A stretch of 64,000 bases of DNA from Bacteroidales bacterium (GTDB lineage Bacteria > Bacteroidota > Bacteroidia > Bacteroidales > UBA932), in assembly GCA_024401695.1 (NCBI GenBank), contig JAKSKN010000001.1, forward strand, positions 124,001 to 188,000, in the 5' to 3' direction. The stretch's first letter is position 1; every line of letters begins with the position of its first letter. Below the pieces are notes generated by a model that saw nothing but the letters and a program-made list of their open reading frames with translations, was not told the DNA's origin and made no database searches. Both the position numbers and the translations under genes were made by a program. Below, piece after piece: positions 1-64,000 of this stretch.

Positions 1-1067
1 ATTGCGTTGCAATGCTCGACGTGCTGGCCGGCGAGGAAATTGAGGCCGTCGAGATTCTGCTCGTCGGAGCCGATGACCATCTCGCGGTTGGCCTTCTCGA
101 TATTGATCACGGTCTCGAACATACAGCGGCTGCCTTCCTGGATGAACTGGCCCATCGAATGGAGGTCTGCTGTATTGGTGACGCTGGCAGGATAGATACC
201 CTTGCCTTCCTTGCCCTCGGACTCGCCGTAGAGCTGCTTCCACCACTCGGCGAAATATGTGAACTTAGGATTGTATGTGACGAGGATCTCGACAGCCTTG
301 CCGAGCTCGGTGTGCAGGAGGTTGCGCATTGCGGCATACTTCACTGCGGCGTTGTCCTCGCCCTTCCTGAGGAGTTCCTCACGCTCTGCGGCGGCACCCT
401 TGAGCATCGCGCGCACGTCGAAACCTGCGAGGACTATAGGAAGGAGACCGACCGGAGTAAGGACGGAATAGCGGCCTCCCACGTTGTCAGGGACCACGAA
501 AGTCTTGTAGCTTTCCTGGGTGGAGAGTGTCTTGAGCGCTCCCTTCACTGCGTCGGTGATGGCGACGATGCGCCCGGATGCCTCCTTCTTGCCATAGGTC
601 TTTTCGATATATTCCTTGACGATACGGAAAGCGACTGCAGGCTCGGTGGTGGTGCCGGATTTGGAGATGACCACACAGGCTACGTTGCGGAGCTTTGCGA
701 GGTCAAGAAGTTCGGCGAGATATTCCTCGGAAAGGTTGTTCCCGGCGAAGACCACTTTGGTCTGAGGTTCGATGAAACTGTGGCTCAGGGCTTCTATCGC
801 GCATTTCGCGCCAAGATATGAGCCGCCGATGCCGATGGCGATGACAAGGTTCACGCCCTTGCTGCGCCAATCGTCACGGATCGCCTCGAATTCGCAGATG
901 AGACTCTCATCGATATCGACCGGAAGAGTCTTCCAGCCCAGAAAGTCATTGCCCGCACCTTTTTCACCCTGAAGGGTGTCATAGGCCTTGAGGGCTTTTT
1001 CAACATACTCCTTATACTGCGCGCCCTTTACGAAGCTGTCGCATCCATTGACATTAACCTTTACCAT
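1..1067 (-). CDS. pgi: Glucose-6-phosphate isomerase (C-terminus outside window)
   Basis: The minus frame is open from an ATG at 1065-1067 to the window edge, giving about 355 residues; the C-terminal part is cut off. It interconverts glucose-6-phosphate and fructose-6-phosphate in glycolysis/gluconeogenesis in the cytoplasm. Visible PGI features are the sugar-phosphate-binding stretches AIGIGGSYLGA and VISKSGTTTEPA, and the PGI signature region DNVGGRYSVLTPVGLLP. The length fits the short (about 445-residue) bacterial PGI type. The 46 bp upstream separate it from the stop of the M28-like gene on the same strand. I judge the identity secure; only the last part is missing. Confidence 0.95.
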   Translation of the reverse strand, partial: MVKVNVNGCDSFVKGAQYKEYVEKALKAYDTLQGEKGAGNDFLGWKTLPVDIDESLICEFEAIRDDWRSKGVNLVIAIGIGGSYLGAKCAIEALSHSFIEPQTKVVFAGNNLSEEYLAELLDLAKLRNVACVVISKSGTTTEPAVAFRIVKEYIEKTYGKKEASGRIVAITDAVKGALKTLSTQESYKTFVVPDNVGGRYSVLTPVGLLPIVLAGFDVRAMLKGAAAEREELLRKGEDNAAVKYAAMRNLLHTELGKAVEILVTYNPKFTYFAEWWKQLYGESEGKEGKGIYPASVTNTADLHSMGQFIQEGSRCMFETVINIEKANREMVIGSDEQNLDGLNFLAGQHVEHCNA

Positions 1068-1113
1068 ATATTCGAATAGTTTGAATCATACAAATATAAT
1101 AATTTCCGCGCAC

Positions 1114-2016
1114 TTACCGAAGCATTGGCTGCAGCCATCCCGCAATCACCCGCAATCTCTTGACCATCAGGTCATAATCCAGGGTGGACGGGAGGTCTGA
1201 AGGCTTGTTGGTATTCATCGTCACCCCGGAAGTGAACATCACGCAGGGGATCCCACTCTCAAGAAACCATTTCTGGTCTGAGGTGCGCAGATAGAACAGG
1301 TCCGTGAACCCCTTGTTGCCATAATAGTCATAGCTCAGGTGCAGGCCGACCGTCCTGTTGGCCCACTCAAGGGCTTCGGCATAACGCTTCCCGCCAAGCG
1401 CCAGCATATAGGCGCGCCTCTGCCTGACGACGGGCTCCGAATCAGACCCGATGGTGTCCAGATTGACCATAAGCGCGATTTTGTATCCGCAGTGCGCAGC
1501 AAAATGGCGAGAACCCGCCAGGTCGTTGCCGTGCCCGTCGAAAGCGACGAAGATCAGCCCCGTCTGTCCGTCGGGGAAGCCGCCTCCTGCGAAATGTCTC
1601 GCCAGCGCGAGCATACCGGACACTCCGGAAGCGTTGGTGTCGGCACCCGGATAGCGCACACCGTCAATGACGCCGAGACCGTCGAAGTATGCGCCGACGA
1701 CTATGTATTGGCTGAACTTGCCGGGGGTGCGTGCAACGACGTTGCGTCCAAGGCGCCCGCCGGAGCTGAATGTCTGGAAATCAACGGAATAGCCTGCCGC
1801 CTCAAACTGTCTGAAAATATAGAAGGCTGCGCCGGTGGCACCGCCGGTGCCGTACTCCCTGCCGAAGCAGGCGGAATCGGCGAGGAATGCGACCTCGCCC
1901 GAGAGTTCTTCCGCAAGGAGCGCCGAAGCCGTCTTGTTGAGGTCGCCGCCCCTCGCTCCCGCACAAAATGCGAAGGCCAGGGCAAAATATGTAAATATTT
2001 TGAGCGGAAATTTCAA
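1114..2016 (-). CDS. Secreted M28-family peptidase-like protein, probably catalytically dead
   Basis: A 300-residue protein with an N-terminal signal peptide (residues 1-23, ending near GARGG). The M28 aminopeptidase fold is recognisable: VVGAYFDGLG, GADTNASGV, FVAFDGHGNDLAGS and NLDTIGSD appear in the order of the classical zinc-ligand motifs. However the first His is Tyr (AYFD instead of AHYD), the Glu-Glu pair is replaced (GHGND), and the last His is absent (TNKPSD instead of a His before the PSD). Only the Asp ligands remain. I infer a non-catalytic or substrate-binding role in the periplasm or outside the cell. A possible -7 box (TAATTTTG on this strand) lies at 2045-2052. Confidence 0.75.
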   Translation of the reverse strand: MKFPLKIFTYFALAFAFCAGARGGDLNKTASALLAEELSGEVAFLADSACFGREYGTGGATGAAFYIFRQFEAAGYSVDFQTFSSGGRLGRNVVARTPGKFSQYIVVGAYFDGLGVIDGVRYPGADTNASGVSGMLALARHFAGGGFPDGQTGLIFVAFDGHGNDLAGSRHFAAHCGYKIALMVNLDTIGSDSEPVVRQRRAYMLALGGKRYAEALEWANRTVGLHLSYDYYGNKGFTDLFYLRTSDQKWFLESGIPCVMFTSGVTMNTNKPSDLPSTLDYDLMVKRLRVIAGWLQPMLR

Positions 2017-2036
2017 TTTTCGGCTTGATAATTGAT

Positions 2037-2052
2037 TATCTTTGCAAAATTA
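2037..2052. promoter_or_regulatory. Abutting head-to-head -7 boxes
   Basis: TATCTTTG at 2037-2044 (plus) is followed immediately by CAAAATTA at 2045-2052, which is TAATTTTG on the minus strand. Both match the Bacteroidota TAnnTTTG consensus. The plus box would start transcription at about the TPR gene start codon, the minus box about 20 nt before the M28-like gene. No clear -33 TTG was found for either. Confidence 0.55.
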
Positions 2053-4038
2053 GTGAAAAAGTTTCTCCTTACAATAGTCATTTCGGCCCTCTGCGCCGCC
2101 TCCTCCCTTGCCCAGTACGACAAGGACATATTCATGTGGCGCGGCCGCCAGGCACTCTCCGACGGCAAGTATGCAGCCGCCATCGAGAACTTCAACGTCC
2201 TCAGCAGGCTCGACACCACCGACTACTGGAGCTTCTTCTTCCGCGGCATAGCCAAATACAACCTCGGGGACATACGCGGCGCCAACCAGGACTTCAACCG
2301 TTCCGTCCGCATCAACCCGGTCTTCACCAACGGATACCACTACAGGGCCATCACCGAAAGCCGTTCCGGCGACTATGAGGCCGCCCTGAACGACCTCCAG
2401 CGCGCCATCGACCTCCGTCCCGGCAACATCGGAGTATATTTCTCCCGCGGCGTCACCTACTTCCTGGCACAGAAATTCCCGGAAGCCGTGGCCGACTTCG
2501 ACCGCTACATCCGCCAGGAGCCTAAGGACCCGGGCGCTTTCCTCAACCGCGGCGCCTGCCACCTCTTCCTGGCCGACACGACCAAGGCCCTTGAAGACTA
2601 CAACAGGGCCATACGCCTCAACCGCTTCGACCCTGAAGGATTCATCCGCCGTGCCCGCGTCTATGCCGACCAGGGCAAGTTCGACCTCGCCATCAGCGAC
2701 CTCGACCACGCCATCGACCTGGACCCGTCAAGCACCTTCGCATATTTCAACCGCGCGCTTATGTACTACGAGCTGAAGGACTTCAACGCTGCGATGCGGG
2801 ACCTTGACACCGTGCTCGAGCAGGAGCCGGGCAATGCGCTCACCCTCTACAACCGAAGCCTGATCTATCTGCAGGTAGGCAACCTCGAGAATGCCCTCCA
2901 GGACATCGACCGCGTCATCAACATCAATCCGGGCAATGTCCTCGCATACTTCAACCGTGCCGCCATCTTCACCGAGATGGGCCGGTGGAAAGAAGCCGTC
3001 AGGGACTACACCAAGGCCATCGAGCTATACCCCGACTTCGCCAAGGCATACCTCAACCGCGCCTATGTCGAGAATATGATGGGCAGGATGCGCGAATCCA
3101 GGCAGGACTACGACACCGCACAGAAGAAGGTGCGCGAGTACCGCGAGAAAGCCGGCTCCGACGCCGCGGCATTCGCCGACACCACACGCAAATACAACTC
3201 GCTCATATCGCTTGACGCCGATTTCGCCAAGAAGGACTTCGACAACGAACTCCTGCAGCACCGCGACATCGACATCCGCCTGCGGCCTCTCTACAAGTTC
3301 AGCCTCACCGAGCAGCGCGAAGAGCGCAGCGTAGCCCTCTCACGCCGCTATGAGAACGCCCTGCTCGACCAGTTCATCGACGCAGCGCCCGTTCCGGTGA
3401 CCATAAGCAACGAAGAGCATAACGGCTCCGAGGACTACATCTTCACCGACACGGCCGAAGACTGTTTCGTGAAAGGCCTCCAGGAACTGCAGAAGAAGCA
3501 GTTCAACGTGGCGCTGTCGTGGTTCGATATGGCCATACAGCGCGCGGCAACCGAAGAGCAGGCCAGCAAATACGCCAAATACTACCGCGCATTCTACCTG
3601 CTGAACCGGGGCGTGCTCAAGGCCGAGATGATAGAATTCATCGCATCCCTCGAAGGCAGCGTCCAGACCCTGTCGATGGATGACCAGGGCTCCACAAGAG
3701 CCCGCGTCGGCGACAATATGAGCCGCACCTATGACTACTCCGATGCCATCTCCGACATACAGGAGGCAATCTCCATTCTGCCGGACATCCCATACCTGTA
3801 CTTCAACCTAGGCAACCTGCACTGCCTCTCTTCCGAACTGGTAAGTTCCATCGGGGACTACACCGAGGCCATCAGGCTGCATCCGCAGATGGGCGACGCC
3901 TATTTCAACCGCGGACTGGTGCTCATCTATCTGAAAGACAAGGAAAAAGGCTGCATAGACCTGTCCCGCGCCGGAGAACTTGGCGTTGCCGACGCCTACA
4001 GCGTGATTTCCAAATATTGCGAGGAGGAGCAGAACTGA
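2053..4038 (+). CDS. Secreted tetratricopeptide-repeat protein
   Basis: I place the start at the GTG at 2053, because it yields a typical signal peptide (MKKFLLTIVISALCAASSLAQ) and lies 8 nt after a -7 box; the upstream TTG at 2032 would overlap the promoter. The roughly 660 residues are built almost entirely of TPR units with the recurring pattern of Ala/Tyr/Asn-rich helix pairs (for example repeated AYFNRAxxxxxxG and DLDxAIxLDP). A less repetitive insert around residues 370-460 separates two TPR blocks. Such proteins act as periplasmic protein-protein scaffolds; the partner cannot be read from sequence. The stop overlaps the next gene's ATG by one base, so the pair is probably translationally coupled. 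Confidence 0.85.
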   Translation: MKKFLLTIVISALCAASSLAQYDKDIFMWRGRQALSDGKYAAAIENFNVLSRLDTTDYWSFFFRGIAKYNLGDIRGANQDFNRSVRINPVFTNGYHYRAITESRSGDYEAALNDLQRAIDLRPGNIGVYFSRGVTYFLAQKFPEAVADFDRYIRQEPKDPGAFLNRGACHLFLADTTKALEDYNRAIRLNRFDPEGFIRRARVYADQGKFDLAISDLDHAIDLDPSSTFAYFNRALMYYELKDFNAAMRDLDTVLEQEPGNALTLYNRSLIYLQVGNLENALQDIDRVININPGNVLAYFNRAAIFTEMGRWKEAVRDYTKAIELYPDFAKAYLNRAYVENMMGRMRESRQDYDTAQKKVREYREKAGSDAAAFADTTRKYNSLISLDADFAKKDFDNELLQHRDIDIRLRPLYKFSLTEQREERSVALSRRYENALLDQFIDAAPVPVTISNEEHNGSEDYIFTDTAEDCFVKGLQELQKKQFNVALSWFDMAIQRAATEEQASKYAKYYRAFYLLNRGVLKAEMIEFIASLEGSVQTLSMDDQGSTRARVGDNMSRTYDYSDAISDIQEAISILPDIPYLYFNLGNLHCLSSELVSSIGDYTEAIRLHPQMGDAYFNRGLVLIYLKDKEKGCIDLSRAGELGVADAYSVISKYCEEEQN

Positions 4039-4838
4039 TGCAGGTAAAATTCAAATCATTGTCCTCCGGCAGCTGCGGCAACTGCTATTTCATCGGCATC
4101 TTCAACGACGAGGGTGCCTGCGAGGCCGGTGTCCTGATAGACGCAGGAGTCAGCCCGCGCCGTCTCAAGAAGGAGCTCTCCGCAGACGGTCTGGGCTACG
4201 ACGACTTCCAGGCCATACTGGTCACCCACGACCATCTCGACCACATCCGCTCCCTCGGTTCGTACTGCAAGCATCTGCAGAAGCCCGTATGCACCACTCC
4301 GGCCATCCTGAAGGCCCTTTCCGGTCACTTCATGACAGGCGCACACCTTTCGGGGGTCAGGCGGCCGCTCGAAGATGGATGGAACGAAATCGTGCCGGGA
4401 CGCATACGCGTGCAGTACTTCGAGGTACCGCACGATGCGACCCAGACCGTTGGCTATGCCATCCTCCTCGACGGCTACAGATTCGTGATAATGACTGACC
4501 TGGGACGAATGACGCCGCAGGCGATGGCATTTGCGAAGCAGGCCGACACGGTGGTCATCGAGTCCAACTACGACCTCTATATGCTGCGTCACGGGCCATA
4601 CCCGAAGGAGCTCCAGGACCGCATATGCCAGGGGCACGGCCACCTTTCTAACATCGAGTGCGCCAAAGCGGTCAGCGAATTCGCGCACGAGGGGCTCAGG
4701 AACGTCTTCCTGTGCCACCTGAGCGAGCACAACAACGAGCCGCAGCTCGCCCACGACACGTCCCGCCCCGTGCTGGATGCGTCAATACGCCTGGCCCCGC
4801 TGCCGCGCCAGACCGCATCGGCTCTGTTTACCCTATAA
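4038..4838 (+). CDS. MBL-fold hydrolase, YycJ/WalJ-like
   Basis: A metallo-beta-lactamase fold protein of 266 residues. The N-terminus SLSSGSCGNCYFIG and the metal motif THDHLDHI are characteristic of the YycJ/VicX/WalJ branch, whose members are reported to be 5'-3' exonuclease-like; further ligands appear as PHDATQT, MTDLG and the C-terminal CHLSEHNN. The ATG at 4038 is preferred over an upstream ATG at 4017 because GGAGGAG precedes it, it overlaps the TPR stop (TGATG), and homologues begin with this short beta strand. It is cytoplasmic, with no signal peptide. The exact substrate is not known from sequence. Confidence 0.85.
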   Translation: MQVKFKSLSSGSCGNCYFIGIFNDEGACEAGVLIDAGVSPRRLKKELSADGLGYDDFQAILVTHDHLDHIRSLGSYCKHLQKPVCTTPAILKALSGHFMTGAHLSGVRRPLEDGWNEIVPGRIRVQYFEVPHDATQTVGYAILLDGYRFVIMTDLGRMTPQAMAFAKQADTVVIESNYDLYMLRHGPYPKELQDRICQGHGHLSNIECAKAVSEFAHEGLRNVFLCHLSEHNNEPQLAHDTSRPVLDASIRLAPLPRQTASALFTL

Positions 4839-4843
4839 TTTGG

Positions 4844-4851
4844 TATATTTG
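4844..4851 (+). promoter_or_regulatory. -7 box for the ABC exporter (leaderless)
   Basis: TATATTTG matches the TAnnTTTG consensus and lies only 5 nt before the ATG at 4857, so the transcript should begin within a few bases of the start codon. Confidence 0.6.
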
Positions 4852-4856
4852 TACTT

Positions 4857-6695
4857 ATGAAAGAATTCTGGAAAGTAATAAAAAGATACGTTGCACCATA
4901 CAAGGGCTATCTGGGAGGGTCCATCCTGATGAACATCCTCTCGGCGCTCCTCAACATATTCTCGTTCTCGATGCTGGCCCCTATCCTGAAGATACTCTTC
5001 GAGTCGGGCTCCACCGAATACAAGCTCATCCCGTGGAGTGAAGTCAGCGTGTTCGACTTCAACAGCGTCCTCAACAACATCTACTACTATATGACGGAGT
5101 GGATAACCCAGTACGGGGCAAGCAGGATACTGTTCATCCTCTGTGCATTCTTCTGCGTCGTGACACTCTTCAAGTCGGCCTGCTGCTTCGGCGCCGAGGC
5201 GATGATGATACCTATCCGCACCGGAGTGGTCAAGACAATGCGTATGCAGATCTACCAGAAAGTCATCTCGCTCCCGCTCGGATTCTTCAGCCAGGAGCGC
5301 AAGGGTGACATAATGGCCCGCATAAGCGGAGACGTGCAGGAAGTCGAGTTCTCCATCACCAGCACGCTCGATATGCTCCTCAAGAATCCTATCCTCATCA
5401 TCTTCTATTTCGGATGGCTTCTTGTGATGAGCTGGCAGATGACACTCTTCGTGATTGTGTTCGCGCCACTGTTCCTCCTCATTATGAGCGCCATCGGACG
5501 CCGCCTCAAGGCCGATTCGGCCGAGGCCCAGCAGTTCTGGAGCGATACGATGAGCCAGGTGGAGGAGACCCTCGGAGGGCTCCGCATCATCAAGGCATTC
5601 CGCGCCGAGAAGAAGATGTCCGGCCGTTTTGAGAAGACGACCGAGAATATGCGCAGGAAGAACACGCAGGTCGGTGTGCGCCAGGCAAGCGCCCATCCGG
5701 TCAGCGAGCTGCTCGGCACCATTATGATCGCCGTCGTGCTCTGGTTCGGCGGCCGCCTCATCCTGGGCGATTCCGCAGTCCTCGACGCACCGGCATTCAT
5801 CGCATACCTCGCAATCCTCTACAGCGTGATCCAGCCTATCAAGGACCTTTCCAAGGCGGCCTACGGCATCCCGAAGGGACTTGCGTCAATGGAGCGCATC
5901 GACGTCATCCTGAACGCCGAGAACAATGTCAGGGAGTCCGAGAATCCTCAGCGCCTCGACGGTTTCAACGACAGGATCAGCTTCGAGCACGTCAGCTTCC
6001 GCTACGGGGACGGTTCACGCGACGTGGTGAAAGACATCACGATAGACATCCCGAAGGGCAGGACCATTGCAATAGTCGGGGCCTCCGGCGCAGGCAAATC
6101 GACGCTCGTCGACCTCATCCCGAGGTTCTATGACCCGACCGCCGGCCGCATCACCATCGACGGAGTCGACATCAAGGATGCCAGGGTGCACGACCTTCGG
6201 GCACTTATGGGCAATGTGAACCAGGACCCTATCCTGTTCAACGACACACTCTTCAACAACATAGCCTTCGGCGTGGAGAACGCCACCCGCGAGGAGGTCA
6301 TCGCCGCGGCCAGGATAGCCAATGCGCACGACTTCATAATGGAGAAGGAGGAAGGCTACGACACCAGCATCGGCGACCGCGGCGTGAAGCTGTCCGGCGG
6401 ACAGCGCCAGCGCATCAGCATAGCCCGCGCCATTCTCAAGAACCCTCCTATCCTCATACTCGACGAGGCCACCGCCTCCCTCGATACAGAGTCCGAGCGC
6501 ATAGTCCAGGATGCCCTCGACCACCTTATGTCGTCCCGCACCACCATCGCTATTGCACACCGCCTGTCCACCATCAAGAACGCCGACGAGATACTCGTGA
6601 TGAACGAGGGCGAGATCGTGGAGAGGGGCCGCCACGATGAACTGATCGAGAAGAACGGCTATTACAAGAAACTCTACGATATGCAGGCCCTATGA
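4857..6695 (+). CDS. MsbA-type lipid ABC exporter (TMD-NBD fusion)
   Basis: A half-transporter of 612 residues with an N-terminal six-helix membrane domain (about 1-340) and a C-terminal ATPase domain. Nucleotide-binding motifs are complete: Walker A GASGAGKST near residue 407, signature LSGGQRQR near 511, Walker B LILDEA near 532, and the switch histidine in AHRLST near 565. Homodimers of this class flip lipid A core or other lipids across the inner membrane, or export drugs or peptides. Position and size favour the MsbA-like group but substrate is inference. It begins a tight cluster with vanZ and the amidase gene (overlapping stops and starts). Confidence 0.85.
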   Translation: MKEFWKVIKRYVAPYKGYLGGSILMNILSALLNIFSFSMLAPILKILFESGSTEYKLIPWSEVSVFDFNSVLNNIYYYMTEWITQYGASRILFILCAFFCVVTLFKSACCFGAEAMMIPIRTGVVKTMRMQIYQKVISLPLGFFSQERKGDIMARISGDVQEVEFSITSTLDMLLKNPILIIFYFGWLLVMSWQMTLFVIVFAPLFLLIMSAIGRRLKADSAEAQQFWSDTMSQVEETLGGLRIIKAFRAEKKMSGRFEKTTENMRRKNTQVGVRQASAHPVSELLGTIMIAVVLWFGGRLILGDSAVLDAPAFIAYLAILYSVIQPIKDLSKAAYGIPKGLASMERIDVILNAENNVRESENPQRLDGFNDRISFEHVSFRYGDGSRDVVKDITIDIPKGRTIAIVGASGAGKSTLVDLIPRFYDPTAGRITIDGVDIKDARVHDLRALMGNVNQDPILFNDTLFNNIAFGVENATREEVIAAARIANAHDFIMEKEEGYDTSIGDRGVKLSGGQRQRISIARAILKNPPILILDEATASLDTESERIVQDALDHLMSSRTTIAIAHRLSTIKNADEILVMNEGEIVERGRHDELIEKNGYYKKLYDMQAL

Positions 6696-7120
6696 TGAGA
6701 AAGAAGCAGGAGACTTCAAGCAGGGCGCTCATATTGCGCATCCTGATGATTCTGTACATACTCGCAGTAGGATTCCTGTGCTTCAACAACTTCAAGGACC
6801 TTCCCGAGGCGCCGAAATATCTGTTCGGCATCCCGGCCGACAAGATCGCGCATTTCTGTATGTTCTTCCCGTTCCCGCTGCTCGGTTTCTTCTCCTTCGA
6901 CCATCAGCGCTGGAGCAAGATGGAAACCGTAGGCAACGTGATTTCGCTCATCGCCTGGGGATGCATCTTCGCCGGGCTGACCGAAATCGTCCAGGGGATG
7001 CTGCCGTACCGATCACAGGACATAAAGGATTTCAGGGCCGATGTTCTTGCCATCGCAATTTCTTCACTATTTGTATTGCTGATCGATCTCTATCTGGTCA
7101 AACACCCACGCCGCAGATGA
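6692..7120 (+). CDS. VanZ-like membrane protein
   Basis: A small integral membrane protein (about 142 residues) with four predicted hydrophobic segments. The pattern ADKIAHFCMFFPFPLL, LTEIVQ and the DIKDFRADVLA near the third and fourth helices are typical of the VanZ family. The gene overlaps the ABC exporter stop (ATGATGA; either of two adjacent ATGs may be used). Family function is poorly understood; some members affect glycopeptide sensitivity. Co-transcription with an envelope exporter and a peptidoglycan amidase suggests a role at the envelope. Confidence 0.8.
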   Translation: MMRKKQETSSRALILRILMILYILAVGFLCFNNFKDLPEAPKYLFGIPADKIAHFCMFFPFPLLGFFSFDHQRWSKMETVGNVISLIAWGCIFAGLTEIVQGMLPYRSQDIKDFRADVLAIAISSLFVLLIDLYLVKHPRRR

Positions 7121-10017
7121 AAAGACTCATATTGATCCTTGCCTGCATCCTGACACTCCAGGCCGGTGCCAGAGCACAGAAATATCCTTCCAAGGCACAG
7201 CTGCAGGAGATGTGCGACACGCTTCAGGCACGTCTTGACAGGCGCTTCCTCACCAAGAACGAGATCAAGGTCAGCAAGACGCTCAAGCGTGGCGACAAGC
7301 TTGACATTTACTTCACGGCCGACGCCGCATACTATCCCTGGCACGAGTCGGACCACGAGTGGTTCCGCGGCCAGGTCGAGAAGGAGCTGAAGGGCATCAC
7401 CAGGGATTTCAAGCTGGGTGAGATATATGCCCGCAACCACAAGCTCAACGAATACTGCACGCACGGCATCGGCAACGACGGCCGCGCCCATTCATACGGA
7501 TACGCCACCAAGGACCCGCGTACCGGAGCCAGCCGCTTCATCAGCCGCGGCGGCGCCCGCGTGTTCCCGAGAGGCCTCAGCGACCGCTACATCGCCGTAT
7601 GGCAGAGCCACGGCTATTTCTACGACGACAAGCAGAATTTCTGGCGTTTCCAGCGCGCTCCCCTTTTCCGCACGGTGGAGGATATGTTCACGCAGAGCTT
7701 CGTCCTGCCTTTCCTCATACCTATGCTTGAGAACTCCGGTGCATACGTGCTGACCCCGCGCGAGCGGGACATCAACCCGCTGGAATACGTCGTCGACAAC
7801 GACAAGAGCTTCAGCACGGTACGTCCCGGGATGCTCCGCAAGACCGGGAAATACGCCGAAAGCGGCAGCTGGAAGTCCGCCGGCCCGGGCTTTGCCGACT
7901 ACAAGGAGTCCTATGGCTTCAACGACAATATCTTCTCCGCCGGCTCCGCAAGGATGACCAGATGCACGCCAAGCGCCACCGCATCAGTCACCTGGACACC
8001 TGACATCAGCAAGCGCGGCACATACGCAGTCTATATCTCATACAAGACGATAGACCACAGCGCCACCACCGCCCGCTACACCGTCCACCATATGGGCGGA
8101 GACACCGAATTCCAGGTCAACCAGCGCCGTGGCGGAGGCACCTGGATTTACCTCGGCACCTTCGAGTTCGACGGCGACGGCAGCGGCTACGTCAAGCTTG
8201 ACAACAGGGGCAAGACCGACGAGATCGTGACCGCCGACGCAGTACGCTTCGGCGGCGGTATGGGCAAGGTCAGCCGCGGAGGCTCCGTCTCCGGCGTCAA
8301 GAGCTACATCGAAGGCGCCCTCTACTCGGAGGTCTGGGCAGGCGCAGACTCCACCATCACCCGTGCCTGGAGCACAGAATACATCGACGAATATTCCACC
8401 CGCGGCGCCTGGACAGACTGGATGCACACCAAGAAGAACATCCCGTTCGACCTTTCCCTCGCCTTCCACACCGACGCCGGCATCGTGCAGAACGACAGCA
8501 TCGTCGGCACACTTGCCATATACACCCGCACCAGCGAAGGGAAAGTCACCTTCGCCGACGGCCGCGACAGGGTCGTGAGCCGCCAGTTCTGCGACAATGT
8601 CCAGTCCCAGGTCGTACAGGACCTGCGCGCGGAATTCGACCCGCTCTGGACACGAAGGGGCATCTGGGACAAGAGCTACAACGAGAGCCGCACACCCAAC
8701 GTGCCCGCGATGATACTGGAGCTAATGAGCCACCAGAACTTCAACGATATGAAGCTCGGACTCGACCCGTCGTTCCGTTTCACCGTCAGCAGGGCCGTGT
8801 ACAAAGGAATACTGAAAACCCTCAGCGACTTCTACGGATGCCCGTACTCCGTGCAGCCTCTGCCGGTCAACTCCTTCTCCGTCCGCTTCGGCGAAGACGG
8901 CAAGGCGGTTCTCAGCTGGAAGCCGACCGAAGACAGGCTTGAGCCTACGGCAAAGGCCAAGGGCTACACCGTCTATACCAGAATCGATGACGGAGTCTTC
9001 GATTCCGGCCGCGAATTCACCGGCAATTCAGCCGAGATCCCGATCAAGGACGGCCACATCTACTCATTCAAGGTGGAGGCCTGGAATGACGGCGGCCGCA
9101 GCTTCCCATCCGAGGTCCTCGCGATAGGCAGACCTTCAGGCACGAACGGGGGAAGCGTGCTCATAGTCAACAACTTCGACCGCGTAAGCGCGCCGTCGTG
9201 GGTTGATACCCCGAACTACGCGGGATTCAACGCCATCACCGACTCGGGAGTGCCGTACATCCGCGACATCAACTACATCGGCGACACCTACGAATTCAAC
9301 CCGGAGGCGGAATACATCGATGACGACTATTCCGGCTTCGGCTCAAGCTATACAGACCGCGCAGGCGACATCATTGCCGGCAACACCTTCGACTATCCGT
9401 ACATTCACGGCAAGGCGCTGATGGCGCTCGGCCGTCCGTTCTTCTCCTGCTCACGCGACGCGTTCTGCGACACCGGAGCGCAGGGAGCAGCTGTCATCGA
9501 CCTTCTCTGCGGCAAGCAGAAGACCACCATCATAGGCCCGGGACGCGTCCCTGACAGGTATCAGGTCTTCACCGACGAGCTGCGCGAGGCCATAGTCAAG
9601 GCCGGAGCCGACGGCGTGAACTTCATCGTGAACGGCGCCAACATCGCGAGCGACCGGTCCTCCGACCCTGTTGTCAGCAGCTTTGTCGCCGACAATTTCG
9701 GCTACAAGGTCGCATCAGCATTCGGCACACGCACCGGAATGATCGCAGGTATGCCGTTCCACTCCAGGATCAACCCAGATTTCTATTGCGTCGAGTGCCC
9801 TGACGGCCTGAATCCGGAAGGACGCAATGCAAGGACATTGTACCGCTACACCGGTTCCAACGTCTCCGCCGCAGTCAGTTTCCAGGGCAGGACCAACAAA
9901 AGCGTCTCCGTCGGAATACCTCTGGAGACGCTCAAGGAAGATGCGGACAGGATATCTGTATTCAGAACCGCATTAGAGTACTTTGACAGGGACTCCAAAC
10001 CAGTGAACCATCGCTAG
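7117..10017 (+). CDS. Secreted N-acetylmuramoyl-L-alanine amidase-like protein with inserted golvesin domain
   Basis: The start is the ATG at 7117, which overlaps the VanZ stop and gives a signal peptide (MKRLILILACILTLQAGARAQ); the 966-residue protein follows. The amidase_3 fold appears split: a first part at about residues 25-240 (with QSHGYF and ENSGAYVLTPRERD), a golvesin C-terminal-like domain at about 255-375 (YAVYISYKTIDHS, YTVHHMGGDTEFQVNQ), then the second amidase part at about 390-570 with SLAFHTDAG and MILELMSHQNF, which carry the expected His and catalytic Glu. A fibronectin III-like domain (about 580-670) and a C-terminal alpha/beta domain follow. It probably trims peptidoglycan or another glycan at the cell surface. 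Database names such as xanthan lyase are often given to relatives. It overlaps the opposite Pit gene by 45 bp. Confidence 0.8.
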   Translation: MKRLILILACILTLQAGARAQKYPSKAQLQEMCDTLQARLDRRFLTKNEIKVSKTLKRGDKLDIYFTADAAYYPWHESDHEWFRGQVEKELKGITRDFKLGEIYARNHKLNEYCTHGIGNDGRAHSYGYATKDPRTGASRFISRGGARVFPRGLSDRYIAVWQSHGYFYDDKQNFWRFQRAPLFRTVEDMFTQSFVLPFLIPMLENSGAYVLTPRERDINPLEYVVDNDKSFSTVRPGMLRKTGKYAESGSWKSAGPGFADYKESYGFNDNIFSAGSARMTRCTPSATASVTWTPDISKRGTYAVYISYKTIDHSATTARYTVHHMGGDTEFQVNQRRGGGTWIYLGTFEFDGDGSGYVKLDNRGKTDEIVTADAVRFGGGMGKVSRGGSVSGVKSYIEGALYSEVWAGADSTITRAWSTEYIDEYSTRGAWTDWMHTKKNIPFDLSLAFHTDAGIVQNDSIVGTLAIYTRTSEGKVTFADGRDRVVSRQFCDNVQSQVVQDLRAEFDPLWTRRGIWDKSYNESRTPNVPAMILELMSHQNFNDMKLGLDPSFRFTVSRAVYKGILKTLSDFYGCPYSVQPLPVNSFSVRFGEDGKAVLSWKPTEDRLEPTAKAKGYTVYTRIDDGVFDSGREFTGNSAEIPIKDGHIYSFKVEAWNDGGRSFPSEVLAIGRPSGTNGGSVLIVNNFDRVSAPSWVDTPNYAGFNAITDSGVPYIRDINYIGDTYEFNPEAEYIDDDYSGFGSSYTDRAGDIIAGNTFDYPYIHGKALMALGRPFFSCSRDAFCDTGAQGAAVIDLLCGKQKTTIIGPGRVPDRYQVFTDELREAIVKAGADGVNFIVNGANIASDRSSDPVVSSFVADNFGYKVASAFGTRTGMIAGMPFHSRINPDFYCVECPDGLNPEGRNARTLYRYTGSNVSAAVSFQGRTNKSVSVGIPLETLKEDADRISVFRTALEYFDRDSKPVNHR

Positions 10018-11052
10018 GTAGATCAATCCGCTGACAACGATCACGGCAGGTATCGTGAGGACCCAGGCCCACACGATATTCTTTGCCGTCATCCACTTGA
10101 CTCTCTTGAATCCTCTTGTAAGGCCGGTGCCGATGATGGAGCCGGTTATGGTGTGGGTCGTGCTGACAGGGATGCCGAGCACTGCCGTCATAATGAGCGT
10201 GAAAGCGCCGGAAAGCTCAGCGCAGAAACCCTGGGTAGGGTTGATACGGCTGCTCAGGCCGTCGCCGAGAGTGCGGATGACCTTCCACCCGCCGGTGACA
10301 GTACCGATGGCGATGAGGCCGTAGCAGACATATTTGAGCCACATAGGCACATAGAATCCGGTCTGCCCGGCAGCTGCGGCGGCTACGGCACCATTGCCGT
10401 ACAGGAACTGCATCAAGCCGCTATCGGGATTGGAGGCAAAGGCTGTCGCGAAGAGGATGGCGATGACGCCCATAGTCTTCTGGCCGTCATTTCCGCCAAA
10501 TCCGAGTGAGAATGCCGCCGAAGACACAAGCTGCATCTTGCGCATCACCTTGTCGACGTTCTTCACATTGCGGTTCCTCAGGAAGACCATAAACAGGCAG
10601 TTCAGGGTGAAACCCATCAGCATACCCAGAAAAGGGGAAATCACTATGAACGCAAGTATCTTGAAGATGCCTCCGCCAATAAGGTACCGGGCACCATAGA
10701 CAAACCATACCGGTCCGATAAGGCCGCCTACAAGTGCGTGCGAGGCCGAAATCGGCAGGCCGACCTTCGTGCAGATGAATATCCACAGGACAGAGCCCAG
10801 CAGGGCGGCAAGGATGACATAGACATCGATGCAGGACTCCTGTACGATGCCTTTGCCCATAGTGGCGGCAACCGTTGTGTCAAATATGAAAAGCGCTATG
10901 AAAATCCAGAACGCGGCCCAGGCCACCGCCATTTTCGGAGGGAGGGCCTTGGTCGAGATGACGGTCGCGATGCAGTTGGCCGCATCGTTCATACCGTTGG
11001 TAAAGCTGAAGATCAGAGCTATCAGGGCGGTTATGAGTACTATCGCTATCAT
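9973..11052 (-). CDS. pit: Pit-family inorganic phosphate permease
   Basis: A 359-residue polytopic protein with the two inverted PHO4/PiT repeats: FTNGMNDAANCIATVISTKAL near the N-terminus and GIPVSTTHTITGSIIGTG near the C-terminus, plus LPISASHALVGGLIG and GFGGNDGQKTMG. It imports phosphate (as a metal-phosphate or with protons) across the inner membrane. The DUF47 regulator lies 3 bp upstream in the same operon, the usual arrangement. The 3' end overlaps the convergent amidase gene by 45 bp. Confidence 0.92.
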   Translation of the reverse strand: MIAIVLITALIALIFSFTNGMNDAANCIATVISTKALPPKMAVAWAAFWIFIALFIFDTTVAATMGKGIVQESCIDVYVILAALLGSVLWIFICTKVGLPISASHALVGGLIGPVWFVYGARYLIGGGIFKILAFIVISPFLGMLMGFTLNCLFMVFLRNRNVKNVDKVMRKMQLVSSAAFSLGFGGNDGQKTMGVIAILFATAFASNPDSGLMQFLYGNGAVAAAAAGQTGFYVPMWLKYVCYGLIAIGTVTGGWKVIRTLGDGLSSRINPTQGFCAELSGAFTLIMTAVLGIPVSTTHTITGSIIGTGLTRGFKRVKWMTAKNIVWAWVLTIPAVIVVSGLIYLAMVHWFGVPVKVL

Positions 11053-11055
11053 CCC

Positions 11056-11706
11056 CTATCCTATCTTTACAACAATGCTGCGGATGACGCTGGAAACCTC
11101 CTTGGCACAGTCTGACGTATCCTCGAGAGCCTGGGCGATGTTTTTCTTCTTGACGAGTTCGATCGCATCCTTCTCATACTGGAAGAGGTTCGACATATAG
11201 CTCTCATAGACGTCGTCGACATTATGTTCGATCTCCTTGATCTTGTTGCAGAGGTCATCGACCAGCTTTGCCTCCTTGCGCACGGAATCGAACTTGTGCG
11301 TGATATCCAGAAGGATCTGTGCATCCTCCTTCACGAAGTTCGCAATCTCGATGAGCTTCTTTGACGGCTCCTTCGGCTGATAGATGGCGATCTTCTTCGA
11401 AGAGTCACGGATGGTGTCAAGCAATGTATCCATCACTTCTGCCAGCTCGTGGATGTCGTCACGGTCGAAAGGGGTCACGTATGCCTGAAGCAGTTCGTCG
11501 ATTATCTTTGCGGTGATGGAATCGCCCTTCACTTCACACTCCTTGATGCGGTGGGAAAGCATCCTGCGTTCGTCAGGGTCTTCAGATGAAGTCTGCTCGT
11601 AAAGCAGTTCGGATGCCTTGAGGATATTTTCCGCCGATTCGATGAACAAAGGAAAGAAGCGTTTCTCTTTCACTACAAACAACTGTAAGAAATTGTCAAT
11701 TTTCAT
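11056..11706 (-). CDS. DUF47 (PhoU-like) phosphate-transport accessory protein
   Basis: A cytoplasmic, nearly all-helical protein of 216 residues. The pattern FFPLFIESAENILKAS at the start and ITAKIIDELLQAYVTPFDRDDIHELAEVMD with acidic metal-binding helices is typical of DUF47, a relative of PhoU. These proteins accompany and are thought to regulate Pit permeases. The stop is 3 bp before the pit ATG, so the two are surely one operon. Confidence 0.9.
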   Translation of the reverse strand: MKIDNFLQLFVVKEKRFFPLFIESAENILKASELLYEQTSSEDPDERRMLSHRIKECEVKGDSITAKIIDELLQAYVTPFDRDDIHELAEVMDTLLDTIRDSSKKIAIYQPKEPSKKLIEIANFVKEDAQILLDITHKFDSVRKEAKLVDDLCNKIKEIEHNVDDVYESYMSNLFQYEKDAIELVKKKNIAQALEDTSDCAKEVSSVIRSIVVKIG

Positions 11707-11729
11707 ATTGTGTCAAAGTTTATTTTATT

Positions 11730-13970
11730 CTATTTATACCAGTTGACGGAAGACCCGGCCCCCGCAATCCATACTATGTCGCCTTCGGCAAAGACAAACT
11801 CCGGTTTCGGGTTCGTGGTAAGGACCCCGCCGCTCATCACGCTCACCACCATACAGCCGGAATCACGCATCTTTGCAGTACGCAGACTCTTGCCGGTAAG
11901 GTATGACTCCCTGCCAAGTTCCACCTTCTCGACGACGAACATCTCGTCCTCGACATTCCCGAGCGGCTCGAACGCCACTGATTTCTGGAATTCAGAGAGC
12001 TGTTCCGTCGTACCTACGGCCACAAGCGTATCACCCGGATAGATGTACTCATCGCCATTAGGGACGATGATGCTCTTGCTGCCGCGCTTGATCTTGATGA
12101 TATTGACGCCTGAGGTATGTCGGAAAGGCATTTCACGAAGGGTGTGCCCCACATACGGGGAATCAGCCGACATCACGCAGGTTTCGATATGGACATCATA
12201 CCCCTCAAGCTGCTCCTTGACGGCATCCGTGACTATCGTCTTCTTGCGCTCGCTGAGCTCCTTCTCATTGAGGTTGGCGAAGAAACGTTTCTCGATGGAT
12301 GTGATCCTGCGGAGAGAGAAGCGCGATATGAAATAAGTGCCGGCGACAACGGCAAGCACGAGTACAATGGATATCAGGTTCAGGTCGAAATAATTCGATA
12401 CCAGCGCAAGCACAAAGCACATTGCGAGCATTGCGCGGAAGGCCATCAATGACATTATCGGCCAGGAATTGGAGCTTTTCTCCTTGAGCAGTCTCTTTGC
12501 AGACCTGTTGGCTGTCTCGCTGTTGAGCACGGACAGACCGTACAGGAATGGAAGCATCACCGCCAGGACGGCCGCCATCTTGATCCAGTTGCCGGCCACG
12601 GCATTGAGCTGAGGGAACAGCGAATCAAAGAAACGGTCAAAGAACTGCGTTGCGATGAGAATTGCAATGAGGATGATCGAATAGACCAGAATCCTTATGA
12701 AAAGGGACTTGAGAAGCACCTTCCATTCACTCTTCTCGGCAGCGGACGAACTCGTGATGTTGCGCTTCGGGGTGATTGCATCCAGCACCCTGGCCGGCAG
12801 CACGCGGTAGAGCCAGGCAGACACCGGATCGGCCGCCTTTATCATATAAGGGGTGGTGAAGGTCGTGATGACCGACACCGCAATGATCACGGGATAGATG
12901 AAGCCGCGCATCACGCCGAGCGAACAGCCCAGACCGGCGATGATGAATGCGAATTCACCCAGCTGTGCGAGACTGAAGCCGGCGTGGACTGCAGTGTCAA
13001 GTCCCTGACCTGCAAGCAAGGCACCTGCGGTCGAGCAGAAAAGTATGCCCACCATAGCCACGACTGTTATGATAAGTATAGGAAGCCAGTGCTCGGCTAT
13101 CACCGCCGGATCCACCATCATACCGACTGAAATGAAGAAGATTGCGCCGAACAGATCCTTTATGCTTGAAGTGATGTGCTCGATCTTCTCTCCCTCGAAA
13201 GTCTCGGAAAGAATCGACCCCATAAGGAAGGCGCCGAGTGCGGAGGAGAATCCCGCAAGGTTCGCGAGCACCACCATACCGAAGCACAGGCCGATGCTGA
13301 AAAGAAGCAGTATCTCGGCGGAAAGGAATTTCCTCACCTTCTTGAAGACCGTAGGTATGACGTAGATGCCCACAACGAAGGAAAGCACTATATAGAGCAC
13401 GAGCTTGCAGATGGCAAGAAGCATCTCGCCGCCGGCAAACTGGTTTGACACTGCCATCGTTGACAGGAGCACGAGCAGCAGGACTGCGATCAGGTCTTCA
13501 ACGACCAGCGATCCGAAGATAAGCGAAGCGTAAGGCTTTTTCTTCATACCCATATCATCATACGCCTTGATGATGATGGTCGTCGAGGACATGGACAGGA
13601 GGCCTCCCAGGAAAACGCTTTCCATAAATGTCCAACCCATCGCATCGCCGGCCAGAAGGCCCACGATCATCATTCCGATGCATTTGACGCCGGCGGTCAG
13701 GAGAGCACTGCTGCCGACTTTTATGAGTTTCTTGAAACTGAATTCAAGTCCGAGTCCGAAAAGGAGGAAGATGATTCCGATTTCAGACCATTCGCTGACG
13801 GCCTCCGTAGAGAACTGTGGGAACAAGCCGAGATGAGGGCCCACGAGGAAGCCTGCAATGATGTAGCCGAGGATGAGAGGTTGCTTGAGCGCCTTGGACA
13901 GAATGGTGAAAACACCCGCGGCCACCAGTATTATGGAAAGTTCAGTTACCAGATGAAGTTCTTCGGGCAT
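11730..13970 (-). CDS. Kef/CPA2-type cation:proton antiporter with TrkA-C domain
   Basis: The 746-residue protein starts with a CPA2 antiporter membrane domain (about 12 helices, residues 5-385; LGYIIAGFLVGP, FLLFGLGLEFSFKKL, GAFLMGSIL). A linker of further helices (about 430-560) precedes a C-terminal soluble regulatory part. The last 80 residues (GDTLVAVGTTEQL, then FVFAEGDIVWIAGAG) fit the TrkA-C/RCK-C fold. It should exchange potassium or sodium for protons. It sits between the NDP-sugar enzyme gene (39 bp) and DUF47 (23 bp) on the same strand. Confidence 0.85.
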   Translation of the reverse strand: MPEELHLVTELSIILVAAGVFTILSKALKQPLILGYIIAGFLVGPHLGLFPQFSTEAVSEWSEIGIIFLLFGLGLEFSFKKLIKVGSSALLTAGVKCIGMMIVGLLAGDAMGWTFMESVFLGGLLSMSSTTIIIKAYDDMGMKKKPYASLIFGSLVVEDLIAVLLLVLLSTMAVSNQFAGGEMLLAICKLVLYIVLSFVVGIYVIPTVFKKVRKFLSAEILLLFSIGLCFGMVVLANLAGFSSALGAFLMGSILSETFEGEKIEHITSSIKDLFGAIFFISVGMMVDPAVIAEHWLPILIITVVAMVGILFCSTAGALLAGQGLDTAVHAGFSLAQLGEFAFIIAGLGCSLGVMRGFIYPVIIAVSVITTFTTPYMIKAADPVSAWLYRVLPARVLDAITPKRNITSSSAAEKSEWKVLLKSLFIRILVYSIILIAILIATQFFDRFFDSLFPQLNAVAGNWIKMAAVLAVMLPFLYGLSVLNSETANRSAKRLLKEKSSNSWPIMSLMAFRAMLAMCFVLALVSNYFDLNLISIVLVLAVVAGTYFISRFSLRRITSIEKRFFANLNEKELSERKKTIVTDAVKEQLEGYDVHIETCVMSADSPYVGHTLREMPFRHTSGVNIIKIKRGSKSIIVPNGDEYIYPGDTLVAVGTTEQLSEFQKSVAFEPLGNVEDEMFVVEKVELGRESYLTGKSLRTAKMRDSGCMVVSVMSGGVLTTNPKPEFVFAEGDIVWIAGAGSSVNWYK

Positions 13971-14009
13971 AAGCTAATCTTCTTTTACAAAACCTCCCCC
14001 AGCTGCCGA

Positions 14010-15935
14010 TTACTTCTTGGCGTCAAACTCCTGGAAACGGGAATTGTTAGATATGTACTCCGGCACTATCTGCTTCATCAGGCGGACCATATCCGGGATC
14101 TCAACCGCACGGCTGAGCTCCTCAAGCTTGTCCACGGCATCCTTGGCATCGTTGTAGTCGTAAGTGCGTACGTGCGCGATACGGATGCGGTCGTGGCTGG
14201 TAGGGTCGGTATTCTCAACATTCGAAAGGACTTCCTCATAAAGCTTCTCGCCCGGGCGGAGACCGGTGTAGACCACCTTGATATCCTTGTCAGGTTCAAG
14301 ACCTGAAAGCTTGATCATACGGCGGGCAAGTGTGTCGATCTTGACCGGGGTGCCCATATCGAAGACGCAGATGCGGTTCTCGGTAGGCATCGTGGCGGCC
14401 TCCATCACCAGACGGCAGGCTTCAGGAATGGTCATAAAGAACCGGGTGATGTCAGGATGGGTGACCGTGACAGGACCGCCCTTCGCGATCTGCTGGCGGA
14501 AGCGCGGGATGACGGAGCCGTTCGAACCTAACACATTGCCGAAACGGGTCGTGACGAACTTCGTCCTGCCCTCGACCTTTCCGGCCGCGATGGCCTGCCC
14601 GAGGCTCTGGACATAGATCTCTGCAAGACGCTTGGTGCAGCCCATAATGTTGGTAGGGTTGACAGCCTTGTCGGTCGAAACCATCACCATCTTCTCGACA
14701 CCGTACTGGATGCACTTATCGGCCACATTCCTCGTACCGGCCACATTCACGAGAACGGCCTCACAAGGGTTCTCCTCCATAAGAGGGACGTGCTTGTAGG
14801 CGGCGGCGTGGAACACGACCTGAGGATGATGCGAACGGAACGCGAAATCAAGACGGCGCTCCAGACGTACATCTCCGATGATAGGCACGAACTTGAGGTC
14901 CGGATGTTTCTCCTCAAGCTCGAGCCTGAGATTGTGCATAGGGGTCTCCCCGTTATCGTAGAGGACAAGCTTCTGCACGCCGAAGCCGGCAAGCTGGCGG
15001 CAGAGCTCGGAACCGATGGAACCGGCAGCACCGGTGACCATAACCACCTTGTCCTTGAAATTCTTCTGTATCTCGTCGAGGGATATCTCGATCTCGTCGC
15101 GTCCGAGAAGGTCCTCGATCTTGACTTCACGGATATTGAAGTGGTGCAGCTCCTCACCGGAATACTCATCGATCGTAGGTACCATCAGCACCTTGACATT
15201 GTTGTCGATGCAGAACTTGACCAGGCTGTTCTGCTCTGCCTGCACATTGGCCTCGGTAGGGAACAGGATGCCGGCGAGGGAAAGGCTCTCGACTATGTCG
15301 GTGAATTCCTTTTCGGAACGGAAGCAATAGACCTGCTTGTCGGCGAAGAGGGATTTCTTCGCTCTGCTGTCCGGCGTTATGAAGCCGATGATCTCGTAGT
15401 GACGCGAGTTGCGCAGACGCGTGAGGGTTGCGATCGACTTGTCAGAAAGACCATAGACAAGCACCCTGGCGCACTTCTGAAGTTGACGGACGTGGCTCTT
15501 GTAGTTGTCATAGACCGCGATCATTATGAAACGCACGAGGCAGAACACGATCATACTGAGCAGGAAATCCGCAACCAGCATCACGAACACTGTCTTCGTG
15601 AACATCCCGAAGAGCACGACGGCCGCCCACATCAGGGCCACCTTGCCGATAGAGACAAGACCGAACTTGAAAGAATCCTTGAACGAGAAGTGCCTGATGA
15701 TGATTATGTACGTCCTGACCAGGAAGAACATCACGGCCGAAGATATCACTGATGAAAAACCCCAGACAAAGATGAACCTGTCGGAATGTCTCAGTAGTTC
15801 GTCTCCCAGAAGATAGGCGGCGATGGCCACCGCGCTGGAAACCGCAAGCGAGAGGAAGAGGTCCATAAAGAAGACCACCCACCTGTTCAGATACTTGTGG
15901 GAGTATTTGTCTATATTTTTCTCAAAAGTCGTCAT
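14010..15935 (-). CDS. Membrane-bound NDP-sugar epimerase/dehydratase (FlaA1/CapD/WbpM type)
   Basis: The 641-residue protein has four N-terminal membrane helices (about 20-130), a CoA-binding-like Rossmann domain (about 145-260) and a C-terminal extended SDR domain. Key motifs are VTGAAGSIGSELCRQL (NAD binding, about residues 300-315) and MVSTDKAVNPTNIMGCTKR, where the active-site Tyr of ordinary SDRs is Met, as in UDP-GlcNAc 4,6-dehydratases of the WbpM class. It likely makes a 4-keto-6-deoxy sugar nucleotide for surface glycans. It is far from the polysaccharide locus at 35-64 kb yet may feed it. Start at ATG 15935. Confidence 0.88.
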   Translation of the reverse strand: MTTFEKNIDKYSHKYLNRWVVFFMDLFLSLAVSSAVAIAAYLLGDELLRHSDRFIFVWGFSSVISSAVMFFLVRTYIIIIRHFSFKDSFKFGLVSIGKVALMWAAVVLFGMFTKTVFVMLVADFLLSMIVFCLVRFIMIAVYDNYKSHVRQLQKCARVLVYGLSDKSIATLTRLRNSRHYEIIGFITPDSRAKKSLFADKQVYCFRSEKEFTDIVESLSLAGILFPTEANVQAEQNSLVKFCIDNNVKVLMVPTIDEYSGEELHHFNIREVKIEDLLGRDEIEISLDEIQKNFKDKVVMVTGAAGSIGSELCRQLAGFGVQKLVLYDNGETPMHNLRLELEEKHPDLKFVPIIGDVRLERRLDFAFRSHHPQVVFHAAAYKHVPLMEENPCEAVLVNVAGTRNVADKCIQYGVEKMVMVSTDKAVNPTNIMGCTKRLAEIYVQSLGQAIAAGKVEGRTKFVTTRFGNVLGSNGSVIPRFRQQIAKGGPVTVTHPDITRFFMTIPEACRLVMEAATMPTENRICVFDMGTPVKIDTLARRMIKLSGLEPDKDIKVVYTGLRPGEKLYEEVLSNVENTDPTSHDRIRIAHVRTYDYNDAKDAVDKLEELSRAVEIPDMVRLMKQIVPEYISNNSRFQEFDAKK

Positions 15936-15970
15936 AAATAAAGCCTAATAGCCATAGTAACATACAAAAA

Positions 15971-16030
15971 TAAACAAAAGGCCAATTTCTTGCAAATATT
16001 ATCGAAGATAATACGCAGAAACCGGCCTTT
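15971..16030 (-). terminator. Rho-independent terminator of the glutamine synthetase operon
   Basis: Read on the minus strand, AAAGGCC ... GGCCTTT form the base of a two-part stem (plus coordinates 15977-15983 and 16024-16030). An inner TATTATC/GATAATA stem (15997-16003 with 16007-16013) with a tiny loop caps it, and a T-rich stretch (TGTTTATTTTTG) follows. It lies just after the stop at 16057. Confidence 0.75.
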
Positions 16031-16056
16031 CAGTCCCCTTGCAGGGAAAGGTCACA

Positions 16057-17433
16057 CTATTTGAGCGACTTCAGGAAGCTGATCTGATAGTCAATCACGT
16101 CGTCGGAGAACACGTTGTAGGCGTTATAGACGGCACGGTCACCGTCAAGCTCGTCAGCCGAGCCAGCGCAGTCAGGCGGCAGCTGCTCGAGAGCCTCCTG
16201 GACCGCCTTGTTGGCAGAATCGTGGATGTTCACGCCGAGTCCGACGTAAGTCTTGTCGGCGATTGCCAGGGCGCCGTCCATCTCAAGTCCGTGACGGGCT
16301 GCGACGCAGAGCGAAGCCATAAGCAGATACAGGTCCGCCGTACCGTCGGAAGCGCGCCACTCGAAAGTCTGCTTGAAGGAGAAATCGCAGCTGTGGGCCT
16401 TCTCAAGAGGGTTTGCTATGGCAGCCATATCGGTGTCGGTCACCCATCCGAGCGGGACGCGCACAAGCGCACTGCGGTTTGAGAACGACCAGCAGAGCGA
16501 GGTCGGAGCCTCCTGATGAGGGACCAGGCGGCGGAATGACACAGGGCTCGGGTTGCCGAATGCCGGGAGCGACGTGCCGAGGTCCATCAGGCCGGCGATG
16601 GCCTTGCGGCTGACTTCGGTGAGTTCGCCCTTCTCCGTCATCACAGGCTTGCCGTCGCGCGTGAATTTCATATGCACGTGCAGGCCGGAACCAGCCTTGC
16701 CGTCGGTGATCTTAGGAGCGAACGTGAGGTCAACGCCGTACTGGTATGCGAGCTGCCACATTATCCACTTTGCGATGACGAGTTCGTCGGCCGCCTGCTC
16801 GATGTCCACAGGGGTGAATTCGATCTCGTTCTGCTCGTAGATCTTGCCTTTCTCCGTGAAGTTGCCCACTTCGGAATGGCCGTACTTGACGTGGCACCCG
16901 GCCTTCGTGATGAGGCGCATCGCCTCCACGCGGAAATCGGCATACTTGCAGAACGGAGCGCTTTCGTGGTAGCCCTTCTGGTCGGCGATACGGTAGAGTT
17001 CCTCTTCCGGAGCCACGATGTAGTACTCAAGCTCGCCCATTGCCTGCATCTCGAGGCCGGTCGCCTTCTTGAATGCCTCCGAAGCCTTGTGGAGGATGTA
17101 GCGCGGAGCGTTCTCGAAAGGAACCGCGTCACGTGTGAAGAACTCGCACAGCACGTCCACGGTCGGCACCTCGTCCTCGAACGGGTTGCGGAATGCGGTG
17201 GAGTAGCGCGGGATGACATAGAGGTCACTCTTGCCCGCCTCGATGAACGGGAACAAGCTTGAACCGTCGACTCTCTCGCCGGCCTCGAGGAGGTTCTCGA
17301 GGTGCTCCTTGTCGCGGATAACGAAATTAAGTGTCTTGAGACGTCCGTCCCATCCACAGTAGTGGAAATTCAGCACCTCAACCTTCTGGTCGAGACAGTA
17401 CTTGATGAGCTCTGCTCTAGTTTTAGCGATCAT
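16057..17433 (-). CDS. Glutamine synthetase family protein (type I-like)
   Basis: A 458-residue enzyme with a beta-grasp N-domain and the catalytic domain. Diagnostic residues: GELEYYIV (about 133-140), SEVGNFTEKGKIYEQNEIEF (glutamate/metal ligands, about 187-206), KAGSGLHVHM (about 246-255) and NPSPVSFRRL (about 294-303). I saw no adenylylation-site Tyr motif. Ligation of ammonia to glutamate is the standard reaction; a gamma-glutamyl ligase for another amine is possible, as this short branch is diverse. The ATG overlaps the DAHP synthase stop by 4 bp, placing it last in the PAP2-aroF/CM operon. Confidence 0.85.
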   Translation of the reverse strand: MIAKTRAELIKYCLDQKVEVLNFHYCGWDGRLKTLNFVIRDKEHLENLLEAGERVDGSSLFPFIEAGKSDLYVIPRYSTAFRNPFEDEVPTVDVLCEFFTRDAVPFENAPRYILHKASEAFKKATGLEMQAMGELEYYIVAPEEELYRIADQKGYHESAPFCKYADFRVEAMRLITKAGCHVKYGHSEVGNFTEKGKIYEQNEIEFTPVDIEQAADELVIAKWIMWQLAYQYGVDLTFAPKITDGKAGSGLHVHMKFTRDGKPVMTEKGELTEVSRKAIAGLMDLGTSLPAFGNPSPVSFRRLVPHQEAPTSLCWSFSNRSALVRVPLGWVTDTDMAAIANPLEKAHSCDFSFKQTFEWRASDGTADLYLLMASLCVAARHGLEMDGALAIADKTYVGLGVNIHDSANKAVQEALEQLPPDCAGSADELDGDRAVYNAYNVFSDDVIDYQISFLKSLK

Positions 17434-18479
17434 TTTTCAGAGATTATTTTATTTTGCTCCGCTGCCGAAGCATCGTGTATCATATTGAATATCCTTGCAA
17501 GGAAGCCGGCGTCGAGTCCATATGTGGCCCCGAGCTTCTTCGCCGCTTCCAGCAGCTCCTCGAAACGGGCCGACTGGATGATGGCTATGTTCCTCTCTTT
17601 CTTATAGCTGCCTATCTCCCTGGAAATGCCCATACGCTCTGCAAGGAGGCGGATGATCTCGTCGTCGACCGCATCGATGCGCGCACGCAGGCTCTCGAGG
17701 GTCTCGTCGTTTCCGGCCACCTGGTCACGGACCTTGAGGGATCCCAGAAGTCCGTCCAGGGCAGAAGGCTCAAGCTGCTGCGAGGCATCGCTCAAGGCCT
17801 GCCGCGGGCAGCAGTGGCTCTCTATCATCAGGCCGTCAAAGCCGAGGTCCAGCGCACGCTGCGAGATCTCAGCGACATACTCCACAGCGCCTGCCATATG
17901 CGAAGGGTCGCAGAAGAAAGGCAGTTCCGGGAAGCGAGTGCGCATCTCGATCGCATAGCGCCAGTGCGGAACGTTCCTGTAACGTATCTTGTCGAATGTG
18001 GAGAATCCCCTGTGGATGATGCCGAGGTTCCTGACATCCTGCGCCCGGAAACGCTCGATGGCTCCCGTCCACAGGCCCAGGTCCGCATTGACCGGGTTCT
18101 TCACCAGCACCGGCACATCCGTACCGGAAAGCGACTCCGCGATCTCCTGCACGAGGAAAGGATTGGATGTCGTGCGCGCGCCTACCCAGAGCATATCGAT
18201 GCCCGCATCAAGGCAGGCCTTGACGTGGGAGGCACCCGCCACTTCCGTGCAGACCTTCATTCCGGTCTGCTCCTGCACCTCACGCAGCCACGGAAGCCCC
18301 TTCTCCCCTATTCCTTCAAAGCATCCCGGATGCGTGCGCGGCTTCCATATCCCCGCACGGAACACATTCACGCCGACATCCTTGAGCGCACGTGCGGTCG
18401 CCAGGACCTGCTCTTCGCTTTCAGCGCTGCAGGGCCCCGCTATCAGCCACGGCCGGGAGTCTTTGAAAAATGTCTTCAT
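17430..18479 (-). CDS. Bifunctional DAHP synthase / chorismate mutase
   Basis: The 349-residue protein joins a type I-beta 3-deoxy-7-phosphoheptulonate synthase (residues 1-250) to an AroQ chorismate mutase domain (about 260-345). DAHP synthase signatures are LIAGPCSAESEEQ, FRAGIWKPRT, VKNPVNADL, HRGFST, FCDPSHMAG and MIESHCCP. The mutase part begins ESLRARIDAVDDEIIRLLAERM and holds the K/R residues of the AroQ active site (SYKKERNIAI). It performs the first step of the shikimate pathway and the first step towards Phe/Tyr. This fusion is standard in Bacteroidales, often with mutase-linked feedback control. Confidence 0.92.
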   Translation of the reverse strand: MKTFFKDSRPWLIAGPCSAESEEQVLATARALKDVGVNVFRAGIWKPRTHPGCFEGIGEKGLPWLREVQEQTGMKVCTEVAGASHVKACLDAGIDMLWVGARTTSNPFLVQEIAESLSGTDVPVLVKNPVNADLGLWTGAIERFRAQDVRNLGIIHRGFSTFDKIRYRNVPHWRYAIEMRTRFPELPFFCDPSHMAGAVEYVAEISQRALDLGFDGLMIESHCCPRQALSDASQQLEPSALDGLLGSLKVRDQVAGNDETLESLRARIDAVDDEIIRLLAERMGISREIGSYKKERNIAIIQSARFEELLEAAKKLGATYGLDAGFLARIFNMIHDASAAEQNKIISEK

Positions 18480-18482
18480 CCG

Positions 18483-19250
18483 TTAAAATTTCATTGCCAG
18501 AGTGCCGCACACCGCACCCGTGTACGGGTCGGCGGAAGGTACGAGCGCAAACTGCAGATTGTCAGGTATCCTGATTCCGAAAAGGTTCTTGAACGGTTCC
18601 ACCAGCCATCCGCCCACGTGGGCGCTGAGAATGCCGAGTCCGGCCCCGAAGATGACGTCGCTGGCCCAGTGCTTGTTGTTGTGGAGGCGCATCAGGGCCA
18701 CGCTTGTGGCGAGCACATACGCAGCTCCGCCCCAGCCCCAGCCATATTCCATTCTCACAAGTTCGGCTCCCGTGAAGGCCAGGTTAGTGTGCCCGGACGG
18801 GAACGACTTGTTGTCCACTCCGTCGGGACGCGGGGAGTCGATCAATGCCTTCATACCGTACGAGACGGCACTCAGGAAGGCATACGAGATACCCGTTTCG
18901 ATCACACGTTCAATCCAATGATGCTCGGCCTGAACGCCCGTGAACCCGAGGCCGACGCTCATCCCGAGCGGGACATACTGCACCCAGTCCTCAAAGTCAG
19001 TCCTCGGCCCTCCGGCACGCCAGTCCTCCAGGGCCCATTTCTTGACGTCAGCGTCGAAGCTGTCGTGGGCGAAACAGTGGATGAGCGTGCCTGCAGTCAT
19101 CAGGGCTGCGGGGGCTATGAGCTGCCGCGCATCGAAATCAGACGGCCTCTTCACGGCAGGGACAGAGAGCGAATCGGCCCTGTATGCAAACTGGGCCTGT
19201 GCAGGCAGGCACAGCAGGACAGTCATTATGGCCAGAAGAATTCTTCTCAT
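18483..19250 (-). CDS. PAP2-family phosphatase with signal peptide
   Basis: A 255-residue protein with a signal peptide ending in PAQAQ. The three phosphatase motifs are present: KALIDSPRP (K-x6-RP), SFPSGHT (PSGH) and MRLHNNKHWASDV (R-x5-H-x3-D), the last with the leading Ser replaced by Met. Such enzymes dephosphorylate lipid pyrophosphates or lipid A in the periplasm. The C-terminal part (about 215-255) looks strand-rich. It is first of the operon with DAHP synthase and glutamine synthetase (3 bp gap), a grouping that seems opportunistic. Confidence 0.85.
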   Translation of the reverse strand: MRRILLAIMTVLLCLPAQAQFAYRADSLSVPAVKRPSDFDARQLIAPAALMTAGTLIHCFAHDSFDADVKKWALEDWRAGGPRTDFEDWVQYVPLGMSVGLGFTGVQAEHHWIERVIETGISYAFLSAVSYGMKALIDSPRPDGVDNKSFPSGHTNLAFTGAELVRMEYGWGWGGAAYVLATSVALMRLHNNKHWASDVIFGAGLGILSAHVGGWLVEPFKNLFGIRIPDNLQFALVPSADPYTGAVCGTLAMKF

Positions 19251-19308
19251 CGGTTTCAGTGAAGGAATGATTAATCCAAGTAATTTTTTTATGAGTAACT
19301 AAATCAAG

Positions 19309-19326
19309 CAAAAATAACTATTTTTG
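19309..19326. promoter_or_regulatory. Back-to-back divergent -7 boxes (PAP2 operon / rnhA)
   Basis: CAAAAATA (19309-19316, TATTTTTG on the minus strand) and TATTTTTG (19319-19326, plus) are separated by 2 bp. The plus box ends 6 nt before the rnhA ATG; the minus box gives the PAP2 operon a leader of about 50 nt. Both fit TAnnTTTG. Each promoter's upstream element must lie inside the other's transcribed region. Confidence 0.65.
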
Positions 19327-19332
19327 TACACT

Positions 19333-19818
19333 ATGACAAATCGGCAGACCATATTCCTCTACACTGACGGGGCAGCCAGCGGCAACCCGGGTCCGGGAGG
19401 CTATGGAGTGGTCCTGAAGTGCGGCGACCTGCGCAAGGAGATTTCCGGAGGATTCGCCCGCACCACCAACAACAGGATGGAGCTCCTGGCCGTCATAACC
19501 GGCCTGGAAGCCATCAGATGGGAGAATGCCGAGGTCGAGGTGTGGAGCGACAGCACGTATGTCGTGAAGGCCATAACCGAGGGATGGCTCGAGGGATGGG
19601 TGGCAAAGAACTGGAAGAAGGTGAAGAATCCCGACCTCTGGCAGAGGTTCCTGCCGCTGTACCGCGCCCACCACGTCAGCTTCCACTGGCTGAAGGGGCA
19701 CGCCGGGCATCCCGAGAACGAGCGCTGCGACAGGCTTGCCGTGGCTGCCTACTCCCAGCCCGGTCTTCCTGAAGACGAAGGATACCTCACGAAAGAAGAA
19801 GAATCATTAATTTTCTAG
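19333..19818 (+). CDS. rnhA: Ribonuclease HI
   Basis: The ATG at 19333 gives 161 residues and sits directly behind a -7 box. The catalytic carboxylates of RNase HI are all visible: Asp in [15 protein letters not shown], Glu in NNRMELLAV, Asp in VWSDSTYV and Asp in NERCDRLA, with the basic handle region [13 protein letters not shown]. It cleaves RNA in RNA-DNA hybrids. pdxA follows after 2 bp. Confidence 0.95.
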
Positions 19819-19820
19819 AT

Positions 19821-20918
19821 ATGCAGAACGATAAGATAATTGTGGGAATAACCCAGGGCGACTCCAACGGCATCGGCTATGAAGTCATCATCAAGGCCCT
19901 CGCGGACCCGCGCATACTCGAGCAGTTCACTCCTGTGATCTATGGCTCATCAAAGCTGTTCGGCTTTTACCGCAAGACCATCCCCGAGGTGGAGCAGATG
20001 GATACCAATGCCATCAATTCGGCCTCTGAAGCACATCCGAAGAGGATCAACATCGTGAACTGTCTTCCGGAGAGCACCTATGCAGAGCCGGGACAGGCCA
20101 CCCCTGAGTCCGCCAAGGGCGCCATCACCGCTCTTGACATCGCCGTGCGCGAGCTCAAGGAGGGCAAGATCGACGTGCTCGTCACCGGGCCTATCAACAA
20201 GAAGGCTATGTCCAACGAGGGTTTCGGCTTCCCGGGCCATACCGAATACATCCAGAATGCATTCGGGGTGAAGGATGTCCTTATGTTTATGGTCAGCCAT
20301 CGTCTGCGCCTTGCAGTTGTCACCGGCCACATTCCTCTCAAGGATGTATGCAAGAACATCTCCGAAGAGAAGATTCTCAGCAAGCTTCGTCTTATGAATG
20401 CCTCTCTCAAGCAGGATTTCGTAATCGACCAGCCACGTATCGCCGTGCTCAGCCTCAATCCTCACAGCGGTGACGGCGGTCTCCTGGGCACCGAGGAGCA
20501 GGACATCATCATCCCTGCCATCAAGAAGGCCAACGAGGAGGGCATCCTTGCCTTTGGTCCGTTCTCGCCTGACGGCTATTTCGGCCTCGGCCACTATGAG
20601 AATTTCGATGCGACCCTTGCTATGTATCACGACCAGGGTCTCTCGCCTTTCAAGGCTCTTTCTTTCGAGGATGGCGTGAATTTCACCGCCGGGCTTCCGG
20701 TCGTCCGCACATCTCCCGACCACGGTACCGCGTTTGAGATGGCAGGCCGCGATGAAGCTGACCCGCGTTCAATGCGCGCGGCAATCTTCCAGGCCATCGA
20801 CATCTATCGCAACCGGCTTGACTGGCAGGACCTTCAGGACGGCAAGATTGACCCGAAATTCCTTGAGTCCCGCGACAAATCCGACCGCGACCGCCCCGGC
20901 CGCCCTCAGATAGCATAA
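19821..20918 (+). CDS. pdxA: 4-hydroxythreonine-4-phosphate dehydrogenase
   Basis: A 365-residue PdxA. Recognisable family stretches are GITQGDSNGIGYEVI at the N-terminus, VTGPINKKAM, PGHTEYI, GHIPLKDV, LNPHSGDGG and the C-terminal GLPVVRTSPDHGTAFE, which supplies metal-binding His residues. It oxidises 4-phosphohydroxy-threonine in pyridoxal phosphate synthesis. It is co-transcribed with rnhA and ends at a strong bidirectional terminator. Confidence 0.95.
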   Translation: MQNDKIIVGITQGDSNGIGYEVIIKALADPRILEQFTPVIYGSSKLFGFYRKTIPEVEQMDTNAINSASEAHPKRINIVNCLPESTYAEPGQATPESAKGAITALDIAVRELKEGKIDVLVTGPINKKAMSNEGFGFPGHTEYIQNAFGVKDVLMFMVSHRLRLAVVTGHIPLKDVCKNISEEKILSKLRLMNASLKQDFVIDQPRIAVLSLNPHSGDGGLLGTEEQDIIIPAIKKANEEGILAFGPFSPDGYFGLGHYENFDATLAMYHDQGLSPFKALSFEDGVNFTAGLPVVRTSPDHGTAFEMAGRDEADPRSMRAAIFQAIDIYRNRLDWQDLQDGKIDPKFLESRDKSDRDRPGRPQIA

Positions 20919-20948
20919 AAAAAGCAGCGCATCTGCGCTGCTTTTTTT
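20917..20948. terminator. Bidirectional terminator between pdxA and trpS
   Basis: A perfect hairpin: seven A, GCAGCGC, a 4-nt apex (ATCT), GCGCTGC and seven T (20917-20930 pairs with 20935-20948). Flanking A and T tracts make it work on both strands. It overlaps the stop codons of both convergent genes. Confidence 0.93.
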
Positions 20949-22092
20949 ATTTGCTGTATTTTGCGGACTGTTCGGCGATGAGGGCGTCAAGGACACCGGA
21001 GTCGAAATAGTTGATGCGCATAGAGCGCTTGACGGCCGCGAGGGTATCGGCAGCTTCGGCGCGGGCGATTTCAGAACCCTTGCGGAGAACCTCATAAACA
21101 TACGGGATATTCTTCTCCAGCTCGTGACGACGCGCGCGGATAGGCTCCAGGGTGTCGTTGAGAACGGCATTCAGGAAGCTCTTGATCATCATATCGCCAA
21201 GGCCGCCGGCCTGATACTGAGCCTTCACCTCATCAAGGCTGTTGAACTCGAAGCTCACCTTCTTGCCTACAAAGCACTCGCGGAATTTCGCAAAATGCTC
21301 AGGCTTGCAGAAGGCATCAAGATATGTGAAGACGGTATTGCCCTCAACGTGACCCGGATCAGAGACCTGAAGATGAAGCGGGTCGGTGTACATACCCTTG
21401 ACCTTCACCCACACTTCCTCGGCAGAATCCGAAAGGTAGATGCAGTTGCCCAGCGACTTGCTCATCTTGGCCTTGCCGTCGGTACCCGGCAAGCGCAGAC
21501 AGGCCGCATTGTCCGGAAGAAGCATCTCAGGCATCACCAGAGTCTCGCCATAGACGGTATTGAACTTGTGCACGATCTCGCGCGTCTGCTCGATCATCGG
21601 CGCCTGGTCCTCACCTACCGGCACCGTGGTGGCCTTGAAAGCGGTGATATCGGCAGCTTGAGAGATAGGATAGCAGAAGAATCCGACAGGGGTGCCGGCC
21701 TTGTTGTCGGCCTCGTCGGAATCATTGAACCCGCGCATCTGGATCTCGGCCTTGACGGTCGGATTGCGCTGGAGGCGCTGCACGGTCACGAGGTTGTTGT
21801 AGAAGAACGTGAGTTCCGTGAGCTCGCTCACCTGCGACTGGATGAAGATGCACGCCTTCTCGGGATCAAGACCGGCCGAGAGATAATCCAGCGCCACTTC
21901 TATGATATTCTGGCGGACCTTCTCAGGGTTGTCGGCATTGTCCGTCAACGCCTGTGCGTCCGCGATCATAATGAAAATCTTTTCGTACTTGCCGCTGTTC
22001 TGAAGCTCCACGCGGCGGCGGAGCGAGCCAACATAGTGGCCAATATGAAGGCGGCCGGTCGGCCGGTCGCCTGTAAGAATCACTTTACCCAT
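20947..22092 (-). CDS. trpS: Tryptophanyl-tRNA synthetase
   Basis: A class I synthetase of 381 residues. The HIGH motif appears as [13 protein letters not shown] near the start and the KMSKS motif as [10 protein letters not shown] about residue 190. [18 protein letters not shown]-like sequence ([10 protein letters not shown]) binds ATP/Trp. It charges tRNA-Trp. Its ATG overlaps the recA stop by one base (TGATG), so recA and trpS are co-translated. Confidence 0.95.
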
Positions 22093-23120
22093 CAGTCTTT
22101 TACAGATTTAAGAGCTTCGCGGACCTGAGCTTCGATCTCTTCGCAGAGCTCGACATTGTCCTTGAGAAACTGTTTCAATGCGGCGGCACCCTGCGCAAGC
22201 TTGTTCTCCTTGTAGCTGAACCAGCTGCCGCTCTTGTGGATGATGTCGAACTCCACCGCGAGGTCGGCGATCTCCGCCACGTGCGAAATGCCTTCGCCAT
22301 AGACGATGTCGAACTCGGCCTTCTTGAAAGGTGGTGCCATCTTGTTCTTGACCACCTTGACCTTGGTGCGGTTTCCGAGAGCCTCGTCGCCGTCCTTGAG
22401 CTGTGTGGTGCGGCGCACATCCAGACGCACGGAAGCGTAGAACTTGAGGGCGTTGCCGCCGGTGGTCGTCTCCGGATTGCCGAACATCACGCCGATCTTC
22501 TCACGAAGCTGGTTGATGAAGATGCAGCAGGTGTTGGTCTTGGCGATATTTGCGGTGAGCTTGCGGAGAGCCTGGCTCATCAGGCGGGCCTGGAGGCCGA
22601 CCTTGTTGTCGCCCATCTCACCCTCGATCTCAGCCTTCGGCGTGAGGGCGGCGACGGAGTCGATGACAACGATGTCGATCGCGCCGGAGCGGATGAGGTT
22701 GTCGGCGATTTCGAGCGCCTGCTCGCCGTTATCCGGCTGGGAAACCAGAAGGGTCTCGAGATTGACTCCGAGAGCCTGTGCGTATGAGCGGTCAAAAGCG
22801 TGCTCCGCATCGATCATAGCCGCGATTCCGCCCTGCTTCTGGGCCTCTGCTATGGCGTGGATCGCCAGAGTCGTCTTACCGCTTGATTCCGGTCCGTAGA
22901 TCTCGATGATACGGCCGCGCGGATAACCGCCGATGCCGAGTGCGTGGTCAAGAGCCACGGAGCCGCTAGGAATTACCTGAACGTCCCATTCTGGCTGATC
23001 TCCCAACTTCATGATCGTTCCTTTCCCGAAATCCTTCTCAATCTTGTCGATCGTGGCCTGAAGCGCCTTCAGCTTGGCAGCGTTGACTTCATTGGCCTTT
23101 ACTTCAACTTCTTTAGCCAT
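22092..23120 (-). CDS. recA: Recombinase RecA
   Basis: A full-length RecA of 342 residues. Walker A is GPESSGKTT, Walker [10 protein letters not shown], and loops L1/L2 appear as [13 protein letters not shown] and [16 protein letters not shown]. It drives homologous recombination and the SOS response. There is no intein. A -7 box on the minus strand at 23173-23180 gives a leader of about 45 nt. recX lies separately at 25.9 kb. Confidence 0.97.
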
Positions 23121-23172
23121 AATGTTTTAAATTTAATGTTCATACGGCGCCGAACCGTTACGACGCCAGTTA

Positions 23173-23202
23173 CAAATATAAGACAAAAAAATCGTATTTT
23201 TG
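23173..23202. promoter_or_regulatory. Divergent -7 boxes for recA and rlmN
   Basis: CAAATATA at 23173-23180 reads TATATTTG on the minus strand and serves recA. TATTTTTG at 23195-23202 serves rlmN, whose ATG at 23207 is only 4 nt further, so rlmN mRNA is probably leaderless. No obvious LexA-like dyad was seen. Confidence 0.6.
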
Positions 23203-23206
23203 TACT

Positions 23207-24223
23207 ATGAAAGACAAGTTGCTGGGAAAGAACCTGGCGGGGCTCAAGGAGGCCGCCGCATCCTGCGGACTGAAGCCGTTCGTCGGCAAACAGTTGGCAG
23301 AATGGCTGTATCAGAAGCGCGTCCGCAGCTGGGATGCGATGACCAACATCTCGAAAGACTCCAAGGCCAGGCTGCAGGAATCGTTCGAGCTCGGCACAGT
23401 CGCCCCCATAGGCGAAGCGAGGTCTTCCGACGGCACCCGCAAGTACCTCTTCCCGGTATCGGAAAGCCAGGCCGTAGAGGCCGTGATGATCCCCGACGAA
23501 GACCGCAGGACCCTCTGCGTCAGCTCCCAGGCGGGCTGCAAGATGGGCTGCAAGTTCTGTATGACCGGCCGCCAGGGCTGGCACGGCAACCTTGACACCG
23601 GCGACATCATCAACCAGTTCATCAGCATCGAAGAGTCATCCGAGCTCACCAACACGGTATTTATGGGAATGGGCGAGCCCCTCGACAACTACGACGCCGT
23701 AGCCGGGGCGATAGAGATCCTTACAGCCGACTGGGGCTTCGGGTGGAGTCCCAAACGCATCACGCTCAGCACCATAGGCGTACTCCCGAAACTTCGCAGA
23801 TACCTCGACGAGCAGCACTGCCACCTCGCAGTCAGTCTCCACAACCCCTTCCCTGAAGAGCGTCTGCAGATGATGCCCGTCCAGAAAGCCTGGCCGGTCC
23901 AGGACGTGGTGGACCTCATCCGTCAGTACGACTTCAGCGGCCAGCGGCGCGTCAGCTTCGAATACACGATGTTCGCGGGCTTCAACGACGACAAGCTGCA
24001 CGCAGACGCACTCATCCGCCTCCTGAAAGGCATAGAGTGCCGCGTCAATCTCATCCGTTTCCATAAAATCCCCGATTTCCCATACGAATGCGCTACCGAC
24101 AAGGCTATGACCGCATTCAGGGACAGGCTCAGCAACAACGGCATCACCTGCACGATACGCTCCTCAAGGGGCGAAGACATCCTGGCCGCCTGCGGAATGC
24201 TGGCCGGACAGCAGAAGCGGTAG
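23207..24223 (+). CDS. rlmN: 23S rRNA (adenine2503-C2)-methyltransferase, dual-specificity RlmN
   Basis: A radical SAM enzyme of 338 residues. The cluster motif is CKMGCKFC (C-x3-C-x2-C) in SSQAGCKMGCKFCMTG; GMGEPLDNY and the C-terminal catalytic Cys region (ILAACGMLAG) complete the RlmN pattern. It methylates A2503 of 23S rRNA and often A37 in some tRNAs. The stop is 5 bp from the end of the convergent DUF2207 gene. Confidence 0.95.
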   Translation: MKDKLLGKNLAGLKEAAASCGLKPFVGKQLAEWLYQKRVRSWDAMTNISKDSKARLQESFELGTVAPIGEARSSDGTRKYLFPVSESQAVEAVMIPDEDRRTLCVSSQAGCKMGCKFCMTGRQGWHGNLDTGDIINQFISIEESSELTNTVFMGMGEPLDNYDAVAGAIEILTADWGFGWSPKRITLSTIGVLPKLRRYLDEQHCHLAVSLHNPFPEERLQMMPVQKAWPVQDVVDLIRQYDFSGQRRVSFEYTMFAGFNDDKLHADALIRLLKGIECRVNLIRFHKIPDFPYECATDKAMTAFRDRLSNNGITCTIRSSRGEDILAACGMLAGQQKR

Positions 24224-24228
24224 GACCG

Positions 24229-25887
24229 CTATCTCGAACCGCCGCCGTGGCCTCCTCCGGAGAATCCGCCACCTCCGTGATATGAGGCGTGACCGCCGAA
24301 TCCGCCAGCGCTGCCGTGTGAAGAAGGCACGCTTGCCGAAGTTATCGCCTGGCCAAGGTTGTTGGACATAAGTACAACGCTGTGGAAGGTATCCGGGGTA
24401 AAATCCTGTATCTCACTGAAAGCCATAGGATTGATATCCTTGAGCTCCTTTGCCACCTTGTCGGCGACGCCGAAGAGGGCTGCAAACACCATATAGTCCT
24501 GCCACAGGACGACCTCACGGCTGGCGCGCTCCTTGATCAGGGTGAAATCGACAAGGAACTTCTTGAAACCTATCGCCTTGCGGCATTCATCCCGGCCCGC
24601 GTCGGACACCTTGCCGCCCTCGTGCCAAGGAGACTTGCCGAACGAGTCCTTTCCGGCCTTCTTCACGGCCTTCGCCCAGGCGGCGACCCTGCTCTGGTGC
24701 GAAGAGGCCCACCTGCTGAACTCCCTTTCCTGCAGGACGCTGTCACTTCCGCTGGCCTCCCGTATCATATCCCAGAGCTGGTTGGTATAAGGGTCGAGGC
24801 CGGCGATCCCGCTCTTGTCGGCAAGCGCCAGCTCCACCTTGCCCTTCTCTGTCTGGCGGACCTCGATGGCCTTGAGGTAGATCATCTTCAATATCATCGC
24901 AGAAGCCACCTGATTGCGCTTGTTCGGCTCGCCGACCTCGCTCAAGGTGTAGCTCGTGGTGACATAATCGCCATTGAAAGGCACCTCGCGCGACCACGGG
25001 ATGGTATCCTTGTTGGTCGTGCCGAGCATACGCTTCTTGGCCATCGTCTTTGCAATCAGGACGACAAACGGAAGGATAAGTATCCATCCACCGTTTATCA
25101 GAAGCATAAGGATGCCGATTATGCCCGCCAGCACATCGCCGAAGCCGTCACCAGAATCATCATCATCGTCAAAGTCAGCACCCTTCATAGCCTTGTCCAG
25201 CTCTGTCTGGAATTCACGCTCCTGCACGCTCTGCGGGTCGGAAACCATACCCTTGTCGAAGCGGGCGAGCATAATCACGGAACTGTGACGGTCGAACTCC
25301 CCGGTGCTCTCGCAGACAAGGCTGTTGCCCTCGAAGCGCGCATCGCCATAGTAGCCGAATCCCCACAATCTCGTATTCACGGTATCCATCTGGACGCCGG
25401 GGATGGACACCTCGACGCGTGCGTGCTGCGGAGTGGAAGAAAGTTCGTCGGAAATGAACTGGATATGAAGCATATCATAGTCATCAAGACTTTTCACCAC
25501 ATTGGTCATCGTATAGGAGACGGTGAACACGTGGTCGCCGTAGCTGCCCACGCCCCAGCATATCTCATATCCGGCACCCGTACGGTGCAGACCGCAGCGG
25601 CCGGCCTTCTCGCCTATGCTCCTGTCGATGTCCCAGGCCCCTTCATTCACGAACGGGGCGCCGCCTTCGCTGACGGCGAGGTCCTTGATCTCGATGTCAC
25701 CGAGATTCTCGCGGACCAGATACCACTCCGTACCGCTTGCCACGGTCACATCCCAGACTTCCGTGATGTGCGCACTTCCCTGCTGGTCCAGGGTGCATCT
25801 GATGTCTATGTCTCTGATCTGCGGGTTGATTGCAAGGGCGGCCAGCGTGACGGTTGCCGCCAGAAGGGTGGTGATAAATTTCTTCAT
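24229..25887 (-). CDS. DUF2207-domain membrane protein with Gly-rich tail
   Basis: The 552-residue protein has a signal peptide (ending around LAALAIN), a DUF2207 extracytoplasmic domain (about 20-240; HITEVWDVTV, EWYLVRENLG), one to two membrane helices (about 250-285), a cytoplasmic region and a C-terminal tail of Gly/Ser/His (GGFSGGGHGGGSR). DUF2207 proteins are widespread and functionally undefined envelope proteins. A -7 box (25895-25902, minus) lies 8 nt before the start. Confidence 0.88.
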   Translation of the reverse strand: MKKFITTLLAATVTLAALAINPQIRDIDIRCTLDQQGSAHITEVWDVTVASGTEWYLVRENLGDIEIKDLAVSEGGAPFVNEGAWDIDRSIGEKAGRCGLHRTGAGYEICWGVGSYGDHVFTVSYTMTNVVKSLDDYDMLHIQFISDELSSTPQHARVEVSIPGVQMDTVNTRLWGFGYYGDARFEGNSLVCESTGEFDRHSSVIMLARFDKGMVSDPQSVQEREFQTELDKAMKGADFDDDDDSGDGFGDVLAGIIGILMLLINGGWILILPFVVLIAKTMAKKRMLGTTNKDTIPWSREVPFNGDYVTTSYTLSEVGEPNKRNQVASAMILKMIYLKAIEVRQTEKGKVELALADKSGIAGLDPYTNQLWDMIREASGSDSVLQEREFSRWASSHQSRVAAWAKAVKKAGKDSFGKSPWHEGGKVSDAGRDECRKAIGFKKFLVDFTLIKERASREVVLWQDYMVFAALFGVADKVAKELKDINPMAFSEIQDFTPDTFHSVVLMSNNLGQAITSASVPSSHGSAGGFGGHASYHGGGGFSGGGHGGGSR

Positions 25888-25892
25888 TTCAT

Positions 25893-25913
25893 TACAAAAA
25901 TAGTATTTTTGTA
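25893..25913. promoter_or_regulatory. Palindromic back-to-back promoters (DUF2207 gene / recX)
   Basis: Ten-base arms TACAAAAATA and TATTTTTGTA flank one G, a perfect palindrome. Each arm contains a TAnnTTTG -7 box, one per strand (25895-25902 minus, 25904-25911 plus). The minus transcript would be leaderless; recX would have about 15 nt of leader. Confidence 0.65.
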
Positions 25914-25931
25914 TGATATTAAAAGCCGATT

Positions 25932-26378
25932 ATGGAAGATAAGAAACAACGGGCATACTCCAGCCTCGAAAGCCAGTGTGCGAAAAGGGAATACTGCACT
26001 GCAGACATCTACAAGAAGGCCCTCGACAGGCTCGAAGGCGACTCGGCAGCCGCAGAGGAGATTGTCGCCAGACTGGTTGAAGGAGGTTTCGTGAGCGACC
26101 TGCGCTACGCCGGCGCATTCGCGCGGGAGAAGGCCGCGCTCACCGGATGGGGGCCCGTAAAGATCCGCTTTGCGCTCAGCGCCAAACACATAAGCAGGGA
26201 GGTCATCGACGAGGCCCTGCGCGAGATCGACAGCGAGAAGGCCGACGACAGGCTCAGACACCTGCTGGAAGCAAAGCGCCACCTGCTCGAGGGCGACCCG
26301 CAGATCCGTCTCAAGCTCATCAAATTCGCCCTTTCAAGAGGCTACGACTACGACACCGTAAAGAAATTCGTCGACTGA
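25932..26378 (+). CDS. recX: Regulatory protein RecX
   Basis: A 148-residue, helical protein with three-helix repeats typical of RecX (SQCAKREYCTADIYKKAL, VEGGFVSDLRYAGAFAREKA, GPVKIRFALSAKHISREVIDEAL). It binds RecA filaments and limits recombination. The gene is not adjacent to recA here but 2.8 kb away. The stop faces the stop of the next gene at 13 bp. Confidence 0.9.
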   Translation: MEDKKQRAYSSLESQCAKREYCTADIYKKALDRLEGDSAAAEEIVARLVEGGFVSDLRYAGAFAREKAALTGWGPVKIRFALSAKHISREVIDEALREIDSEKADDRLRHLLEAKRHLLEGDPQIRLKLIKFALSRGYDYDTVKKFVD

Positions 26379-26391
26379 CGGAGCGCCTTCC

Positions 26392-26862
26392 TCAAAACTT
26401 CTTCCTGTATTTGATATTGACGCGCCCGGCACGCTCCACGCGGGTTTCCTCGACGAAGCCGAGGGCCCTGTAGGCATCTCCCCCGTCCGGCCAGTCGGCA
26501 TCGGCATAGCTCATCACGTCGTCGGGACGGACATCATCGACGAACGCCTGAAGCAGCTTGCCCATCCCGCCGACCACGCGGAAGCCGTCAATGGAGGCAT
26601 AGCGTATCCATTCGTAGGAGCTCACCACATCGTCCCCTTTCCGCCAGCGGCGTGCATTCGAGAAGGTTGACACGGCGACCAGCGTCCCCGCCGGCAGCGA
26701 CGCCTCACCCGCACCCGTGGTCCTCCTGGTGTAGAGGCCGTAACGGTAGCGGCAGGTCGTGTCGCCCAGACGGTGATACGCATCCAGGAAAGCCTTTGCC
26801 GCAGGCTTGTCTATGCGCCTCAGCTCGCAGTTGCGCGCGAAGATGTTTTTCAGATTGTCCAC
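26392..26862 (-). CDS. Hypothetical protein, GNAT-like fold
   Basis: A 156-residue cytoplasmic protein. The layout (short N-helix, RYRYGLYTRRTTG, LVAVSTFSNARRW, a YEWIRYAS strand, VVGGMGKLLQAFVDD helix, DVMSYADADWPDGGDAYRALGF) resembles GNAT-type domains seen in phage and Bacteroidota proteins, including a C-terminal YRALGF that mimics the GNAT motif B. I do not recognise a substrate. It is last in the envelope operon 29422-26392 (7 bp after the barrel gene). Confidence 0.55.
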   Translation of the reverse strand: MDNLKNIFARNCELRRIDKPAAKAFLDAYHRLGDTTCRYRYGLYTRRTTGAGEASLPAGTLVAVSTFSNARRWRKGDDVVSSYEWIRYASIDGFRVVGGMGKLLQAFVDDVRPDDVMSYADADWPDGGDAYRALGFVEETRVERAGRVNIKYRKKF

Positions 26863-26869
26863 TCCCCCG

Positions 26870-27745
26870 CTATCTGGATTTCAGCTTCAGGGTATAGGAC
26901 ACGCCCACCCTGAACTGGTCGAACGGCCAGTCGTTGAAGCCGTGGGAATAATATAGGAACGGGGCCACGCTGCCCAGCCTGAAGTCTGCGCGCGCCTTTA
27001 TCACACGCGGGCAGTCCCCATAGTGCTCAACGCCCGAATACTGCCCGTATTCCACCGAAGCCTGGAGCCAGCTGCAGGAATACGACGCCTTGGCGCCAAG
27101 CATAAACGCGTCATTCTGGCGTCCCCTGTCGATCTGCCAGCAGAGGAAACCGGCGTAGGCCGAAAGCCTGAAGCCCGCAGGCAGGTCCTTGCCCGCGCTC
27201 AGGGTGAAATGGTAGCCCGGGGCGTCATAGTGGCGGGCGTACTCATAATGGTCGCCAGTGGCGCTCAAGGTGGTGGCGCTCAGCACGACGGCAGGCCACC
27301 AGGATGCCTCGCGCAAGACCAGAAGGTCAACCCCGAAATACAATGCGCCCGCGTCGTGGTCCTTCAGCGGGAGCGAAGGGTCGACGCGGCGCAGTGTCCG
27401 TGTGACGGCATTGTCAGAGTAATATTCCTGGATCTCCCCGTACACCTTGAGGTTCACGCGGTCGGTCCAGAGCGGGATGACCACATTGAAGGCCGGAGCG
27501 AAGGTGTAATCCTCATTGCCCTTGCCAGCGATGTGCCCCACGATGGTGTCAAACGAGAGTTCCGCATACGGGCTGGTCTTCATCACCCCGTCCGAAACGT
27601 CCGGGACCATATACGCATACGGTCCGAAGAAGGCGGGGGCCACGCCCGTAGTCTGATATTCGACCTTGATGGGTACATAAGCAGAAGCCACTGTGCAGCA
27701 GAACAGCGCGATTGCAGGCAGCAGTCTTTTCACAAGCGGCTTCAT
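26870..27745 (-). CDS. Predicted outer-membrane beta-barrel protein
   Basis: The 291-residue protein has a signal peptide (ending near SAYVP). The rest alternates polar and hydrophobic residues in about 12 short strands with many aromatic residues, ending in a barrel-like VGVSYTLKLKSR. I recognise no specific family. The C-terminal design resembles the YjbH-like protein at 51154-51933. Co-transcribed with the collagen-like lipoprotein (12 bp gap). Confidence 0.65.
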   Translation of the reverse strand: MKPLVKRLLPAIALFCCTVASAYVPIKVEYQTTGVAPAFFGPYAYMVPDVSDGVMKTSPYAELSFDTIVGHIAGKGNEDYTFAPAFNVVIPLWTDRVNLKVYGEIQEYYSDNAVTRTLRRVDPSLPLKDHDAGALYFGVDLLVLREASWWPAVVLSATTLSATGDHYEYARHYDAPGYHFTLSAGKDLPAGFRLSAYAGFLCWQIDRGRQNDAFMLGAKASYSCSWLQASVEYGQYSGVEHYGDCPRVIKARADFRLGSVAPFLYYSHGFNDWPFDQFRVGVSYTLKLKSR

Positions 27746-27757
27746 ACCCCACCGTCA

Positions 27758-28246
27758 TCAATAGGCAATGGACAGGCGGAAGGTCATAGGCTCCGGCACG
27801 AGGGTCTCGTCAACCTCGTAGAAGAAATCGCTCAGCGTGTAATATAACCTCACCCAGCCTATGCCATACTCAAAGTCGATGGTCTCGGTATAGAAGAATA
27901 CTTCACTGCCATCGACTTCCTCCAGCAGGCGCACATAAGGCAAGGCTATCTGGCTGGCGTCCTTGGTGTCGTAGGCAAAGGTGCGGTAGCAGTTTACAAG
28001 GCCATAGTCAAAGGCTTCCTCGGTAAGTTCCGGAACCTTGACTTCGGCTACGAAATAGTTGTTGTCGGCAAAGTTCGAATACAGCCACGCATCCTGAGGG
28101 ACATCTATGTAAACGATGTTGAAACTTGCCGGGTCGCCTTTCGGGCCCTGCGGACCCATAGGGCCCTGAGGGCCCACCGGTCCGATCTTCTGGCAGGAGG
28201 CGAGGATGCCGGCTGCCGCCAATAATATCAATGAGAGTTTACGCAT
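27758..28246 (-). CDS. Lipoprotein with short collagen-like segment
   Basis: A 162-residue protein with a lipoprotein signal (ILASC lipobox, Cys18). Directly after the lipidated Cys come five Gly-Pro-X-type triplets (GPVGPQGPMGPQGPKGD), then a globular region of about 130 residues with predicted beta structure. Such short G-X-Y stalks are common in Bacteroidota lipoproteins. Exposure at the outer membrane is likely; function is unknown. Confidence 0.7.
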   Translation of the reverse strand: MRKLSLILLAAAGILASCQKIGPVGPQGPMGPQGPKGDPASFNIVYIDVPQDAWLYSNFADNNYFVAEVKVPELTEEAFDYGLVNCYRTFAYDTKDASQIALPYVRLLEEVDGSEVFFYTETIDFEYGIGWVRLYYTLSDFFYEVDETLVPEPMTFRLSIAY

Positions 28247-28252
28247 AATTAA

Positions 28253-29422
28253 TTACCTTCTTGAATGGGATGAACCTGCTGACGAAGAGCCGCGGGTCGC
28301 GCCGGAAGAGCTGCTGCGGCTCGGAGTGGCGCTGCTGCGGCTGGTGGTCCCGCTGTTCCTGTTGACAGTGGAAGTGGAACCGGAAGCGGACTGCGTGGTG
28401 ATCCTGGTGTTGGTGGAACCGGAACTGCGCACGTTGCTCCTGGTAGTGCTGGAGACACTGCCGGTGCTTCTGGAAGGAGTGCTGCCGGAAGACGCGCTGC
28501 GGCTGCTTGTAGTGGCGCTGCGGCTTGAAGTTGCGCTGCGGCTGGTGGTACCGGCGCTGGCGCGGGACTGGATGTCGCGGGCGTTGGTCACGCGGCTGCC
28601 GTTGGCGGCTGCAGGTATTTCCGCGGTACGCTTGGTGAACGACCTTTCCGGATGCTGCTGGCCATAGTCATTGCGCATATAGTCGTGTGCGACCCTGTCG
28701 AGCTCCTTGTAGCGGCGCTCCTTCGGATAGTCGAAGCGCTGGCAGTAGCGGTGGTTGCTCATAAACGTGCGCACGTAGGCCTGGTAGTGGCCGAGGAGAA
28801 GCGGGGCCGGGTGCTTGTAGTACGGCGGGAAGTGCCCCCAGTACCAAGGCGAATGCCAGATCCTGTAGTCGTAGGCGAAATTGTAGAAATGGTTGAAGAT
28901 AGGCGGCCTGACCACGAAGAAAGGATCGAGGATGTAGTTCGGGCCGTAGATGAACGGGGCACCGATGATCTGTACGTGCCATTGCTGGGACGCAGGGGCC
29001 TCCACCACGATGGTGGCGATGTCCTGGAACACGTTCTCGGCCAGCACTGCCTGGATGATGAACACGTGGTTGTGTCCTTCGACAGCCTCTACGACGCGCA
29101 GGTAGTCAACGTAGCCGTCTCCGTTCAGGTCGAGGTTCGAGATGATATAGGAAGAGTTGTTGAGCAGCGATTCGAACTCCTCGATGTTCCTCGACTGCGC
29201 GAAGGCGGAGCCCACAGCCTGCAGGTCAAGGTAGAGCGAGAGGTCTTCAATGGCCGGGGTCACGCGGGTCGTGGTCGTGACCGTGCGGGTACGAGGGACC
29301 GTGACCGTGGTGGTGTAAGATCTCTGGTAGTCGTTGTACGGAGATACCGTCACAATGCTTGCAGGGAAGCATCCCGTAAGCAGAAGCGCCACTGCGGCGA
29401 GAATAGAGACTCTTGTTTTCAT
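28253..29422 (-). CDS. Lipoprotein with Ser/Thr/Arg-rich tail
   Basis: The ATG at 29422 yields 389 residues with a lipobox (LLLTGC) and is chosen over an upstream ATG lacking a signal. After a Thr-rich linker, residues about 60-275 form a globular region with an EF-hand-like loop (DLNGDGYVDYLRVVE) and several Tyr/Trp/Pro-rich stretches. The last 100 residues are almost only Ser, Thr, Arg and Gly, low-complexity and probably disordered or glycosylated. A near-consensus -7 box (TACCTTTA, minus) lies at 29446-29453. It heads the operon ending at 26392. Confidence 0.7.
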   Translation of the reverse strand: MKTRVSILAAVALLLTGCFPASIVTVSPYNDYQRSYTTTVTVPRTRTVTTTTRVTPAIEDLSLYLDLQAVGSAFAQSRNIEEFESLLNNSSYIISNLDLNGDGYVDYLRVVEAVEGHNHVFIIQAVLAENVFQDIATIVVEAPASQQWHVQIIGAPFIYGPNYILDPFFVVRPPIFNHFYNFAYDYRIWHSPWYWGHFPPYYKHPAPLLLGHYQAYVRTFMSNHRYCQRFDYPKERRYKELDRVAHDYMRNDYGQQHPERSFTKRTAEIPAAANGSRVTNARDIQSRASAGTTSRSATSSRSATTSSRSASSGSTPSRSTGSVSSTTRSNVRSSGSTNTRITTQSASGSTSTVNRNSGTTSRSSATPSRSSSSGATRGSSSAGSSHSRR

Positions 29423-29466
29423 GGCATCAAGTGATTTGGTTAGTGTAAAGGTACAAAAAAATCCGA

Positions 29467-30057
29467 TCAACCGTTGAGTTTCCTGACGATTCGGGCAGGG
29501 TTGCCGACGGCGAGGGAGTCATCAGGTATATCTCTTACAACAACCGAGCCAGCGCCGATCACGCAGCGGTCGCCGATGGTGACGCCCGGGCAGATGGTCA
29601 CGTCGCCCCCGATCCAGCACCTCTCCCCTATCCTGACGGGGCGGCACATCTCGAAGCGGTCGCGGTCGTCAGCATTTGTCGGGTGCTCGGCGGTGTAGAT
29701 GTGCACACCGGGCGCAATCAGTGTCTTGCGGCCGATATACACCCCGCCGCCGTCGAGGATGATGCATCCGAAGTTGATGAAAACCTTCTCGCCGGTGTGG
29801 ATGAGGTTGCCGTAGTCGCAGTAGAAAGGCGGCTCGACGTAGATGTCCGGGGCGGCGTTGGGGAGTATCTCCCTCGTGATCTCCGCCATATTCTCACAGT
29901 GATATTCTGTGGTGTTCAGCCTGTGCAGCAGCTTCTTCACCTCGTCGCGCCACGCCCTCATCTCGGGAGTGTGGGCATCGTACGGCTCGCCGCTCTGCAT
30001 CCTTCTGAGTTCATCCTGAAGTGACGGACTCTGCGCCAATTGCTCTTTTGTGGTCAT
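29467..30057 (-). CDS. Sugar O-acetyltransferase (maltose/galactoside acetyltransferase type)
   Basis: A 196-residue left-handed beta-helix acetyltransferase. The N-terminal helical part (MQSGEPYDAHTPEM) and the hexapeptide repeats (VFINFGCIILDGGGVYIG, RCWIGGDVTICPGVTIGDRCVIGAGSVV) with GNPARIVR at the end define the Maa/LacA group. The catalytic His is in YTAEHPTN. It transfers acetyl from acetyl-CoA to a sugar hydroxyl. A -7 box lies 4 nt upstream, so the mRNA is near-leaderless. Confidence 0.9.
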   Translation of the reverse strand: MTTKEQLAQSPSLQDELRRMQSGEPYDAHTPEMRAWRDEVKKLLHRLNTTEYHCENMAEITREILPNAAPDIYVEPPFYCDYGNLIHTGEKVFINFGCIILDGGGVYIGRKTLIAPGVHIYTAEHPTNADDRDRFEMCRPVRIGERCWIGGDVTICPGVTIGDRCVIGAGSVVVRDIPDDSLAVGNPARIVRKLNG

Positions 30058-30061
30058 ACTG

Positions 30062-30069
30062 CAAATATA
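30062..30069 (-). promoter_or_regulatory. -7 box of the sugar acetyltransferase gene
   Basis: CAAATATA on the plus strand is TATATTTG on the coding strand and lies 4 nt from the ATG at 30057. Confidence 0.55.
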
Positions 30070-30105
30070 CTTTATCCCGCTGCGACAAATTTAATCAATC
30101 TTTCT

Positions 30106-30267
30106 TTAATCATCGCCTACGTCTGCAACAGGGTCGAAATACATCGCATCCACACCACAGCGCGGACACTTCTCAGGCGGTTCGGGGCCATCGCACTCGT
30201 ATCCGCACACAGAGCATATCCAGGTCTTCACCTGCTGCCCTGAAACTTCATTCTCTTTCTTTTTCAT
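30106..30267 (-). CDS. Small rubredoxin-like protein (53 aa)
   Basis: A short gene of 53 codons plus stop. The protein starts with a basic stretch (MKKKENEVSGQQ) and carries one rubredoxin-type site, WICSVCGYECDGPEPP then CPRCGVDAMYF, i.e. two C-x2-C knuckles for a single iron. The sequence is like the C-terminal knuckle domain of rubrerythrins, standing alone. It is 12 bp downstream of bcp on the same strand, consistent with electron transfer for peroxide detoxification. The start is set by the ATG at 30267. Confidence 0.85.
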   Translation of the reverse strand: MKKKENEVSGQQVKTWICSVCGYECDGPEPPEKCPRCGVDAMYFDPVADVGDD

Positions 30268-30279
30268 AGCAGGTAAAAA

Positions 30280-30738
30280 TTAAGATTCACCACCGAGAAT
30301 CTGTTCCGCGGCCTTCTTGGTATCGACCTTGTCGATGATGCGTTCGAGGATACCGTCTTCGCTGAAAACGAAGGTCTTGCGAAGCGTTCCGCTGCAGGTC
30401 TTGCCACAGAACTTCTTCTCGCCCCAGGCGCCAAGAGCCTTGAGGAGGGATGCTTCCGTGTCTGCCAGAAGGGTGAACGGCAGCGAATGCTTCTCCCTGA
30501 AGCCGGTATGGCTCTTCGCCGAATCCTTGCTCACTCCGATAACGGTATAACCCGCCGCGCGCAGGTCATCATACGCATCGCGGAAGCTGCAAGCCTCCAC
30601 CGTGCATCCGGGCGTATTATCCTTAGGATAAGTGTACAGGACAATCTTGTGCCCCTTGCCCAGAAGATCTTCTGTCTTTACAATTGCGCCTTCCTGGTCC
30701 TGGACCTGGAATGACGGCATTTTGTCTCCGATTTTCAT
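30280..30738 (-). CDS. bcp: Thioredoxin-dependent thiol peroxidase (Bcp/PrxQ)
   Basis: ATG at 30738 gives 152 residues; an in-frame TTG three codons upstream is unlikely. The active site PGCTVEACSFRD carries both the peroxidatic Cys and the nearby resolving Cys of BCP-type peroxiredoxins; LYTYPKDNTPGC and FTLLADTEA fit the family. It reduces hydroperoxides in the cytoplasm. A -7 box at 30766-30773 (TATCTTTG on the minus strand) gives about 20 nt of leader. Confidence 0.93.
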   Translation of the reverse strand: MKIGDKMPSFQVQDQEGAIVKTEDLLGKGHKIVLYTYPKDNTPGCTVEACSFRDAYDDLRAAGYTVIGVSKDSAKSHTGFREKHSLPFTLLADTEASLLKALGAWGEKKFCGKTCSGTLRKTFVFSEDGILERIIDKVDTKKAAEQILGGES

Positions 30739-30765
30739 TGTTCTCAAATGTTAAGATTTCGGAAG

Positions 30766-30773
30766 CAAAGATA
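30766..30773 (-). promoter_or_regulatory. -7 box of the bcp operon
   Basis: CAAAGATA (plus) equals TATCTTTG on the coding strand, about 28 nt before the bcp ATG. Beyond it, 30780-30937 holds no gene I can support. Confidence 0.55.
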
Positions 30774-30937
30774 CTGGCAGCCGGCACATCAACCGCGGGA
30801 CTTCGATACTATTTTTCAATCGCTGGCATTGACCGAAGCAATAGATGCCATTCACAGGCCAAGCAGCAGAAGAGTACGGTCATCCACATGCTGCTGGAGC
30901 GCCACCATCTGGCGGTTAAAAGCACAACCGTGACACC

Positions 30938-30964
30938 AATAACGTGTAAAAAATGCACGTTATT
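30938..30964. repeat. 9-bp inverted repeat beside the RhuM remnant
   Basis: AATAACGTG and CACGTTATT flank a 9-nt A-rich loop. It lies at the border where RhuM homology stops (about 30975), so it may be the end of a lost insertion or a terminator hairpin. Confidence 0.45.
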
Positions 30965-30974
30965 CCCTTTATTA

Positions 30975-31297
30975 CACCGTATCATGCTCAACATCAAGCC
31001 TTACCTCAATTTTAATCGTCTCATCGCGCTGGTAGAGAACTCGCCTCTGATGCCGCGATTTACGACAGTTGCAAATTTTGCAACTGTCGCTTCGGGCTGC
31101 AGCTCGCCTTCACTATAAATATTGGCAATATGACGGCTGATGGTCGATTTGTTCTTATCGAACAAGGTAGCAATCGCTTGCTGGGTCACCCAGATGGTCT
31201 CATCCTTATACACCACCTGCACACCCTCTTCCTTGTTCGCTGCCACAAAGGTCAGGAACTCCGCTGTGCTGTTTCGTACTTCAACAATTTTTGCCAT
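30975..31297 (-). pseudogene. RhuM-family gene remnant, chimera of two 5' fragments
   Basis: From ATG 31297 the frame reads as the N-terminus of a RhuM-type protein (QVVYKDETIWVTQQAIATLF, KSTISRHIANIYSEGELQPEATVAKFATVVN) and then breaks. From about 31042 downwards a second frame reads LYQRDETIKIEVRLDVEHDTV, which is the N-terminus of the other RhuM gene (32948-33412: LYQRDEMVNIEVKLDVEHNTV). Two 5' ends are thus joined and both genes are truncated. RhuM proteins (full-length about 330 residues) are of uncertain function, associated with mobile elements and toxin-like loci. Confidence 0.7.
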
Positions 31298-31344
31298 AAG
31301 GTTCTAAAAATATATCTCTAAGGTAATAGAATAATTTGAGACCC

Positions 31345-31409
31345 CAATCCATTGAACTGGAGATGCTGAATCAAGTTCAGCATGACGGGGCAGGCCCGCA
31401 ATGACGGGA
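31345..31409. repeat. REP-like palindromic element
   Basis: Contains ATGCTGAA-TCAAG-TTCAGCAT (31363-31383) followed by GGCCCGCAATGACGGG, the widespread type of REP/BIME-like repeat. Its last 15 bases GCCCGCAATGACGGG recur inverted inside the WecA-type gene at 36370-36398. Confidence 0.7.
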
Positions 31410-31427
31410 TTATGCTTCGTTGCGGAT

Positions 31428-31616
31428 TTCGAGCTGGTGGATGTATTCGGCAAGGATGCCGGCATCGAACCGCGCATCTGGATGGAGGATGTCCTGACAA
31501 AGATCCCGTACTATCTTCGAGACGGAAAGGACCTCTCGGAACTTCTTCCCCGTAGGTGGGCCGAACTTGGGACTAATCGTACCGACTCGGACTCATTAGT
31601 TCCTAATCGGGACTAA
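31428..31616 (+). pseudogene. IS66-type transposase C-terminal remnant
   Basis: About 62 residues match the C-terminus of IS66 TnpC-like transposases (DVFGKDAGIEPRIWMEDVLTKIP, then LSELLPRRW). There is no start, and the rest of the element is missing. It lies directly beside the REP-like repeat. Confidence 0.6.
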
Positions 31617-31638
31617 TCGTTAACGAATCGGAACTAAT
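31569..31638. repeat. Four copies of GG(G/A)ACTAAT
   Basis: Copies at 31569, 31595 (inverted), 31609 and 31630; the last two are 21 bp apart. They overlap the end of the IS66 remnant and could be part of the element's end or protein-binding repeats. Confidence 0.4.
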
Positions 31639-31756
31639 CGAAAAAAAATCACAACACGTGCCTCACCGGAGGCTTACACTTATACAAAATGATAGTGAGC
31701 GAACATAAATAGCCCGCTCACAAAACAATAGATCAATATTGTAAATACCAACAAGG

Positions 31757-32050
31757 TTAAGAACCAGAAATAGACGTGAGTACCAGAATATAATTCGTGA
31801 TACGTTCAGCCTGTGATGCGGAGATTCTTGAGAACGAGAGTCGACTCTTTAGCCGCTCTACGCCAAACGAATCAATATACTGCCCTATAGAAACATTCAA
31901 AAAGATTGTCGGCAATGTCGCAATACCATCCATATCAAGAATAATCTTGTCTGGAATGTTGTTGACATCAACCATCTTTTCATATAGGATTCTACCCGCA
32001 TCCGGATAAGAACGTCCCTGCACTATGTCACAAAGCTTAATTGTATACAT
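31757..32050 (-). CDS. STAS-like DUF4325 protein
   Basis: A 97-residue protein. IKLCDIVQGRSYPDAGRILYEK, KIILDMDGIATLPTIFLNVSIGQYI fits the STAS-like DUF4325 domain, structurally akin to anti-anti-sigma factors. It begins 5 bp after the stop of the GHKL ATPase gene, so the two form an operon. Such pairs occur in mobile or accessory DNA; function is not established as far as I know. Base composition is AT-richer than region 1. Confidence 0.75.
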   Translation of the reverse strand: MYTIKLCDIVQGRSYPDAGRILYEKMVDVNNIPDKIILDMDGIATLPTIFLNVSIGQYIDSFGVERLKSRLSFSRISASQAERITNYILVLTSISGS

Positions 32051-32055
32051 AACAC

Positions 32056-32931
32056 CTAAATAGTGATTTCAAAGTTATCAATAATTTCTTCATCTTCAAA
32101 CGATTTGAGCGTTAAATCGTAAAAGATAGCCGTACCAGGGAAGAAGAACTCATTATGCATTCCACGGACGGATCCCTTCAATGTAACTAGAGATGCTTCA
32201 TTACTAACAATCCACATACTATCACCTTCGACGCCAGCATCCCTTATATTGCCAAGTCCAAAACCTTTATTATGCCCCTGCGACTTCACGGTGAATGAAT
32301 CTTGTATCGCTAGTTTTAACGCATCAACATCGCTGTCTATACCCGGCAAATATGCTTTGACAGTTGACGGAATACCTCTTCCAAAATCGCACACAGCAAT
32401 TGATAGAACGCCTCTTTCCTCGTTAAATCTTAAAAACAAAAAAGCATTGCCATTTGCCTCTGCATGGTCAAAAACATTGTAAAAGGCCTCATCAAGGCTC
32501 AACTGAACTGTTGCCAGATCTTTTCTTTTAAACAATCCTCGTTTAAAATATTCGCATACTCTGATTGGTACAATTTCTTTCTCGCAATCTTTTAAACGCC
32601 ATAAGTTAAATATACTATCTTCTTTAGCCTCAACAAAATTCTTGCCTCCAGCCCAATATTCCCGGAAGTTCAGTTCCGTAAAGAAATACTCTCCTAACAA
32701 TGAGTTCCTATCAACATTGACCGAAAAGCCCCTTGAAGCAAAACTCTCTATCAAGCACGCCAGTGATGCTACGTGAACTGGATGAATTCTATACGGCTTA
32801 AGTTCGGGGGCAAACCGAAGAACGATTCTTATCTGAGTCGAGGTTGTACTGTAATTCTGAAACGCATTAGAAATCGTGCACAGCCAATCCATCCTATCCA
32901 AAGAATGAAACATCAAAATTTTGCTTTCCAT
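32056..32931 (-). CDS. GHKL ATPase (anti-sigma-like HATPase_c protein)
   Basis: A 291-residue protein. The N box is SLDEAFYNVFDHA (145-157), G1 is CDFGRGIP (181-188) and G2 GHNKGFGLGNI (219-229), so ATP binding should be intact. There is no sensor, dimerisation/phosphoacceptor or membrane segment, so it is not a classical histidine kinase. Residues 1-130 show no recognised domain. With the STAS-like partner it mirrors an SpoIIAB/SpoIIAA or RsbT/RsbS switch. The RhuM remnant ends 16 bp upstream. Confidence 0.8.
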   Translation of the reverse strand: MESKILMFHSLDRMDWLCTISNAFQNYSTTSTQIRIVLRFAPELKPYRIHPVHVASLACLIESFASRGFSVNVDRNSLLGEYFFTELNFREYWAGGKNFVEAKEDSIFNLWRLKDCEKEIVPIRVCEYFKRGLFKRKDLATVQLSLDEAFYNVFDHAEANGNAFLFLRFNEERGVLSIAVCDFGRGIPSTVKAYLPGIDSDVDALKLAIQDSFTVKSQGHNKGFGLGNIRDAGVEGDSMWIVSNEASLVTLKGSVRGMHNEFFFPGTAIFYDLTLKSFEDEEIIDNFEITI

Positions 32932-32947
32932 AACTAAATATATACTA

Positions 32948-33412
32948 TCATTCGTCCATCCAGTCTGCTATCACGCTATGTTCGTTAAATCGCGAGTCAA
33001 TCTGCCGTTGGAAAGCCAACAGCTGTTGATTGACAGCATATCCTCGAAGAAGATATTCCCGAAGCACGTTTGTCGCCCATATTCGAAACTGAGTACCCTG
33101 TTTGCTATGCACACGATAGCCGACCGAGATTATCACATTCAAATTGAAAAATTTCACCGGCTTGTCGGAGTTTGCAATGTGAAAAAAACTCACATTGCTT
33201 TCTTCCTGCAGTTCACCTTCCTTAAAAATATTCACTATGTGCTTGGTGATGCCCGGCCTTTCTTTTCCAAATAATTCAGCCATTTGGGCTTGAGTCAACC
33301 ACACCGTATTATGTTCCACATCAAGTTTAACCTCAATGTTAACCATCTCATCGCGCTGGTAGAGAACTATCTCCCCTGCCGATCCTTCCATTTTCTCTAC
33401 TTTGTCGTTCAT
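32948..33412 (-). CDS. RhuM-family protein, C-terminally truncated
   Basis: A 154-residue protein holding the conserved N-terminal half of RhuM proteins (VWLTQAQMAELFGKERPGITKHI, FFNLNVIISVGYRVHSKQGTQFRIWATNVLREYLLRGYAVNQ). It ends at SRFNEHSVIADWMDE, about half the usual family length, so the C-terminal portion has been lost. It may be expressed, but I suspect a remnant. It lies upstream of the GHKL/STAS pair on the same strand. Confidence 0.7.
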   Translation of the reverse strand: MNDKVEKMEGSAGEIVLYQRDEMVNIEVKLDVEHNTVWLTQAQMAELFGKERPGITKHIVNIFKEGELQEESNVSFFHIANSDKPVKFFNLNVIISVGYRVHSKQGTQFRIWATNVLREYLLRGYAVNQQLLAFQRQIDSRFNEHSVIADWMDE

Positions 33413-33497
33413 AGACTAAAACTTATTATGCGAAGATACAACTAATTTCCAAAGTAAACCTCTAAATAACGACTTGTTTATTTGATTTCATGTTTGT

Positions 33498-33528
33498 TCC
33501 AACTAGTTCCAATTTGGAACTAGTTGGA
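33498..33528. repeat. 31-bp perfect palindrome
   Basis: Fifteen-base arms (33498-33512 and 33514-33528) flank a single T. Each arm contains TCCAACTAGTTCC. It lies 86 bp upstream of the truncated RhuM gene, in an otherwise gene-free stretch (33413-33793). Confidence 0.6.
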
Positions 33529-33567
33529 TGATTTTGCATCGCAACCTGTCGAGCAGGAGTTCACGTA

Positions 33568-33605
33568 GTATCTTTGTGGTGTTTGTTTTCCTACCACAAA
33601 GGTAC
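33568..33605. repeat. 13-bp inverted repeat containing opposed -7 boxes
   Basis: Arms 33568-33580 and 33593-33605 match at 12 of 13 bases around a 12-nt spacer (CTTTGTGGT/ACCACAAAG core). The left arm contains TATCTTTG (33569-33576, plus) and the right arm CAAAGGTA (33597-33604), a minus-strand TACCTTTG box. Confidence 0.5.
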
Positions 33606-33672
33606 TTGCTTAACTCAAAGCAACCCTTCTGTTGTCTGCCTCACAACCGGCACTTGTTCATCGGCTTCAGGT

Positions 33673-33789
33673 GGTACATTTGAAAACGCTACAGACGGTA
33701 CATTTCATTCCGCTACAGCTGGTACATTTGTTTCCGCTATGTCCGGTACATTTGTTTCCGCTACGGGTGGTACATTTAATCCGCTGCTA
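33673..33789. repeat. 24-bp tandem repeat, five units
   Basis: Units start at 33673, 33697, 33721, 33745 and 33769 in exact 24-bp register, each opening with GGTACATTT followed by a variable core (often GTTTCCGCTA). The last unit is partial. A plus-strand reading gives octapeptides like GTFVSATG, but no promoter or ribosome site supports a gene. Confidence 0.75.
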
Positions 33790-33793
33790 TCAG

Positions 33794-34239
33794 TTACTCA
33801 TCGTCAGGTCCACCAATCAGGAGACTATCGGGATTCTTGTCTAGGAAATTGCTGTCGGAGACTACGGAATGACCGATTTCCTTTTCGGCGACTTTGCGGG
33901 CAACACCGGCTACGGCTCCGCCTTGGGCGATGGGATGCTCTGAATGATACGAAAAAGCTGCTCTGCATCAGCCACATCGGTGAGACGTGGCTTGCCATCT
34001 TGGGCTATCAATTTCAACTGGTGACAATTTGTCACCGGTTGAAATCCCTCTTCCACGAGCCTCTGCTTAAGTTTGTTCCAATACTTACGCGACTTCTGAT
34101 AATCCGGCTGATTAATCAAAATGCCACACACATCAACGATGGAGAAATACCATTTCTCCCTCTCCTCGTCCCAAGCCGTCCGGACCTTCCTGTCCTCAAA
34201 CAGCTGGATTTTTTCCTTCATTGTGATGATATTGTCCAT
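33794..34239 (-). pseudogene. Bro-N antirepressor-like gene with internal out-of-frame deletion
   Basis: The first 109 codons from 34239 encode a Bro-N domain (KIQLFEDRKVRTAWDEEREK, WYFSIVDVCGILINQPDYQKSRKYWNKL, KPRLTDVADAEQLFRII). After IPSPKAEP a TAG at 33910-33912 ends this frame. Immediately there, another frame continues as PIAQGGAVAGVARKVAEKEIGHSVV to a TAA at 33794-33796; this is the usual C-terminus of the same family. About 150 central residues are missing. Phage antirepressor/DinD-like role in the intact form. Confidence 0.75.
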
Positions 34240-34266
34240 ATATAAAGTTATCTTCAGAAAAATTAC

Positions 34267-34407
34267 TATCTTTGCAGCAAATCGTGAGAGTGGATGGGCT
34301 TACGATGAAAGCGCGAAGTCCCGCACACGTTGCTCTGGCTCATGAAGCAATTCCGCTCACGTGGGCAAATTTACAGGCAGTCTCAATTCGAGGCTGCCTT
34401 GCTTTTA
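34267..34407 (+). ncRNA. Possible small transcript with promoter and terminator
   Basis: A TATCTTTG -7 box (34267-34274) is followed about 100 nt later by a terminator-like hairpin: AGGCAG then TCTC (34375-34384) pairs with GAGG then CTGCCT (34390-34399) and is followed by TGCTTTTATT. An ORF starting ATGAAAGCGCG (34305) reads through the hairpin, so a short peptide is possible, but the compact layout fits a small RNA. Nothing more specific can be claimed. Confidence 0.4.
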
Positions 34408-34410
34408 TTA

Positions 34411-35029
34411 TTACCGGCTCAATGGCAGTGATGCAGTATTGCACCTTTGTAACACATCTGCAACATCCTCCGGAACATCATACTCACCCGGGTACTGCCT
34501 TGCGAAATCCAGAAACTCCTCGTAAGAAGGAATCGGGAGCTGATAGACATCCGGCTCCTCTGCATACCCCACCAGAAATATCCACGGCACGCCCATCACA
34601 TCCGCAGCCCGCTGGATCACTCGGAGATCCTTGCTGTAGATTCTGTATTTCATCATTGCCCGCACCTTCTCTGCCATAGGGTCATAAGGGAAAAACATCG
34701 TCCCTCCGCGAGAAGCATTCAAATCATCCCCTTCCCTCATTTCAATCCCATATCCCCTCTGTTCCCCTGGCCTCCGCAACGCCATCATACTCAGTCGTGG
34801 CAAAGAATGCCGCAACCAACGGACTGTTCGTCAGTATTTCCATCTCCAGCCGTTCAGCCTCAGTCCATTCTTTTCGGAAGACATTCGGTTTACAAACCGG
34901 ATGGAACTCAGGGCAATGGCTCTTCTTCATTCCGTGTTTCTGTAACGATATGTAGAAATGCTTCAGTTGCAGCTTCATCAAACTTACCCTTGCCTTGGGA
35001 TTCTCTTTTTTCCCCTCATCCAATTCCAT
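34411..35029 (-). pseudogene. Hypothetical gene split by a frameshift
   Basis: The 5' frame from 35029 gives 95 residues (MELDEGKKENPKARVSLMKL ... LVAAFFATTEYDGVAEARGT) ending in TGA at 34742. A second frame beginning upstream (GYGIEMREGDDLNASRGGTM) continues to 34411 for about 115 residues with good protein character (SKDLRVIQRAADVMGVPWIF). The frame change lies close to 34755, near AGGGGATATGGG. I recognise neither half. Either a frameshifted pseudogene or two overlapping genes. Confidence 0.55.
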
Positions 35030-35251
35030 CTCTATAGGCGACAGACCTGCATGACGGAAAGAGATCTTACCATCTGCCTATTAGATTTACACTCATATTG
35101 GTGTTTTATTTAGCTGCAACTATCACTTATTGACATATTGCAGACAGATTAAACATTGTTTTTCGCTCGCAAAATAACACATTTTTCTGCAAAATGGCAA
35201 TTAAAACGAATTCCTTAACTCCCTAATTCCATACACCATAGCTTGATTTCC

Positions 35252-35275
35252 AATTGTGGCGAATTCGCCATAATT
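35252..35275. repeat. 24-bp near-perfect palindrome
   Basis: Core TGGCGAATTCGCCA (35257-35270) is extended by AATT on both sides with one mismatch. It lies in the 343-bp gap 35030-35372, which otherwise contains no gene I can support. Could be an operator or a hairpin after wbuC. Confidence 0.5.
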
Positions 35276-35372
35276 AAAATTCGAGTCGTTCATCGGTCAT
35301 TGAAAAATAATCGTCTCTGTTTGGCCAATCCAATATCGGCACCTCCACACTATACTTGACGAACGAAAGCAA

Positions 35373-35822
35373 CTACACCTCAATCATATCCTCCTCCCCC
35401 AGCGGCTCGTACTTACCGTCCTTGCATTCAAGAATCACGGTAGGTTCGAGGACGTTGATGCCGTGCCACTGGCCGACGGGGATGCTGAGTCCCTGCACCT
35501 CTCCTCCAGCTTCCAGCAACACCCGAGAAGTCTCACGAAGCACACGCTTACGACAAAGATCCATACAGTGTGAATCGCCGTCCCAAACACTTTCAGATTC
35601 CTCCTCATAGAAAACCTCCTCCATCTTACCACGAAGCAGAACCAACACTTCCGTGGTCTTTGTGTGGCGATGAATCGGCAACACAGTTCCAGGAAGCAGC
35701 GCGTTCAGCATTCTTTGTGAAGAATCCTCCGGGGACGTCCGCAGGTCATAATTCATCCTCAAGCGAGGGCTGGCAGCCGCCTGCTCCAGAAGATTATCCA
35801 ATAAAGATTTATTTATCTCCAT
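35373..35822 (-). CDS. wbuC: WbuC-family cupin metalloprotein
   Basis: A 149-residue cupin. Features are RMLNALLPGTVLPIHRHTKTTEVLVLLRG (His metal ligands) and VGQWHGINVLEPTVILECKDGKY. WbuC genes accompany O-antigen/capsule loci in many bacteria; the reaction is not established. It lies 9 bp downstream of the WecA-type gene and is last in the minus-strand locus. A fragment of a second copy survives at about 46.1 kb. Confidence 0.88.
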   Translation of the reverse strand: MEINKSLLDNLLEQAAASPRLRMNYDLRTSPEDSSQRMLNALLPGTVLPIHRHTKTTEVLVLLRGKMEEVFYEEESESVWDGDSHCMDLCRKRVLRETSRVLLEAGGEVQGLSIPVGQWHGINVLEPTVILECKDGKYEPLGEEDMIEV

Positions 35823-35831
35823 ACCCCAAAA

Positions 35832-36905
35832 TCACTTTTTAAGCGAGGCCAGATACTCCTCGTGAAGGTGGTAGTATTTCTTCATAAAGAGCAGGTACAC
35901 AACCGCCAGCACCACCAGCGCAGCGGCCAGATAAATCCAATGGCTGGCCACGATACCGATACCCCAAGCCGAAGCCATAAGCGGGCAGATGAACACAAAG
36001 CCCAGCGATACGACCAACTGCACGCCCATATAAATCAGAGCCACCACGGGGTGCGACATTCCCAACTCATTCGACATCAGCTGATACATGTGCTTGCGGT
36101 GCGCATCGCCAAGGTGCTCGCGCAGCATAATTCGGTGGCAGATGGTAAGGCAGCCGTCAACGCCATATACCAGCAGCAGCACGAGCCAGGTAACATCGCC
36201 CGTCCTGGCAATCAGCATTCCGATGGAAAAGAGCAATATATATGCTATCCCAACGGAGCCAACATCACCTGCAAAACACTTCGCCTTGCCCTTCCCTCTG
36301 AAATTGAAGAAGCTGAACACCAATACTGCCAAAATGATCACAATAATCAACGACTCCGAAATAAACCCACCCGTCATTGCGGGCTCGGCCCGCAATCCAT
36401 TCACCACCATCAGCGGCACCAGTACAGAGAGCGAATAACCGGCAGTAATGCCATTGATGCCATCCATAAAATTATAGATGTCAGCAGCCCCCACAAACAC
36501 AATCAGTGCCGCAACGAAGACCAAGCCCTTCACTATCAGGCCACAATCGCCCATCACCGACAGGCCGTCCACCAGACATACCTGCCAAAGCACAAGCCCC
36601 ATCGCCACGAACTGCGCCACAAGCCGCACGCTGTCCGGCAGCGAATGCACATCGTCCACGAACGACACAGCCGCAATCAGCGTCACTCCAGCTAGTGCCC
36701 ACGGATATTGAAAGCCGAAAAGCGCACTCCAAATCCATAGTCCAAGCAGGAAAATAATTCCGCCCCCACGGAGCACAATCGTGCTATGCGACGACCGCTC
36801 ATTGGGCTTGTCGATGATATTGAACCTGTCCGCAATGCGGAAATACAGCAGCTCCAGCGCAAGGAGTAGCACTAAAATTATTGCATAGGTAATGTATACG
36901 TTCAT
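35832..36905 (-). CDS. Polyprenyl-phosphate sugar-1-phosphate transferase (WecA/MraY-like)
   Basis: A 357-residue polytopic membrane enzyme, about 10-11 helices. FNIIDKPNERSSHSTIVLRGGGIIF, FVDDVHSLPDSVRL and NFMDGINGITAGYS are the conserved cytoplasmic acidic loops that bind UDP-sugar and Mg. It starts glycan assembly by linking a sugar phosphate (GlcNAc, FucNAc or QuiNAc) to undecaprenyl phosphate. An extra loop of about 12 residues (NGLRAEPAMTGG) is coded by a REP-like DNA repeat. With the epimerase at 52 kb it likely makes the first sugar of the unit. Confidence 0.88.
   Translation of the reverse strand: MNVYITYAIILVLLLALELLYFRIADRFNIIDKPNERSSHSTIVLRGGGIIFLLGLWIWSALFGFQYPWALAGVTLIAAVSFVDDVHSLPDSVRLVAQFVAMGLVLWQVCLVDGLSVMGDCGLIVKGLVFVAALIVFVGAADIYNFMDGINGITAGYSLSVLVPLMVVNGLRAEPAMTGGFISESLIIVIILAVLVFSFFNFRGKGKAKCFAGDVGSVGIAYILLFSIGMLIARTGDVTWLVLLLVYGVDGCLTICHRIMLREHLGDAHRKHMYQLMSNELGMSHPVVALIYMGVQLVVSLGFVFICPLMASAWGIGIVASHWIYLAAALVVLAVVYLLFMKKYYHLHEEYLASLKK
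36370..36398. repeat. REP-like palindrome inside the WecA-type coding sequence
   Basis: ATTGCGGGC-TCG-GCCCGCAAT (36376-36396) plus CCCGTC on the left; it shares the 15-base GCCCGCAATGACGGG (in the opposite orientation) with the element at 31345-31409. It is in frame and adds about 10 residues. Confidence 0.8.
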
Positions 36906-36933
36906 CTTTTAAAAATGTAAGGAATATGCAAAT

Positions 36934-37353
36934 TTAATCTATCTTTTTTATATAGCAGTTCGTCTCCTTCCTCTCGAACCCCATCTTCTGATATAGTGCA
37001 TTGGCCGCCTCCCTCTTTGGATTACTCGTCAGATGGATACAATCCACGCTCATTCTTGCCGCTTCTTCCAGAAGATGTTCCATCAATCTTCGTCCCAATC
37101 CTTTGCCTCTCATATTTGAGGATACCACTACCGATTCAATTGTTGCATCCGTGCTGAATGGCTGATGGAAGATGCACAGGCTTGCGCAAGCGACTATCTT
37201 GCCCTCCTCACGGATTACGTACAAGTGGCTGTTCGGGTCTGCAAGCATACGCTCCAGAGATTCGCGAGTGAAGACAATGTTGCTGGAGAGTTCCTGCATT
37301 AGGGATGCAAGGTCGGTGAAATCGGTATCGGTATATGTGTGGAGTTCGGGCAT
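36934..37353 (-). CDS. GNAT-family N-acetyltransferase
   Basis: A 139-residue GNAT protein: acetyl-CoA motif VVVSSNMRGKGLGRRLMEHLL and the C-terminal ALYQKMGF. The substrate is unknown. It stands alone between the polysaccharide start gene and the DUF1848 gene, 16 bp from the latter on the same strand. Confidence 0.85.
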   Translation of the reverse strand: MPELHTYTDTDFTDLASLMQELSSNIVFTRESLERMLADPNSHLYVIREEGKIVACASLCIFHQPFSTDATIESVVVSSNMRGKGLGRRLMEHLLEEAARMSVDCIHLTSNPKREAANALYQKMGFERKETNCYIKKID

Positions 37354-37369
37354 TGTTAGATGTTATTCC

Positions 37370-38725
37370 TTATAGTTTTGAATCGTTTATTTTCAAATTA
37401 TCTTTATAGAAGCGTTTCTGAAGGAAATGCTGAACTTCGTGCACATACACAAGATGCGCCTTAATAATCAAATCTTTGAAAGTGTTTTTTCTTTCGTCGA
37501 AACAACGTTCAAAAGCATTCATATAGTATGAATAATCCGTACTATGAGAAGGGACCTCGTCGCCTGGGAAAACTATTGATGCAGCAATAATAGGATCATA
37601 ATAAACCCATCGGTCTTCAATACCATCTATAGCCACAGGCATTAATTCTGTTATGGGAACACCTTTCTCAACTCCAACCAACCTTACAGACTGACCATCG
37701 ATTGATAATATCTTATACAGATTAATACCATACCCATGATAATCACAAGATTTCTTATATTCTTCCGGATTTTTCAGTTTTACAATATCTCCAGTCTTAA
37801 ACGGTTCAGGTAACTTGATAAAGGAAAACAGTTTCCTATCTGATACTTTATCCATTTCGCTCAGTTGCCCTATCAGTAAAGGAGAATGAGGGTCATGAGA
37901 CATCCTGTTTTTTCTTACCACACCATCTCTAAAGTTTGCATAGCAATATTTGCAGCCATGAGTACAAGTATTATACTCTCCAATGTCAATACTCTGAACA
38001 CATCCACACTCTTGCCTTTGGTTGGAATCTTTGCTTACTACCAACTTCGCCCCTATCAAATCTTCTATCAGCACATTATCAATACACTTTCCGTGCTTTA
38101 TTCCGATTGTTTCTAATGCAATCTCCTCGGCACAGGTCTGTATGGTTATCCCGTATTTATTTGCAATCAAGTACATCTTTGAAGATAGCTCAAACATTTC
38201 TTCCGTTGAAGGTTCTCTCGCTTCGGTATCCTTCAAATTATTTTGAGTTTTCTTGTATAGATCAACGAAACTTATAACGCAAGTATTGGTGTAACCTTTG
38301 AGCCTTTTGGCAATCTCTTCGAAATAGTGAATATGATAATCCACATCCATTTGAGAGGTTAGTAAAATCGGATCGTATCTCCATATTACTCTTTTTGCAC
38401 CAATTTTACTTGACAGCTCTCTAAATGTATTGATAATTCCTTCTTTCTTCGGAACACCAACTTCAAAAAACTTGTCGTATGCATTGATGGTGAATTGAAA
38501 ATAGTACATATAATCTTTCAATTCATCCAATCGCTGAAGCATTGGTTTCGGGTTTTTGCTCCAAAATACTATGCAATCTATCACTTCAGGTGAGAGCACA
38601 ATCTTGCTTACCTGATGAATGTTCATCGGGTTTCTCACATATACAAAGCCCTCCTTCAATCGATTGAAAAACCAATCGCTATAAAAGGCCGGAATATCGG
38701 TACGTCTGCTAACACTCAGTATCAT
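37370..38725 (-). CDS. DUF1848 protein with long C-terminal extension
   Basis: The first about 300 of 451 residues match DUF1848: MILSVSRRTDIPAFYSDWF, VFWSKNPKPM, VIWRYDPILL and the Cys cluster C240-x-C242 ... CTHGCKYC (254-261), a C-x3-C-x2-C site as in radical SAM enzymes. Residues about 300-451 are an added domain (LPEPFKTGDIVKLKN, FPGDEVPSH) not usual for the family; it may bind the partner. Function is unknown. The ATG overlaps the stop of the Cys-rich protein (4 bp), so both are translationally coupled. Confidence 0.75.
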   Translation of the reverse strand: MILSVSRRTDIPAFYSDWFFNRLKEGFVYVRNPMNIHQVSKIVLSPEVIDCIVFWSKNPKPMLQRLDELKDYMYYFQFTINAYDKFFEVGVPKKEGIINTFRELSSKIGAKRVIWRYDPILLTSQMDVDYHIHYFEEIAKRLKGYTNTCVISFVDLYKKTQNNLKDTEAREPSTEEMFELSSKMYLIANKYGITIQTCAEEIALETIGIKHGKCIDNVLIEDLIGAKLVVSKDSNQRQECGCVQSIDIGEYNTCTHGCKYCYANFRDGVVRKNRMSHDPHSPLLIGQLSEMDKVSDRKLFSFIKLPEPFKTGDIVKLKNPEEYKKSCDYHGYGINLYKILSIDGQSVRLVGVEKGVPITELMPVAIDGIEDRWVYYDPIIAASIVFPGDEVPSHSTDYSYYMNAFERCFDERKNTFKDLIIKAHLVYVHEVQHFLQKRFYKDNLKINDSKL

Positions 38726-39597
38726 TGAACTCTGATAATTGTTTGAATACTATTTACTTCACTGAAAGGAGCATATCTGTTGACAATTGAAGCATTATTC
38801 ATCCGAAATTTCTGACGAGGAATAATCTGCCCATACTGTCCAATAAAATTATTGAGGCCAGAATATTGCCATGCGAGAATACCACAGTTAATTCCGGAAT
38901 GATTAAGCGCATTCAACAAATCACGAGAAGCTCCTACAGAGATTTTCAGATATATGTCATTTACCATAATATATCGCACGTGTTTCTGTTCAATAAATGT
39001 AACTAGATTATCCAAAAAAACATTGAAAGCCACCGGATTAAACTTCTTCATATCGGACAACATATAGTTGAGAACGATCACATCCACTCTTTCTTGGCAA
39101 TCAGCATAATGGGCAAAAACATCTTCACAATACGTCTCAACGTCAGCATTTGGAAAGAACGTTACAACTTGCTGCATCAATGAATCCCACCATACACGTT
39201 CTGTATCAAATCCTCTAAAATGGTACATAGAATCAGGCTTCCCCATTGACCGCCATTGCAAAAGAGAACCGAATAATTCTGTACAAGGGCCACATCCAAT
39301 AGATGCGATGAAAATATCTTCAAATTGAGACAAAGAAGCTTGTTCTCTTTGAAATTCATAAAAAATCTCTGCTCCAAAACGATACCCATGCTTAAGGGTG
39401 TAACAATATACCATCTTTTCACAGTTGTAGTGGATTGTAGTGTTCCAATAATGATGTACTCGTTGAATGCATGAATAGCAGTCTTGCTGCTGCCCTTGGC
39501 AATAATTGGCATTGGTACAAGCATTCCCACATTGACAAGGGGAACTGCTACTATACATCTGGTCGCACCAGTTCAGGTATTCTTCAAGTTCTTTCAT
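38722..39597 (-). CDS. Cys-rich methyltransferase-like protein
   Basis: A 291-residue protein with seven Cys in the first 45 residues (C11, C21, C23, C27, C33, C40, C43), likely a zinc or Fe-S site. FIASIGCGPCTELFG (97-110) followed by FRGFDTERVWW and VDVIVLNYMLSDM gives the pattern of a class I SAM-binding Rossmann fold with the motif I Gly-rich loop and an acidic residue at the end of strand 2. I do not recognise the family. It lies 106 bp downstream of qatD and is coupled to the DUF1848 gene. Confidence 0.55.
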   Translation of the reverse strand: MKELEEYLNWCDQMYSSSSPCQCGNACTNANYCQGQQQDCYSCIQRVHHYWNTTIHYNCEKMVYCYTLKHGYRFGAEIFYEFQREQASLSQFEDIFIASIGCGPCTELFGSLLQWRSMGKPDSMYHFRGFDTERVWWDSLMQQVVTFFPNADVETYCEDVFAHYADCQERVDVIVLNYMLSDMKKFNPVAFNVFLDNLVTFIEQKHVRYIMVNDIYLKISVGASRDLLNALNHSGINCGILAWQYSGLNNFIGQYGQIIPRQKFRMNNASIVNRYAPFSEVNSIQTIIRVQ

Positions 39598-39703
39598 ATT
39601 GGGTAATTATCTAATCCTTCATATATCTTCTGCAACGACTTTTGAATACAGGTATCTTCCAAATTCGTCAGTGAGTTGAATCTTGTCGTTGTGTATAACC
39701 GAA

Positions 39704-40378
39704 TTATATCTTATTTATCAATGCATTAAAATTGTCATTGATTACTTTTGAGCCGATATAATCGTAAACCTTTTTGAGATTGTTTTTTCTGTTATATGGT
39801 GCATCTGTCTCAGCAAGTATTCTATTTCGGGGGATAGCTGAGATGATTTTCCTTCCATTCTCAGATAAAGTCATCGCCTCATTAACAGAAAAATAATATC
39901 CTTCTCTTGCAATGTGAGGAATGAGAGAAATAGGACCTGAATACCAATGAAATATCGCGTTCTTAATTTCGTACTCACATAATAACGTGAGAAGTTCCTT
40001 TTCTGCCCTTCTAGAATGAATACTCATCATCTTATTTTTGCCACGTAGCGCCGATAAAATAGTTCTTATCGATGAAATTTGGATTTCTTTTGAGCCGACA
40101 TAATCTCTTGAAAAATCCAATCCAATTTCTCCTATGTATGAAGTTCGATCAATCAAGTCAATGAAACGTTGAAGTTCATTTTGATTGTCCGCAGCCAACT
40201 GAGGATGAAAGCCTAAAGCCAATCTAACATGTTTGTAATTTCGAGTATGCGCAAAACCCATCTCAAAATGACTTGGTAGGTTTGTCATTCCAATGACATA
40301 ATCCCCACGGAGCTCAACTTCCCGAATATACTTTTCAGGAGAAGGCATCATATCAAAATGACAATGTGTATCAACCAT
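39704..40378 (-). CDS. qatD: QatD, TatD-like metal-dependent hydrolase
   Basis: ATG at 40378 overlaps the qatC stop (TGATG); a TTG 9 bp upstream is less likely. The 224-residue protein has TatD-type motifs VDTHCHFD, GEIGLDF, MSIHSRRAEKEL, FHWYSG and AETDAPY, binding two metals. In the Qat anti-phage system it is one of four essential parts; the target is not settled. Gap to the next gene is 106 bp. Confidence 0.85.
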   Translation of the reverse strand: MVDTHCHFDMMPSPEKYIREVELRGDYVIGMTNLPSHFEMGFAHTRNYKHVRLALGFHPQLAADNQNELQRFIDLIDRTSYIGEIGLDFSRDYVGSKEIQISSIRTILSALRGKNKMMSIHSRRAEKELLTLLCEYEIKNAIFHWYSGPISLIPHIAREGYYFSVNEAMTLSENGRKIISAIPRNRILAETDAPYNRKNNLKKVYDYIGSKVINDNFNALINKI

Positions 40379-41715
40379 CAACTCCAACCTAAATAACTAA
40401 GGATAGTCTCATTATTATCATCTCTTATCATTGCAGATAACTCTTCTCTCGTTCTGACAACCAAATCAGCGTATTCATCCAAATCATCAAAACAACTCAT
40501 ACCCGCAATTCGTAGTTCTCTCTTGATATCGTCACGCGTTAAATCCTTTTTCAAGAACTCAAGCATCGCAAAAAAGTCTTCAGCAACCTTATAGCCTTTT
40601 CTATCGTATAATGTCATGAATCTATTTCCGTATGTGGTATTATCACATTCGCCAATCATAGCCGCTTTTCTATACATACAAGGCATACAATGTCCACAAT
40701 GAGAAGCATTGTGATTATCGTACATAAATTGGTGCATGTTACGTTTCCCACAGGAATTGGATTCTGAAACAATTTTTAGCATATACGCTTTATCCGCACA
40801 ATTCCGAACCATCTCCCCTTTTGTCATCTTCTCATAAGGATTCTCAATTTCTATTCTCAGGCCAAGACTCTTAAGTATTTCTCTATACCTTTTGAGAAAA
40901 ACAGGATGTGTTGTGCGAGTGCTGCACGATGCTCGTCTTGACCGAGATAATGGATAATTTAAAGAAACTGATCCATTTTCCGGAACAACAATCTTGCATC
41001 CAGAATAAGATGCAACAATAAGTGCAATCGAAAGAAACATAAATGAGCGAGATCTACATGATAATTCATTCGACATTGCAGGGCATATCAAAACAGCAGG
41101 CATAGAACAGAATCTTCCTGAGAATTGCTGACTAAACAATTTCTTTAGTCTATTCTGATCAGACTGAGGACCTGGCATACTACTATCATAATGAGAAGCC
41201 AAAAACAACTTTCCATTTGGGTTATTTGTCATATAATCAATCGCCCCAATCAACGAATCCATTCCACCAGAGAACAAGTTCACTTGAGTTATTCCATCAA
41301 AACAGGTGGAAGGTTTATATTTTTCATAACGAACAGAAGCATCACCAATAAAATCCAAACACCAATAATCACCTGTCAAGAATGACAACATGGCATTAAT
41401 ATCGTTCCGTAAGGGTTGTAATGAATGCCATTCCGGAATGGCAATATCCACCTCAAACTCGCGAGACCATCCATCAATCGAATAAACCGAACGATCAACA
41501 GCTCGATCAATCGCATATACAATAGCCGAAAGATATAATAGGCTAAAGGAAATAGACGGGGCTTTCTCCCAGAAGAAAGCCATAGGGTGCAATTGTACAA
41601 CAGCCTTTGTGGCAAATTTGTTTCCCTTGACATCTTCAAATGTCAAACCAATAAAGAGACGGGTATCTCCTTGGCTGAACTTTCTTGTTGTGTATTTCGT
41701 CGTTTTAATCTTCAT
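40378..41715 (-). CDS. qatC: QatC, QueC-like PP-loop enzyme
   Basis: I use the ATG at 41715, which overlaps qatB by 11 bp and leaves 445 residues; an upstream ATG at 41832 would run through qatB for over 100 bp. Motifs: PP-loop LFSGGMDSLIG (149-154 the core) and the zinc motif HCGHCMPC near 340. QueC makes 7-cyano-7-deazaguanine; the QatC branch belongs to defence and has been proposed to act on a protein. The 140-residue N-terminal region is specific to this branch. Confidence 0.85.
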   Translation of the reverse strand: MKIKTTKYTTRKFSQGDTRLFIGLTFEDVKGNKFATKAVVQLHPMAFFWEKAPSISFSLLYLSAIVYAIDRAVDRSVYSIDGWSREFEVDIAIPEWHSLQPLRNDINAMLSFLTGDYWCLDFIGDASVRYEKYKPSTCFDGITQVNLFSGGMDSLIGAIDYMTNNPNGKLFLASHYDSSMPGPQSDQNRLKKLFSQQFSGRFCSMPAVLICPAMSNELSCRSRSFMFLSIALIVASYSGCKIVVPENGSVSLNYPLSRSRRASCSTRTTHPVFLKRYREILKSLGLRIEIENPYEKMTKGEMVRNCADKAYMLKIVSESNSCGKRNMHQFMYDNHNASHCGHCMPCMYRKAAMIGECDNTTYGNRFMTLYDRKGYKVAEDFFAMLEFLKKDLTRDDIKRELRIAGMSCFDDLDEYADLVVRTREELSAMIRDDNNETILSYLGWS

Positions 41716-42532
41716 TGCCTTGAAGTATAAAAAGAATCCTGTTAAACTCCCCCTTAATGAATGCATTTCCTTCTGGTTTGCCCCAATCAATTGATTCCAC
41801 GCTTCTCCCCGATCGTCCAGTCCGTATGTCATCCATAATTTGATCCTTTATCTCGTTCATTGCATTTTTCATTGCCACCGAACCTCTTTCGTACTCCAGT
41901 TTTTCCTCAAAATTCTGGGAAAGGTGGCTAAAGATGTACATGCCAAAGAACATATCAATCATATCTTTGAGTTCATCACCAGAAACAATTGTCCTCATCA
42001 TTTCGTCAAGATTCTCTATATCATCACCAACTCTTTCTTCAATACTATCAAGGATTGCCTCTAATGCTTCATTTGCAGCAGTTTCATCAAGTCCAACAAC
42101 ATCTGCTTCACAATATTGCTTTATAATGTCTAATATTTCATGGCAGCTCAAGCCAGATAATGAGGTGAATCCTCGATTTCGCAGCCAATCCAAGAGACCG
42201 TTGCTTGCTATTTCGTTGAAAATTAAAGCGAAACCGCCCGCCACAAAAATACCTGAATGACCAATGGCTCTAGACCTACCATTGCTAATACTATGTCTTC
42301 CCCCTCCAGCTCTCACCAGATTTCTGACAGCATGATGATAACCAGTTGTTATTCTTTTTCCTAACATGCTCTGTCTTTTTGCAATATTAGAAGGAGAAAC
42401 GCCCGGAGGAGGATTATCATTTAACTGGTTAGATTCATCAACATCTTTTGTCACACCAGTGACTGCAGAGGAAGATTTTCCCCAATTAGGTTCTCCTTTG
42501 ACTGTTGGCGTATGTCTATGTGATGTTCCCAT
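41705..42532 (-). CDS. qatB: QatB, Qat system protein of unknown activity
   Basis: A 275-residue protein of helical appearance. The N-terminus MGTSHRHTPTVKGEPNWG is disordered and Gly-2 starts the mature chain if Met is removed; other QatB proteins open with a similar MGTS. I recognise it mostly by position: second gene of an A-B-C-D set, between the KAP ATPase and QueC-like gene. QatA stop is 6 bp upstream. Confidence 0.8.
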   Translation of the reverse strand: MGTSHRHTPTVKGEPNWGKSSSAVTGVTKDVDESNQLNDNPPPGVSPSNIAKRQSMLGKRITTGYHHAVRNLVRAGGGRHSISNGRSRAIGHSGIFVAGGFALIFNEIASNGLLDWLRNRGFTSLSGLSCHEILDIIKQYCEADVVGLDETAANEALEAILDSIEERVGDDIENLDEMMRTIVSGDELKDMIDMFFGMYIFSHLSQNFEEKLEYERGSVAMKNAMNEIKDQIMDDIRTGRSGRSVESIDWGKPEGNAFIKGEFNRILFILQGNED

Positions 42533-42538
42533 AACTTA

Positions 42539-44422
42539 CTATTTTTCGTTTTTTCCGCTAATCGACCGCATCAGCTTGTCATTCGGGATAATCAGATTAA
42601 GAAATTTTTTATCGTCATTATATTTTTCTAAAATATCCTTAAACTTATTTCCGACGGAATATGGTATTTTCTTTACGTCAATTCTGGAGAGTATATTCAA
42701 AAGCCTAACATACGCCCGTTCAACATCATTCTTTATACAAAAGTAGTATATGCCATAGCATACTTTATCTTCAGGAGATGTTAATATTTTAGAATCCACC
42801 AATTCAAACAAATCCTCAACATCTGCTGGCGGTAATACAGCAACCTCATCTTTACATATTGTATTTCTAATTGGATCAGTAGAAGCATTATAAACCTTCA
42901 TAAATAGCGTTCTTATCCTAGTTGGCACAAGAGTCAATCCACTCATCTCATCTACCAAGTTATCTCTTGACACCCAAAATAGTTCTTTCATATCCACTGT
43001 ACTGAATTTTGGTTCCGAAATAACAAGATTCAGCAAATCTGGTGTATTCCAATCCTTGTACTCCGATATATCAGTTGTCCTATCCTGTGCATAAGCTTCT
43101 ATTGACTTCAATTCAAGTGGTACGCCTATACTGTTCATCACCCAAGAACTCAACTGCCTAAACTGTCCCTCGAATTTTTGCTCTATTAGCATCAACTTAA
43201 GAAGTGCAAATTTCGATTTTGTATCATTTACTCCTGACTGGGATAATAATCCAGAACGCATTTCGTATGCGTTCAGAAAACGTTTTATAAGTCTGGGATT
43301 CCATCTAAGTGAATTTCCAATCAAGGACGAGAATGGTGTAACAAAGCCTACCATTTCACCAAGTCCATCAGGAATATCATTCTGCAACAACTGATGTATA
43401 TTGTCCCATCCGTATCGTTCAAACTTTTTCTCTAATGTAAACCTGGCAAAATCTTCAAGAACTTTCTTAAAATAACGTTCTTCGAGTATTGATTTACAAA
43501 ACAGCAATGTTACGTATGTTTCAACCTCTTTTCGACTCAGAGCTGGTATCCTATATGGCAACTGTATAAATTTTTCCATGTATGAATTGCCGATTTCTCT
43601 CCTATTATCATTATTCTCCAAGTTAGCAGTTGCTATTATTTCTTTATACTCACTTTTGATAGCATTAGACACGATAAAACTGTCAGCCGCAATAACAAAT
43701 GCCGTCTTTGGAACATCCAGGAACAGTTTAATCGCCTCCAGATTTTCAATTATATGCCTTGGTAAACATCTATCAAGATCATCTATCAATACGACAATCT
43801 TTCCTTGTTTACTTTTATTTATCAGATCTTCAAAATCCTTTCTGAACTCACGTATCACTTCGTATTTCTTATCATCTCCCTCTGCATTAAGGGCTTCTTT
43901 CAAGAACTGATCAGCTTTTTCTCCCGTAAGCAGTTCTGTCAAATTTCCCGAATGATTTTTAAACGCATTCAACAATACAGGAATGATGAGCGATGTACCA
44001 CCGGTGCTGGCTGCCGCAGCTATGGGGATTATGGATTTGGCAGATACTTTTAGAACCCGCATCCAGTTTATCGACTTTCGCAGTTTTTTAAAAGCATTTA
44101 TCAATTCGCCTTTTTTATCTCCAACCTTTTCAAAAAAACGTTCCTCTTTCTCCAATGCATCAACAATACCCTGTATCAAGGCCATTTTGGCATCATCAAA
44201 ACTCTCGAAAGACCATCCATCGAAATATACCACAACAGTATCATCCTCCTTTTCAAGTTGATTTTCGAGGATTCTAAGAACACTTGACTTACCAGACCCC
44301 CAGTCACCATATAGACCTATAGTGATTGGAAGATTCTTATCGTTGGTCACAACGCTTTTTAACAAAGATGCATGAACAGTATAACCTAAAAGGTCTTCTG
44401 TCGTTTCTTTATCTGACCACAT
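42539..44422 (-). CDS. qatA: QatA, KAP-family P-loop ATPase
   Basis: ATG at 44422 (TTG at 44428 less likely) gives 627 residues. Walker A GDWGSGKSSVL (39-49) and Walker B VVLIDDLDRC mark the KAP NTPase fold, with two hydrophobic helices inserted between them (VSAKSIIPIAAAASTGG, SLIIPVLL) as is usual for membrane-associated KAP proteins. It is the first gene of qatABCD, which protects against phages. A DUF234-type ATPase gene ends 39 bp upstream. Confidence 0.85.
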   Translation of the reverse strand: MWSDKETTEDLLGYTVHASLLKSVVTNDKNLPITIGLYGDWGSGKSSVLRILENQLEKEDDTVVVYFDGWSFESFDDAKMALIQGIVDALEKEERFFEKVGDKKGELINAFKKLRKSINWMRVLKVSAKSIIPIAAAASTGGTSLIIPVLLNAFKNHSGNLTELLTGEKADQFLKEALNAEGDDKKYEVIREFRKDFEDLINKSKQGKIVVLIDDLDRCLPRHIIENLEAIKLFLDVPKTAFVIAADSFIVSNAIKSEYKEIIATANLENNDNRREIGNSYMEKFIQLPYRIPALSRKEVETYVTLLFCKSILEERYFKKVLEDFARFTLEKKFERYGWDNIHQLLQNDIPDGLGEMVGFVTPFSSLIGNSLRWNPRLIKRFLNAYEMRSGLLSQSGVNDTKSKFALLKLMLIEQKFEGQFRQLSSWVMNSIGVPLELKSIEAYAQDRTTDISEYKDWNTPDLLNLVISEPKFSTVDMKELFWVSRDNLVDEMSGLTLVPTRIRTLFMKVYNASTDPIRNTICKDEVAVLPPADVEDLFELVDSKILTSPEDKVCYGIYYFCIKNDVERAYVRLLNILSRIDVKKIPYSVGNKFKDILEKYNDDKKFLNLIIPNDKLMRSISGKNEK

Positions 44423-44461
44423 ATTCAATTATAATTAATTCTCCTTTATTCAATCCATCAT

Positions 44462-45913
44462 TCACTCAAACAGCACATCCATCGTCAATCCCGTGTCCAC
44501 GGGTGCGTTGTGAGCGCCCTTGTTCAGGCCAAAGGTAGTTAGGAACACCAGATTCACCGAATGCACTGGTTTGTGCGTCTTCGAGTGCAGGAAGGCGTCC
44601 AACTTATTGCGCAGGTTCGCCTCATAATCGGCATCAATCGAAAAGACACTCTCCGAGAACTTTATCTCCACCACATAGTCCGTCCTCTCACCCTTCCATT
44701 CAATCACCATATCTATCTGGGCACCCGTTCCTGACGGAGATACTCCATTCCAGCAATAGCAGTCGCTGACAGTACCTATACGCAAGGCCTGTGAAAGCTG
44801 CTGCTGATGCATCATTGCCACCAGCTCAAAAGTCATCCCCGCCCAGGAGAAGAACTGTGGCGAGCGTTGAAGCGACTTCCAGCCATTCTGCACACCAGTC
44901 ATCTTTTCGATATGGCGAAGATAGAACAGCGAGAAGAAATCCACCAACTGATACACCGTCACCTTCTGCGGACCTCCATAGCGAGTATAAGTGCGTATAA
45001 CGTCCGACTCCTCCAGATTCTCCAGCATCTTGCTCAACCCTCCACCGCTCTTCTGACCTATCGCCTCCGATATCTCGTTACGCGTCATACCATAGAACCG
45101 GCTGCCCAGAGCCCGCACAATGCCCACATAATTGTCCTTCGAGTTGAACAGACCCACATACACATCCTCGAACTCCTGCTTCGCATTTGACTTGTGGAAG
45201 AATATCTCATCCAGATTCTCCGTAAGCGTGCGTTCGCGCCTGAGCAGATCCAGATAATACGGAATACCGCCCAGTGCCATATAAGAGAGCACCATCTCAT
45301 ACCGGCTCAGATGGAATTGCCGCTTGCGGTAGTATCGCTCACATTCGTTCAGAGTGAAAGGCTGCACGTGCATCTTGGAAGTGAGCCGCCCGTGCAGACC
45401 GCCATATTCACGAATCACATTGTCAAGCATCCAGCTCGTAGCACTTCCGCACACCACAAGCACGATATTCCTCTGGATAGAGGCAAAATCGTTCCAGAAA
45501 AAGCCGAGTTCCTCAATGAATTCAGCCGATTTGGGACCAGCCATCCAAGGTAGTTCATCCAGAAAAACCACCTTACGCTTGGCACGCTTGCGCCTGAGCA
45601 ACTGCTTGAGCAACGAGAATGCTTCAAGCCAGGATGTCGGACGAGGGGTAGCAGAAGGCAAACCATAATCCAGCAGGCTTCTATAGAAATGCTTCAGCTG
45701 CTCCTGCCTATACGATTCCTCGGTCATATCTTCATTCTTGATATAAATGCCCACCGTCCGAAAAGCCATAGCCGAGCCATACACCTCGTTGATTAGAAAA
45801 GACTTCCCCACACGGCGACGCCCATACACTGCCAGAAACTCGGACTTGCCGGTTCCCATCAGATATTCCAACTCCTGTATCTCTTTTTCGCGCCCTACAA
45901 TATCACAACTCAT
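44462..45913 (-). CDS. Archaeal-type AAA ATPase (ATPase_2/DUF234)
   Basis: A 483-residue protein. Walker A is GRRRVGKSFLI; VFLDELPWM is Walker B; GLSKMLENLEESDVIRTYTRYGG looks like a winged-helix region and the C-terminus (VEIKFSE) resembles the DUF234 nuclease-like end with possible PD-(D/E)XK residues. Such genes are very common in Bacteroidota, often in mobile DNA; role unknown. Confidence 0.85.
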   Translation of the reverse strand: MSCDIVGREKEIQELEYLMGTGKSEFLAVYGRRRVGKSFLINEVYGSAMAFRTVGIYIKNEDMTEESYRQEQLKHFYRSLLDYGLPSATPRPTSWLEAFSLLKQLLRRKRAKRKVVFLDELPWMAGPKSAEFIEELGFFWNDFASIQRNIVLVVCGSATSWMLDNVIREYGGLHGRLTSKMHVQPFTLNECERYYRKRQFHLSRYEMVLSYMALGGIPYYLDLLRRERTLTENLDEIFFHKSNAKQEFEDVYVGLFNSKDNYVGIVRALGSRFYGMTRNEISEAIGQKSGGGLSKMLENLEESDVIRTYTRYGGPQKVTVYQLVDFFSLFYLRHIEKMTGVQNGWKSLQRSPQFFSWAGMTFELVAMMHQQQLSQALRIGTVSDCYCWNGVSPSGTGAQIDMVIEWKGERTDYVVEIKFSESVFSIDADYEANLRNKLDAFLHSKTHKPVHSVNLVFLTTFGLNKGAHNAPVDTGLTMDVLFE

Positions 45914-46084
45914 ATCTTTTCAAAATTTGCGTTAAATACTGATGTAAAAGTAATTATAAATAATCACTTATCCCAGAATCTTCGCCATTCTTTAGAAAAT
46001 TTCTCAAGTTTGGCGAACTTTCTCCCCTACAAAATGGCAATTAAAGCGAATTCCCTAATCCCAGCATCCCCAATTCCAACAATA

Positions 46085-46196
46085 CCTCCCATCCTTGCAC
46101 TCCAGTATCACTGTGCCGGATTCCAGGCATTCGGTGTTGTGCCAGCGGGCGAGTTCAACGCTAAAGCCGACAATCTCACTTTCGGCAGAAGCCTCA
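46085..46196 (-). pseudogene. WbuC C-terminal fragment
   Basis: The minus frame reads EIVGFSVELARWH, then GTVILECKDGRY, matching the C-terminus of WbuC at 35373-35822 (QGLSIPVGQWH, then PTVILECKDGKY). The start and first domain are absent. Beside it (46029-46054), CAAAATGGCAATTAAA and nearby GAATTCC repeat a sequence also seen near 35200. 45914-46084 otherwise holds nothing I can support. Confidence 0.65.
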
Positions 46197-46251
46197 AACG
46201 ATGTAAGCCTCCGATAAAAGACGTCTTGTATATATCCTTATGTATTAATGA

Positions 46252-46488
46252 TTAAATCTCTAAACATTCTTTCCTCCTTCCTCCACAATGCTCCTCCATA
46301 TCCCTCATATCCGCCACCTCCAGAAACTGTTCCTTCTTCCACTCCTCCAGCGTGCCGTCATTGATTTTCTTGCGGGTGTATTTCACTTTCGAGAGCAGGT
46401 TGGTGTGCTTGTTCGGAAAGTGATGATGCTCCTGGACGTATGCCCTAAGCTCATCTATGAATGCGTTCCAACTCTCTTCGTGGGTCAT
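46252..46488 (-). CDS. Small helicase-associated-domain-like protein
   Basis: ATG at 46488 gives 78 residues (a TTG start at 46512 adds eight). The pattern W-x-x-x-x-x-x-L-x-x-Y ... HFPNKHTNLLSKVKYTRKKINDGTLEEWKKEQF is like a single helicase-associated (HA) repeat, a DNA-binding tri-helix. Role in the locus unknown. The upstream sequence (GATTTGCGTT ... CTTTTCAA) is shared with the two nucleotidyltransferase genes. Confidence 0.5.
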   Translation of the reverse strand: MTHEESWNAFIDELRAYVQEHHHFPNKHTNLLSKVKYTRKKINDGTLEEWKKEQFLEVADMRDMEEHCGGRRKECLEI

Positions 46489-46536
46489 ATCTTGAAAAGA
46501 TGTATAACGCAAATCATACGCGTCTGTACGAGTTTA

Positions 46537-47616
46537 CTAAATCTCCCCCTTCCCACTCAGATGCCACTTTACAGAGTACCACACCCGTTCTCGCATCGTA
46601 ATGGACAAATAGCGGAATTTCCAGTTGTTGCCGGCGAGGGTTTTCAACTTATATACGAAGCGAGGCGCAAAACGCTTTGGGAAGACGCGCCGCTTGTCCG
46701 TCAGGATATATTCAAGCACGCCCTGGCATTCCGCTTCCGGAAGGCGTTCGAACAAAAGCTCCGAGAAATCAAGGCCGCAAACCCTTTCCGCCAACGACAC
46801 GAACAGATCGTTTGTCCGTTCAAGACCGAATTCCTGCAGTTTCCCGCGGACCAACTGCAAATCCAAGCCACCCGCTTCTGTCTTCAAGAACAGCCCCCAA
46901 TCCAGAATATGCCTTAGCCGGATGCTTTCAAACTCAGAGAAATGACGGGCCATGTGGCATAATAGGAAGAAGTAGTTCTTCAATGGAGATGGGGTATAGT
47001 AGCCGCCTTCGCAAAGGACATCTCCGTCCAATGACTCCAAAAAGGCCTGAACCTTTTTCTCGCATTTGGTTTGGAAAGAATCCAGATACATATAATGATT
47101 CTCCACCGTCACACCTTTGAATTCAAAGACGGAATGCTTTGGATGCTCGTTGTCAACAGGAATTCCACTGTCGGCAACTATTCTATCCACTTCCAGATGC
47201 CTACCATACGAGAAAATATCAAAGTCCCCCGTTGGCCTATGATGGGGAATCGGGTAGTATGTGGACAGGCCAAGCCCCTTCAGCAGAAGCACATTGATAT
47301 GTTGTTCCGAGAGAAGACTGACGAGCTCAGAGAAAGCACCCTGATGCCGGGAATATTCCGTTTCCGCCTGAAAAGTCGAGCCGAACCACTCATACTTCAA
47401 TGCCTCCAATTTCGGAGTGTCAATTGCCAACTCCAAGGAAGGAATCGACTCGTACAGTTTCTGCAAGCCATCAACTGCAATGACAGGCACAGCCTGAGCG
47501 AATGAAGAATCCACAAGATTTCTTCAATCCACTCCGGTGAAATCAAAGCCAGACTCAGTATCGTTTCCAATTCCGAGTCTTACCAGATACAGTAATGCCT
47601 GATGTTCGTATGTCAT
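46537..47616 (-). pseudogene. Nucleotidyltransferase-like gene with premature TGA
   Basis: From ATG 47616 the frame reads MTYEHQALLYLVRLGIGNDT then GVD, then TGA at 47524-47526, then RNLVDSSFAQA and on to 46537 (359 codons). The paralogue at 50011-51105 has TGG (Trp) there (GVDWRNLVDSSFAQ). So a single base change (TGG to TGA) interrupts an otherwise intact gene. The protein fold includes LLLKGLGLS, HRPTGDFDIF, the Gly-Asp-x-Asp of a nucleotidyltransferase-like site. Restart at GTG 47514 is possible. Family members sit in surface-polysaccharide loci. Confidence 0.8.
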
Positions 47617-47641
47617 ATTTTGAAAGTTGAACAAACGCAAA

Positions 47642-48589
47642 TCATTGGTGTGTGTTCAAGTGTTTCCCAATCACCATCTCGGTGAACGCGATGGCTCCTT
47701 TGTGGTTCAGGTGAGATGCGTCTTTGAACTTGGTGGGGTCATCGAGGAAGAGGTCGGAATAGTCATAAACCTCAGAGCCGTATCGAACTGCAACTTTCTG
47801 CATATCCTCCACTGCACTCTGATAGGCTTTTGTCGGACGCACATATTGAGGTGAGGCTATTATCACTAACTGCACGCCTTCTTTCCGGCATCTTTCGATG
47901 GTCGAAGCGAAGAGTTCCAGTTTTTCGGGCCAAGACTCGTATTCCGAATTGTCCTCAAAATCTGCACTCAGCTTGGGGTAGTCGTACCCTTCGGACGGCA
48001 ATGGGATATAGCCGCTTTCGGTAGTGGAGCCACCCATCACAAGCGGGAACAGAGAGTTCAGCAATTTCGAGTTGTATGCGAACATCCGGCTCTGCATCTT
48101 CACTGACGACCACTTATCTTCACTGTCAATATACTGCTTTGCCCACACGTTGTCATCGTGATAATATGGCGAGAGATACCTTACATTCTGGTATTCGCGT
48201 TCCCCTCCATCAGCATTCAGACACCCCGGCTGAATGTCCCAGATTATTTTCTTGGGCTTGTACCGGTCGAGCACCATATTGATGATGCAGTTCTGATATA
48301 AATAGAAGCAACCATCCTGCCCGCAATTATAGACAGAAAGGCCAAGCGAATCGGCAATCATCGCTGGAATGTAATGATGGGTAGCTTTGGACGAGCCCAC
48401 AACAATCACATCCGCATCCACCTTCTCCACAACATATGGAGTCTTGAGCCACATACATTCCGGATTGCTCTTCAAACCATAATCCTTCATCTTCACGAAG
48501 GCGAACCCTACCGCCCTATCGACAACCACCACCAAAGCCAAAAGAATGATGGCTTTCACGCAAAACGAAACAAAACCTTTCTTCTTCAT
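47642..48589 (-). CDS. SGNH/AlgX-like acyl-modification protein
   Basis: The 315-residue protein has one N-terminal membrane anchor (IILLALVVVVDRAVGFAF) and then an SGNH-like fold: DVIVVGSSKATHHYIP (block I with Ser), and LDDPTKFKDASHLNHKGA (Asp/His of block V). It lies 3 bp after the MBOAT gene; such pairs (AlgI + AlgJ/X/V, PatA/PatB type) transfer acyl groups to exported glycans in the periplasm. Confidence 0.75.
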   Translation of the reverse strand: MKKKGFVSFCVKAIILLALVVVVDRAVGFAFVKMKDYGLKSNPECMWLKTPYVVEKVDADVIVVGSSKATHHYIPAMIADSLGLSVYNCGQDGCFYLYQNCIINMVLDRYKPKKIIWDIQPGCLNADGGEREYQNVRYLSPYYHDDNVWAKQYIDSEDKWSSVKMQSRMFAYNSKLLNSLFPLVMGGSTTESGYIPLPSEGYDYPKLSADFEDNSEYESWPEKLELFASTIERCRKEGVQLVIIASPQYVRPTKAYQSAVEDMQKVAVRYGSEVYDYSDLFLDDPTKFKDASHLNHKGAIAFTEMVIGKHLNTHQ

Positions 48590-48592
48590 AGC

Positions 48593-50014
48593 TTAGAACT
48601 GGAAATAAATGAACGAACCACCATCGAGCACTCCGAACAGGAGAATCATCACAATCATTGCAAGATATGTCACCCACCTCACAACCGTATGCTTATTGTT
48701 TAGCAACTGGAACCTGCCGCCGCAGAACTCCGTAAGGAAATCCGCCACAAACACCAACAGCAGGAATCCGAAACTATACACCATCGTATCCGGGTCTGTG
48801 AACACGCTCCCGTGCGAAGTGAAAATCTTCCCCACAATCATCGAAGCATCCGCAAAGTTCTCCGCTCTGAAAAATATCCATGCAAACGACACGATGCAGA
48901 AGGTCACGACCATTCGTACAATATTCAGAAGCGTCAGTCTGTCGCTAATCTCCTTAATCTTGTTCCCGTATATCAGCCTCTCCACTATCATACACAATCC
49001 GTGAAATGCGCCCCAGATAATAAACGTATATTCCGCTCCGTGCCATAGTCCGCTGACCGTAAACACTATCATCGTGTTCAGCATCCAGCGGATCCTCTTC
49101 ACTCTGTTGCCGCCCAACGGAAAATAGATGTAATCCCGGAACCAAGTGGTGAGCGAGATGTGCCACCTGCGCCAGAACTCCGTAACTGTCTTTGCAAAAT
49201 ATGGCCTAACAAAGTTCTCTGGAAGTTCAATCCCAAGCAACTTTCCCGAGCCTATCGCCATCAGCGAGTATCCTGCAAAATCCGCATATATCTGTATCGT
49301 ATAAAGTATCGATGTCAGTAGCAGTGTGGTTCCGTTGTGATTGGCTATATTTCCATAGACCGCATCAACATAAATCCCCAATCTGTCAGCAAGACATAGC
49401 TTTAATACCCCCCCCCACAGGATTGATCTACAAGAACTTACGGCAGTATCATAGCTAAATTCGCGCCTCTTGAGATACTGCGGCAGCTGCTTTGTAGCCC
49501 TACTGATAGGACCGCTCAGGATAGATGGGAAGAAAGTGACGAATGCCAGATATGCCACCACATCCTTTGTCGCTTCCACCTTCCGCTGATACACATCTAT
49601 GCTGTAACTCAATGCCGTAAAGGTATAGAAACTGATTCCCACAGGCAGGATAATCTTGAGGGTCGATACCGACAACTCCTTGCCCAGCAGACTGAAACTA
49701 TCCACAAACGCCTGCACGAAGAAATTGTAATACTTGAACCCGAACAGGATTCCAAGATTCAGAACGATAGTACCAAACGAAATCCACCAACGCTTTCTAT
49801 CATCCACACGATTCATCCACAATCCTGCAAAGAACGTTGAGAATGCCGTCACGAGCAGCAATCCCAAAAACCGCCAGTCCCAGAAGCCATAGAAAAACAG
49901 GCTCGCAAGGACTATCAGCCCGTTCTGCAGGTTCTTGTTCCTCCTGCACACTATCCAGTAGAGCAGAAACACTACCGGCAGGAAGATTAGGTATTCAATT
50001 GATGCGAAGGTCAT
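48593..50014 (-). CDS. MBOAT O-acyltransferase (AlgI-like)
   Basis: A 473-residue membrane protein with about 11 helices. The MBOAT active His is in GLWHGAEYTFIIWGAFHG (about residue 330); TEFWRRWHISLTTWFRDYIYFPLGG is the conserved preceding loop. It passes acetyl from acetyl-CoA across the membrane to the partner. Codons around WGGV use a run of nine G (49408-49416 C on plus strand); one base slip would frameshift the product. It overlaps the upstream nucleotidyltransferase stop (50011-50014). Confidence 0.88.
   Translation of the reverse strand: MTFASIEYLIFLPVVFLLYWIVCRRNKNLQNGLIVLASLFFYGFWDWRFLGLLLVTAFSTFFAGLWMNRVDDRKRWWISFGTIVLNLGILFGFKYYNFFVQAFVDSFSLLGKELSVSTLKIILPVGISFYTFTALSYSIDVYQRKVEATKDVVAYLAFVTFFPSILSGPISRATKQLPQYLKRREFSYDTAVSSCRSILWGGVLKLCLADRLGIYVDAVYGNIANHNGTTLLLTSILYTIQIYADFAGYSLMAIGSGKLLGIELPENFVRPYFAKTVTEFWRRWHISLTTWFRDYIYFPLGGNRVKRIRWMLNTMIVFTVSGLWHGAEYTFIIWGAFHGLCMIVERLIYGNKIKEISDRLTLLNIVRMVVTFCIVSFAWIFFRAENFADASMIVGKIFTSHGSVFTDPDTMVYSFGFLLLVFVADFLTEFCGGRFQLLNNKHTVVRWVTYLAMIVMILLFGVLDGGSFIYFQF
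49408..49416. repeat. Poly-G(9) tract in the MBOAT gene
   Basis: Nine C on the plus strand (G on coding strand) in codons TGG GGG GGG GTA. Currently in frame. Confidence 0.8.
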
Positions 50015-51105
50015 ATTTGTATTCTTTTCTTAGCCAGATTAAATATCGTCACCACTATCCTCTCATCACTCACCATCCTGTATTTCCAGCGGTTGGCGAG
50101 GATTCTGCGGGTTTTGGCGATGGCGTAACGGATGGTGTGGCTTGTGGCTGGAATCTCTTTATCAAATTCGGGATGGAGGATGTCGGCAAGCATTCTCGAC
50201 TGCAATTTCTCGTCTCTCGTCCTCACCGGGAAGTTCTCGGCTGCAAAGCCCAGGCTCTCCACACAGATTCCGTTGAGGCAGTTCAGGAACGGACTGCAGC
50301 CGGAGGCCTTGGCATATCCATATACGAAATCCCAATCTATATTTGAGGCGTTCACCTTCACGAAGAGTGCCCAATCAAGGATATGCCTCAAGGTTATGTT
50401 CTTCACTGCAAAGTGGTGCGACATATGCCGGAGGAGATACACTGAGTTCAGCTTCACGGATGGAACGAAGCACTTCTCGCCCCCGACCTCTATCTCATTG
50501 CACCCCTCGGCTATCAACCTCTGGAACACCTGCTCATCCGAAAAATGATTCCTGTGCCGTTCAACATCCAAAAGAGTGATATGATTCTCGAACGTGATGC
50601 CATTGCGAGAGAACACGTAATGATGCGGATTGCTCCTGTTCACGGACACCTTCCAATGCTTCTCCACCAGCTGGCAGACAAACTCAGCATATCCGAAAAG
50701 ATAGATGTCGATATCCCCACAAGGCCTGTGACTCGGAATCGGGTAGTTCAGCGACAGGCCATAACCTTTCAACAGAAGCACCTTCACCTCCTGAAGCTTG
50801 CACAACTTCAGGAATTCCGAAATGGCGGATTGATGCCGATCATAATCGCTCTCGGCAGAAAAACAACTGCCGAACCACTCGTACTTTAGGGCTTCAAGTT
50901 CCTGATTATCGATGTCAAGCGTCAAACCAGAATGAGCCTCATATAAATTCTGCAGGCCATCAACTGCAATGGCAGGCACAGCTTGGGCGAATGAAGAATC
51001 CACAAGGTTCCTCCAATCCACTCCGGTAAAGTCAAATCCGGACTCAGTATCGTTTCCGATGCCGAGCCTTACCAGATATAGTAATGCCTGTTGTTCTTTT
51101 GTCAT
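50011..51105 (-). CDS. Nucleotidyltransferase-like protein of a polysaccharide locus
   Basis: A 364-residue intact paralogue of the broken gene at 46537-47616. The NTP_transf-like core is LLLKGYGLSLNYPIPSHRPCGDIDIYLFG with the GDxD acidic pair; further conserved segments are NITLRHILDWALFVK and WKYRMVSDERI. It belongs to the minimal/uncharacterised nucleotidyltransferase family found in Bacteroidota capsule loci. Activity on sugar or lipid is inference. An upstream motif GCGTT...CTTTTCAA is shared with the paralogue. Confidence 0.75.
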   Translation of the reverse strand: MTKEQQALLYLVRLGIGNDTESGFDFTGVDWRNLVDSSFAQAVPAIAVDGLQNLYEAHSGLTLDIDNQELEALKYEWFGSCFSAESDYDRHQSAISEFLKLCKLQEVKVLLLKGYGLSLNYPIPSHRPCGDIDIYLFGYAEFVCQLVEKHWKVSVNRSNPHHYVFSRNGITFENHITLLDVERHRNHFSDEQVFQRLIAEGCNEIEVGGEKCFVPSVKLNSVYLLRHMSHHFAVKNITLRHILDWALFVKVNASNIDWDFVYGYAKASGCSPFLNCLNGICVESLGFAAENFPVRTRDEKLQSRMLADILHPEFDKEIPATSHTIRYAIAKTRRILANRWKYRMVSDERIVVTIFNLAKKRIQI

Positions 51106-51153
51106 TTTTTGAAAAGTTACACAACGCGCATCATTGCGTGTGTACGAAGATGA

Positions 51154-51933
51154 TTATTCAGAGCCTTTGAGGCGAAGTTTGAAGCGAAGGCCAAAGGATA
51201 CCCACTGGAAGTTCTGAAGGCAGAACATAGCTTCGAAGCGGTCGTCCCAGATGGAGGAGAGGAAACCGAAGTTTACGGTATTGGCATCGTACTCCAAGAC
51301 GAATTTCGGGGAGAACCAGCGGTTCTGAATCCAGACGGGACGCCAATCCACGGCAGCTATCACACCCTTGCGGTTCCAGTCCACACGCTTGCTGTACTGA
51401 TAGCCCAAGTGCCCGCCTACCACACCCCAAGGGGTTTCGAAATGCTTAGTGGCGACTGCATAGTAACGGTTGAAATACCCATTGCTGGACTCAATGCGTT
51501 CAGTACTTCCGATATAATCTCCACCCGAACCTGTAACAGGATCACTTGTACCGATTGCAATAGAAGGTGTCCAATTCCATAATTCACCCTCTTTCAGCAC
51601 AAGCAATTTAGCTGCAAAATGGCGGTCTTGATTTACTATGACCTTTTGTCTATAATCTGTTGCGCTCGGGCTCCACTTCCCATTGAACAGCACGCACACG
51701 TACGCTATTTCTAGTCTTGACCAGAAAGTCACGTCAAAACCATAAGCGAAAGTGTGGTAATCCCACGTAAACTCAACGCCTTTCGCATCAGGAGTGATAT
51801 GCTGATTCAAGAAATTGTTCGTAATCATAAACGTACCCGACTCATTCATATCTGCCGAAGGCGCAGAAAGCAACCCGGTAGTACTGTCCACAAATTGAGC
51901 ATTTGCAGACAGGGCCAGAAAGGTCAGTACCAA
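51154..51933 (-). CDS. YjbH-like outer-membrane protein (start uncertain)
   Basis: About 260 residues: VDSTTGLLSAPSADMNESGTFMITNNFLN is typical of YjbH-type proteins, followed by a strand-rich body ending VSFGLRFKLRLKGSE. The best start by the frame is TTG (51933), but the reading frame upstream encodes the first half of a signal peptide (KRITLILVLTFLALSANAQ) with ATC at 51952-51954 where ATG would be expected. Likely start codon loss or an unusual start. YjbH family proteins aid exopolysaccharide export. Confidence 0.65.
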   Translation of the reverse strand: MVLTFLALSANAQFVDSTTGLLSAPSADMNESGTFMITNNFLNQHITPDAKGVEFTWDYHTFAYGFDVTFWSRLEIAYVCVLFNGKWSPSATDYRQKVIVNQDRHFAAKLLVLKEGELWNWTPSIAIGTSDPVTGSGGDYIGSTERIESSNGYFNRYYAVATKHFETPWGVVGGHLGYQYSKRVDWNRKGVIAAVDWRPVWIQNRWFSPKFVLEYDANTVNFGFLSSIWDDRFEAMFCLQNFQWVSFGLRFKLRLKGSE

Positions 51934-51997
51934 TATGAGAGTTATGCGTTTGATGAGGCAAAATTAACAATAATTCACCGACTGTAGCATATTTGAT

Positions 51998-52873
51998 TTA
52001 CTTTTCCGTCATCGCCTCATTCACCCTCTTCAAACTCTCCTCAAATCCTACCAGCTGATAGTCGAAATCCATCTTGCTTATAGCAGGAACATAATAATAT
52101 GAAGCGAACATCTTGTTCAATGCCTGCACGAAGTGTGAGCCCAATTTCACAAACGGATTCAGGCATTTTGTAATCCATACCTTATGACCGGCAGCCGAAG
52201 CAAAGTATCGGATAATCTCAACGGTATCAGAGAGTTCTCCATTCTGAGGATAGAACGTTCCAGACAGCTCACGCAAGATGGCCTGCTTCACAAACTCGGC
52301 CAGATTGTCTATATAGAGCATACTTCTCTGGTTGTGGTATGCAGGAAAGACAGGAGTCTTCAATGCCAGTTTCCTCAAACGAGGGAAATTGCCCTTGGAA
52401 TTTGGTCCATAAATCATTGGCGGACGCAATATGCAAACCTTGAATGTTTCACACTCCAGTTCATGAAGACCATTTTCTGCCTGAAGTTTGGAATCCCCAT
52501 AGAAACCATTCGGGCAAGGAGCGGAATCAGCAGTCAGAACTTCCGTTCCCAATTTCTGACTCTCGTGAAAGACTATCATTGAACTCATAAAGATAAACTG
52601 CTTCACTCCTGCCGCCTTGGCGGTCTTTGCTACTTCGACGCACAAGTCACGATTCACCTTATAGTATAAAGGCTCCATTTCCGGCTTCGGGTCAACGTGC
52701 GCTATACCTGCAACGTGATACACCACATCATACTTCGAGAAGTCAGTTGCCTTCCAATGGTCTTCAAAAGTGTCAACCGCTTCAATCTCTATATCAGAGC
52801 AGGTTGACAAGATATATTTCATTACACTCTCGCCAACGTAACTGCCGGCTCCTGTAATCAGTACTTTCTTCAT
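51998..52873 (-). CDS. NAD-dependent epimerase/dehydratase
   Basis: A 291-residue SDR enzyme: VLITGAGSYVGESVMKY binds NAD, HVAGIAHVDPKPE follows, FMSSMIVFHES is the strand before the active site, and the Tyr-Lys pair is GFYGDSKLQAE. It probably makes the 4-epimer or deoxy form of a sugar nucleotide. In many Bacteroidota loci such a gene precedes the WecA-type transferase; here they are 15 kb apart because of inserted genes. Confidence 0.85.
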   Translation of the reverse strand: MKKVLITGAGSYVGESVMKYILSTCSDIEIEAVDTFEDHWKATDFSKYDVVYHVAGIAHVDPKPEMEPLYYKVNRDLCVEVAKTAKAAGVKQFIFMSSMIVFHESQKLGTEVLTADSAPCPNGFYGDSKLQAENGLHELECETFKVCILRPPMIYGPNSKGNFPRLRKLALKTPVFPAYHNQRSMLYIDNLAEFVKQAILRELSGTFYPQNGELSDTVEIIRYFASAAGHKVWITKCLNPFVKLGSHFVQALNKMFASYYYVPAISKMDFDYQLVGFEESLKRVNEAMTEK

Positions 52874-52885
52874 TTCTATTACGTA

Positions 52886-54034
52886 TTAACTGTATATTTT
52901 GCGCATTTTATCCATAACCACGTGCACATCCAAAGACTCTGCCTTTTTCATATTATATACTCCCATTTCACTGCGATTATTGTTACCTACAATCTTCTTC
53001 AATGCCAGATATGCCCCTTCAACATCGGAAGGATTGAATAAATAACCGCCTTTCCCTTCATCTATCAAGTCCGTATTTCCACGAATATTTGTACAAATGA
53101 TTGGCAGAGCACTTGCCATTGCCTCCATTACTGCCACCGATAATCCCTCACGAAACGAAGGATGGGCAAATACGTCTGCTGTCTTGAATAGATCGCGTAC
53201 ATCGGTTCTAAAGCCTAACAGATGTAACTGTTTTCCGACACCAAGCTCTTCTGCCAAAGCCTCCAGATGTACTTTCAGTGCTCCCCGGCCAGCTATCACA
53301 TAGTGCACATTCTTATCCTTCAACTGAGACATAGCACGAATCACCACTTCGTGGTTCTTATTCTTGTTCAACTCACCAACTGACATCAGCACAATACTCC
53401 CTTCTGCCAGTCCTAACTCCTCACGCTTCTGCTTTCTCAATGTATCAGCACTGTCACCTGGTTCGAATGTCAAAGTATTGATTCCAACCCCTGGTACATA
53501 AATCACTTCCTTTGCTTTCATTTTTTTCTTTGCAAAGGCGAAGTCCTCTTGATTTATTGTTATCAACACATCTGTCCACCTGCTGGCAATCTTCTCGATA
53601 GGATAGAACAATAGCCAGTTGAGCAAAGGTGCTCCTTGATAAAAATGAAAACCGTGGGCAGTATATATCACTTTTGTCCCTGATTCTCGATGTTTTCTTG
53701 CAGCCAATCTGGACAATAACCCACCAATAGGAGAATGGCTATGAATCATGTCATACTTTCCTTCCTTGATGATTCTCTTTGTTTGGCTATAGGCCTTGAT
53801 ATTTTGAATAATGTATAGAACATTTCTTGCGAAATCAATCTGGTAACACTGTACCCCCATTTCGGTAAGTGTTTTCTTCAAAGCAGCAACTTTTTCATCA
53901 CTGCATGTGCTGCCTTTTACAAAATTGCAGGCTACATCAACTTCATATCCCAACTCCTTCAATAGCCGTATATTCGGCATATTGAACTGGTCAATCATTG
54001 ATGCCACTGAGGCTAAAACCAACGCTCTTTTCAT
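52886..54034 (-). CDS. Glycosyltransferase family 4 (GT-B)
   Basis: A 382-residue GT-B enzyme. Start VLASVASMIDQFNMPNIRLLKELGYEVDVACN, IHSHSPIGGLLSRLAARK, VPGVGINTLTFEPG, and the C-domain FAHPSFREGLSVAVMEAMA with E-x7-E. It transfers a sugar to a lipid-linked acceptor at the cytoplasmic face. 12 bp upstream of the epimerase gene. Confidence 0.9.
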   Translation of the reverse strand: MKRALVLASVASMIDQFNMPNIRLLKELGYEVDVACNFVKGSTCSDEKVAALKKTLTEMGVQCYQIDFARNVLYIIQNIKAYSQTKRIIKEGKYDMIHSHSPIGGLLSRLAARKHRESGTKVIYTAHGFHFYQGAPLLNWLLFYPIEKIASRWTDVLITINQEDFAFAKKKMKAKEVIYVPGVGINTLTFEPGDSADTLRKQKREELGLAEGSIVLMSVGELNKNKNHEVVIRAMSQLKDKNVHYVIAGRGALKVHLEALAEELGVGKQLHLLGFRTDVRDLFKTADVFAHPSFREGLSVAVMEAMASALPIICTNIRGNTDLIDEGKGGYLFNPSDVEGAYLALKKIVGNNNRSEMGVYNMKKAESLDVHVVMDKMRKIYS

Positions 54035-54062
54035 TATATTCTCTGCTATTTGTTTTGTAAAA

Positions 54063-54833
54063 CTAAAACGTATAACTCTGAACTGCTACCTTTACCCCTT
54101 TTGAATCATCCCAGATGAAATCATACATCTCGGCATCCGTAAAGGCTGGAGCGCAAATTATGAAAGTACTATTAACACCCTTGTCTTGAGAATTCTGTTG
54201 GGTAGCGACACCCTCAAAACAGGCATTATCCATATTCTCGCCAATCTGAGCATGAAGAATGCAGAGAAGTCCGGCTATAGCATTCATTACATTCTCAAGG
54301 CTGGCATATTGGAAGTTCACATATCGGCTATGTTTGACATTATTATATCCCTGATACCAAGGAAGTGGCGCAAAGACTCCAGAATTCCAACAGGCAAAAG
54401 GTTTAAACTGATGGATCGGCCATCTGTCAAACGTTACCACATACTCGGATAACTTTGTAGCCGCTTCTATCTTGAAGTAGTCTTGGATATTCAAATTGCC
54501 GTCACCTGGTCTGACATATCCATTGGCATCAAGAATTCCTTTGCAGTTCGCCTCAAACTCTGTGGAAGCTCTCAGCAGCAGTTCGTACAGCCTATGGGAA
54601 TAGACGGGAAAATTCGCATTGTCGGGTTCCACATAATTGAATACTTCATATAGGCCCCGAATAATCAGGCGAGCAGTCGTGACAAGTGAACTCATTTCGT
54701 TCTGGTCAGCGAAACCATTGTCGGACAAATAGTCCAATTTACGGGCAGGACCATCTTCTTCCCACATTATTTGCGACCAGTCGTGGCCCTTCAGGGCTCG
54801 CCAGATTCTATGGTATGGATTGGGAATTGGCAT
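54063..54833 (-). CDS. Unknown protein with HEPN-like C-terminal helix motif
   Basis: A 256-residue protein without signal or membrane part. Near residue 163, YNNVKHSRYVNFQYASLENVMNAIAGLLCILHA resembles HEPN-type helices (basic N-x-x-K-H-x-R pattern before a long hydrophobic helix). Residues 1-50 contain WSQIMWEEDGPARKLDYLS. I do not recognise a family. It is the last gene of the four-gene module (76 bp after the 412-residue protein) and 28 bp upstream of a glycosyltransferase gene. Confidence 0.5.
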   Translation of the reverse strand: MPIPNPYHRIWRALKGHDWSQIMWEEDGPARKLDYLSDNGFADQNEMSSLVTTARLIIRGLYEVFNYVEPDNANFPVYSHRLYELLLRASTEFEANCKGILDANGYVRPGDGNLNIQDYFKIEAATKLSEYVVTFDRWPIHQFKPFACWNSGVFAPLPWYQGYNNVKHSRYVNFQYASLENVMNAIAGLLCILHAQIGENMDNACFEGVATQQNSQDKGVNSTFIICAPAFTDAEMYDFIWDDSKGVKVAVQSYTF

Positions 54834-54909
54834 GCAAAACGTTTTATAATATAAGCTCTTATCGAGAAAAGTCGTACAGATATTTAAAATTAATCGATCA
54901 TTACTATTC

Positions 54910-56148
54910 TCAATAGAGATCTAATTGCTTTCTTTTATATTCTATTTCATTACTTTCCGTATTTATATAATCCCAAACCTTTACCATTAGCGCATCGTGA
55001 ATTTCTCGCGCCAAGGGAATTACGCTCTTATACATGTCGTAGTTAGAATATGTAATGTGAAACTCTGACTCTTTGTTGTGAACAATACTGCAACGCATAT
55101 CATATACAAAGCGAGCAACTGCCTCATCCATCTCGTTATCACTTATGGTAGTTGACAAATAGGGCTTCCCATTTTTAGTACGTCCGAAAAATTCACCTAT
55201 GAAATTTTGAGCTTTTTTTATTTTGGCCTTTGAAGGACGAATGCCGGGAAACAATGCTTTCAACCCTGATATTACTGAGGTACGTTCATTATCCTCAAAT
55301 TTTTTGTTCATAGTCTTTACACTACGCAAAAAGGACTGCTTAAGAGAGCTACTGTTCACAATGCAATACATTTGCTTACGATACACCATATATTCTACTA
55401 TCTGGTACATCTTCATAAAGGCTGTTAATATATCCGAACTGTAAAGCCACTCATTAACTACATCTAAAATATCATAATACTGCTGATATTTTATTTTATG
55501 ATTAAAATTAAAAGCGTTGAAAGGTAGTTGACTGTTATCAAACATTAATTCCTCCACAATGGGAAGCTTTTGTTTTGAATGCATAAAAGCTGCCAACCCA
55601 AATGCATATAGGTCTTCTTTCTTAATGTTATTCTTCGGATAATGCTTGGGGTAACCTAATGCTGTCTTTATAAACCCAATGCAAAAGCCATCAGACACTC
55701 CAGCATAAAGTTGGTTTAGAAAGGTATCCCTTTGATTTGAGTCTAACATAATACTTTGCAGAGACATCCATATATCATCCCTATAGCGAGAATTGGGGTC
55801 TGGAGGGAATATATATTCAGATGTTATTATTGTCAGTCCTTTCCCCCTATAGAAGAATGGTCGTTTATATTTATCTGCAATTGGCTGGAACAACTCTATT
55901 GTACTATATTCTGGAATCAAATCATCTTCTTTGTTGGCATTATTGTATATATCTTTAATTGTCAATAATAAAGGCTTCAACGCCTGCTTAATGAAGGGAG
56001 CAAGTAGAAGACATGCTGCAGCATCATCCATATTTTCGTTATCAATATGGTCTATAACATCTTTATAATCAGGTGATGCAGGTAGCCAACCAGAGTATGT
56101 TGAAAGTATCTTTAACAGAATACGCTTATACAAGTTCTTTCTTTTCAT
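54910..56148 (-). CDS. Unknown protein with HEPN-like C-terminus
   Basis: A 412-residue protein. The C-terminal part (about 320-400) carries RFVYDMRCSIVHNKESEFHI, with R352-x4-H357 as in HEPN domains, many of which are RNases. The N-terminal 300 residues contain helices with no recognised domain (AACLLLAPFIKQALKPLLLTI, FNHKIKYQQYYDILDVV). Start lies 1 bp after the stop of the ParB/DGQHR-like gene. AT-rich compared with the glycan genes. Confidence 0.55.
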   Translation of the reverse strand: MKRKNLYKRILLKILSTYSGWLPASPDYKDVIDHIDNENMDDAAACLLLAPFIKQALKPLLLTIKDIYNNANKEDDLIPEYSTIELFQPIADKYKRPFFYRGKGLTIITSEYIFPPDPNSRYRDDIWMSLQSIMLDSNQRDTFLNQLYAGVSDGFCIGFIKTALGYPKHYPKNNIKKEDLYAFGLAAFMHSKQKLPIVEELMFDNSQLPFNAFNFNHKIKYQQYYDILDVVNEWLYSSDILTAFMKMYQIVEYMVYRKQMYCIVNSSSLKQSFLRSVKTMNKKFEDNERTSVISGLKALFPGIRPSKAKIKKAQNFIGEFFGRTKNGKPYLSTTISDNEMDEAVARFVYDMRCSIVHNKESEFHITYSNYDMYKSVIPLAREIHDALMVKVWDYINTESNEIEYKRKQLDLY

Positions 56149-56149
56149 G

Positions 56150-57391
56150 TCAATCCTTACTGGTTAATTGAGAAAAAACTTCTTTCCAACTTGCTTTGTT
56201 ATTCTTTATGAGATTAATCGTGTATAAACATATAGCCTTCCTTACTATTATGCCTATATTTATCTTCACACTTGACAAACTTTCATACTCATGGTTAAAA
56301 TTCTTTAAGTCGAATGGATCATGTTCAGGAAAGTTCTCTATATATTGTAACGCACATTCCCTACAGTTGAATGCGAACTCTTCATCCATAGGATTCGATG
56401 ACCTGATGCAATGACCTATACCAGCCATGATTCCTGATATAGTCGTATCTTTTATATACCACTTGTTATAGATATCATTTTTAGCCAATTTTGAATCTAA
56501 AGCGTAAATTATATCAATGCTATTATGGATAAACTCTACCGAAAAAAACATATCTACGGAGTTTTCTCCTATATAGCCATCTTCTTCAATTCCATCTGAG
56601 CTTAACTTATCAAAAAGCAAATCAGAGGAAAGCCGCACAGGCTCACCCTTAACCAGAGATTCCATCCCTATAATTATAGTAGGGATGTTATACTCTCCAA
56701 TGATTCGATTTCCGCTCTTTACACGGTTGAAGTCAAGGTCTTTACTTCTGTATAATTTAACCTCTGGGTGATTGCTCTGATATTTTTTGAACAATTTTAG
56801 ATACATCAATTCATACTGATGACTAATTGCCATACGCTTTTGTCCGGCATTTAGTATCAGCATTTTCTTTACGACTTCCGAATCAGAGAGGTTTACCCAT
56901 ATATAAAGATATAGACCATAATCCTTATATTTCTCCTGTAGATTCCAAACGGTTAAACCGTTATGATTACGATCAAACAAAGACCTTATTTGGCGAGTTG
57001 AAACCGCTTTTGAATAGTCACCAACATTTTCTCGCACAATAGAGGCAATCTTTTTATAATCATAGCAACGTTTTATGTTTGCCGTTTCTGTTATTTTCTT
57101 GTAAATCCATAAACGATACGTTCGCTGCAAGCCATCTAGAATATCAAACGAATTGAGATAAATTACATTATCAACAACATTCAATTTGTCTTGGGATACC
57201 AATGAGATTGGAGGGATTGGATTATTATCTTTTACTGACAGTAATATGCTATCCAGATATGGATTGTTAACGATACCTCTTTGAATATTGTAATTGAAAT
57301 CCTCCACATCTAAAGATTCCAAGTATTCCCATAAACAAACTTTTCCAAGAATCCATTTGTTTTCTTGTACATCTATTACGTCAATTCTCAT
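56150..57391 (-). CDS. ParB/DGQHR-like protein
   Basis: ATG at 57391 (TTG at 57412 less likely) gives 413 residues. NNPIPPISLVSQDKLNVV, then DILDGLQRTYRLWIYKK (DGLQRT near 86-91) match the DGQR/DGQHR motif of ParB/Srx-fold nucleases such as DndB and DUF262 proteins; MLILNAGQKRMAISHQYEL (near 180) is like the second motif of the DGQHR family. Role in DNA recognition or nucleotide hydrolysis is inferred. It overlaps the P-loop gene by 11 bp. Confidence 0.6.
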   Translation of the reverse strand: MRIDVIDVQENKWILGKVCLWEYLESLDVEDFNYNIQRGIVNNPYLDSILLSVKDNNPIPPISLVSQDKLNVVDNVIYLNSFDILDGLQRTYRLWIYKKITETANIKRCYDYKKIASIVRENVGDYSKAVSTRQIRSLFDRNHNGLTVWNLQEKYKDYGLYLYIWVNLSDSEVVKKMLILNAGQKRMAISHQYELMYLKLFKKYQSNHPEVKLYRSKDLDFNRVKSGNRIIGEYNIPTIIIGMESLVKGEPVRLSSDLLFDKLSSDGIEEDGYIGENSVDMFFSVEFIHNSIDIIYALDSKLAKNDIYNKWYIKDTTISGIMAGIGHCIRSSNPMDEEFAFNCRECALQYIENFPEHDPFDLKNFNHEYESLSSVKINIGIIVRKAICLYTINLIKNNKASWKEVFSQLTSKD

Positions 57392-57818
57392 ATCTATCGA
57401 TTTTACATTCAATACATTCCTCTATTGCATCGGCAACACCATCCTGCACACAATCATATAGATACTTATACTCATCCATATAAGGCATCCTGAACCAGCG
57501 GACTTTATCATCAGCCAGAACCTTGGCATACTTTTCCAACGCTATACAGCCATAGCCCCCTGTTCTTGTTGCAGAAATACAGATATCACAATTCAAATTT
57601 TTGAAAATTCGTATATTTTCGTTCACAACATCAAGACAATCACCACCTGGAGCAACACCGATAACCGTATTTTTATATCTATACACCTTAACTGTTTCGC
57701 CATGATGGCTTTCTTTATAAATGCGTTCTCCAAGAGACTCCAATTTCTCTTGCAGATTTATTAAAGTGGACGACTTGCCGCAATTCGCATGTCCCCATAA
57801 CCCTATTACTGCTTTCAT
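57381..57818 (-). CDS. Small P-loop NTPase
   Basis: A 145-residue protein; Walker A GHANCGKSST (residues 9-18) follows the first strand VIGLW. CDICISATRTGGYGC may be the Walker B-like strand with a following Ser/Thr-Arg. It is too short for a known large family and appears as a single domain. It heads the module 57818-54063 and its stop overlaps the next gene. No other domain seen. Confidence 0.65.
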   Translation of the reverse strand: MKAVIGLWGHANCGKSSTLINLQEKLESLGERIYKESHHGETVKVYRYKNTVIGVAPGGDCLDVVNENIRIFKNLNCDICISATRTGGYGCIALEKYAKVLADDKVRWFRMPYMDEYKYLYDCVQDGVADAIEECIECKIDRYEN

Positions 57819-57843
57819 AGAATAATGCTTTCTAAAAGGACTA

Positions 57844-58827
57844 TTATTTTCTACACCAATTATATATCCTCAATACTCTTTCAGTGATTGCGAAACCGAA
57901 AACGTCATATACCCTTCCTACCATTCGAACTTTAGGATTCTGTCTGTATTTCAACAGCCAGCAGAGGGATTTGAGCTCTTTACGGGCAGACTCCTGTTTC
58001 TCCTTTGGCAGACTATGGACTCCAGCCATCATAATGCTGACCTCGTATGCCAAAAAAGACCTAAGAGCATCCTTCGCCTCATCCCAAAAACCGCGGTCAT
58101 CTATTTTTTCCAGCTCAGTCTTTACTATATCCAGAAGATTGTTATGGCTTCTTTCGCCACCACTATTGCTTATACTACCTACCACATTCTGACGGTACGC
58201 ATATATGTATTCGTTTACAAACATACACGATTTTGTGTGTTCGAGCAGATTGATGAACCAAGGAATGTCTTCTGATATCTGTCCGACCTTGAAGGTGATT
58301 CTCATATCTGAAAGCCATCGCCTGTCGATGGCTTTCAGACATGCGCTCATTGGTACCGTCCCAGACGCCACCAATGAGCGCATGGCTGAGCCACCACTGA
58401 CCGGGTGCGATAATTCGTCGGAATATGGTACCCACTTGGCATATTTTCCACTATCCTGATAGAAATAACAGCAATTGAAATTATAGAACTTGCATCCCGG
58501 ATGTAACGTAATGATATCCACCAATTTCTGCAACGAATCTTTTCCAACCCAGAAATCATCGCTGTCCACAAATATCACATAATCACCGGTCGCTATCTTC
58601 AACCCTGCATTTCGGGCATCAGACAGGCCTCCATTCTTTTTGTGCAGGACTTGTATCCGATTGTCCTCAGTCGCCAACTGGTCGCATAACGCAGGACAGC
58701 CGTCCGGACTACCGTCATCAACTAAAATTATTTCAAGGTCTCGATATGTTTGACATGTCAGACTTCCCACACATTGGCGGAGGTAAGCTTCCACTTTGTA
58801 AACCGGTAAAATAAAACTGATTTTCAT
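57844..58827 (-). CDS. Glycosyltransferase family 2
   Basis: ATG at 58827 starts MKISFILPVYKVEAYLRQCV; an upstream in-frame ATG is less likely. The 327-residue GT-A enzyme carries EIILVDDGSPDGCPALCDQLA, NGGLSDARNAGLKIATGDYVIFVDSDDFW (the D-x-D) and the C-terminal EDIPWFINLLEH. It is a tandem paralogue of the next upstream GT2 gene. Two perfect inverted repeats occupy 58307-58384. Confidence 0.9.
   Translation of the reverse strand: MKISFILPVYKVEAYLRQCVGSLTCQTYRDLEIILVDDGSPDGCPALCDQLATEDNRIQVLHKKNGGLSDARNAGLKIATGDYVIFVDSDDFWVGKDSLQKLVDIITLHPGCKFYNFNCCYFYQDSGKYAKWVPYSDELSHPVSGGSAMRSLVASGTVPMSACLKAIDRRWLSDMRITFKVGQISEDIPWFINLLEHTKSCMFVNEYIYAYRQNVVGSISNSGGERSHNNLLDIVKTELEKIDDRGFWDEAKDALRSFLAYEVSIMMAGVHSLPKEKQESARKELKSLCWLLKYRQNPKVRMVGRVYDVFGFAITERVLRIYNWCRK
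58307..58384. repeat. Two adjacent perfect inverted repeats in the GT2 coding region
   Basis: First: 14-bp arms (58307-58320, 58326-58339) around CCTGT. Second: 15-bp arms (58340-58354, 58370-58384) with a 15-nt loop. The two sit head to tail without a gap. Confidence 0.85.
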
Positions 58828-58874
58828 AATCTGATGAACGGGATACTTTCTCACTCATCAGATATGAAAGTGCC

Positions 58875-59852
58875 TTATATTCTGTATCGACTTCGATACC
58901 AATTATAGAGACACAAAACTCTGATGGTCAGATATAGCCCTATTTTATCTTTTAAACGGCCAACTCTTGCCACTTTTGGATGAAGCCGATAATCCAACAG
59001 CCACAACAGATTGCCAATTCTTAATTTTGTTTCAGAGTCTGCTTTTGGATAACCAGCCAACAATATGCACAGCTCGTACGCATAGAATGAACGTAAGGCA
59101 TCCTTAGCATCGGCATTCAGACTCAATTGTTCAACATCCTTAACTCCATTTTCCACAATACCGAGGAGATAATTTACCCCCCCCCGTTTGTGGGTTACAG
59201 ACGTTGCAACTTCTTGTCTGTAAGCATATTGATAGTCGTTACAGAACATAGAACTATTACAGTTGTCTATCATTTGAATAAACCAAGGAATATCCTCAGC
59301 CGTAGTTCCTTCAGGAAATAATATTTTATTGTTAAAAAGGAATGACCTCTTGATGATCTTTGTACAAGGGCTCATAGAAAATGTACCGGATTCAACGAGC
59401 TTCACCATAAGCTCATTCTTCTCAACAGGCAAAAGAAGTTTGTCGTTGAACGGAGCAAAGTCTCGATACTGGCCGTTAGAGCCATAATAATATGAGCAGT
59501 TAAAGTTGATGAAATCGCATTCGGGATGGGATTCTGCCTTTTGAGCCAACTCTTCAAGATAAGTGTCAGAACGCCAGAAATCATCTGCATCACAGAATAT
59601 GATATACTCGCCCTCTGCATTATTTAAGCCCACATTACGGGCACTGGCAGCCCCTCCGTTCTGCTTGTGAATAACCCTTATTCGGCTATCCTCTAATGCC
59701 AGTTGATCGCACAGCGCTGGACTATTATCAGGACTCCCATCATTCACAAGAATGATTTCAATGTCCTTGTAAGTCTGACAAGTTAGGCTTGCAACACACT
59801 GGCAGAGGTACTTCTCTGCTTTATAGACGGGGATGATATAACTAATTTTCAT
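58875..59852 (-). CDS. Glycosyltransferase family 2 (G-tract containing)
   Basis: A 325-residue GT-A enzyme: IPVYKAEKYLCQCVASLTCQTYKDIEIILVNDGSPD, RNVGLNNAEGEYIIFCDADDFW (D-A-D) and TTAEDIPWFIQM. It shares most of the first 100 residues' pattern with its neighbour, so the two arose by duplication. Codons for KRGGV use nine G (59177-59185). The start overlaps the upstream GT4 gene by 11 bp. Confidence 0.9.
   Translation of the reverse strand: MKISYIIPVYKAEKYLCQCVASLTCQTYKDIEIILVNDGSPDNSPALCDQLALEDSRIRVIHKQNGGAASARNVGLNNAEGEYIIFCDADDFWRSDTYLEELAQKAESHPECDFINFNCSYYYGSNGQYRDFAPFNDKLLLPVEKNELMVKLVESGTFSMSPCTKIIKRSFLFNNKILFPEGTTAEDIPWFIQMIDNCNSSMFCNDYQYAYRQEVATSVTHKRGGVNYLLGIVENGVKDVEQLSLNADAKDALRSFYAYELCILLAGYPKADSETKLRIGNLLWLLDYRLHPKVARVGRLKDKIGLYLTIRVLCLYNWYRSRYRI
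59177..59185. repeat. Poly-G(9) tract in the GT2 gene
   Basis: Nine C on the plus strand, coding CGG GGG GGG GTA. In frame at present. Confidence 0.8.
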
Positions 59853-60927
59853 TGGACAATGAAGTTACAAATGATATCCATTCTTTTGCAATCCTCTTTT
59901 CTGAGAACCGCTCATTCACTTTCATGGCATTTACTCCATGAGTTTCTGCAAGTTCCGGATTGTCAATATACTTACGCATTGCTTCAGCCAATGCATCCAC
60001 ATCATTACGAGGGACTATGGTTCCGCAATCTGATGAGTTAATCAATAATGATGCTCCTCCTGGGCTGCAATCAGTAGAAACACAAGGAAGCCCTAAAGAC
60101 ATAGCCTCAAGGAGTGCATTGGGGATTCCCTCAAAATCAGATGCAAGAACGAACATAGCAGCATTCTGTATAGACTCGACAACATTTGTTGTTACGCCCT
60201 TAAATATAATTTTGGGGTTATCTTTGGCTAATTCCTTTAACATATTATCATCCTCACCAGAGCCATAAAACTCCAGCACATATTCAGGATAATTCGGAGA
60301 TATCTTATTGAATGCGGCAATAATAAGATCCTGTCTCTTTTGTTTTAAATCAAGCCTCGCAACATTGACAATTCTTTTCTCGGAATTTCGTTCAACAGTT
60401 CTAAACAACTGGCGAATAGGATTGGGGATAACGACACTCCTCTTCTGTATCTCTTGAGAATAATACTGTTGGGCCTTTGGAGTTTGGAACACATATGCAT
60501 CTGCCTGGAGAAACAATTTCCCCATTTGTGATGAAAGGAGTTTTCTTAGTCCTTTCAACTTGCTTTTGTAATAAGGATCACTTCTCTGCGAAAGAAGAAC
60601 TTTAGTATTTGTACCTTTACACGCCTGCACTAAACGTATCTGAGAAGGAGACAAGAAAGCAATTGTCAAATCAAACTGTTCCTTTTTGATATAGCGTCTT
60701 AAATTAGTTGTACACTTTGCAAAACCCATGATTGAGCCTCCACTTGATTCCAGTTGAATATGCTCCCTGCGAACAGACGGCAAAAGCTTTTGATAATTTG
60801 CGCTTGCATCCCTATATGTAAGAAATGTGACATCATTACCTGCCTCAGATAACGCATTTGCAACCCACGCCATCATCTTTTCGGCTCCACCATAGCCAAG
60901 GTCAACGTTAAGAAATAAAAGCTTCAT
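59842..60927 (-). CDS. Glycosyltransferase family 4 (GT-B)
   Basis: A 361-residue GT-B enzyme: LNVDLGYGGAEKMMAWVANALSEAGNDV at the N-terminus, VVIPNPIRQLF, and FVLASDFEGIPNALLEAMSLGLPCVSTDCSPGG with E-x7-E. This start and the C-domain are typical of GalNAc/glucuronosyl-type capsule GT4 enzymes. Start overlaps the EpsG-like stop by 4 bp. Confidence 0.92.
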   Translation of the reverse strand: MKLLFLNVDLGYGGAEKMMAWVANALSEAGNDVTFLTYRDASANYQKLLPSVRREHIQLESSGGSIMGFAKCTTNLRRYIKKEQFDLTIAFLSPSQIRLVQACKGTNTKVLLSQRSDPYYKSKLKGLRKLLSSQMGKLFLQADAYVFQTPKAQQYYSQEIQKRSVVIPNPIRQLFRTVERNSEKRIVNVARLDLKQKRQDLIIAAFNKISPNYPEYVLEFYGSGEDDNMLKELAKDNPKIIFKGVTTNVVESIQNAAMFVLASDFEGIPNALLEAMSLGLPCVSTDCSPGGASLLINSSDCGTIVPRNDVDALAEAMRKYIDNPELAETHGVNAMKVNERFSEKRIAKEWISFVTSLSNEN

Positions 60928-62066
60928 AAATTAATAAAATGGAAGTTATCAATCATACTCACCTTGAATATACCCGAAGTCGTGATGGCAAATCTTATAA
61001 CCAAATATAGAAAAATCACAAATCTCCATTGATTACTCCCCCTAATGTTAGGATTTGTACTATTTCCTCCTTGCCGTAGGAAAGCAGGAATAAACATCAA
61101 AATAGGCATACTAAAATATATGTCTGCCCTTGTCAAAATACCAACCTTATATGATAATAAGGCTACAAAGCATTCAAAAATAAGAAAGACAAAAGTTAAT
61201 TTATATAATCTAGAATTTCTAAAAGACTTTATTTTGTAAGACTTATATAAGGCCCAAAATAGAGGAGCATATACAAAAATAAACATTATACCGACTGTTT
61301 GCTCTTCTTCTAAGTAGTCATCAAAACGTCCTGCTCCAAAACCTTGATCCACAAAGTGCTGCAAAAGTGACGCACCATATACCAATGCAAAAACCGATGC
61401 CGCAACATATGCAATCTTTACTACTTTTCCCATTTTTTTTAACGGGCTTTGGTAAAGGATAAAGTATGAAAGAATAGGTATTACAAATAATGCTGAAGAG
61501 CGATGAATAAAAAAAGACAGTAGCATTAAAGGAATACAGAAAATACTTTTGTCTTTCAGTAATAAGGAAATGTTTAATATGCATATCGCGCCTGCTAAGG
61601 AACTACGTAATATATTGAAAGATGCAAAGTAAAACAAAGCGACATAAGCAGTAACCGCGTATCCAATACTTATATTATCTCTAAGGAGGTAAAAAGAAAA
61701 AAAAACTATCGCCAGTTGTATGGTTCTTATGATAGCTACTCCATAAATGGCATTATCCGTAAAAAGATGTATAATATAATTTAGATAAATATATCCTATC
61801 TCCACCAGTCCAGTTCCATAAGTAGAAGTACCATCTTTACTTTCATCAAATAGTAGTCTATACTGAGGCAAATCACTCCCGACATCATTGAAAGCAAAAA
61901 ACACCCATAGGAATAAAAAACATATCAGAAACCAATGGGGCCGAAATACTATATTCCCATTTACTGTTTTATATTGAGCATTAAAGGCAAACTTTGATGC
62001 CAATAGGAAAATAAGAGTATAGTAAAAAATGCTGATATCCTCGAATAGTAATGCTAAATAATTCAT
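60924..62066 (-). CDS. EpsG-family polysaccharide polymerase (Wzy-like)
   Basis: A 380-residue protein with about 10 helices, no catalytic motifs except the family's YRLLFDESKDG-like loop and FFIHRSSALFVIPILS, where the HRS motif is typical of EpsG. It would polymerise repeat units in the periplasm. AT content is high. Confidence 0.8.
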   Translation of the reverse strand: MNYLALLFEDISIFYYTLIFLLASKFAFNAQYKTVNGNIVFRPHWFLICFLFLWVFFAFNDVGSDLPQYRLLFDESKDGTSTYGTGLVEIGYIYLNYIIHLFTDNAIYGVAIIRTIQLAIVFFSFYLLRDNISIGYAVTAYVALFYFASFNILRSSLAGAICILNISLLLKDKSIFCIPLMLLSFFIHRSSALFVIPILSYFILYQSPLKKMGKVVKIAYVAASVFALVYGASLLQHFVDQGFGAGRFDDYLEEEQTVGIMFIFVYAPLFWALYKSYKIKSFRNSRLYKLTFVFLIFECFVALLSYKVGILTRADIYFSMPILMFIPAFLRQGGNSTNPNIRGSNQWRFVIFLYLVIRFAITTSGIFKVSMIDNFHFINL

Positions 62067-62093
62067 ATAGAATTCTTTATTACAACGGAGGGC

Positions 62094-63338
62094 TTATTGC
62101 TTAAATCTTAACAAAAAGGAAACTATGAAAGGAAAATAATTATTGGCTAAAGCACGGAAAACTGCAAAAATATCTTTTCTCCCTTTAAGCAATTCCTTAC
62201 TGTCGTAATAATTGAAAGATCTATCGGAGAAAGAATATAAATATAAATTTCTACGCGTACATTCTTCCACCGTAGGTTCTGGCACAAATCTATTTTGCTT
62301 TCCAATATAACATTTGTCAACAAGGACACGTTCTAATGCATCTTTAAAAGAAGAGACAACGCTATCTTTATCTTGAAAAACAGAATTAAGCGTCTCATAA
62401 CCTAAAAGGCCATTTGACAACTTTGTCTCTGGGTCAGCAACGATAACTAAAGCACCTGCTTCAGCGGAATGTCGAGCGCTGCCAGATCCGGCAATTACTA
62501 CATCAACTTTCTGATATAGTGACAAAGGAATCGGATGTAAAAGCCCAAGCTCCACACAACTAAAATTATCATTATCTGATATTATATTTGATATTAAATT
62601 TGTGTGGCAGGCACAGTCACCAACGATTAGTAACTGAACCGTATTATTCTTATGATTTTTGGCAAAGAGGCCAACATCTTGTATGATATTTTGGACATAT
62701 GGCTTTGTTCCCCTTCCAATGTAGCATATATTATAATCTTTTCTACTAATTGCGCATATTTTTTCATTTGGAATGTCCTGTACCGGCGCTTCATTTAAAA
62801 CCAACGAGCCAGGAATGTCGTTTGCGGATATAGTTCTTATTCCTTCAAATAATCGATTAAAAGTCATTAGGCAGCCTAGTATTTCCTTTCTTTGGTACTT
62901 AAATTCGTAAAAAGGCATCTTTTCAAGGTATGATTTTCCTTTTCCTCGATACACCTCTGTCATTAGATATATATAGTGCCGTGCATGAACAAGAGAAGCG
63001 AATAATTCAGCCCACTGAGATGAAGTATCATCATGTGATTCAACGATTATCTCATCATCAGTTTCAACAGGACCAAGGCGTTTTACCATTTTTTTCAATG
63101 TCCAGTTTACCAAAATTTGAGGATTCTTATATGGTGATACGCCAAGTGTTTCAATAGTATCATCAAGATACTTGTTCATATACTCAATCGGGCACTTTAT
63201 TTTTTTTGAATGATAGGTCGGATTAAAAACGTGAATACCCCAACCATTATCCTCAAGATATCTAGCTTTTGCGGCAATGTAGCACTGATTTCCACCAACT
63301 CCTTTTATACTGGATGTTACGAATATATAATATTTCAT
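62094..63338 (-). CDS. Probable GT-B glycosyltransferase
   Basis: A 414-residue protein: start YIFVTSSIKGVGGNQCYIAAKARYLEDNGW is like the donor/acceptor N-domain of GT4 enzymes; ICYIGRGTKPYVQNII and LYQKVDVVIAGSGSARHSAEAGA fit a C-terminal GT-B domain lacking the standard E-x7-E. Family assignment is moderate. Confidence 0.65.
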   Translation of the reverse strand: MKYYIFVTSSIKGVGGNQCYIAAKARYLEDNGWGIHVFNPTYHSKKIKCPIEYMNKYLDDTIETLGVSPYKNPQILVNWTLKKMVKRLGPVETDDEIIVESHDDTSSQWAELFASLVHARHYIYLMTEVYRGKGKSYLEKMPFYEFKYQRKEILGCLMTFNRLFEGIRTISANDIPGSLVLNEAPVQDIPNEKICAISRKDYNICYIGRGTKPYVQNIIQDVGLFAKNHKNNTVQLLIVGDCACHTNLISNIISDNDNFSCVELGLLHPIPLSLYQKVDVVIAGSGSARHSAEAGALVIVADPETKLSNGLLGYETLNSVFQDKDSVVSSFKDALERVLVDKCYIGKQNRFVPEPTVEECTRRNLYLYSFSDRSFNYYDSKELLKGRKDIFAVFRALANNYFPFIVSFLLRFKQ

Positions 63339-63393
63339 TTTTTTTCTGAACTAACAAAATGTTTCCAACACACAAAATATCAGATAACAATAA

Positions 63394-64000
63394 TTACTCT
63401 CTATGTAATCTAGACTTGAGAATATTCACTAAATATATACGAATTGGCTTTTCTAAGAATAGCCATACCGAACAACAACAGGTTAGGAATACCATAATAA
63501 ATAGCAATATCTGCTCCCATATCGCATTCCCTAATAACAATGACAACCCATATGATATAACACCAGAAACAACTATTGGTTTAAAACAGTCAAATATGCA
63601 TTTGAATACCTCATCATATGAGAATCCAATCTCTTGATGCAATAAGTATGGTCGTATCCCCAATGCCATAATAAGAGCAAGTATCAAATTAAGCCACTGA
63701 ACCCATAAAGCTCCGGCACCAATTTTAAAACATAGATATAGAAAAATAAAATACCCGAAACCAGTTATTGTTCCCCAAATTGCATTCAACTTCAATTTTC
63801 CTGATGCGACAAAAGGGATATAGGTCGATGATGAAATCGAACTAATAATTTGTGAAAAAATAGCAAGTTGGGTAAACTCTACAGCGAGAGGAGGAACCTC
63901 AACTAACCAAATATCTAATATTGTCTTCATCGATGCAATACACGGAAAGCCAATAACTACCAACAAGTCACATGTTACAACCGTCGAACGTAAACTCCAT
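63394..64000 (-). CDS. Oligosaccharide flippase (Wzx/MATE-like, N-terminus outside window)
   Basis: The frame is open to the window edge (WSLRSTVVTCDLLVVIGFPC), so the gene starts beyond 64000; about 200 C-terminal residues are seen with six hydrophobic helices (SSTYIPFVASGKLK, GFGYFIFLYLCFKIGAGALWVQW). Pattern is that of Wzx/RfbX flippases, which move lipid-linked units across the inner membrane. Confidence 0.75.
   Translation of the reverse strand, partial: WSLRSTVVTCDLLVVIGFPCIASMKTILDIWLVEVPPLAVEFTQLAIFSQIISSISSSTYIPFVASGKLKLNAIWGTITGFGYFIFLYLCFKIGAGALWVQWLNLILALIMALGIRPYLLHQEIGFSYDEVFKCIFDCFKPIVVSGVISYGLSLLLGNAIWEQILLFIMVFLTCCCSVWLFLEKPIRIYLVNILKSRLHRE

Follow-up and report, generated by a model that had tools for sequence, protein, structure and literature searches.

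The window, the 64-kb stretch of DNA analysed here, contains four consecutive genes on the minus strand within a glycan locus:

57381..57818, minus strand: P-loop NTPase gene (gene 1), 145 residues, Walker A motif GHANCGKS
56150..57391, minus strand: dzbA homologue (gene 2), DUF262/ParB-Srx-like, with IQR (43-45) and DGLQR (93-97); predicted DNA-modification sensor/NTPase
54910..56148, minus strand: dzbB homologue (gene 3), 412 residues, predicted RNase effector with a C-terminal HEPN-type domain (about 218-405) that has R352-x4-H357, E252, E362 and H364
54063..54833, minus strand: gene 4, 256 residues, of a mobile family with the motif W..YNxVKHxR; judged to lie outside the Dazbog unit

The four reading frames exist at the lengths listed for them (145, 420, 412 and 256 residues), and the motifs named in the sequence-only reading are present: GHANCGKS, DGLQR with LNAG, R352-x4-H357 and KHSR. 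The frame of gene 2 was listed with a TTG start at 57412, giving 420 residues. This start is probably too early and is moved here to the in-frame ATG at 57391, because the relatives begin near that position; dzbA would then encode 413 residues and overlap the stop of the P-loop gene by 11 bp. The gap between dzbA and dzbB is 1 bp, and that between dzbB and gene 4 is 76 bp. The description of the genes as AT-rich applies to genes 1-3 (34-39% GC) and not to gene 4, the GC content of which (44%) resembles that of the nearest glycosyltransferases. GC3 is 0.336 in both the P-loop gene and dzbA, 0.344 in dzbB and 0.455 in gene 4; it is 0.41-0.50 in gene 4 and the two glycan genes on each side, and 0.28-0.35 in the remoter glycan genes. 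The glycan setting is confirmed by Pfam: of the ten scanned proteins that flank the locus, eight have matches to glycosyltransferase, epimerase, MBOAT, EpsG or NTP_transf_5 families, and the other two are without any match. The Bacteroidetes-type promoter pattern occurs six times in the window, never immediately 5' of the four genes.

The same glycan region contains QatABCD-like genes about 10 kb from dzbAB (39704..44428, minus strand):

42539-44428, minus strand: QatA-like, KAP-type ATPase, by open reading frame and gene order only
41705-42532, minus strand: QatB-like, by open reading frame and gene order only
40378-41832, minus strand: QatC, NCBIfam QatC at E 5.5e-89, 298 bits, above the cut-off of 280
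39704-40387, minus strand: QatD-like, QatD at E 2.5e-59, 200 bits, below the cut-off of 230

No named system had been recognised at this locus. Judged by their sequences, genes 2 and 3 form an operon of a known system, Dazbog, in a divergent Bacteroidota version. Gene 2 matches PADLOC DzbA (PDLC03835) at E 7.2e-27 in two stretches, the best covering residues 159-409, and gene 3 matches PADLOC DzbB (PDLC03836) over residues 232-372, a match graded by its E value of 4e-7. At E <=0.001, these families match all 49 rows of the DzbA alignment and 43 of the 49 rows of the DzbB alignment. According to passages in reviews, Dazbog protects against phages and is triggered by a phage methylase (PMC10952713, PMC12926258, PMC12409349). 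At E <=1e-8, relatives of the window DzbA occur in two of the 249 genomes searched from the family and in three of the 395 from the phylum, its own genome being counted both times. Neither tblastn of this protein in phages nor single-sequence scans with it gave a match; scans with the DzbA alignment did find relatives.

The two genes are strictly paired. The locus count is 58, window included, after removal of short loci (L001-L004, L009-L013) and duplicates (L017, L022, L061); the near copies L023/L024, L044/L056 and L049/L063 are each counted separately. In all 56 loci whose sequence extends 1.2 kb or more beyond DzbA on its downstream side, window included, DzbB follows within 26 bp, and in 54 of them the two genes overlap or are at most 5 bp apart. 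The two loci lacking a DzbB call, L059 and L069, have sequence that ends within 310 bases. The DzbB profile used in this count was built from the same downstream reading frames; an earlier profile of five rows had already found DzbB in all loci but L059, L066 and L069. The genes also co-evolve, their trees agreeing with a Mantel r of 0.87 (highest of 999 shuffles, 0.20). Each alignment consists of 49 rows, two of which, L023 and L061, have an identical DzbA. L005 and L007 (on the contigs that also carry L022 and L017), L006, L008, L024 (a near copy of L023 with DzbB split into two reading frames), and L058-L060 and L066-L069 (truncated or very divergent) were left out. The claim of a defence module holds, as the Dazbog pair. 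The flanking glycosyltransferase genes would fit genes that encode glycan enzymes serving the capsule locus, but this has a negligible probability: family and structure evidence indicates defence, and no glycan locus surrounds L005-L008, L014 or the four Ssp-linked loci described below, several of which have defence-type neighbours.

The fold of DzbA is predicted to be DUF262/ParB-like. The top structure matches of its predicted model are the DUF262-type proteins SspE, BrxU and DndI, the SspE match spanning residues 16-185 only. QR, DGLQR and LNAG are invariant in 49 of 49 rows, all of which carry the D-G-x-Q-R signature. The earlier assignment as ParB/DGQHR-like stands, as ParB/DGxQR-type. 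Pfam GmrSD_N (PF03235) matches 19 of the 49 DzbA rows at E <=0.1 (best 2.8e-5), the window DzbA itself being unmatched. Sequence-profile searches of the PDB with DzbA, DzbB and one further alignment gave no relevant match. When DzbA is compared by profile with the DUF262 protein beside the L007 pair, QR and DGxQR are collinear, at a probability of 2.4%, which is not taken as proof.

The predicted model of DzbB is helical over residues 221-397. The helix 337-356 ends inside R352-x4-H357 and is followed by a loop; the end of a helix is also the place given for the HEPN motif in a passage of PMC3710099. Two HEPN proteins, AbiA and Csm6, are among the top five structure matches, with modest scores. 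R352 and H357 are invariant (49/49 rows), and the pattern R[NDHCS]xxxH occurs anywhere in 8% of shuffled DzbB sequences. Because of this conservation, set against the shuffled sequences, the DzbA and DzbB motifs exceed chance. The extension E362-x-H364 is equally invariant (49/49). The C-terminus is predicted to be HEPN-type, as the sequence-only reading had proposed from the R-x4-H motif. In an alternative that we regard as improbable, DzbB would be a structural or inhibitory partner and not an RNase, and DzbA would be the effector, for instance acting on DNA like SspE. The action of DUF262 proteins such as SspE on DNA, stated in part of PMC9646914, and the modest DzbB scores speak for it. 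Against it are the invariant R and H of DzbB, the absence of the DHx[FY]P motif from DzbA of the four Ssp-linked loci, and the lack of DUF1524 among the matches listed for the 49 DzbA rows. A passage of PMC10952713 likewise describes Dazbog without DUF1524 and its DUF262 gene as required for resistance.

The outer genes do not belong to the pair in the way first proposed. A genuine four-gene system is favoured by the common strand and the tight spacing but is very improbable, as the full set is found in no other locus, gene 4 is set off by its 76-bp gap and differing base composition, and members of its family are carried by plasmids and viral contigs that lack DzbA. Relatives of gene 4 are found in 15 plasmid records, from which DzbA is absent, in 14 viral contigs, none of which is among the nine viral contigs matched by the DzbA alignment scan, and in three other genomes. 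Among 57 other DzbA loci, with flanks of unequal length, one contains the family, 3.7 kb apart. The claim that gene 4 is HEPN-like finds no support in its five aligned rows, which contain no R-x4-H and no R at the motif position; conserved in them is W..Y(N/Q)x(I/V)KHxR (Y163, K167-H168-x-R170). The Pfam scan assigned gene 4 to no family, and its relatives have weak unrelated matches, besides a single match to NTP_transf_2 at E 2.7e-4. Gene 4 is judged to be a separate mobile gene, outside the Dazbog unit.

The P-loop gene is closer to the pair, and a new three-gene Dazbog variant, in which the NTPase would be a needed third part, either contributing nucleotide sensing or regulating DzbA, is unlikely. 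The 11-bp overlap with dzbA and the low GC3 of genes 1-3 relative to gene 4 and the nearest glycan genes are in its favour. Composition alone proves nothing here, because the distant glycan genes are equally low in GC3. Further, the P-loop gene is absent from all 53 other DzbA loci for which 1 kb or more of upstream sequence is available, the arrangement being confined to one genome, and its two relatives, frames of 138-143 residues from other genomes (E values 2e-10 and 5e-9), stand apart from DzbAB. A tblastn search in plasmids and phages and a single-sequence scan with this protein found no match, nor did an alignment scan of viral contigs. A search of 199 family genomes gave a single further match (E 1.6e-4), which has five internal stops and is not a gene. 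The P-loop NTPase is a candidate locus-specific accessory gene that may modulate DzbAB.

Related DzbAB loci have informative neighbours. PADLOC scans covered 143 of 146 chosen neighbours (the three longest omitted) from 41 loci, with the first 25 of 237 families listed in each, and give family-level matches without member identity, control set or per-locus fraction. SspC and SspD each match 4 of 73 neighbours among the matches listed (first 25 of 237 families). Ssp phosphorothioation genes lie directly upstream of DzbAB in L051, L052, L055 and L057, read gene by gene in L051 only. In the Ssp-linked loci, DzbAB occupies the position where SspE would sit. In L014, the nearest relative, a type IIG restriction-methyltransferase lies 14 bp upstream, and on a Priestia plasmid the pair has an MspI restriction-modification set in its vicinity.

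Based on these findings, we consider it reasonably likely that the locus is a Dazbog operon for abortive defence with DzbA as modification sensor and DzbB as HEPN RNase, the P-loop protein as a possible modulator and gene 4 separate. The earlier logic of a sensor and an RNase is judged right, in the form of a putative DzbA reader and a predicted HEPN-type effector. DzbA would bind a nucleotide through the QR and DGLQR pocket and read a DNA modification, such as phage methylation or a similar mark. Nucleotide hydrolysis would alter the contact between DzbA and DzbB, and the HEPN domain of DzbB, released or dimerised, would then cut RNA and stop the infected cell. A 2025 review states, in the part concerned, that methylases activate Dazbog and that the molecular mechanism of this activation remains unclear (PMC12409349). 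The R-x4-H of DzbB, the SspE-like fold predicted for DzbA and the four loci with DzbAB behind Ssp genes make activation directly testable, the tests being framed around one DzbB residue, one DzbA motif and a modification requirement.

More tentatively, Dazbog might be an abortive system that senses modification, made of an SspE-like DUF262 reader with a separate HEPN RNase and an interchangeable input (free-standing for phage methylation, beside restriction-modification, or coupled to SspBCD), to which a translationally coupled P-loop protein would be added here as third subunit. If so, SspBCD-coupled DzbAB would be a phosphorothioation-dependent RNase system not described to date. According to counts in a passage of PMC8092258, of 2,678 sspBCD sets 199 occur with sspE, 196 with sspFGH and 36 more with both; by these counts, therefore, most sets are without sspE or sspFGH, and DzbAB is a candidate effector for some of those that lack them.

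DzbA differs from SspE, a phosphorothioation-sensing DUF262-DUF1524 protein, in having no DUF1524 among its listed matches and a separate HEPN-type protein as putative effector, and none of the ten flanking proteins scanned in the window is an Ssp protein. DzbB resembles the HEPN RNases (AbiA C-terminus, Csm6, RnlA) in the R-x4-H that closes a helix, in an upstream acidic residue, E252, and in its structural matches. Its acidic motif is Ex4[KR], whereas Ex3[KR] is typical of HEPN according to part of PMC3710099, and unlike AbiA, Csm6 and RnlA it has the E362-x-H364 extension and a DUF262-like partner. The HEPN-ParB operons described in 2013 (RiboL-PSP-HEPN, MAE_28990) also have a HEPN gene adjoining a ParB-like gene, but they are of other HEPN families, and the portion of PMC3710099 concerned states no link to Dazbog. 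With Dazbog itself, the window locus shares both gene families, adjoining or overlapping on one strand in the same order. It differs from the known examples in that the pair belongs to a divergent Bacteroidota branch (100/100 support), with L014 as nearest relative at 43% identity, and in the extra P-loop gene that lies upstream of the pair, within a glycan locus.

The four open reading frames were confirmed on the minus strand at the coordinates assigned to them by the sequence-only reading:

57381-57818, minus strand: gene 1, a small P-loop NTPase of 145 residues
56150-57391, minus strand: gene 2, a DzbA homologue (DUF262/ParB-like), counted from its likelier ATG start
54910-56148, minus strand: gene 3, a DzbB homologue of predicted HEPN type
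54063-54833, minus strand: gene 4, a protein of 256 residues

Relatives begin near the ATG at 57391, which is therefore the likelier start of gene 2 and gives it an 11-bp overlap with the P-loop gene. The gap between DzbA and DzbB is 1 bp, and 76 bp precede gene 4. Glycan-type Pfam families are found in eight of the ten proteins flanking the four genes; the other two have no Pfam match.

None of the four proteins has a Pfam or NCBIfam match above cut-off. PADLOC identifies gene 2 as DzbA (E 7.2e-27) and gene 3 as DzbB (E 4e-7). Its matches to gene 1 are weak and unrelated (E 0.007 and 0.047), and gene 4 has none. Dazbog is a published defence system of two genes. Genes 2 and 3 are a divergent, real member of it; the four genes are not the new defence system that had been proposed as a candidate here. 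According to excerpts of the review PMC10952713, Dazbog has a DUF262 domain without DUF1524, requires its DUF262 gene for resistance and is likely to respond to methylated DNA. Methylases are able to activate Dazbog according to excerpts of two further reviews, PMC12926258 and PMC12409349, and the system is classed as abortive infection in those of PMC11680222.

Three genomes, together with a Priestia plasmid, supplied the seeds of the DzbA alignment; searching with it recovered 47 loci on genome contigs and another 9 on viral ones. Fifty-eight loci were kept, the window counted, 56 of them with at least 1.2 kb downstream; a DzbB-like ORF comes next after DzbA in all 56, overlapping it or at most 5 bp away in 54. 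The trees of the two proteins are congruent (Mantel r 0.87; 999 shuffles reach at most 0.20). In the midpoint-rooted DzbA tree of 49 rows, the window DzbA shares a branch (support 100/100) with ten rows from Bacteroidota and a single viral copy, its sister being that of locus L014 (43% identity). PADLOC matches DzbA in 49/49 rows and DzbB in 43/49. The distribution is sporadic: the pair is present in 2 of 249 genomes of the family and 3 of 395 of the phylum, the source genome counted in both. At L024 (1732-2983), from a gut Bacteroidales, DzbB is a near copy of that of locus L023 and is split over two ORFs, so this copy appears broken.

The overlap with dzbA suggests that the P-loop gene is part of the transcription unit of this copy. 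Its GC3 equals that of dzbA, as does that of some more distant glycan genes. None of the 53 other DzbA loci that extend at least 1 kb upstream carries the gene, and stand-alone relatives occur in two other genomes among the 296 searched, neither with DzbAB alongside.

Besides three other genomes, relatives of gene 4 occur on 15 plasmid records and 14 viral contigs. In the six plasmid stretches inspected, the relative lies in accessory DNA, either as a hypothetical protein or as a frame that carries no annotation, and tblastn found DzbA in none of the plasmids carrying one. Gene 4, aligned in five rows, has no R-x4-H. One DzbAB locus, L046, carries a relative at a distance of 3.7 kb:

L046, 14245-14820: gene 4 relative

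The family is widespread, mobile and uncharacterised, with a conserved W..Y(N/Q)x(I/V)KHxR motif; AbiEii-type, RloB and AAA/UvrD-helicase genes lie near some members. As anecdotal observations, the gene 1 relative of locus L074 (5684-9811) and the gene 4 relative of locus L076 (3452-6706) are each close to the gene of a large ATPase whose HxH start is PHP-like.

Elsewhere in the window, a second defence-type set, QatABCD-like, lies about 10 kb from DzbAB in the same glycan region; it is listed with other genes of the window:

37370-39597: two genes adjoining the Qat-like set, for a 451-residue protein, presumably DUF1848-like, and a 291-residue protein with a cysteine-rich start
39704-44428: QatABCD-like set
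46537-47514 and 50011-51105: two proteins closely alike in a stretch near the start

QatC is above the NCBIfam cut-off, and the QatD match is strong and below it; QatA (a KAP-type ATPase) and the gene in QatB position were assigned from ORF reading alone. The protein of 50011-51105, inside the glycan locus, matches Pfam NTP_transf_5, a nucleotidyltransferase family.

DzbA would be a reader of DNA modification with a nucleotide switch, DzbB would be a HEPN RNase effector, and the infected cell would undergo growth arrest or death. Of this mechanism, the pairing, co-evolution, motifs, predicted folds and, in some relatives, links to modification genes were observed; we infer the use of a nucleotide, the mark that is read, the contact between DzbA and DzbB, and the RNA target. 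The literature searched, partial and short of the primary Dazbog descriptions, holds no statement of DzbB as HEPN, nor does the literature searched mention DGQHR and HEPN jointly. A reader joined to a HEPN RNase is a better mechanistic hypothesis than any found there.

PADLOC scans of neighbours, run without a control set, gave, among the matches listed, SspC in 4 of 73 scanned neighbours and SspD in 4 of 73, and models for restriction-modification, mad2/mad3, AriA- and PtuA-type ATPase, PD-Lambda-5 and JetC, with E up to 1e-10. A type IIG restriction-methyltransferase lies 14 bp upstream of the L014 pair, with a PD-Lambda-5_A relative on the other side, and a DUF262 protein (HEC-05) comes after the pair of locus L007. 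Phosphorothioation genes of SspBCD type precede the pair in four loci:

L051, L052, L055 and L057, about 2800-10600 in each: Ssp-type genes, then DzbA-DzbB

Size, order and sequence starts give SspB-SspC-SspD-DzbA-DzbB in all four, confirmed gene by gene with profiles only in L051 (SspB 1e-57, SspC 2e-150, SspD 8e-86), and their DzbA proteins form one branch (100/100). A protein of 820-835 residues overlaps the end of DzbB in L052, L055 and L057; PADLOC has no match for the L055 copy. SspBCD is absent from PMC10952713, and the literature searched, partial and with the primary Dazbog descriptions outside its scope, does not mention DzbAB paired with SspBCD. Directly after the SspB-SspC-SspD-type genes, DzbA-DzbB occupies the position of SspE, their DUF262-DUF1524 partner, and the arrangement is possibly a system linked to phosphorothioation, so far undescribed, whose effector would be of HEPN type.
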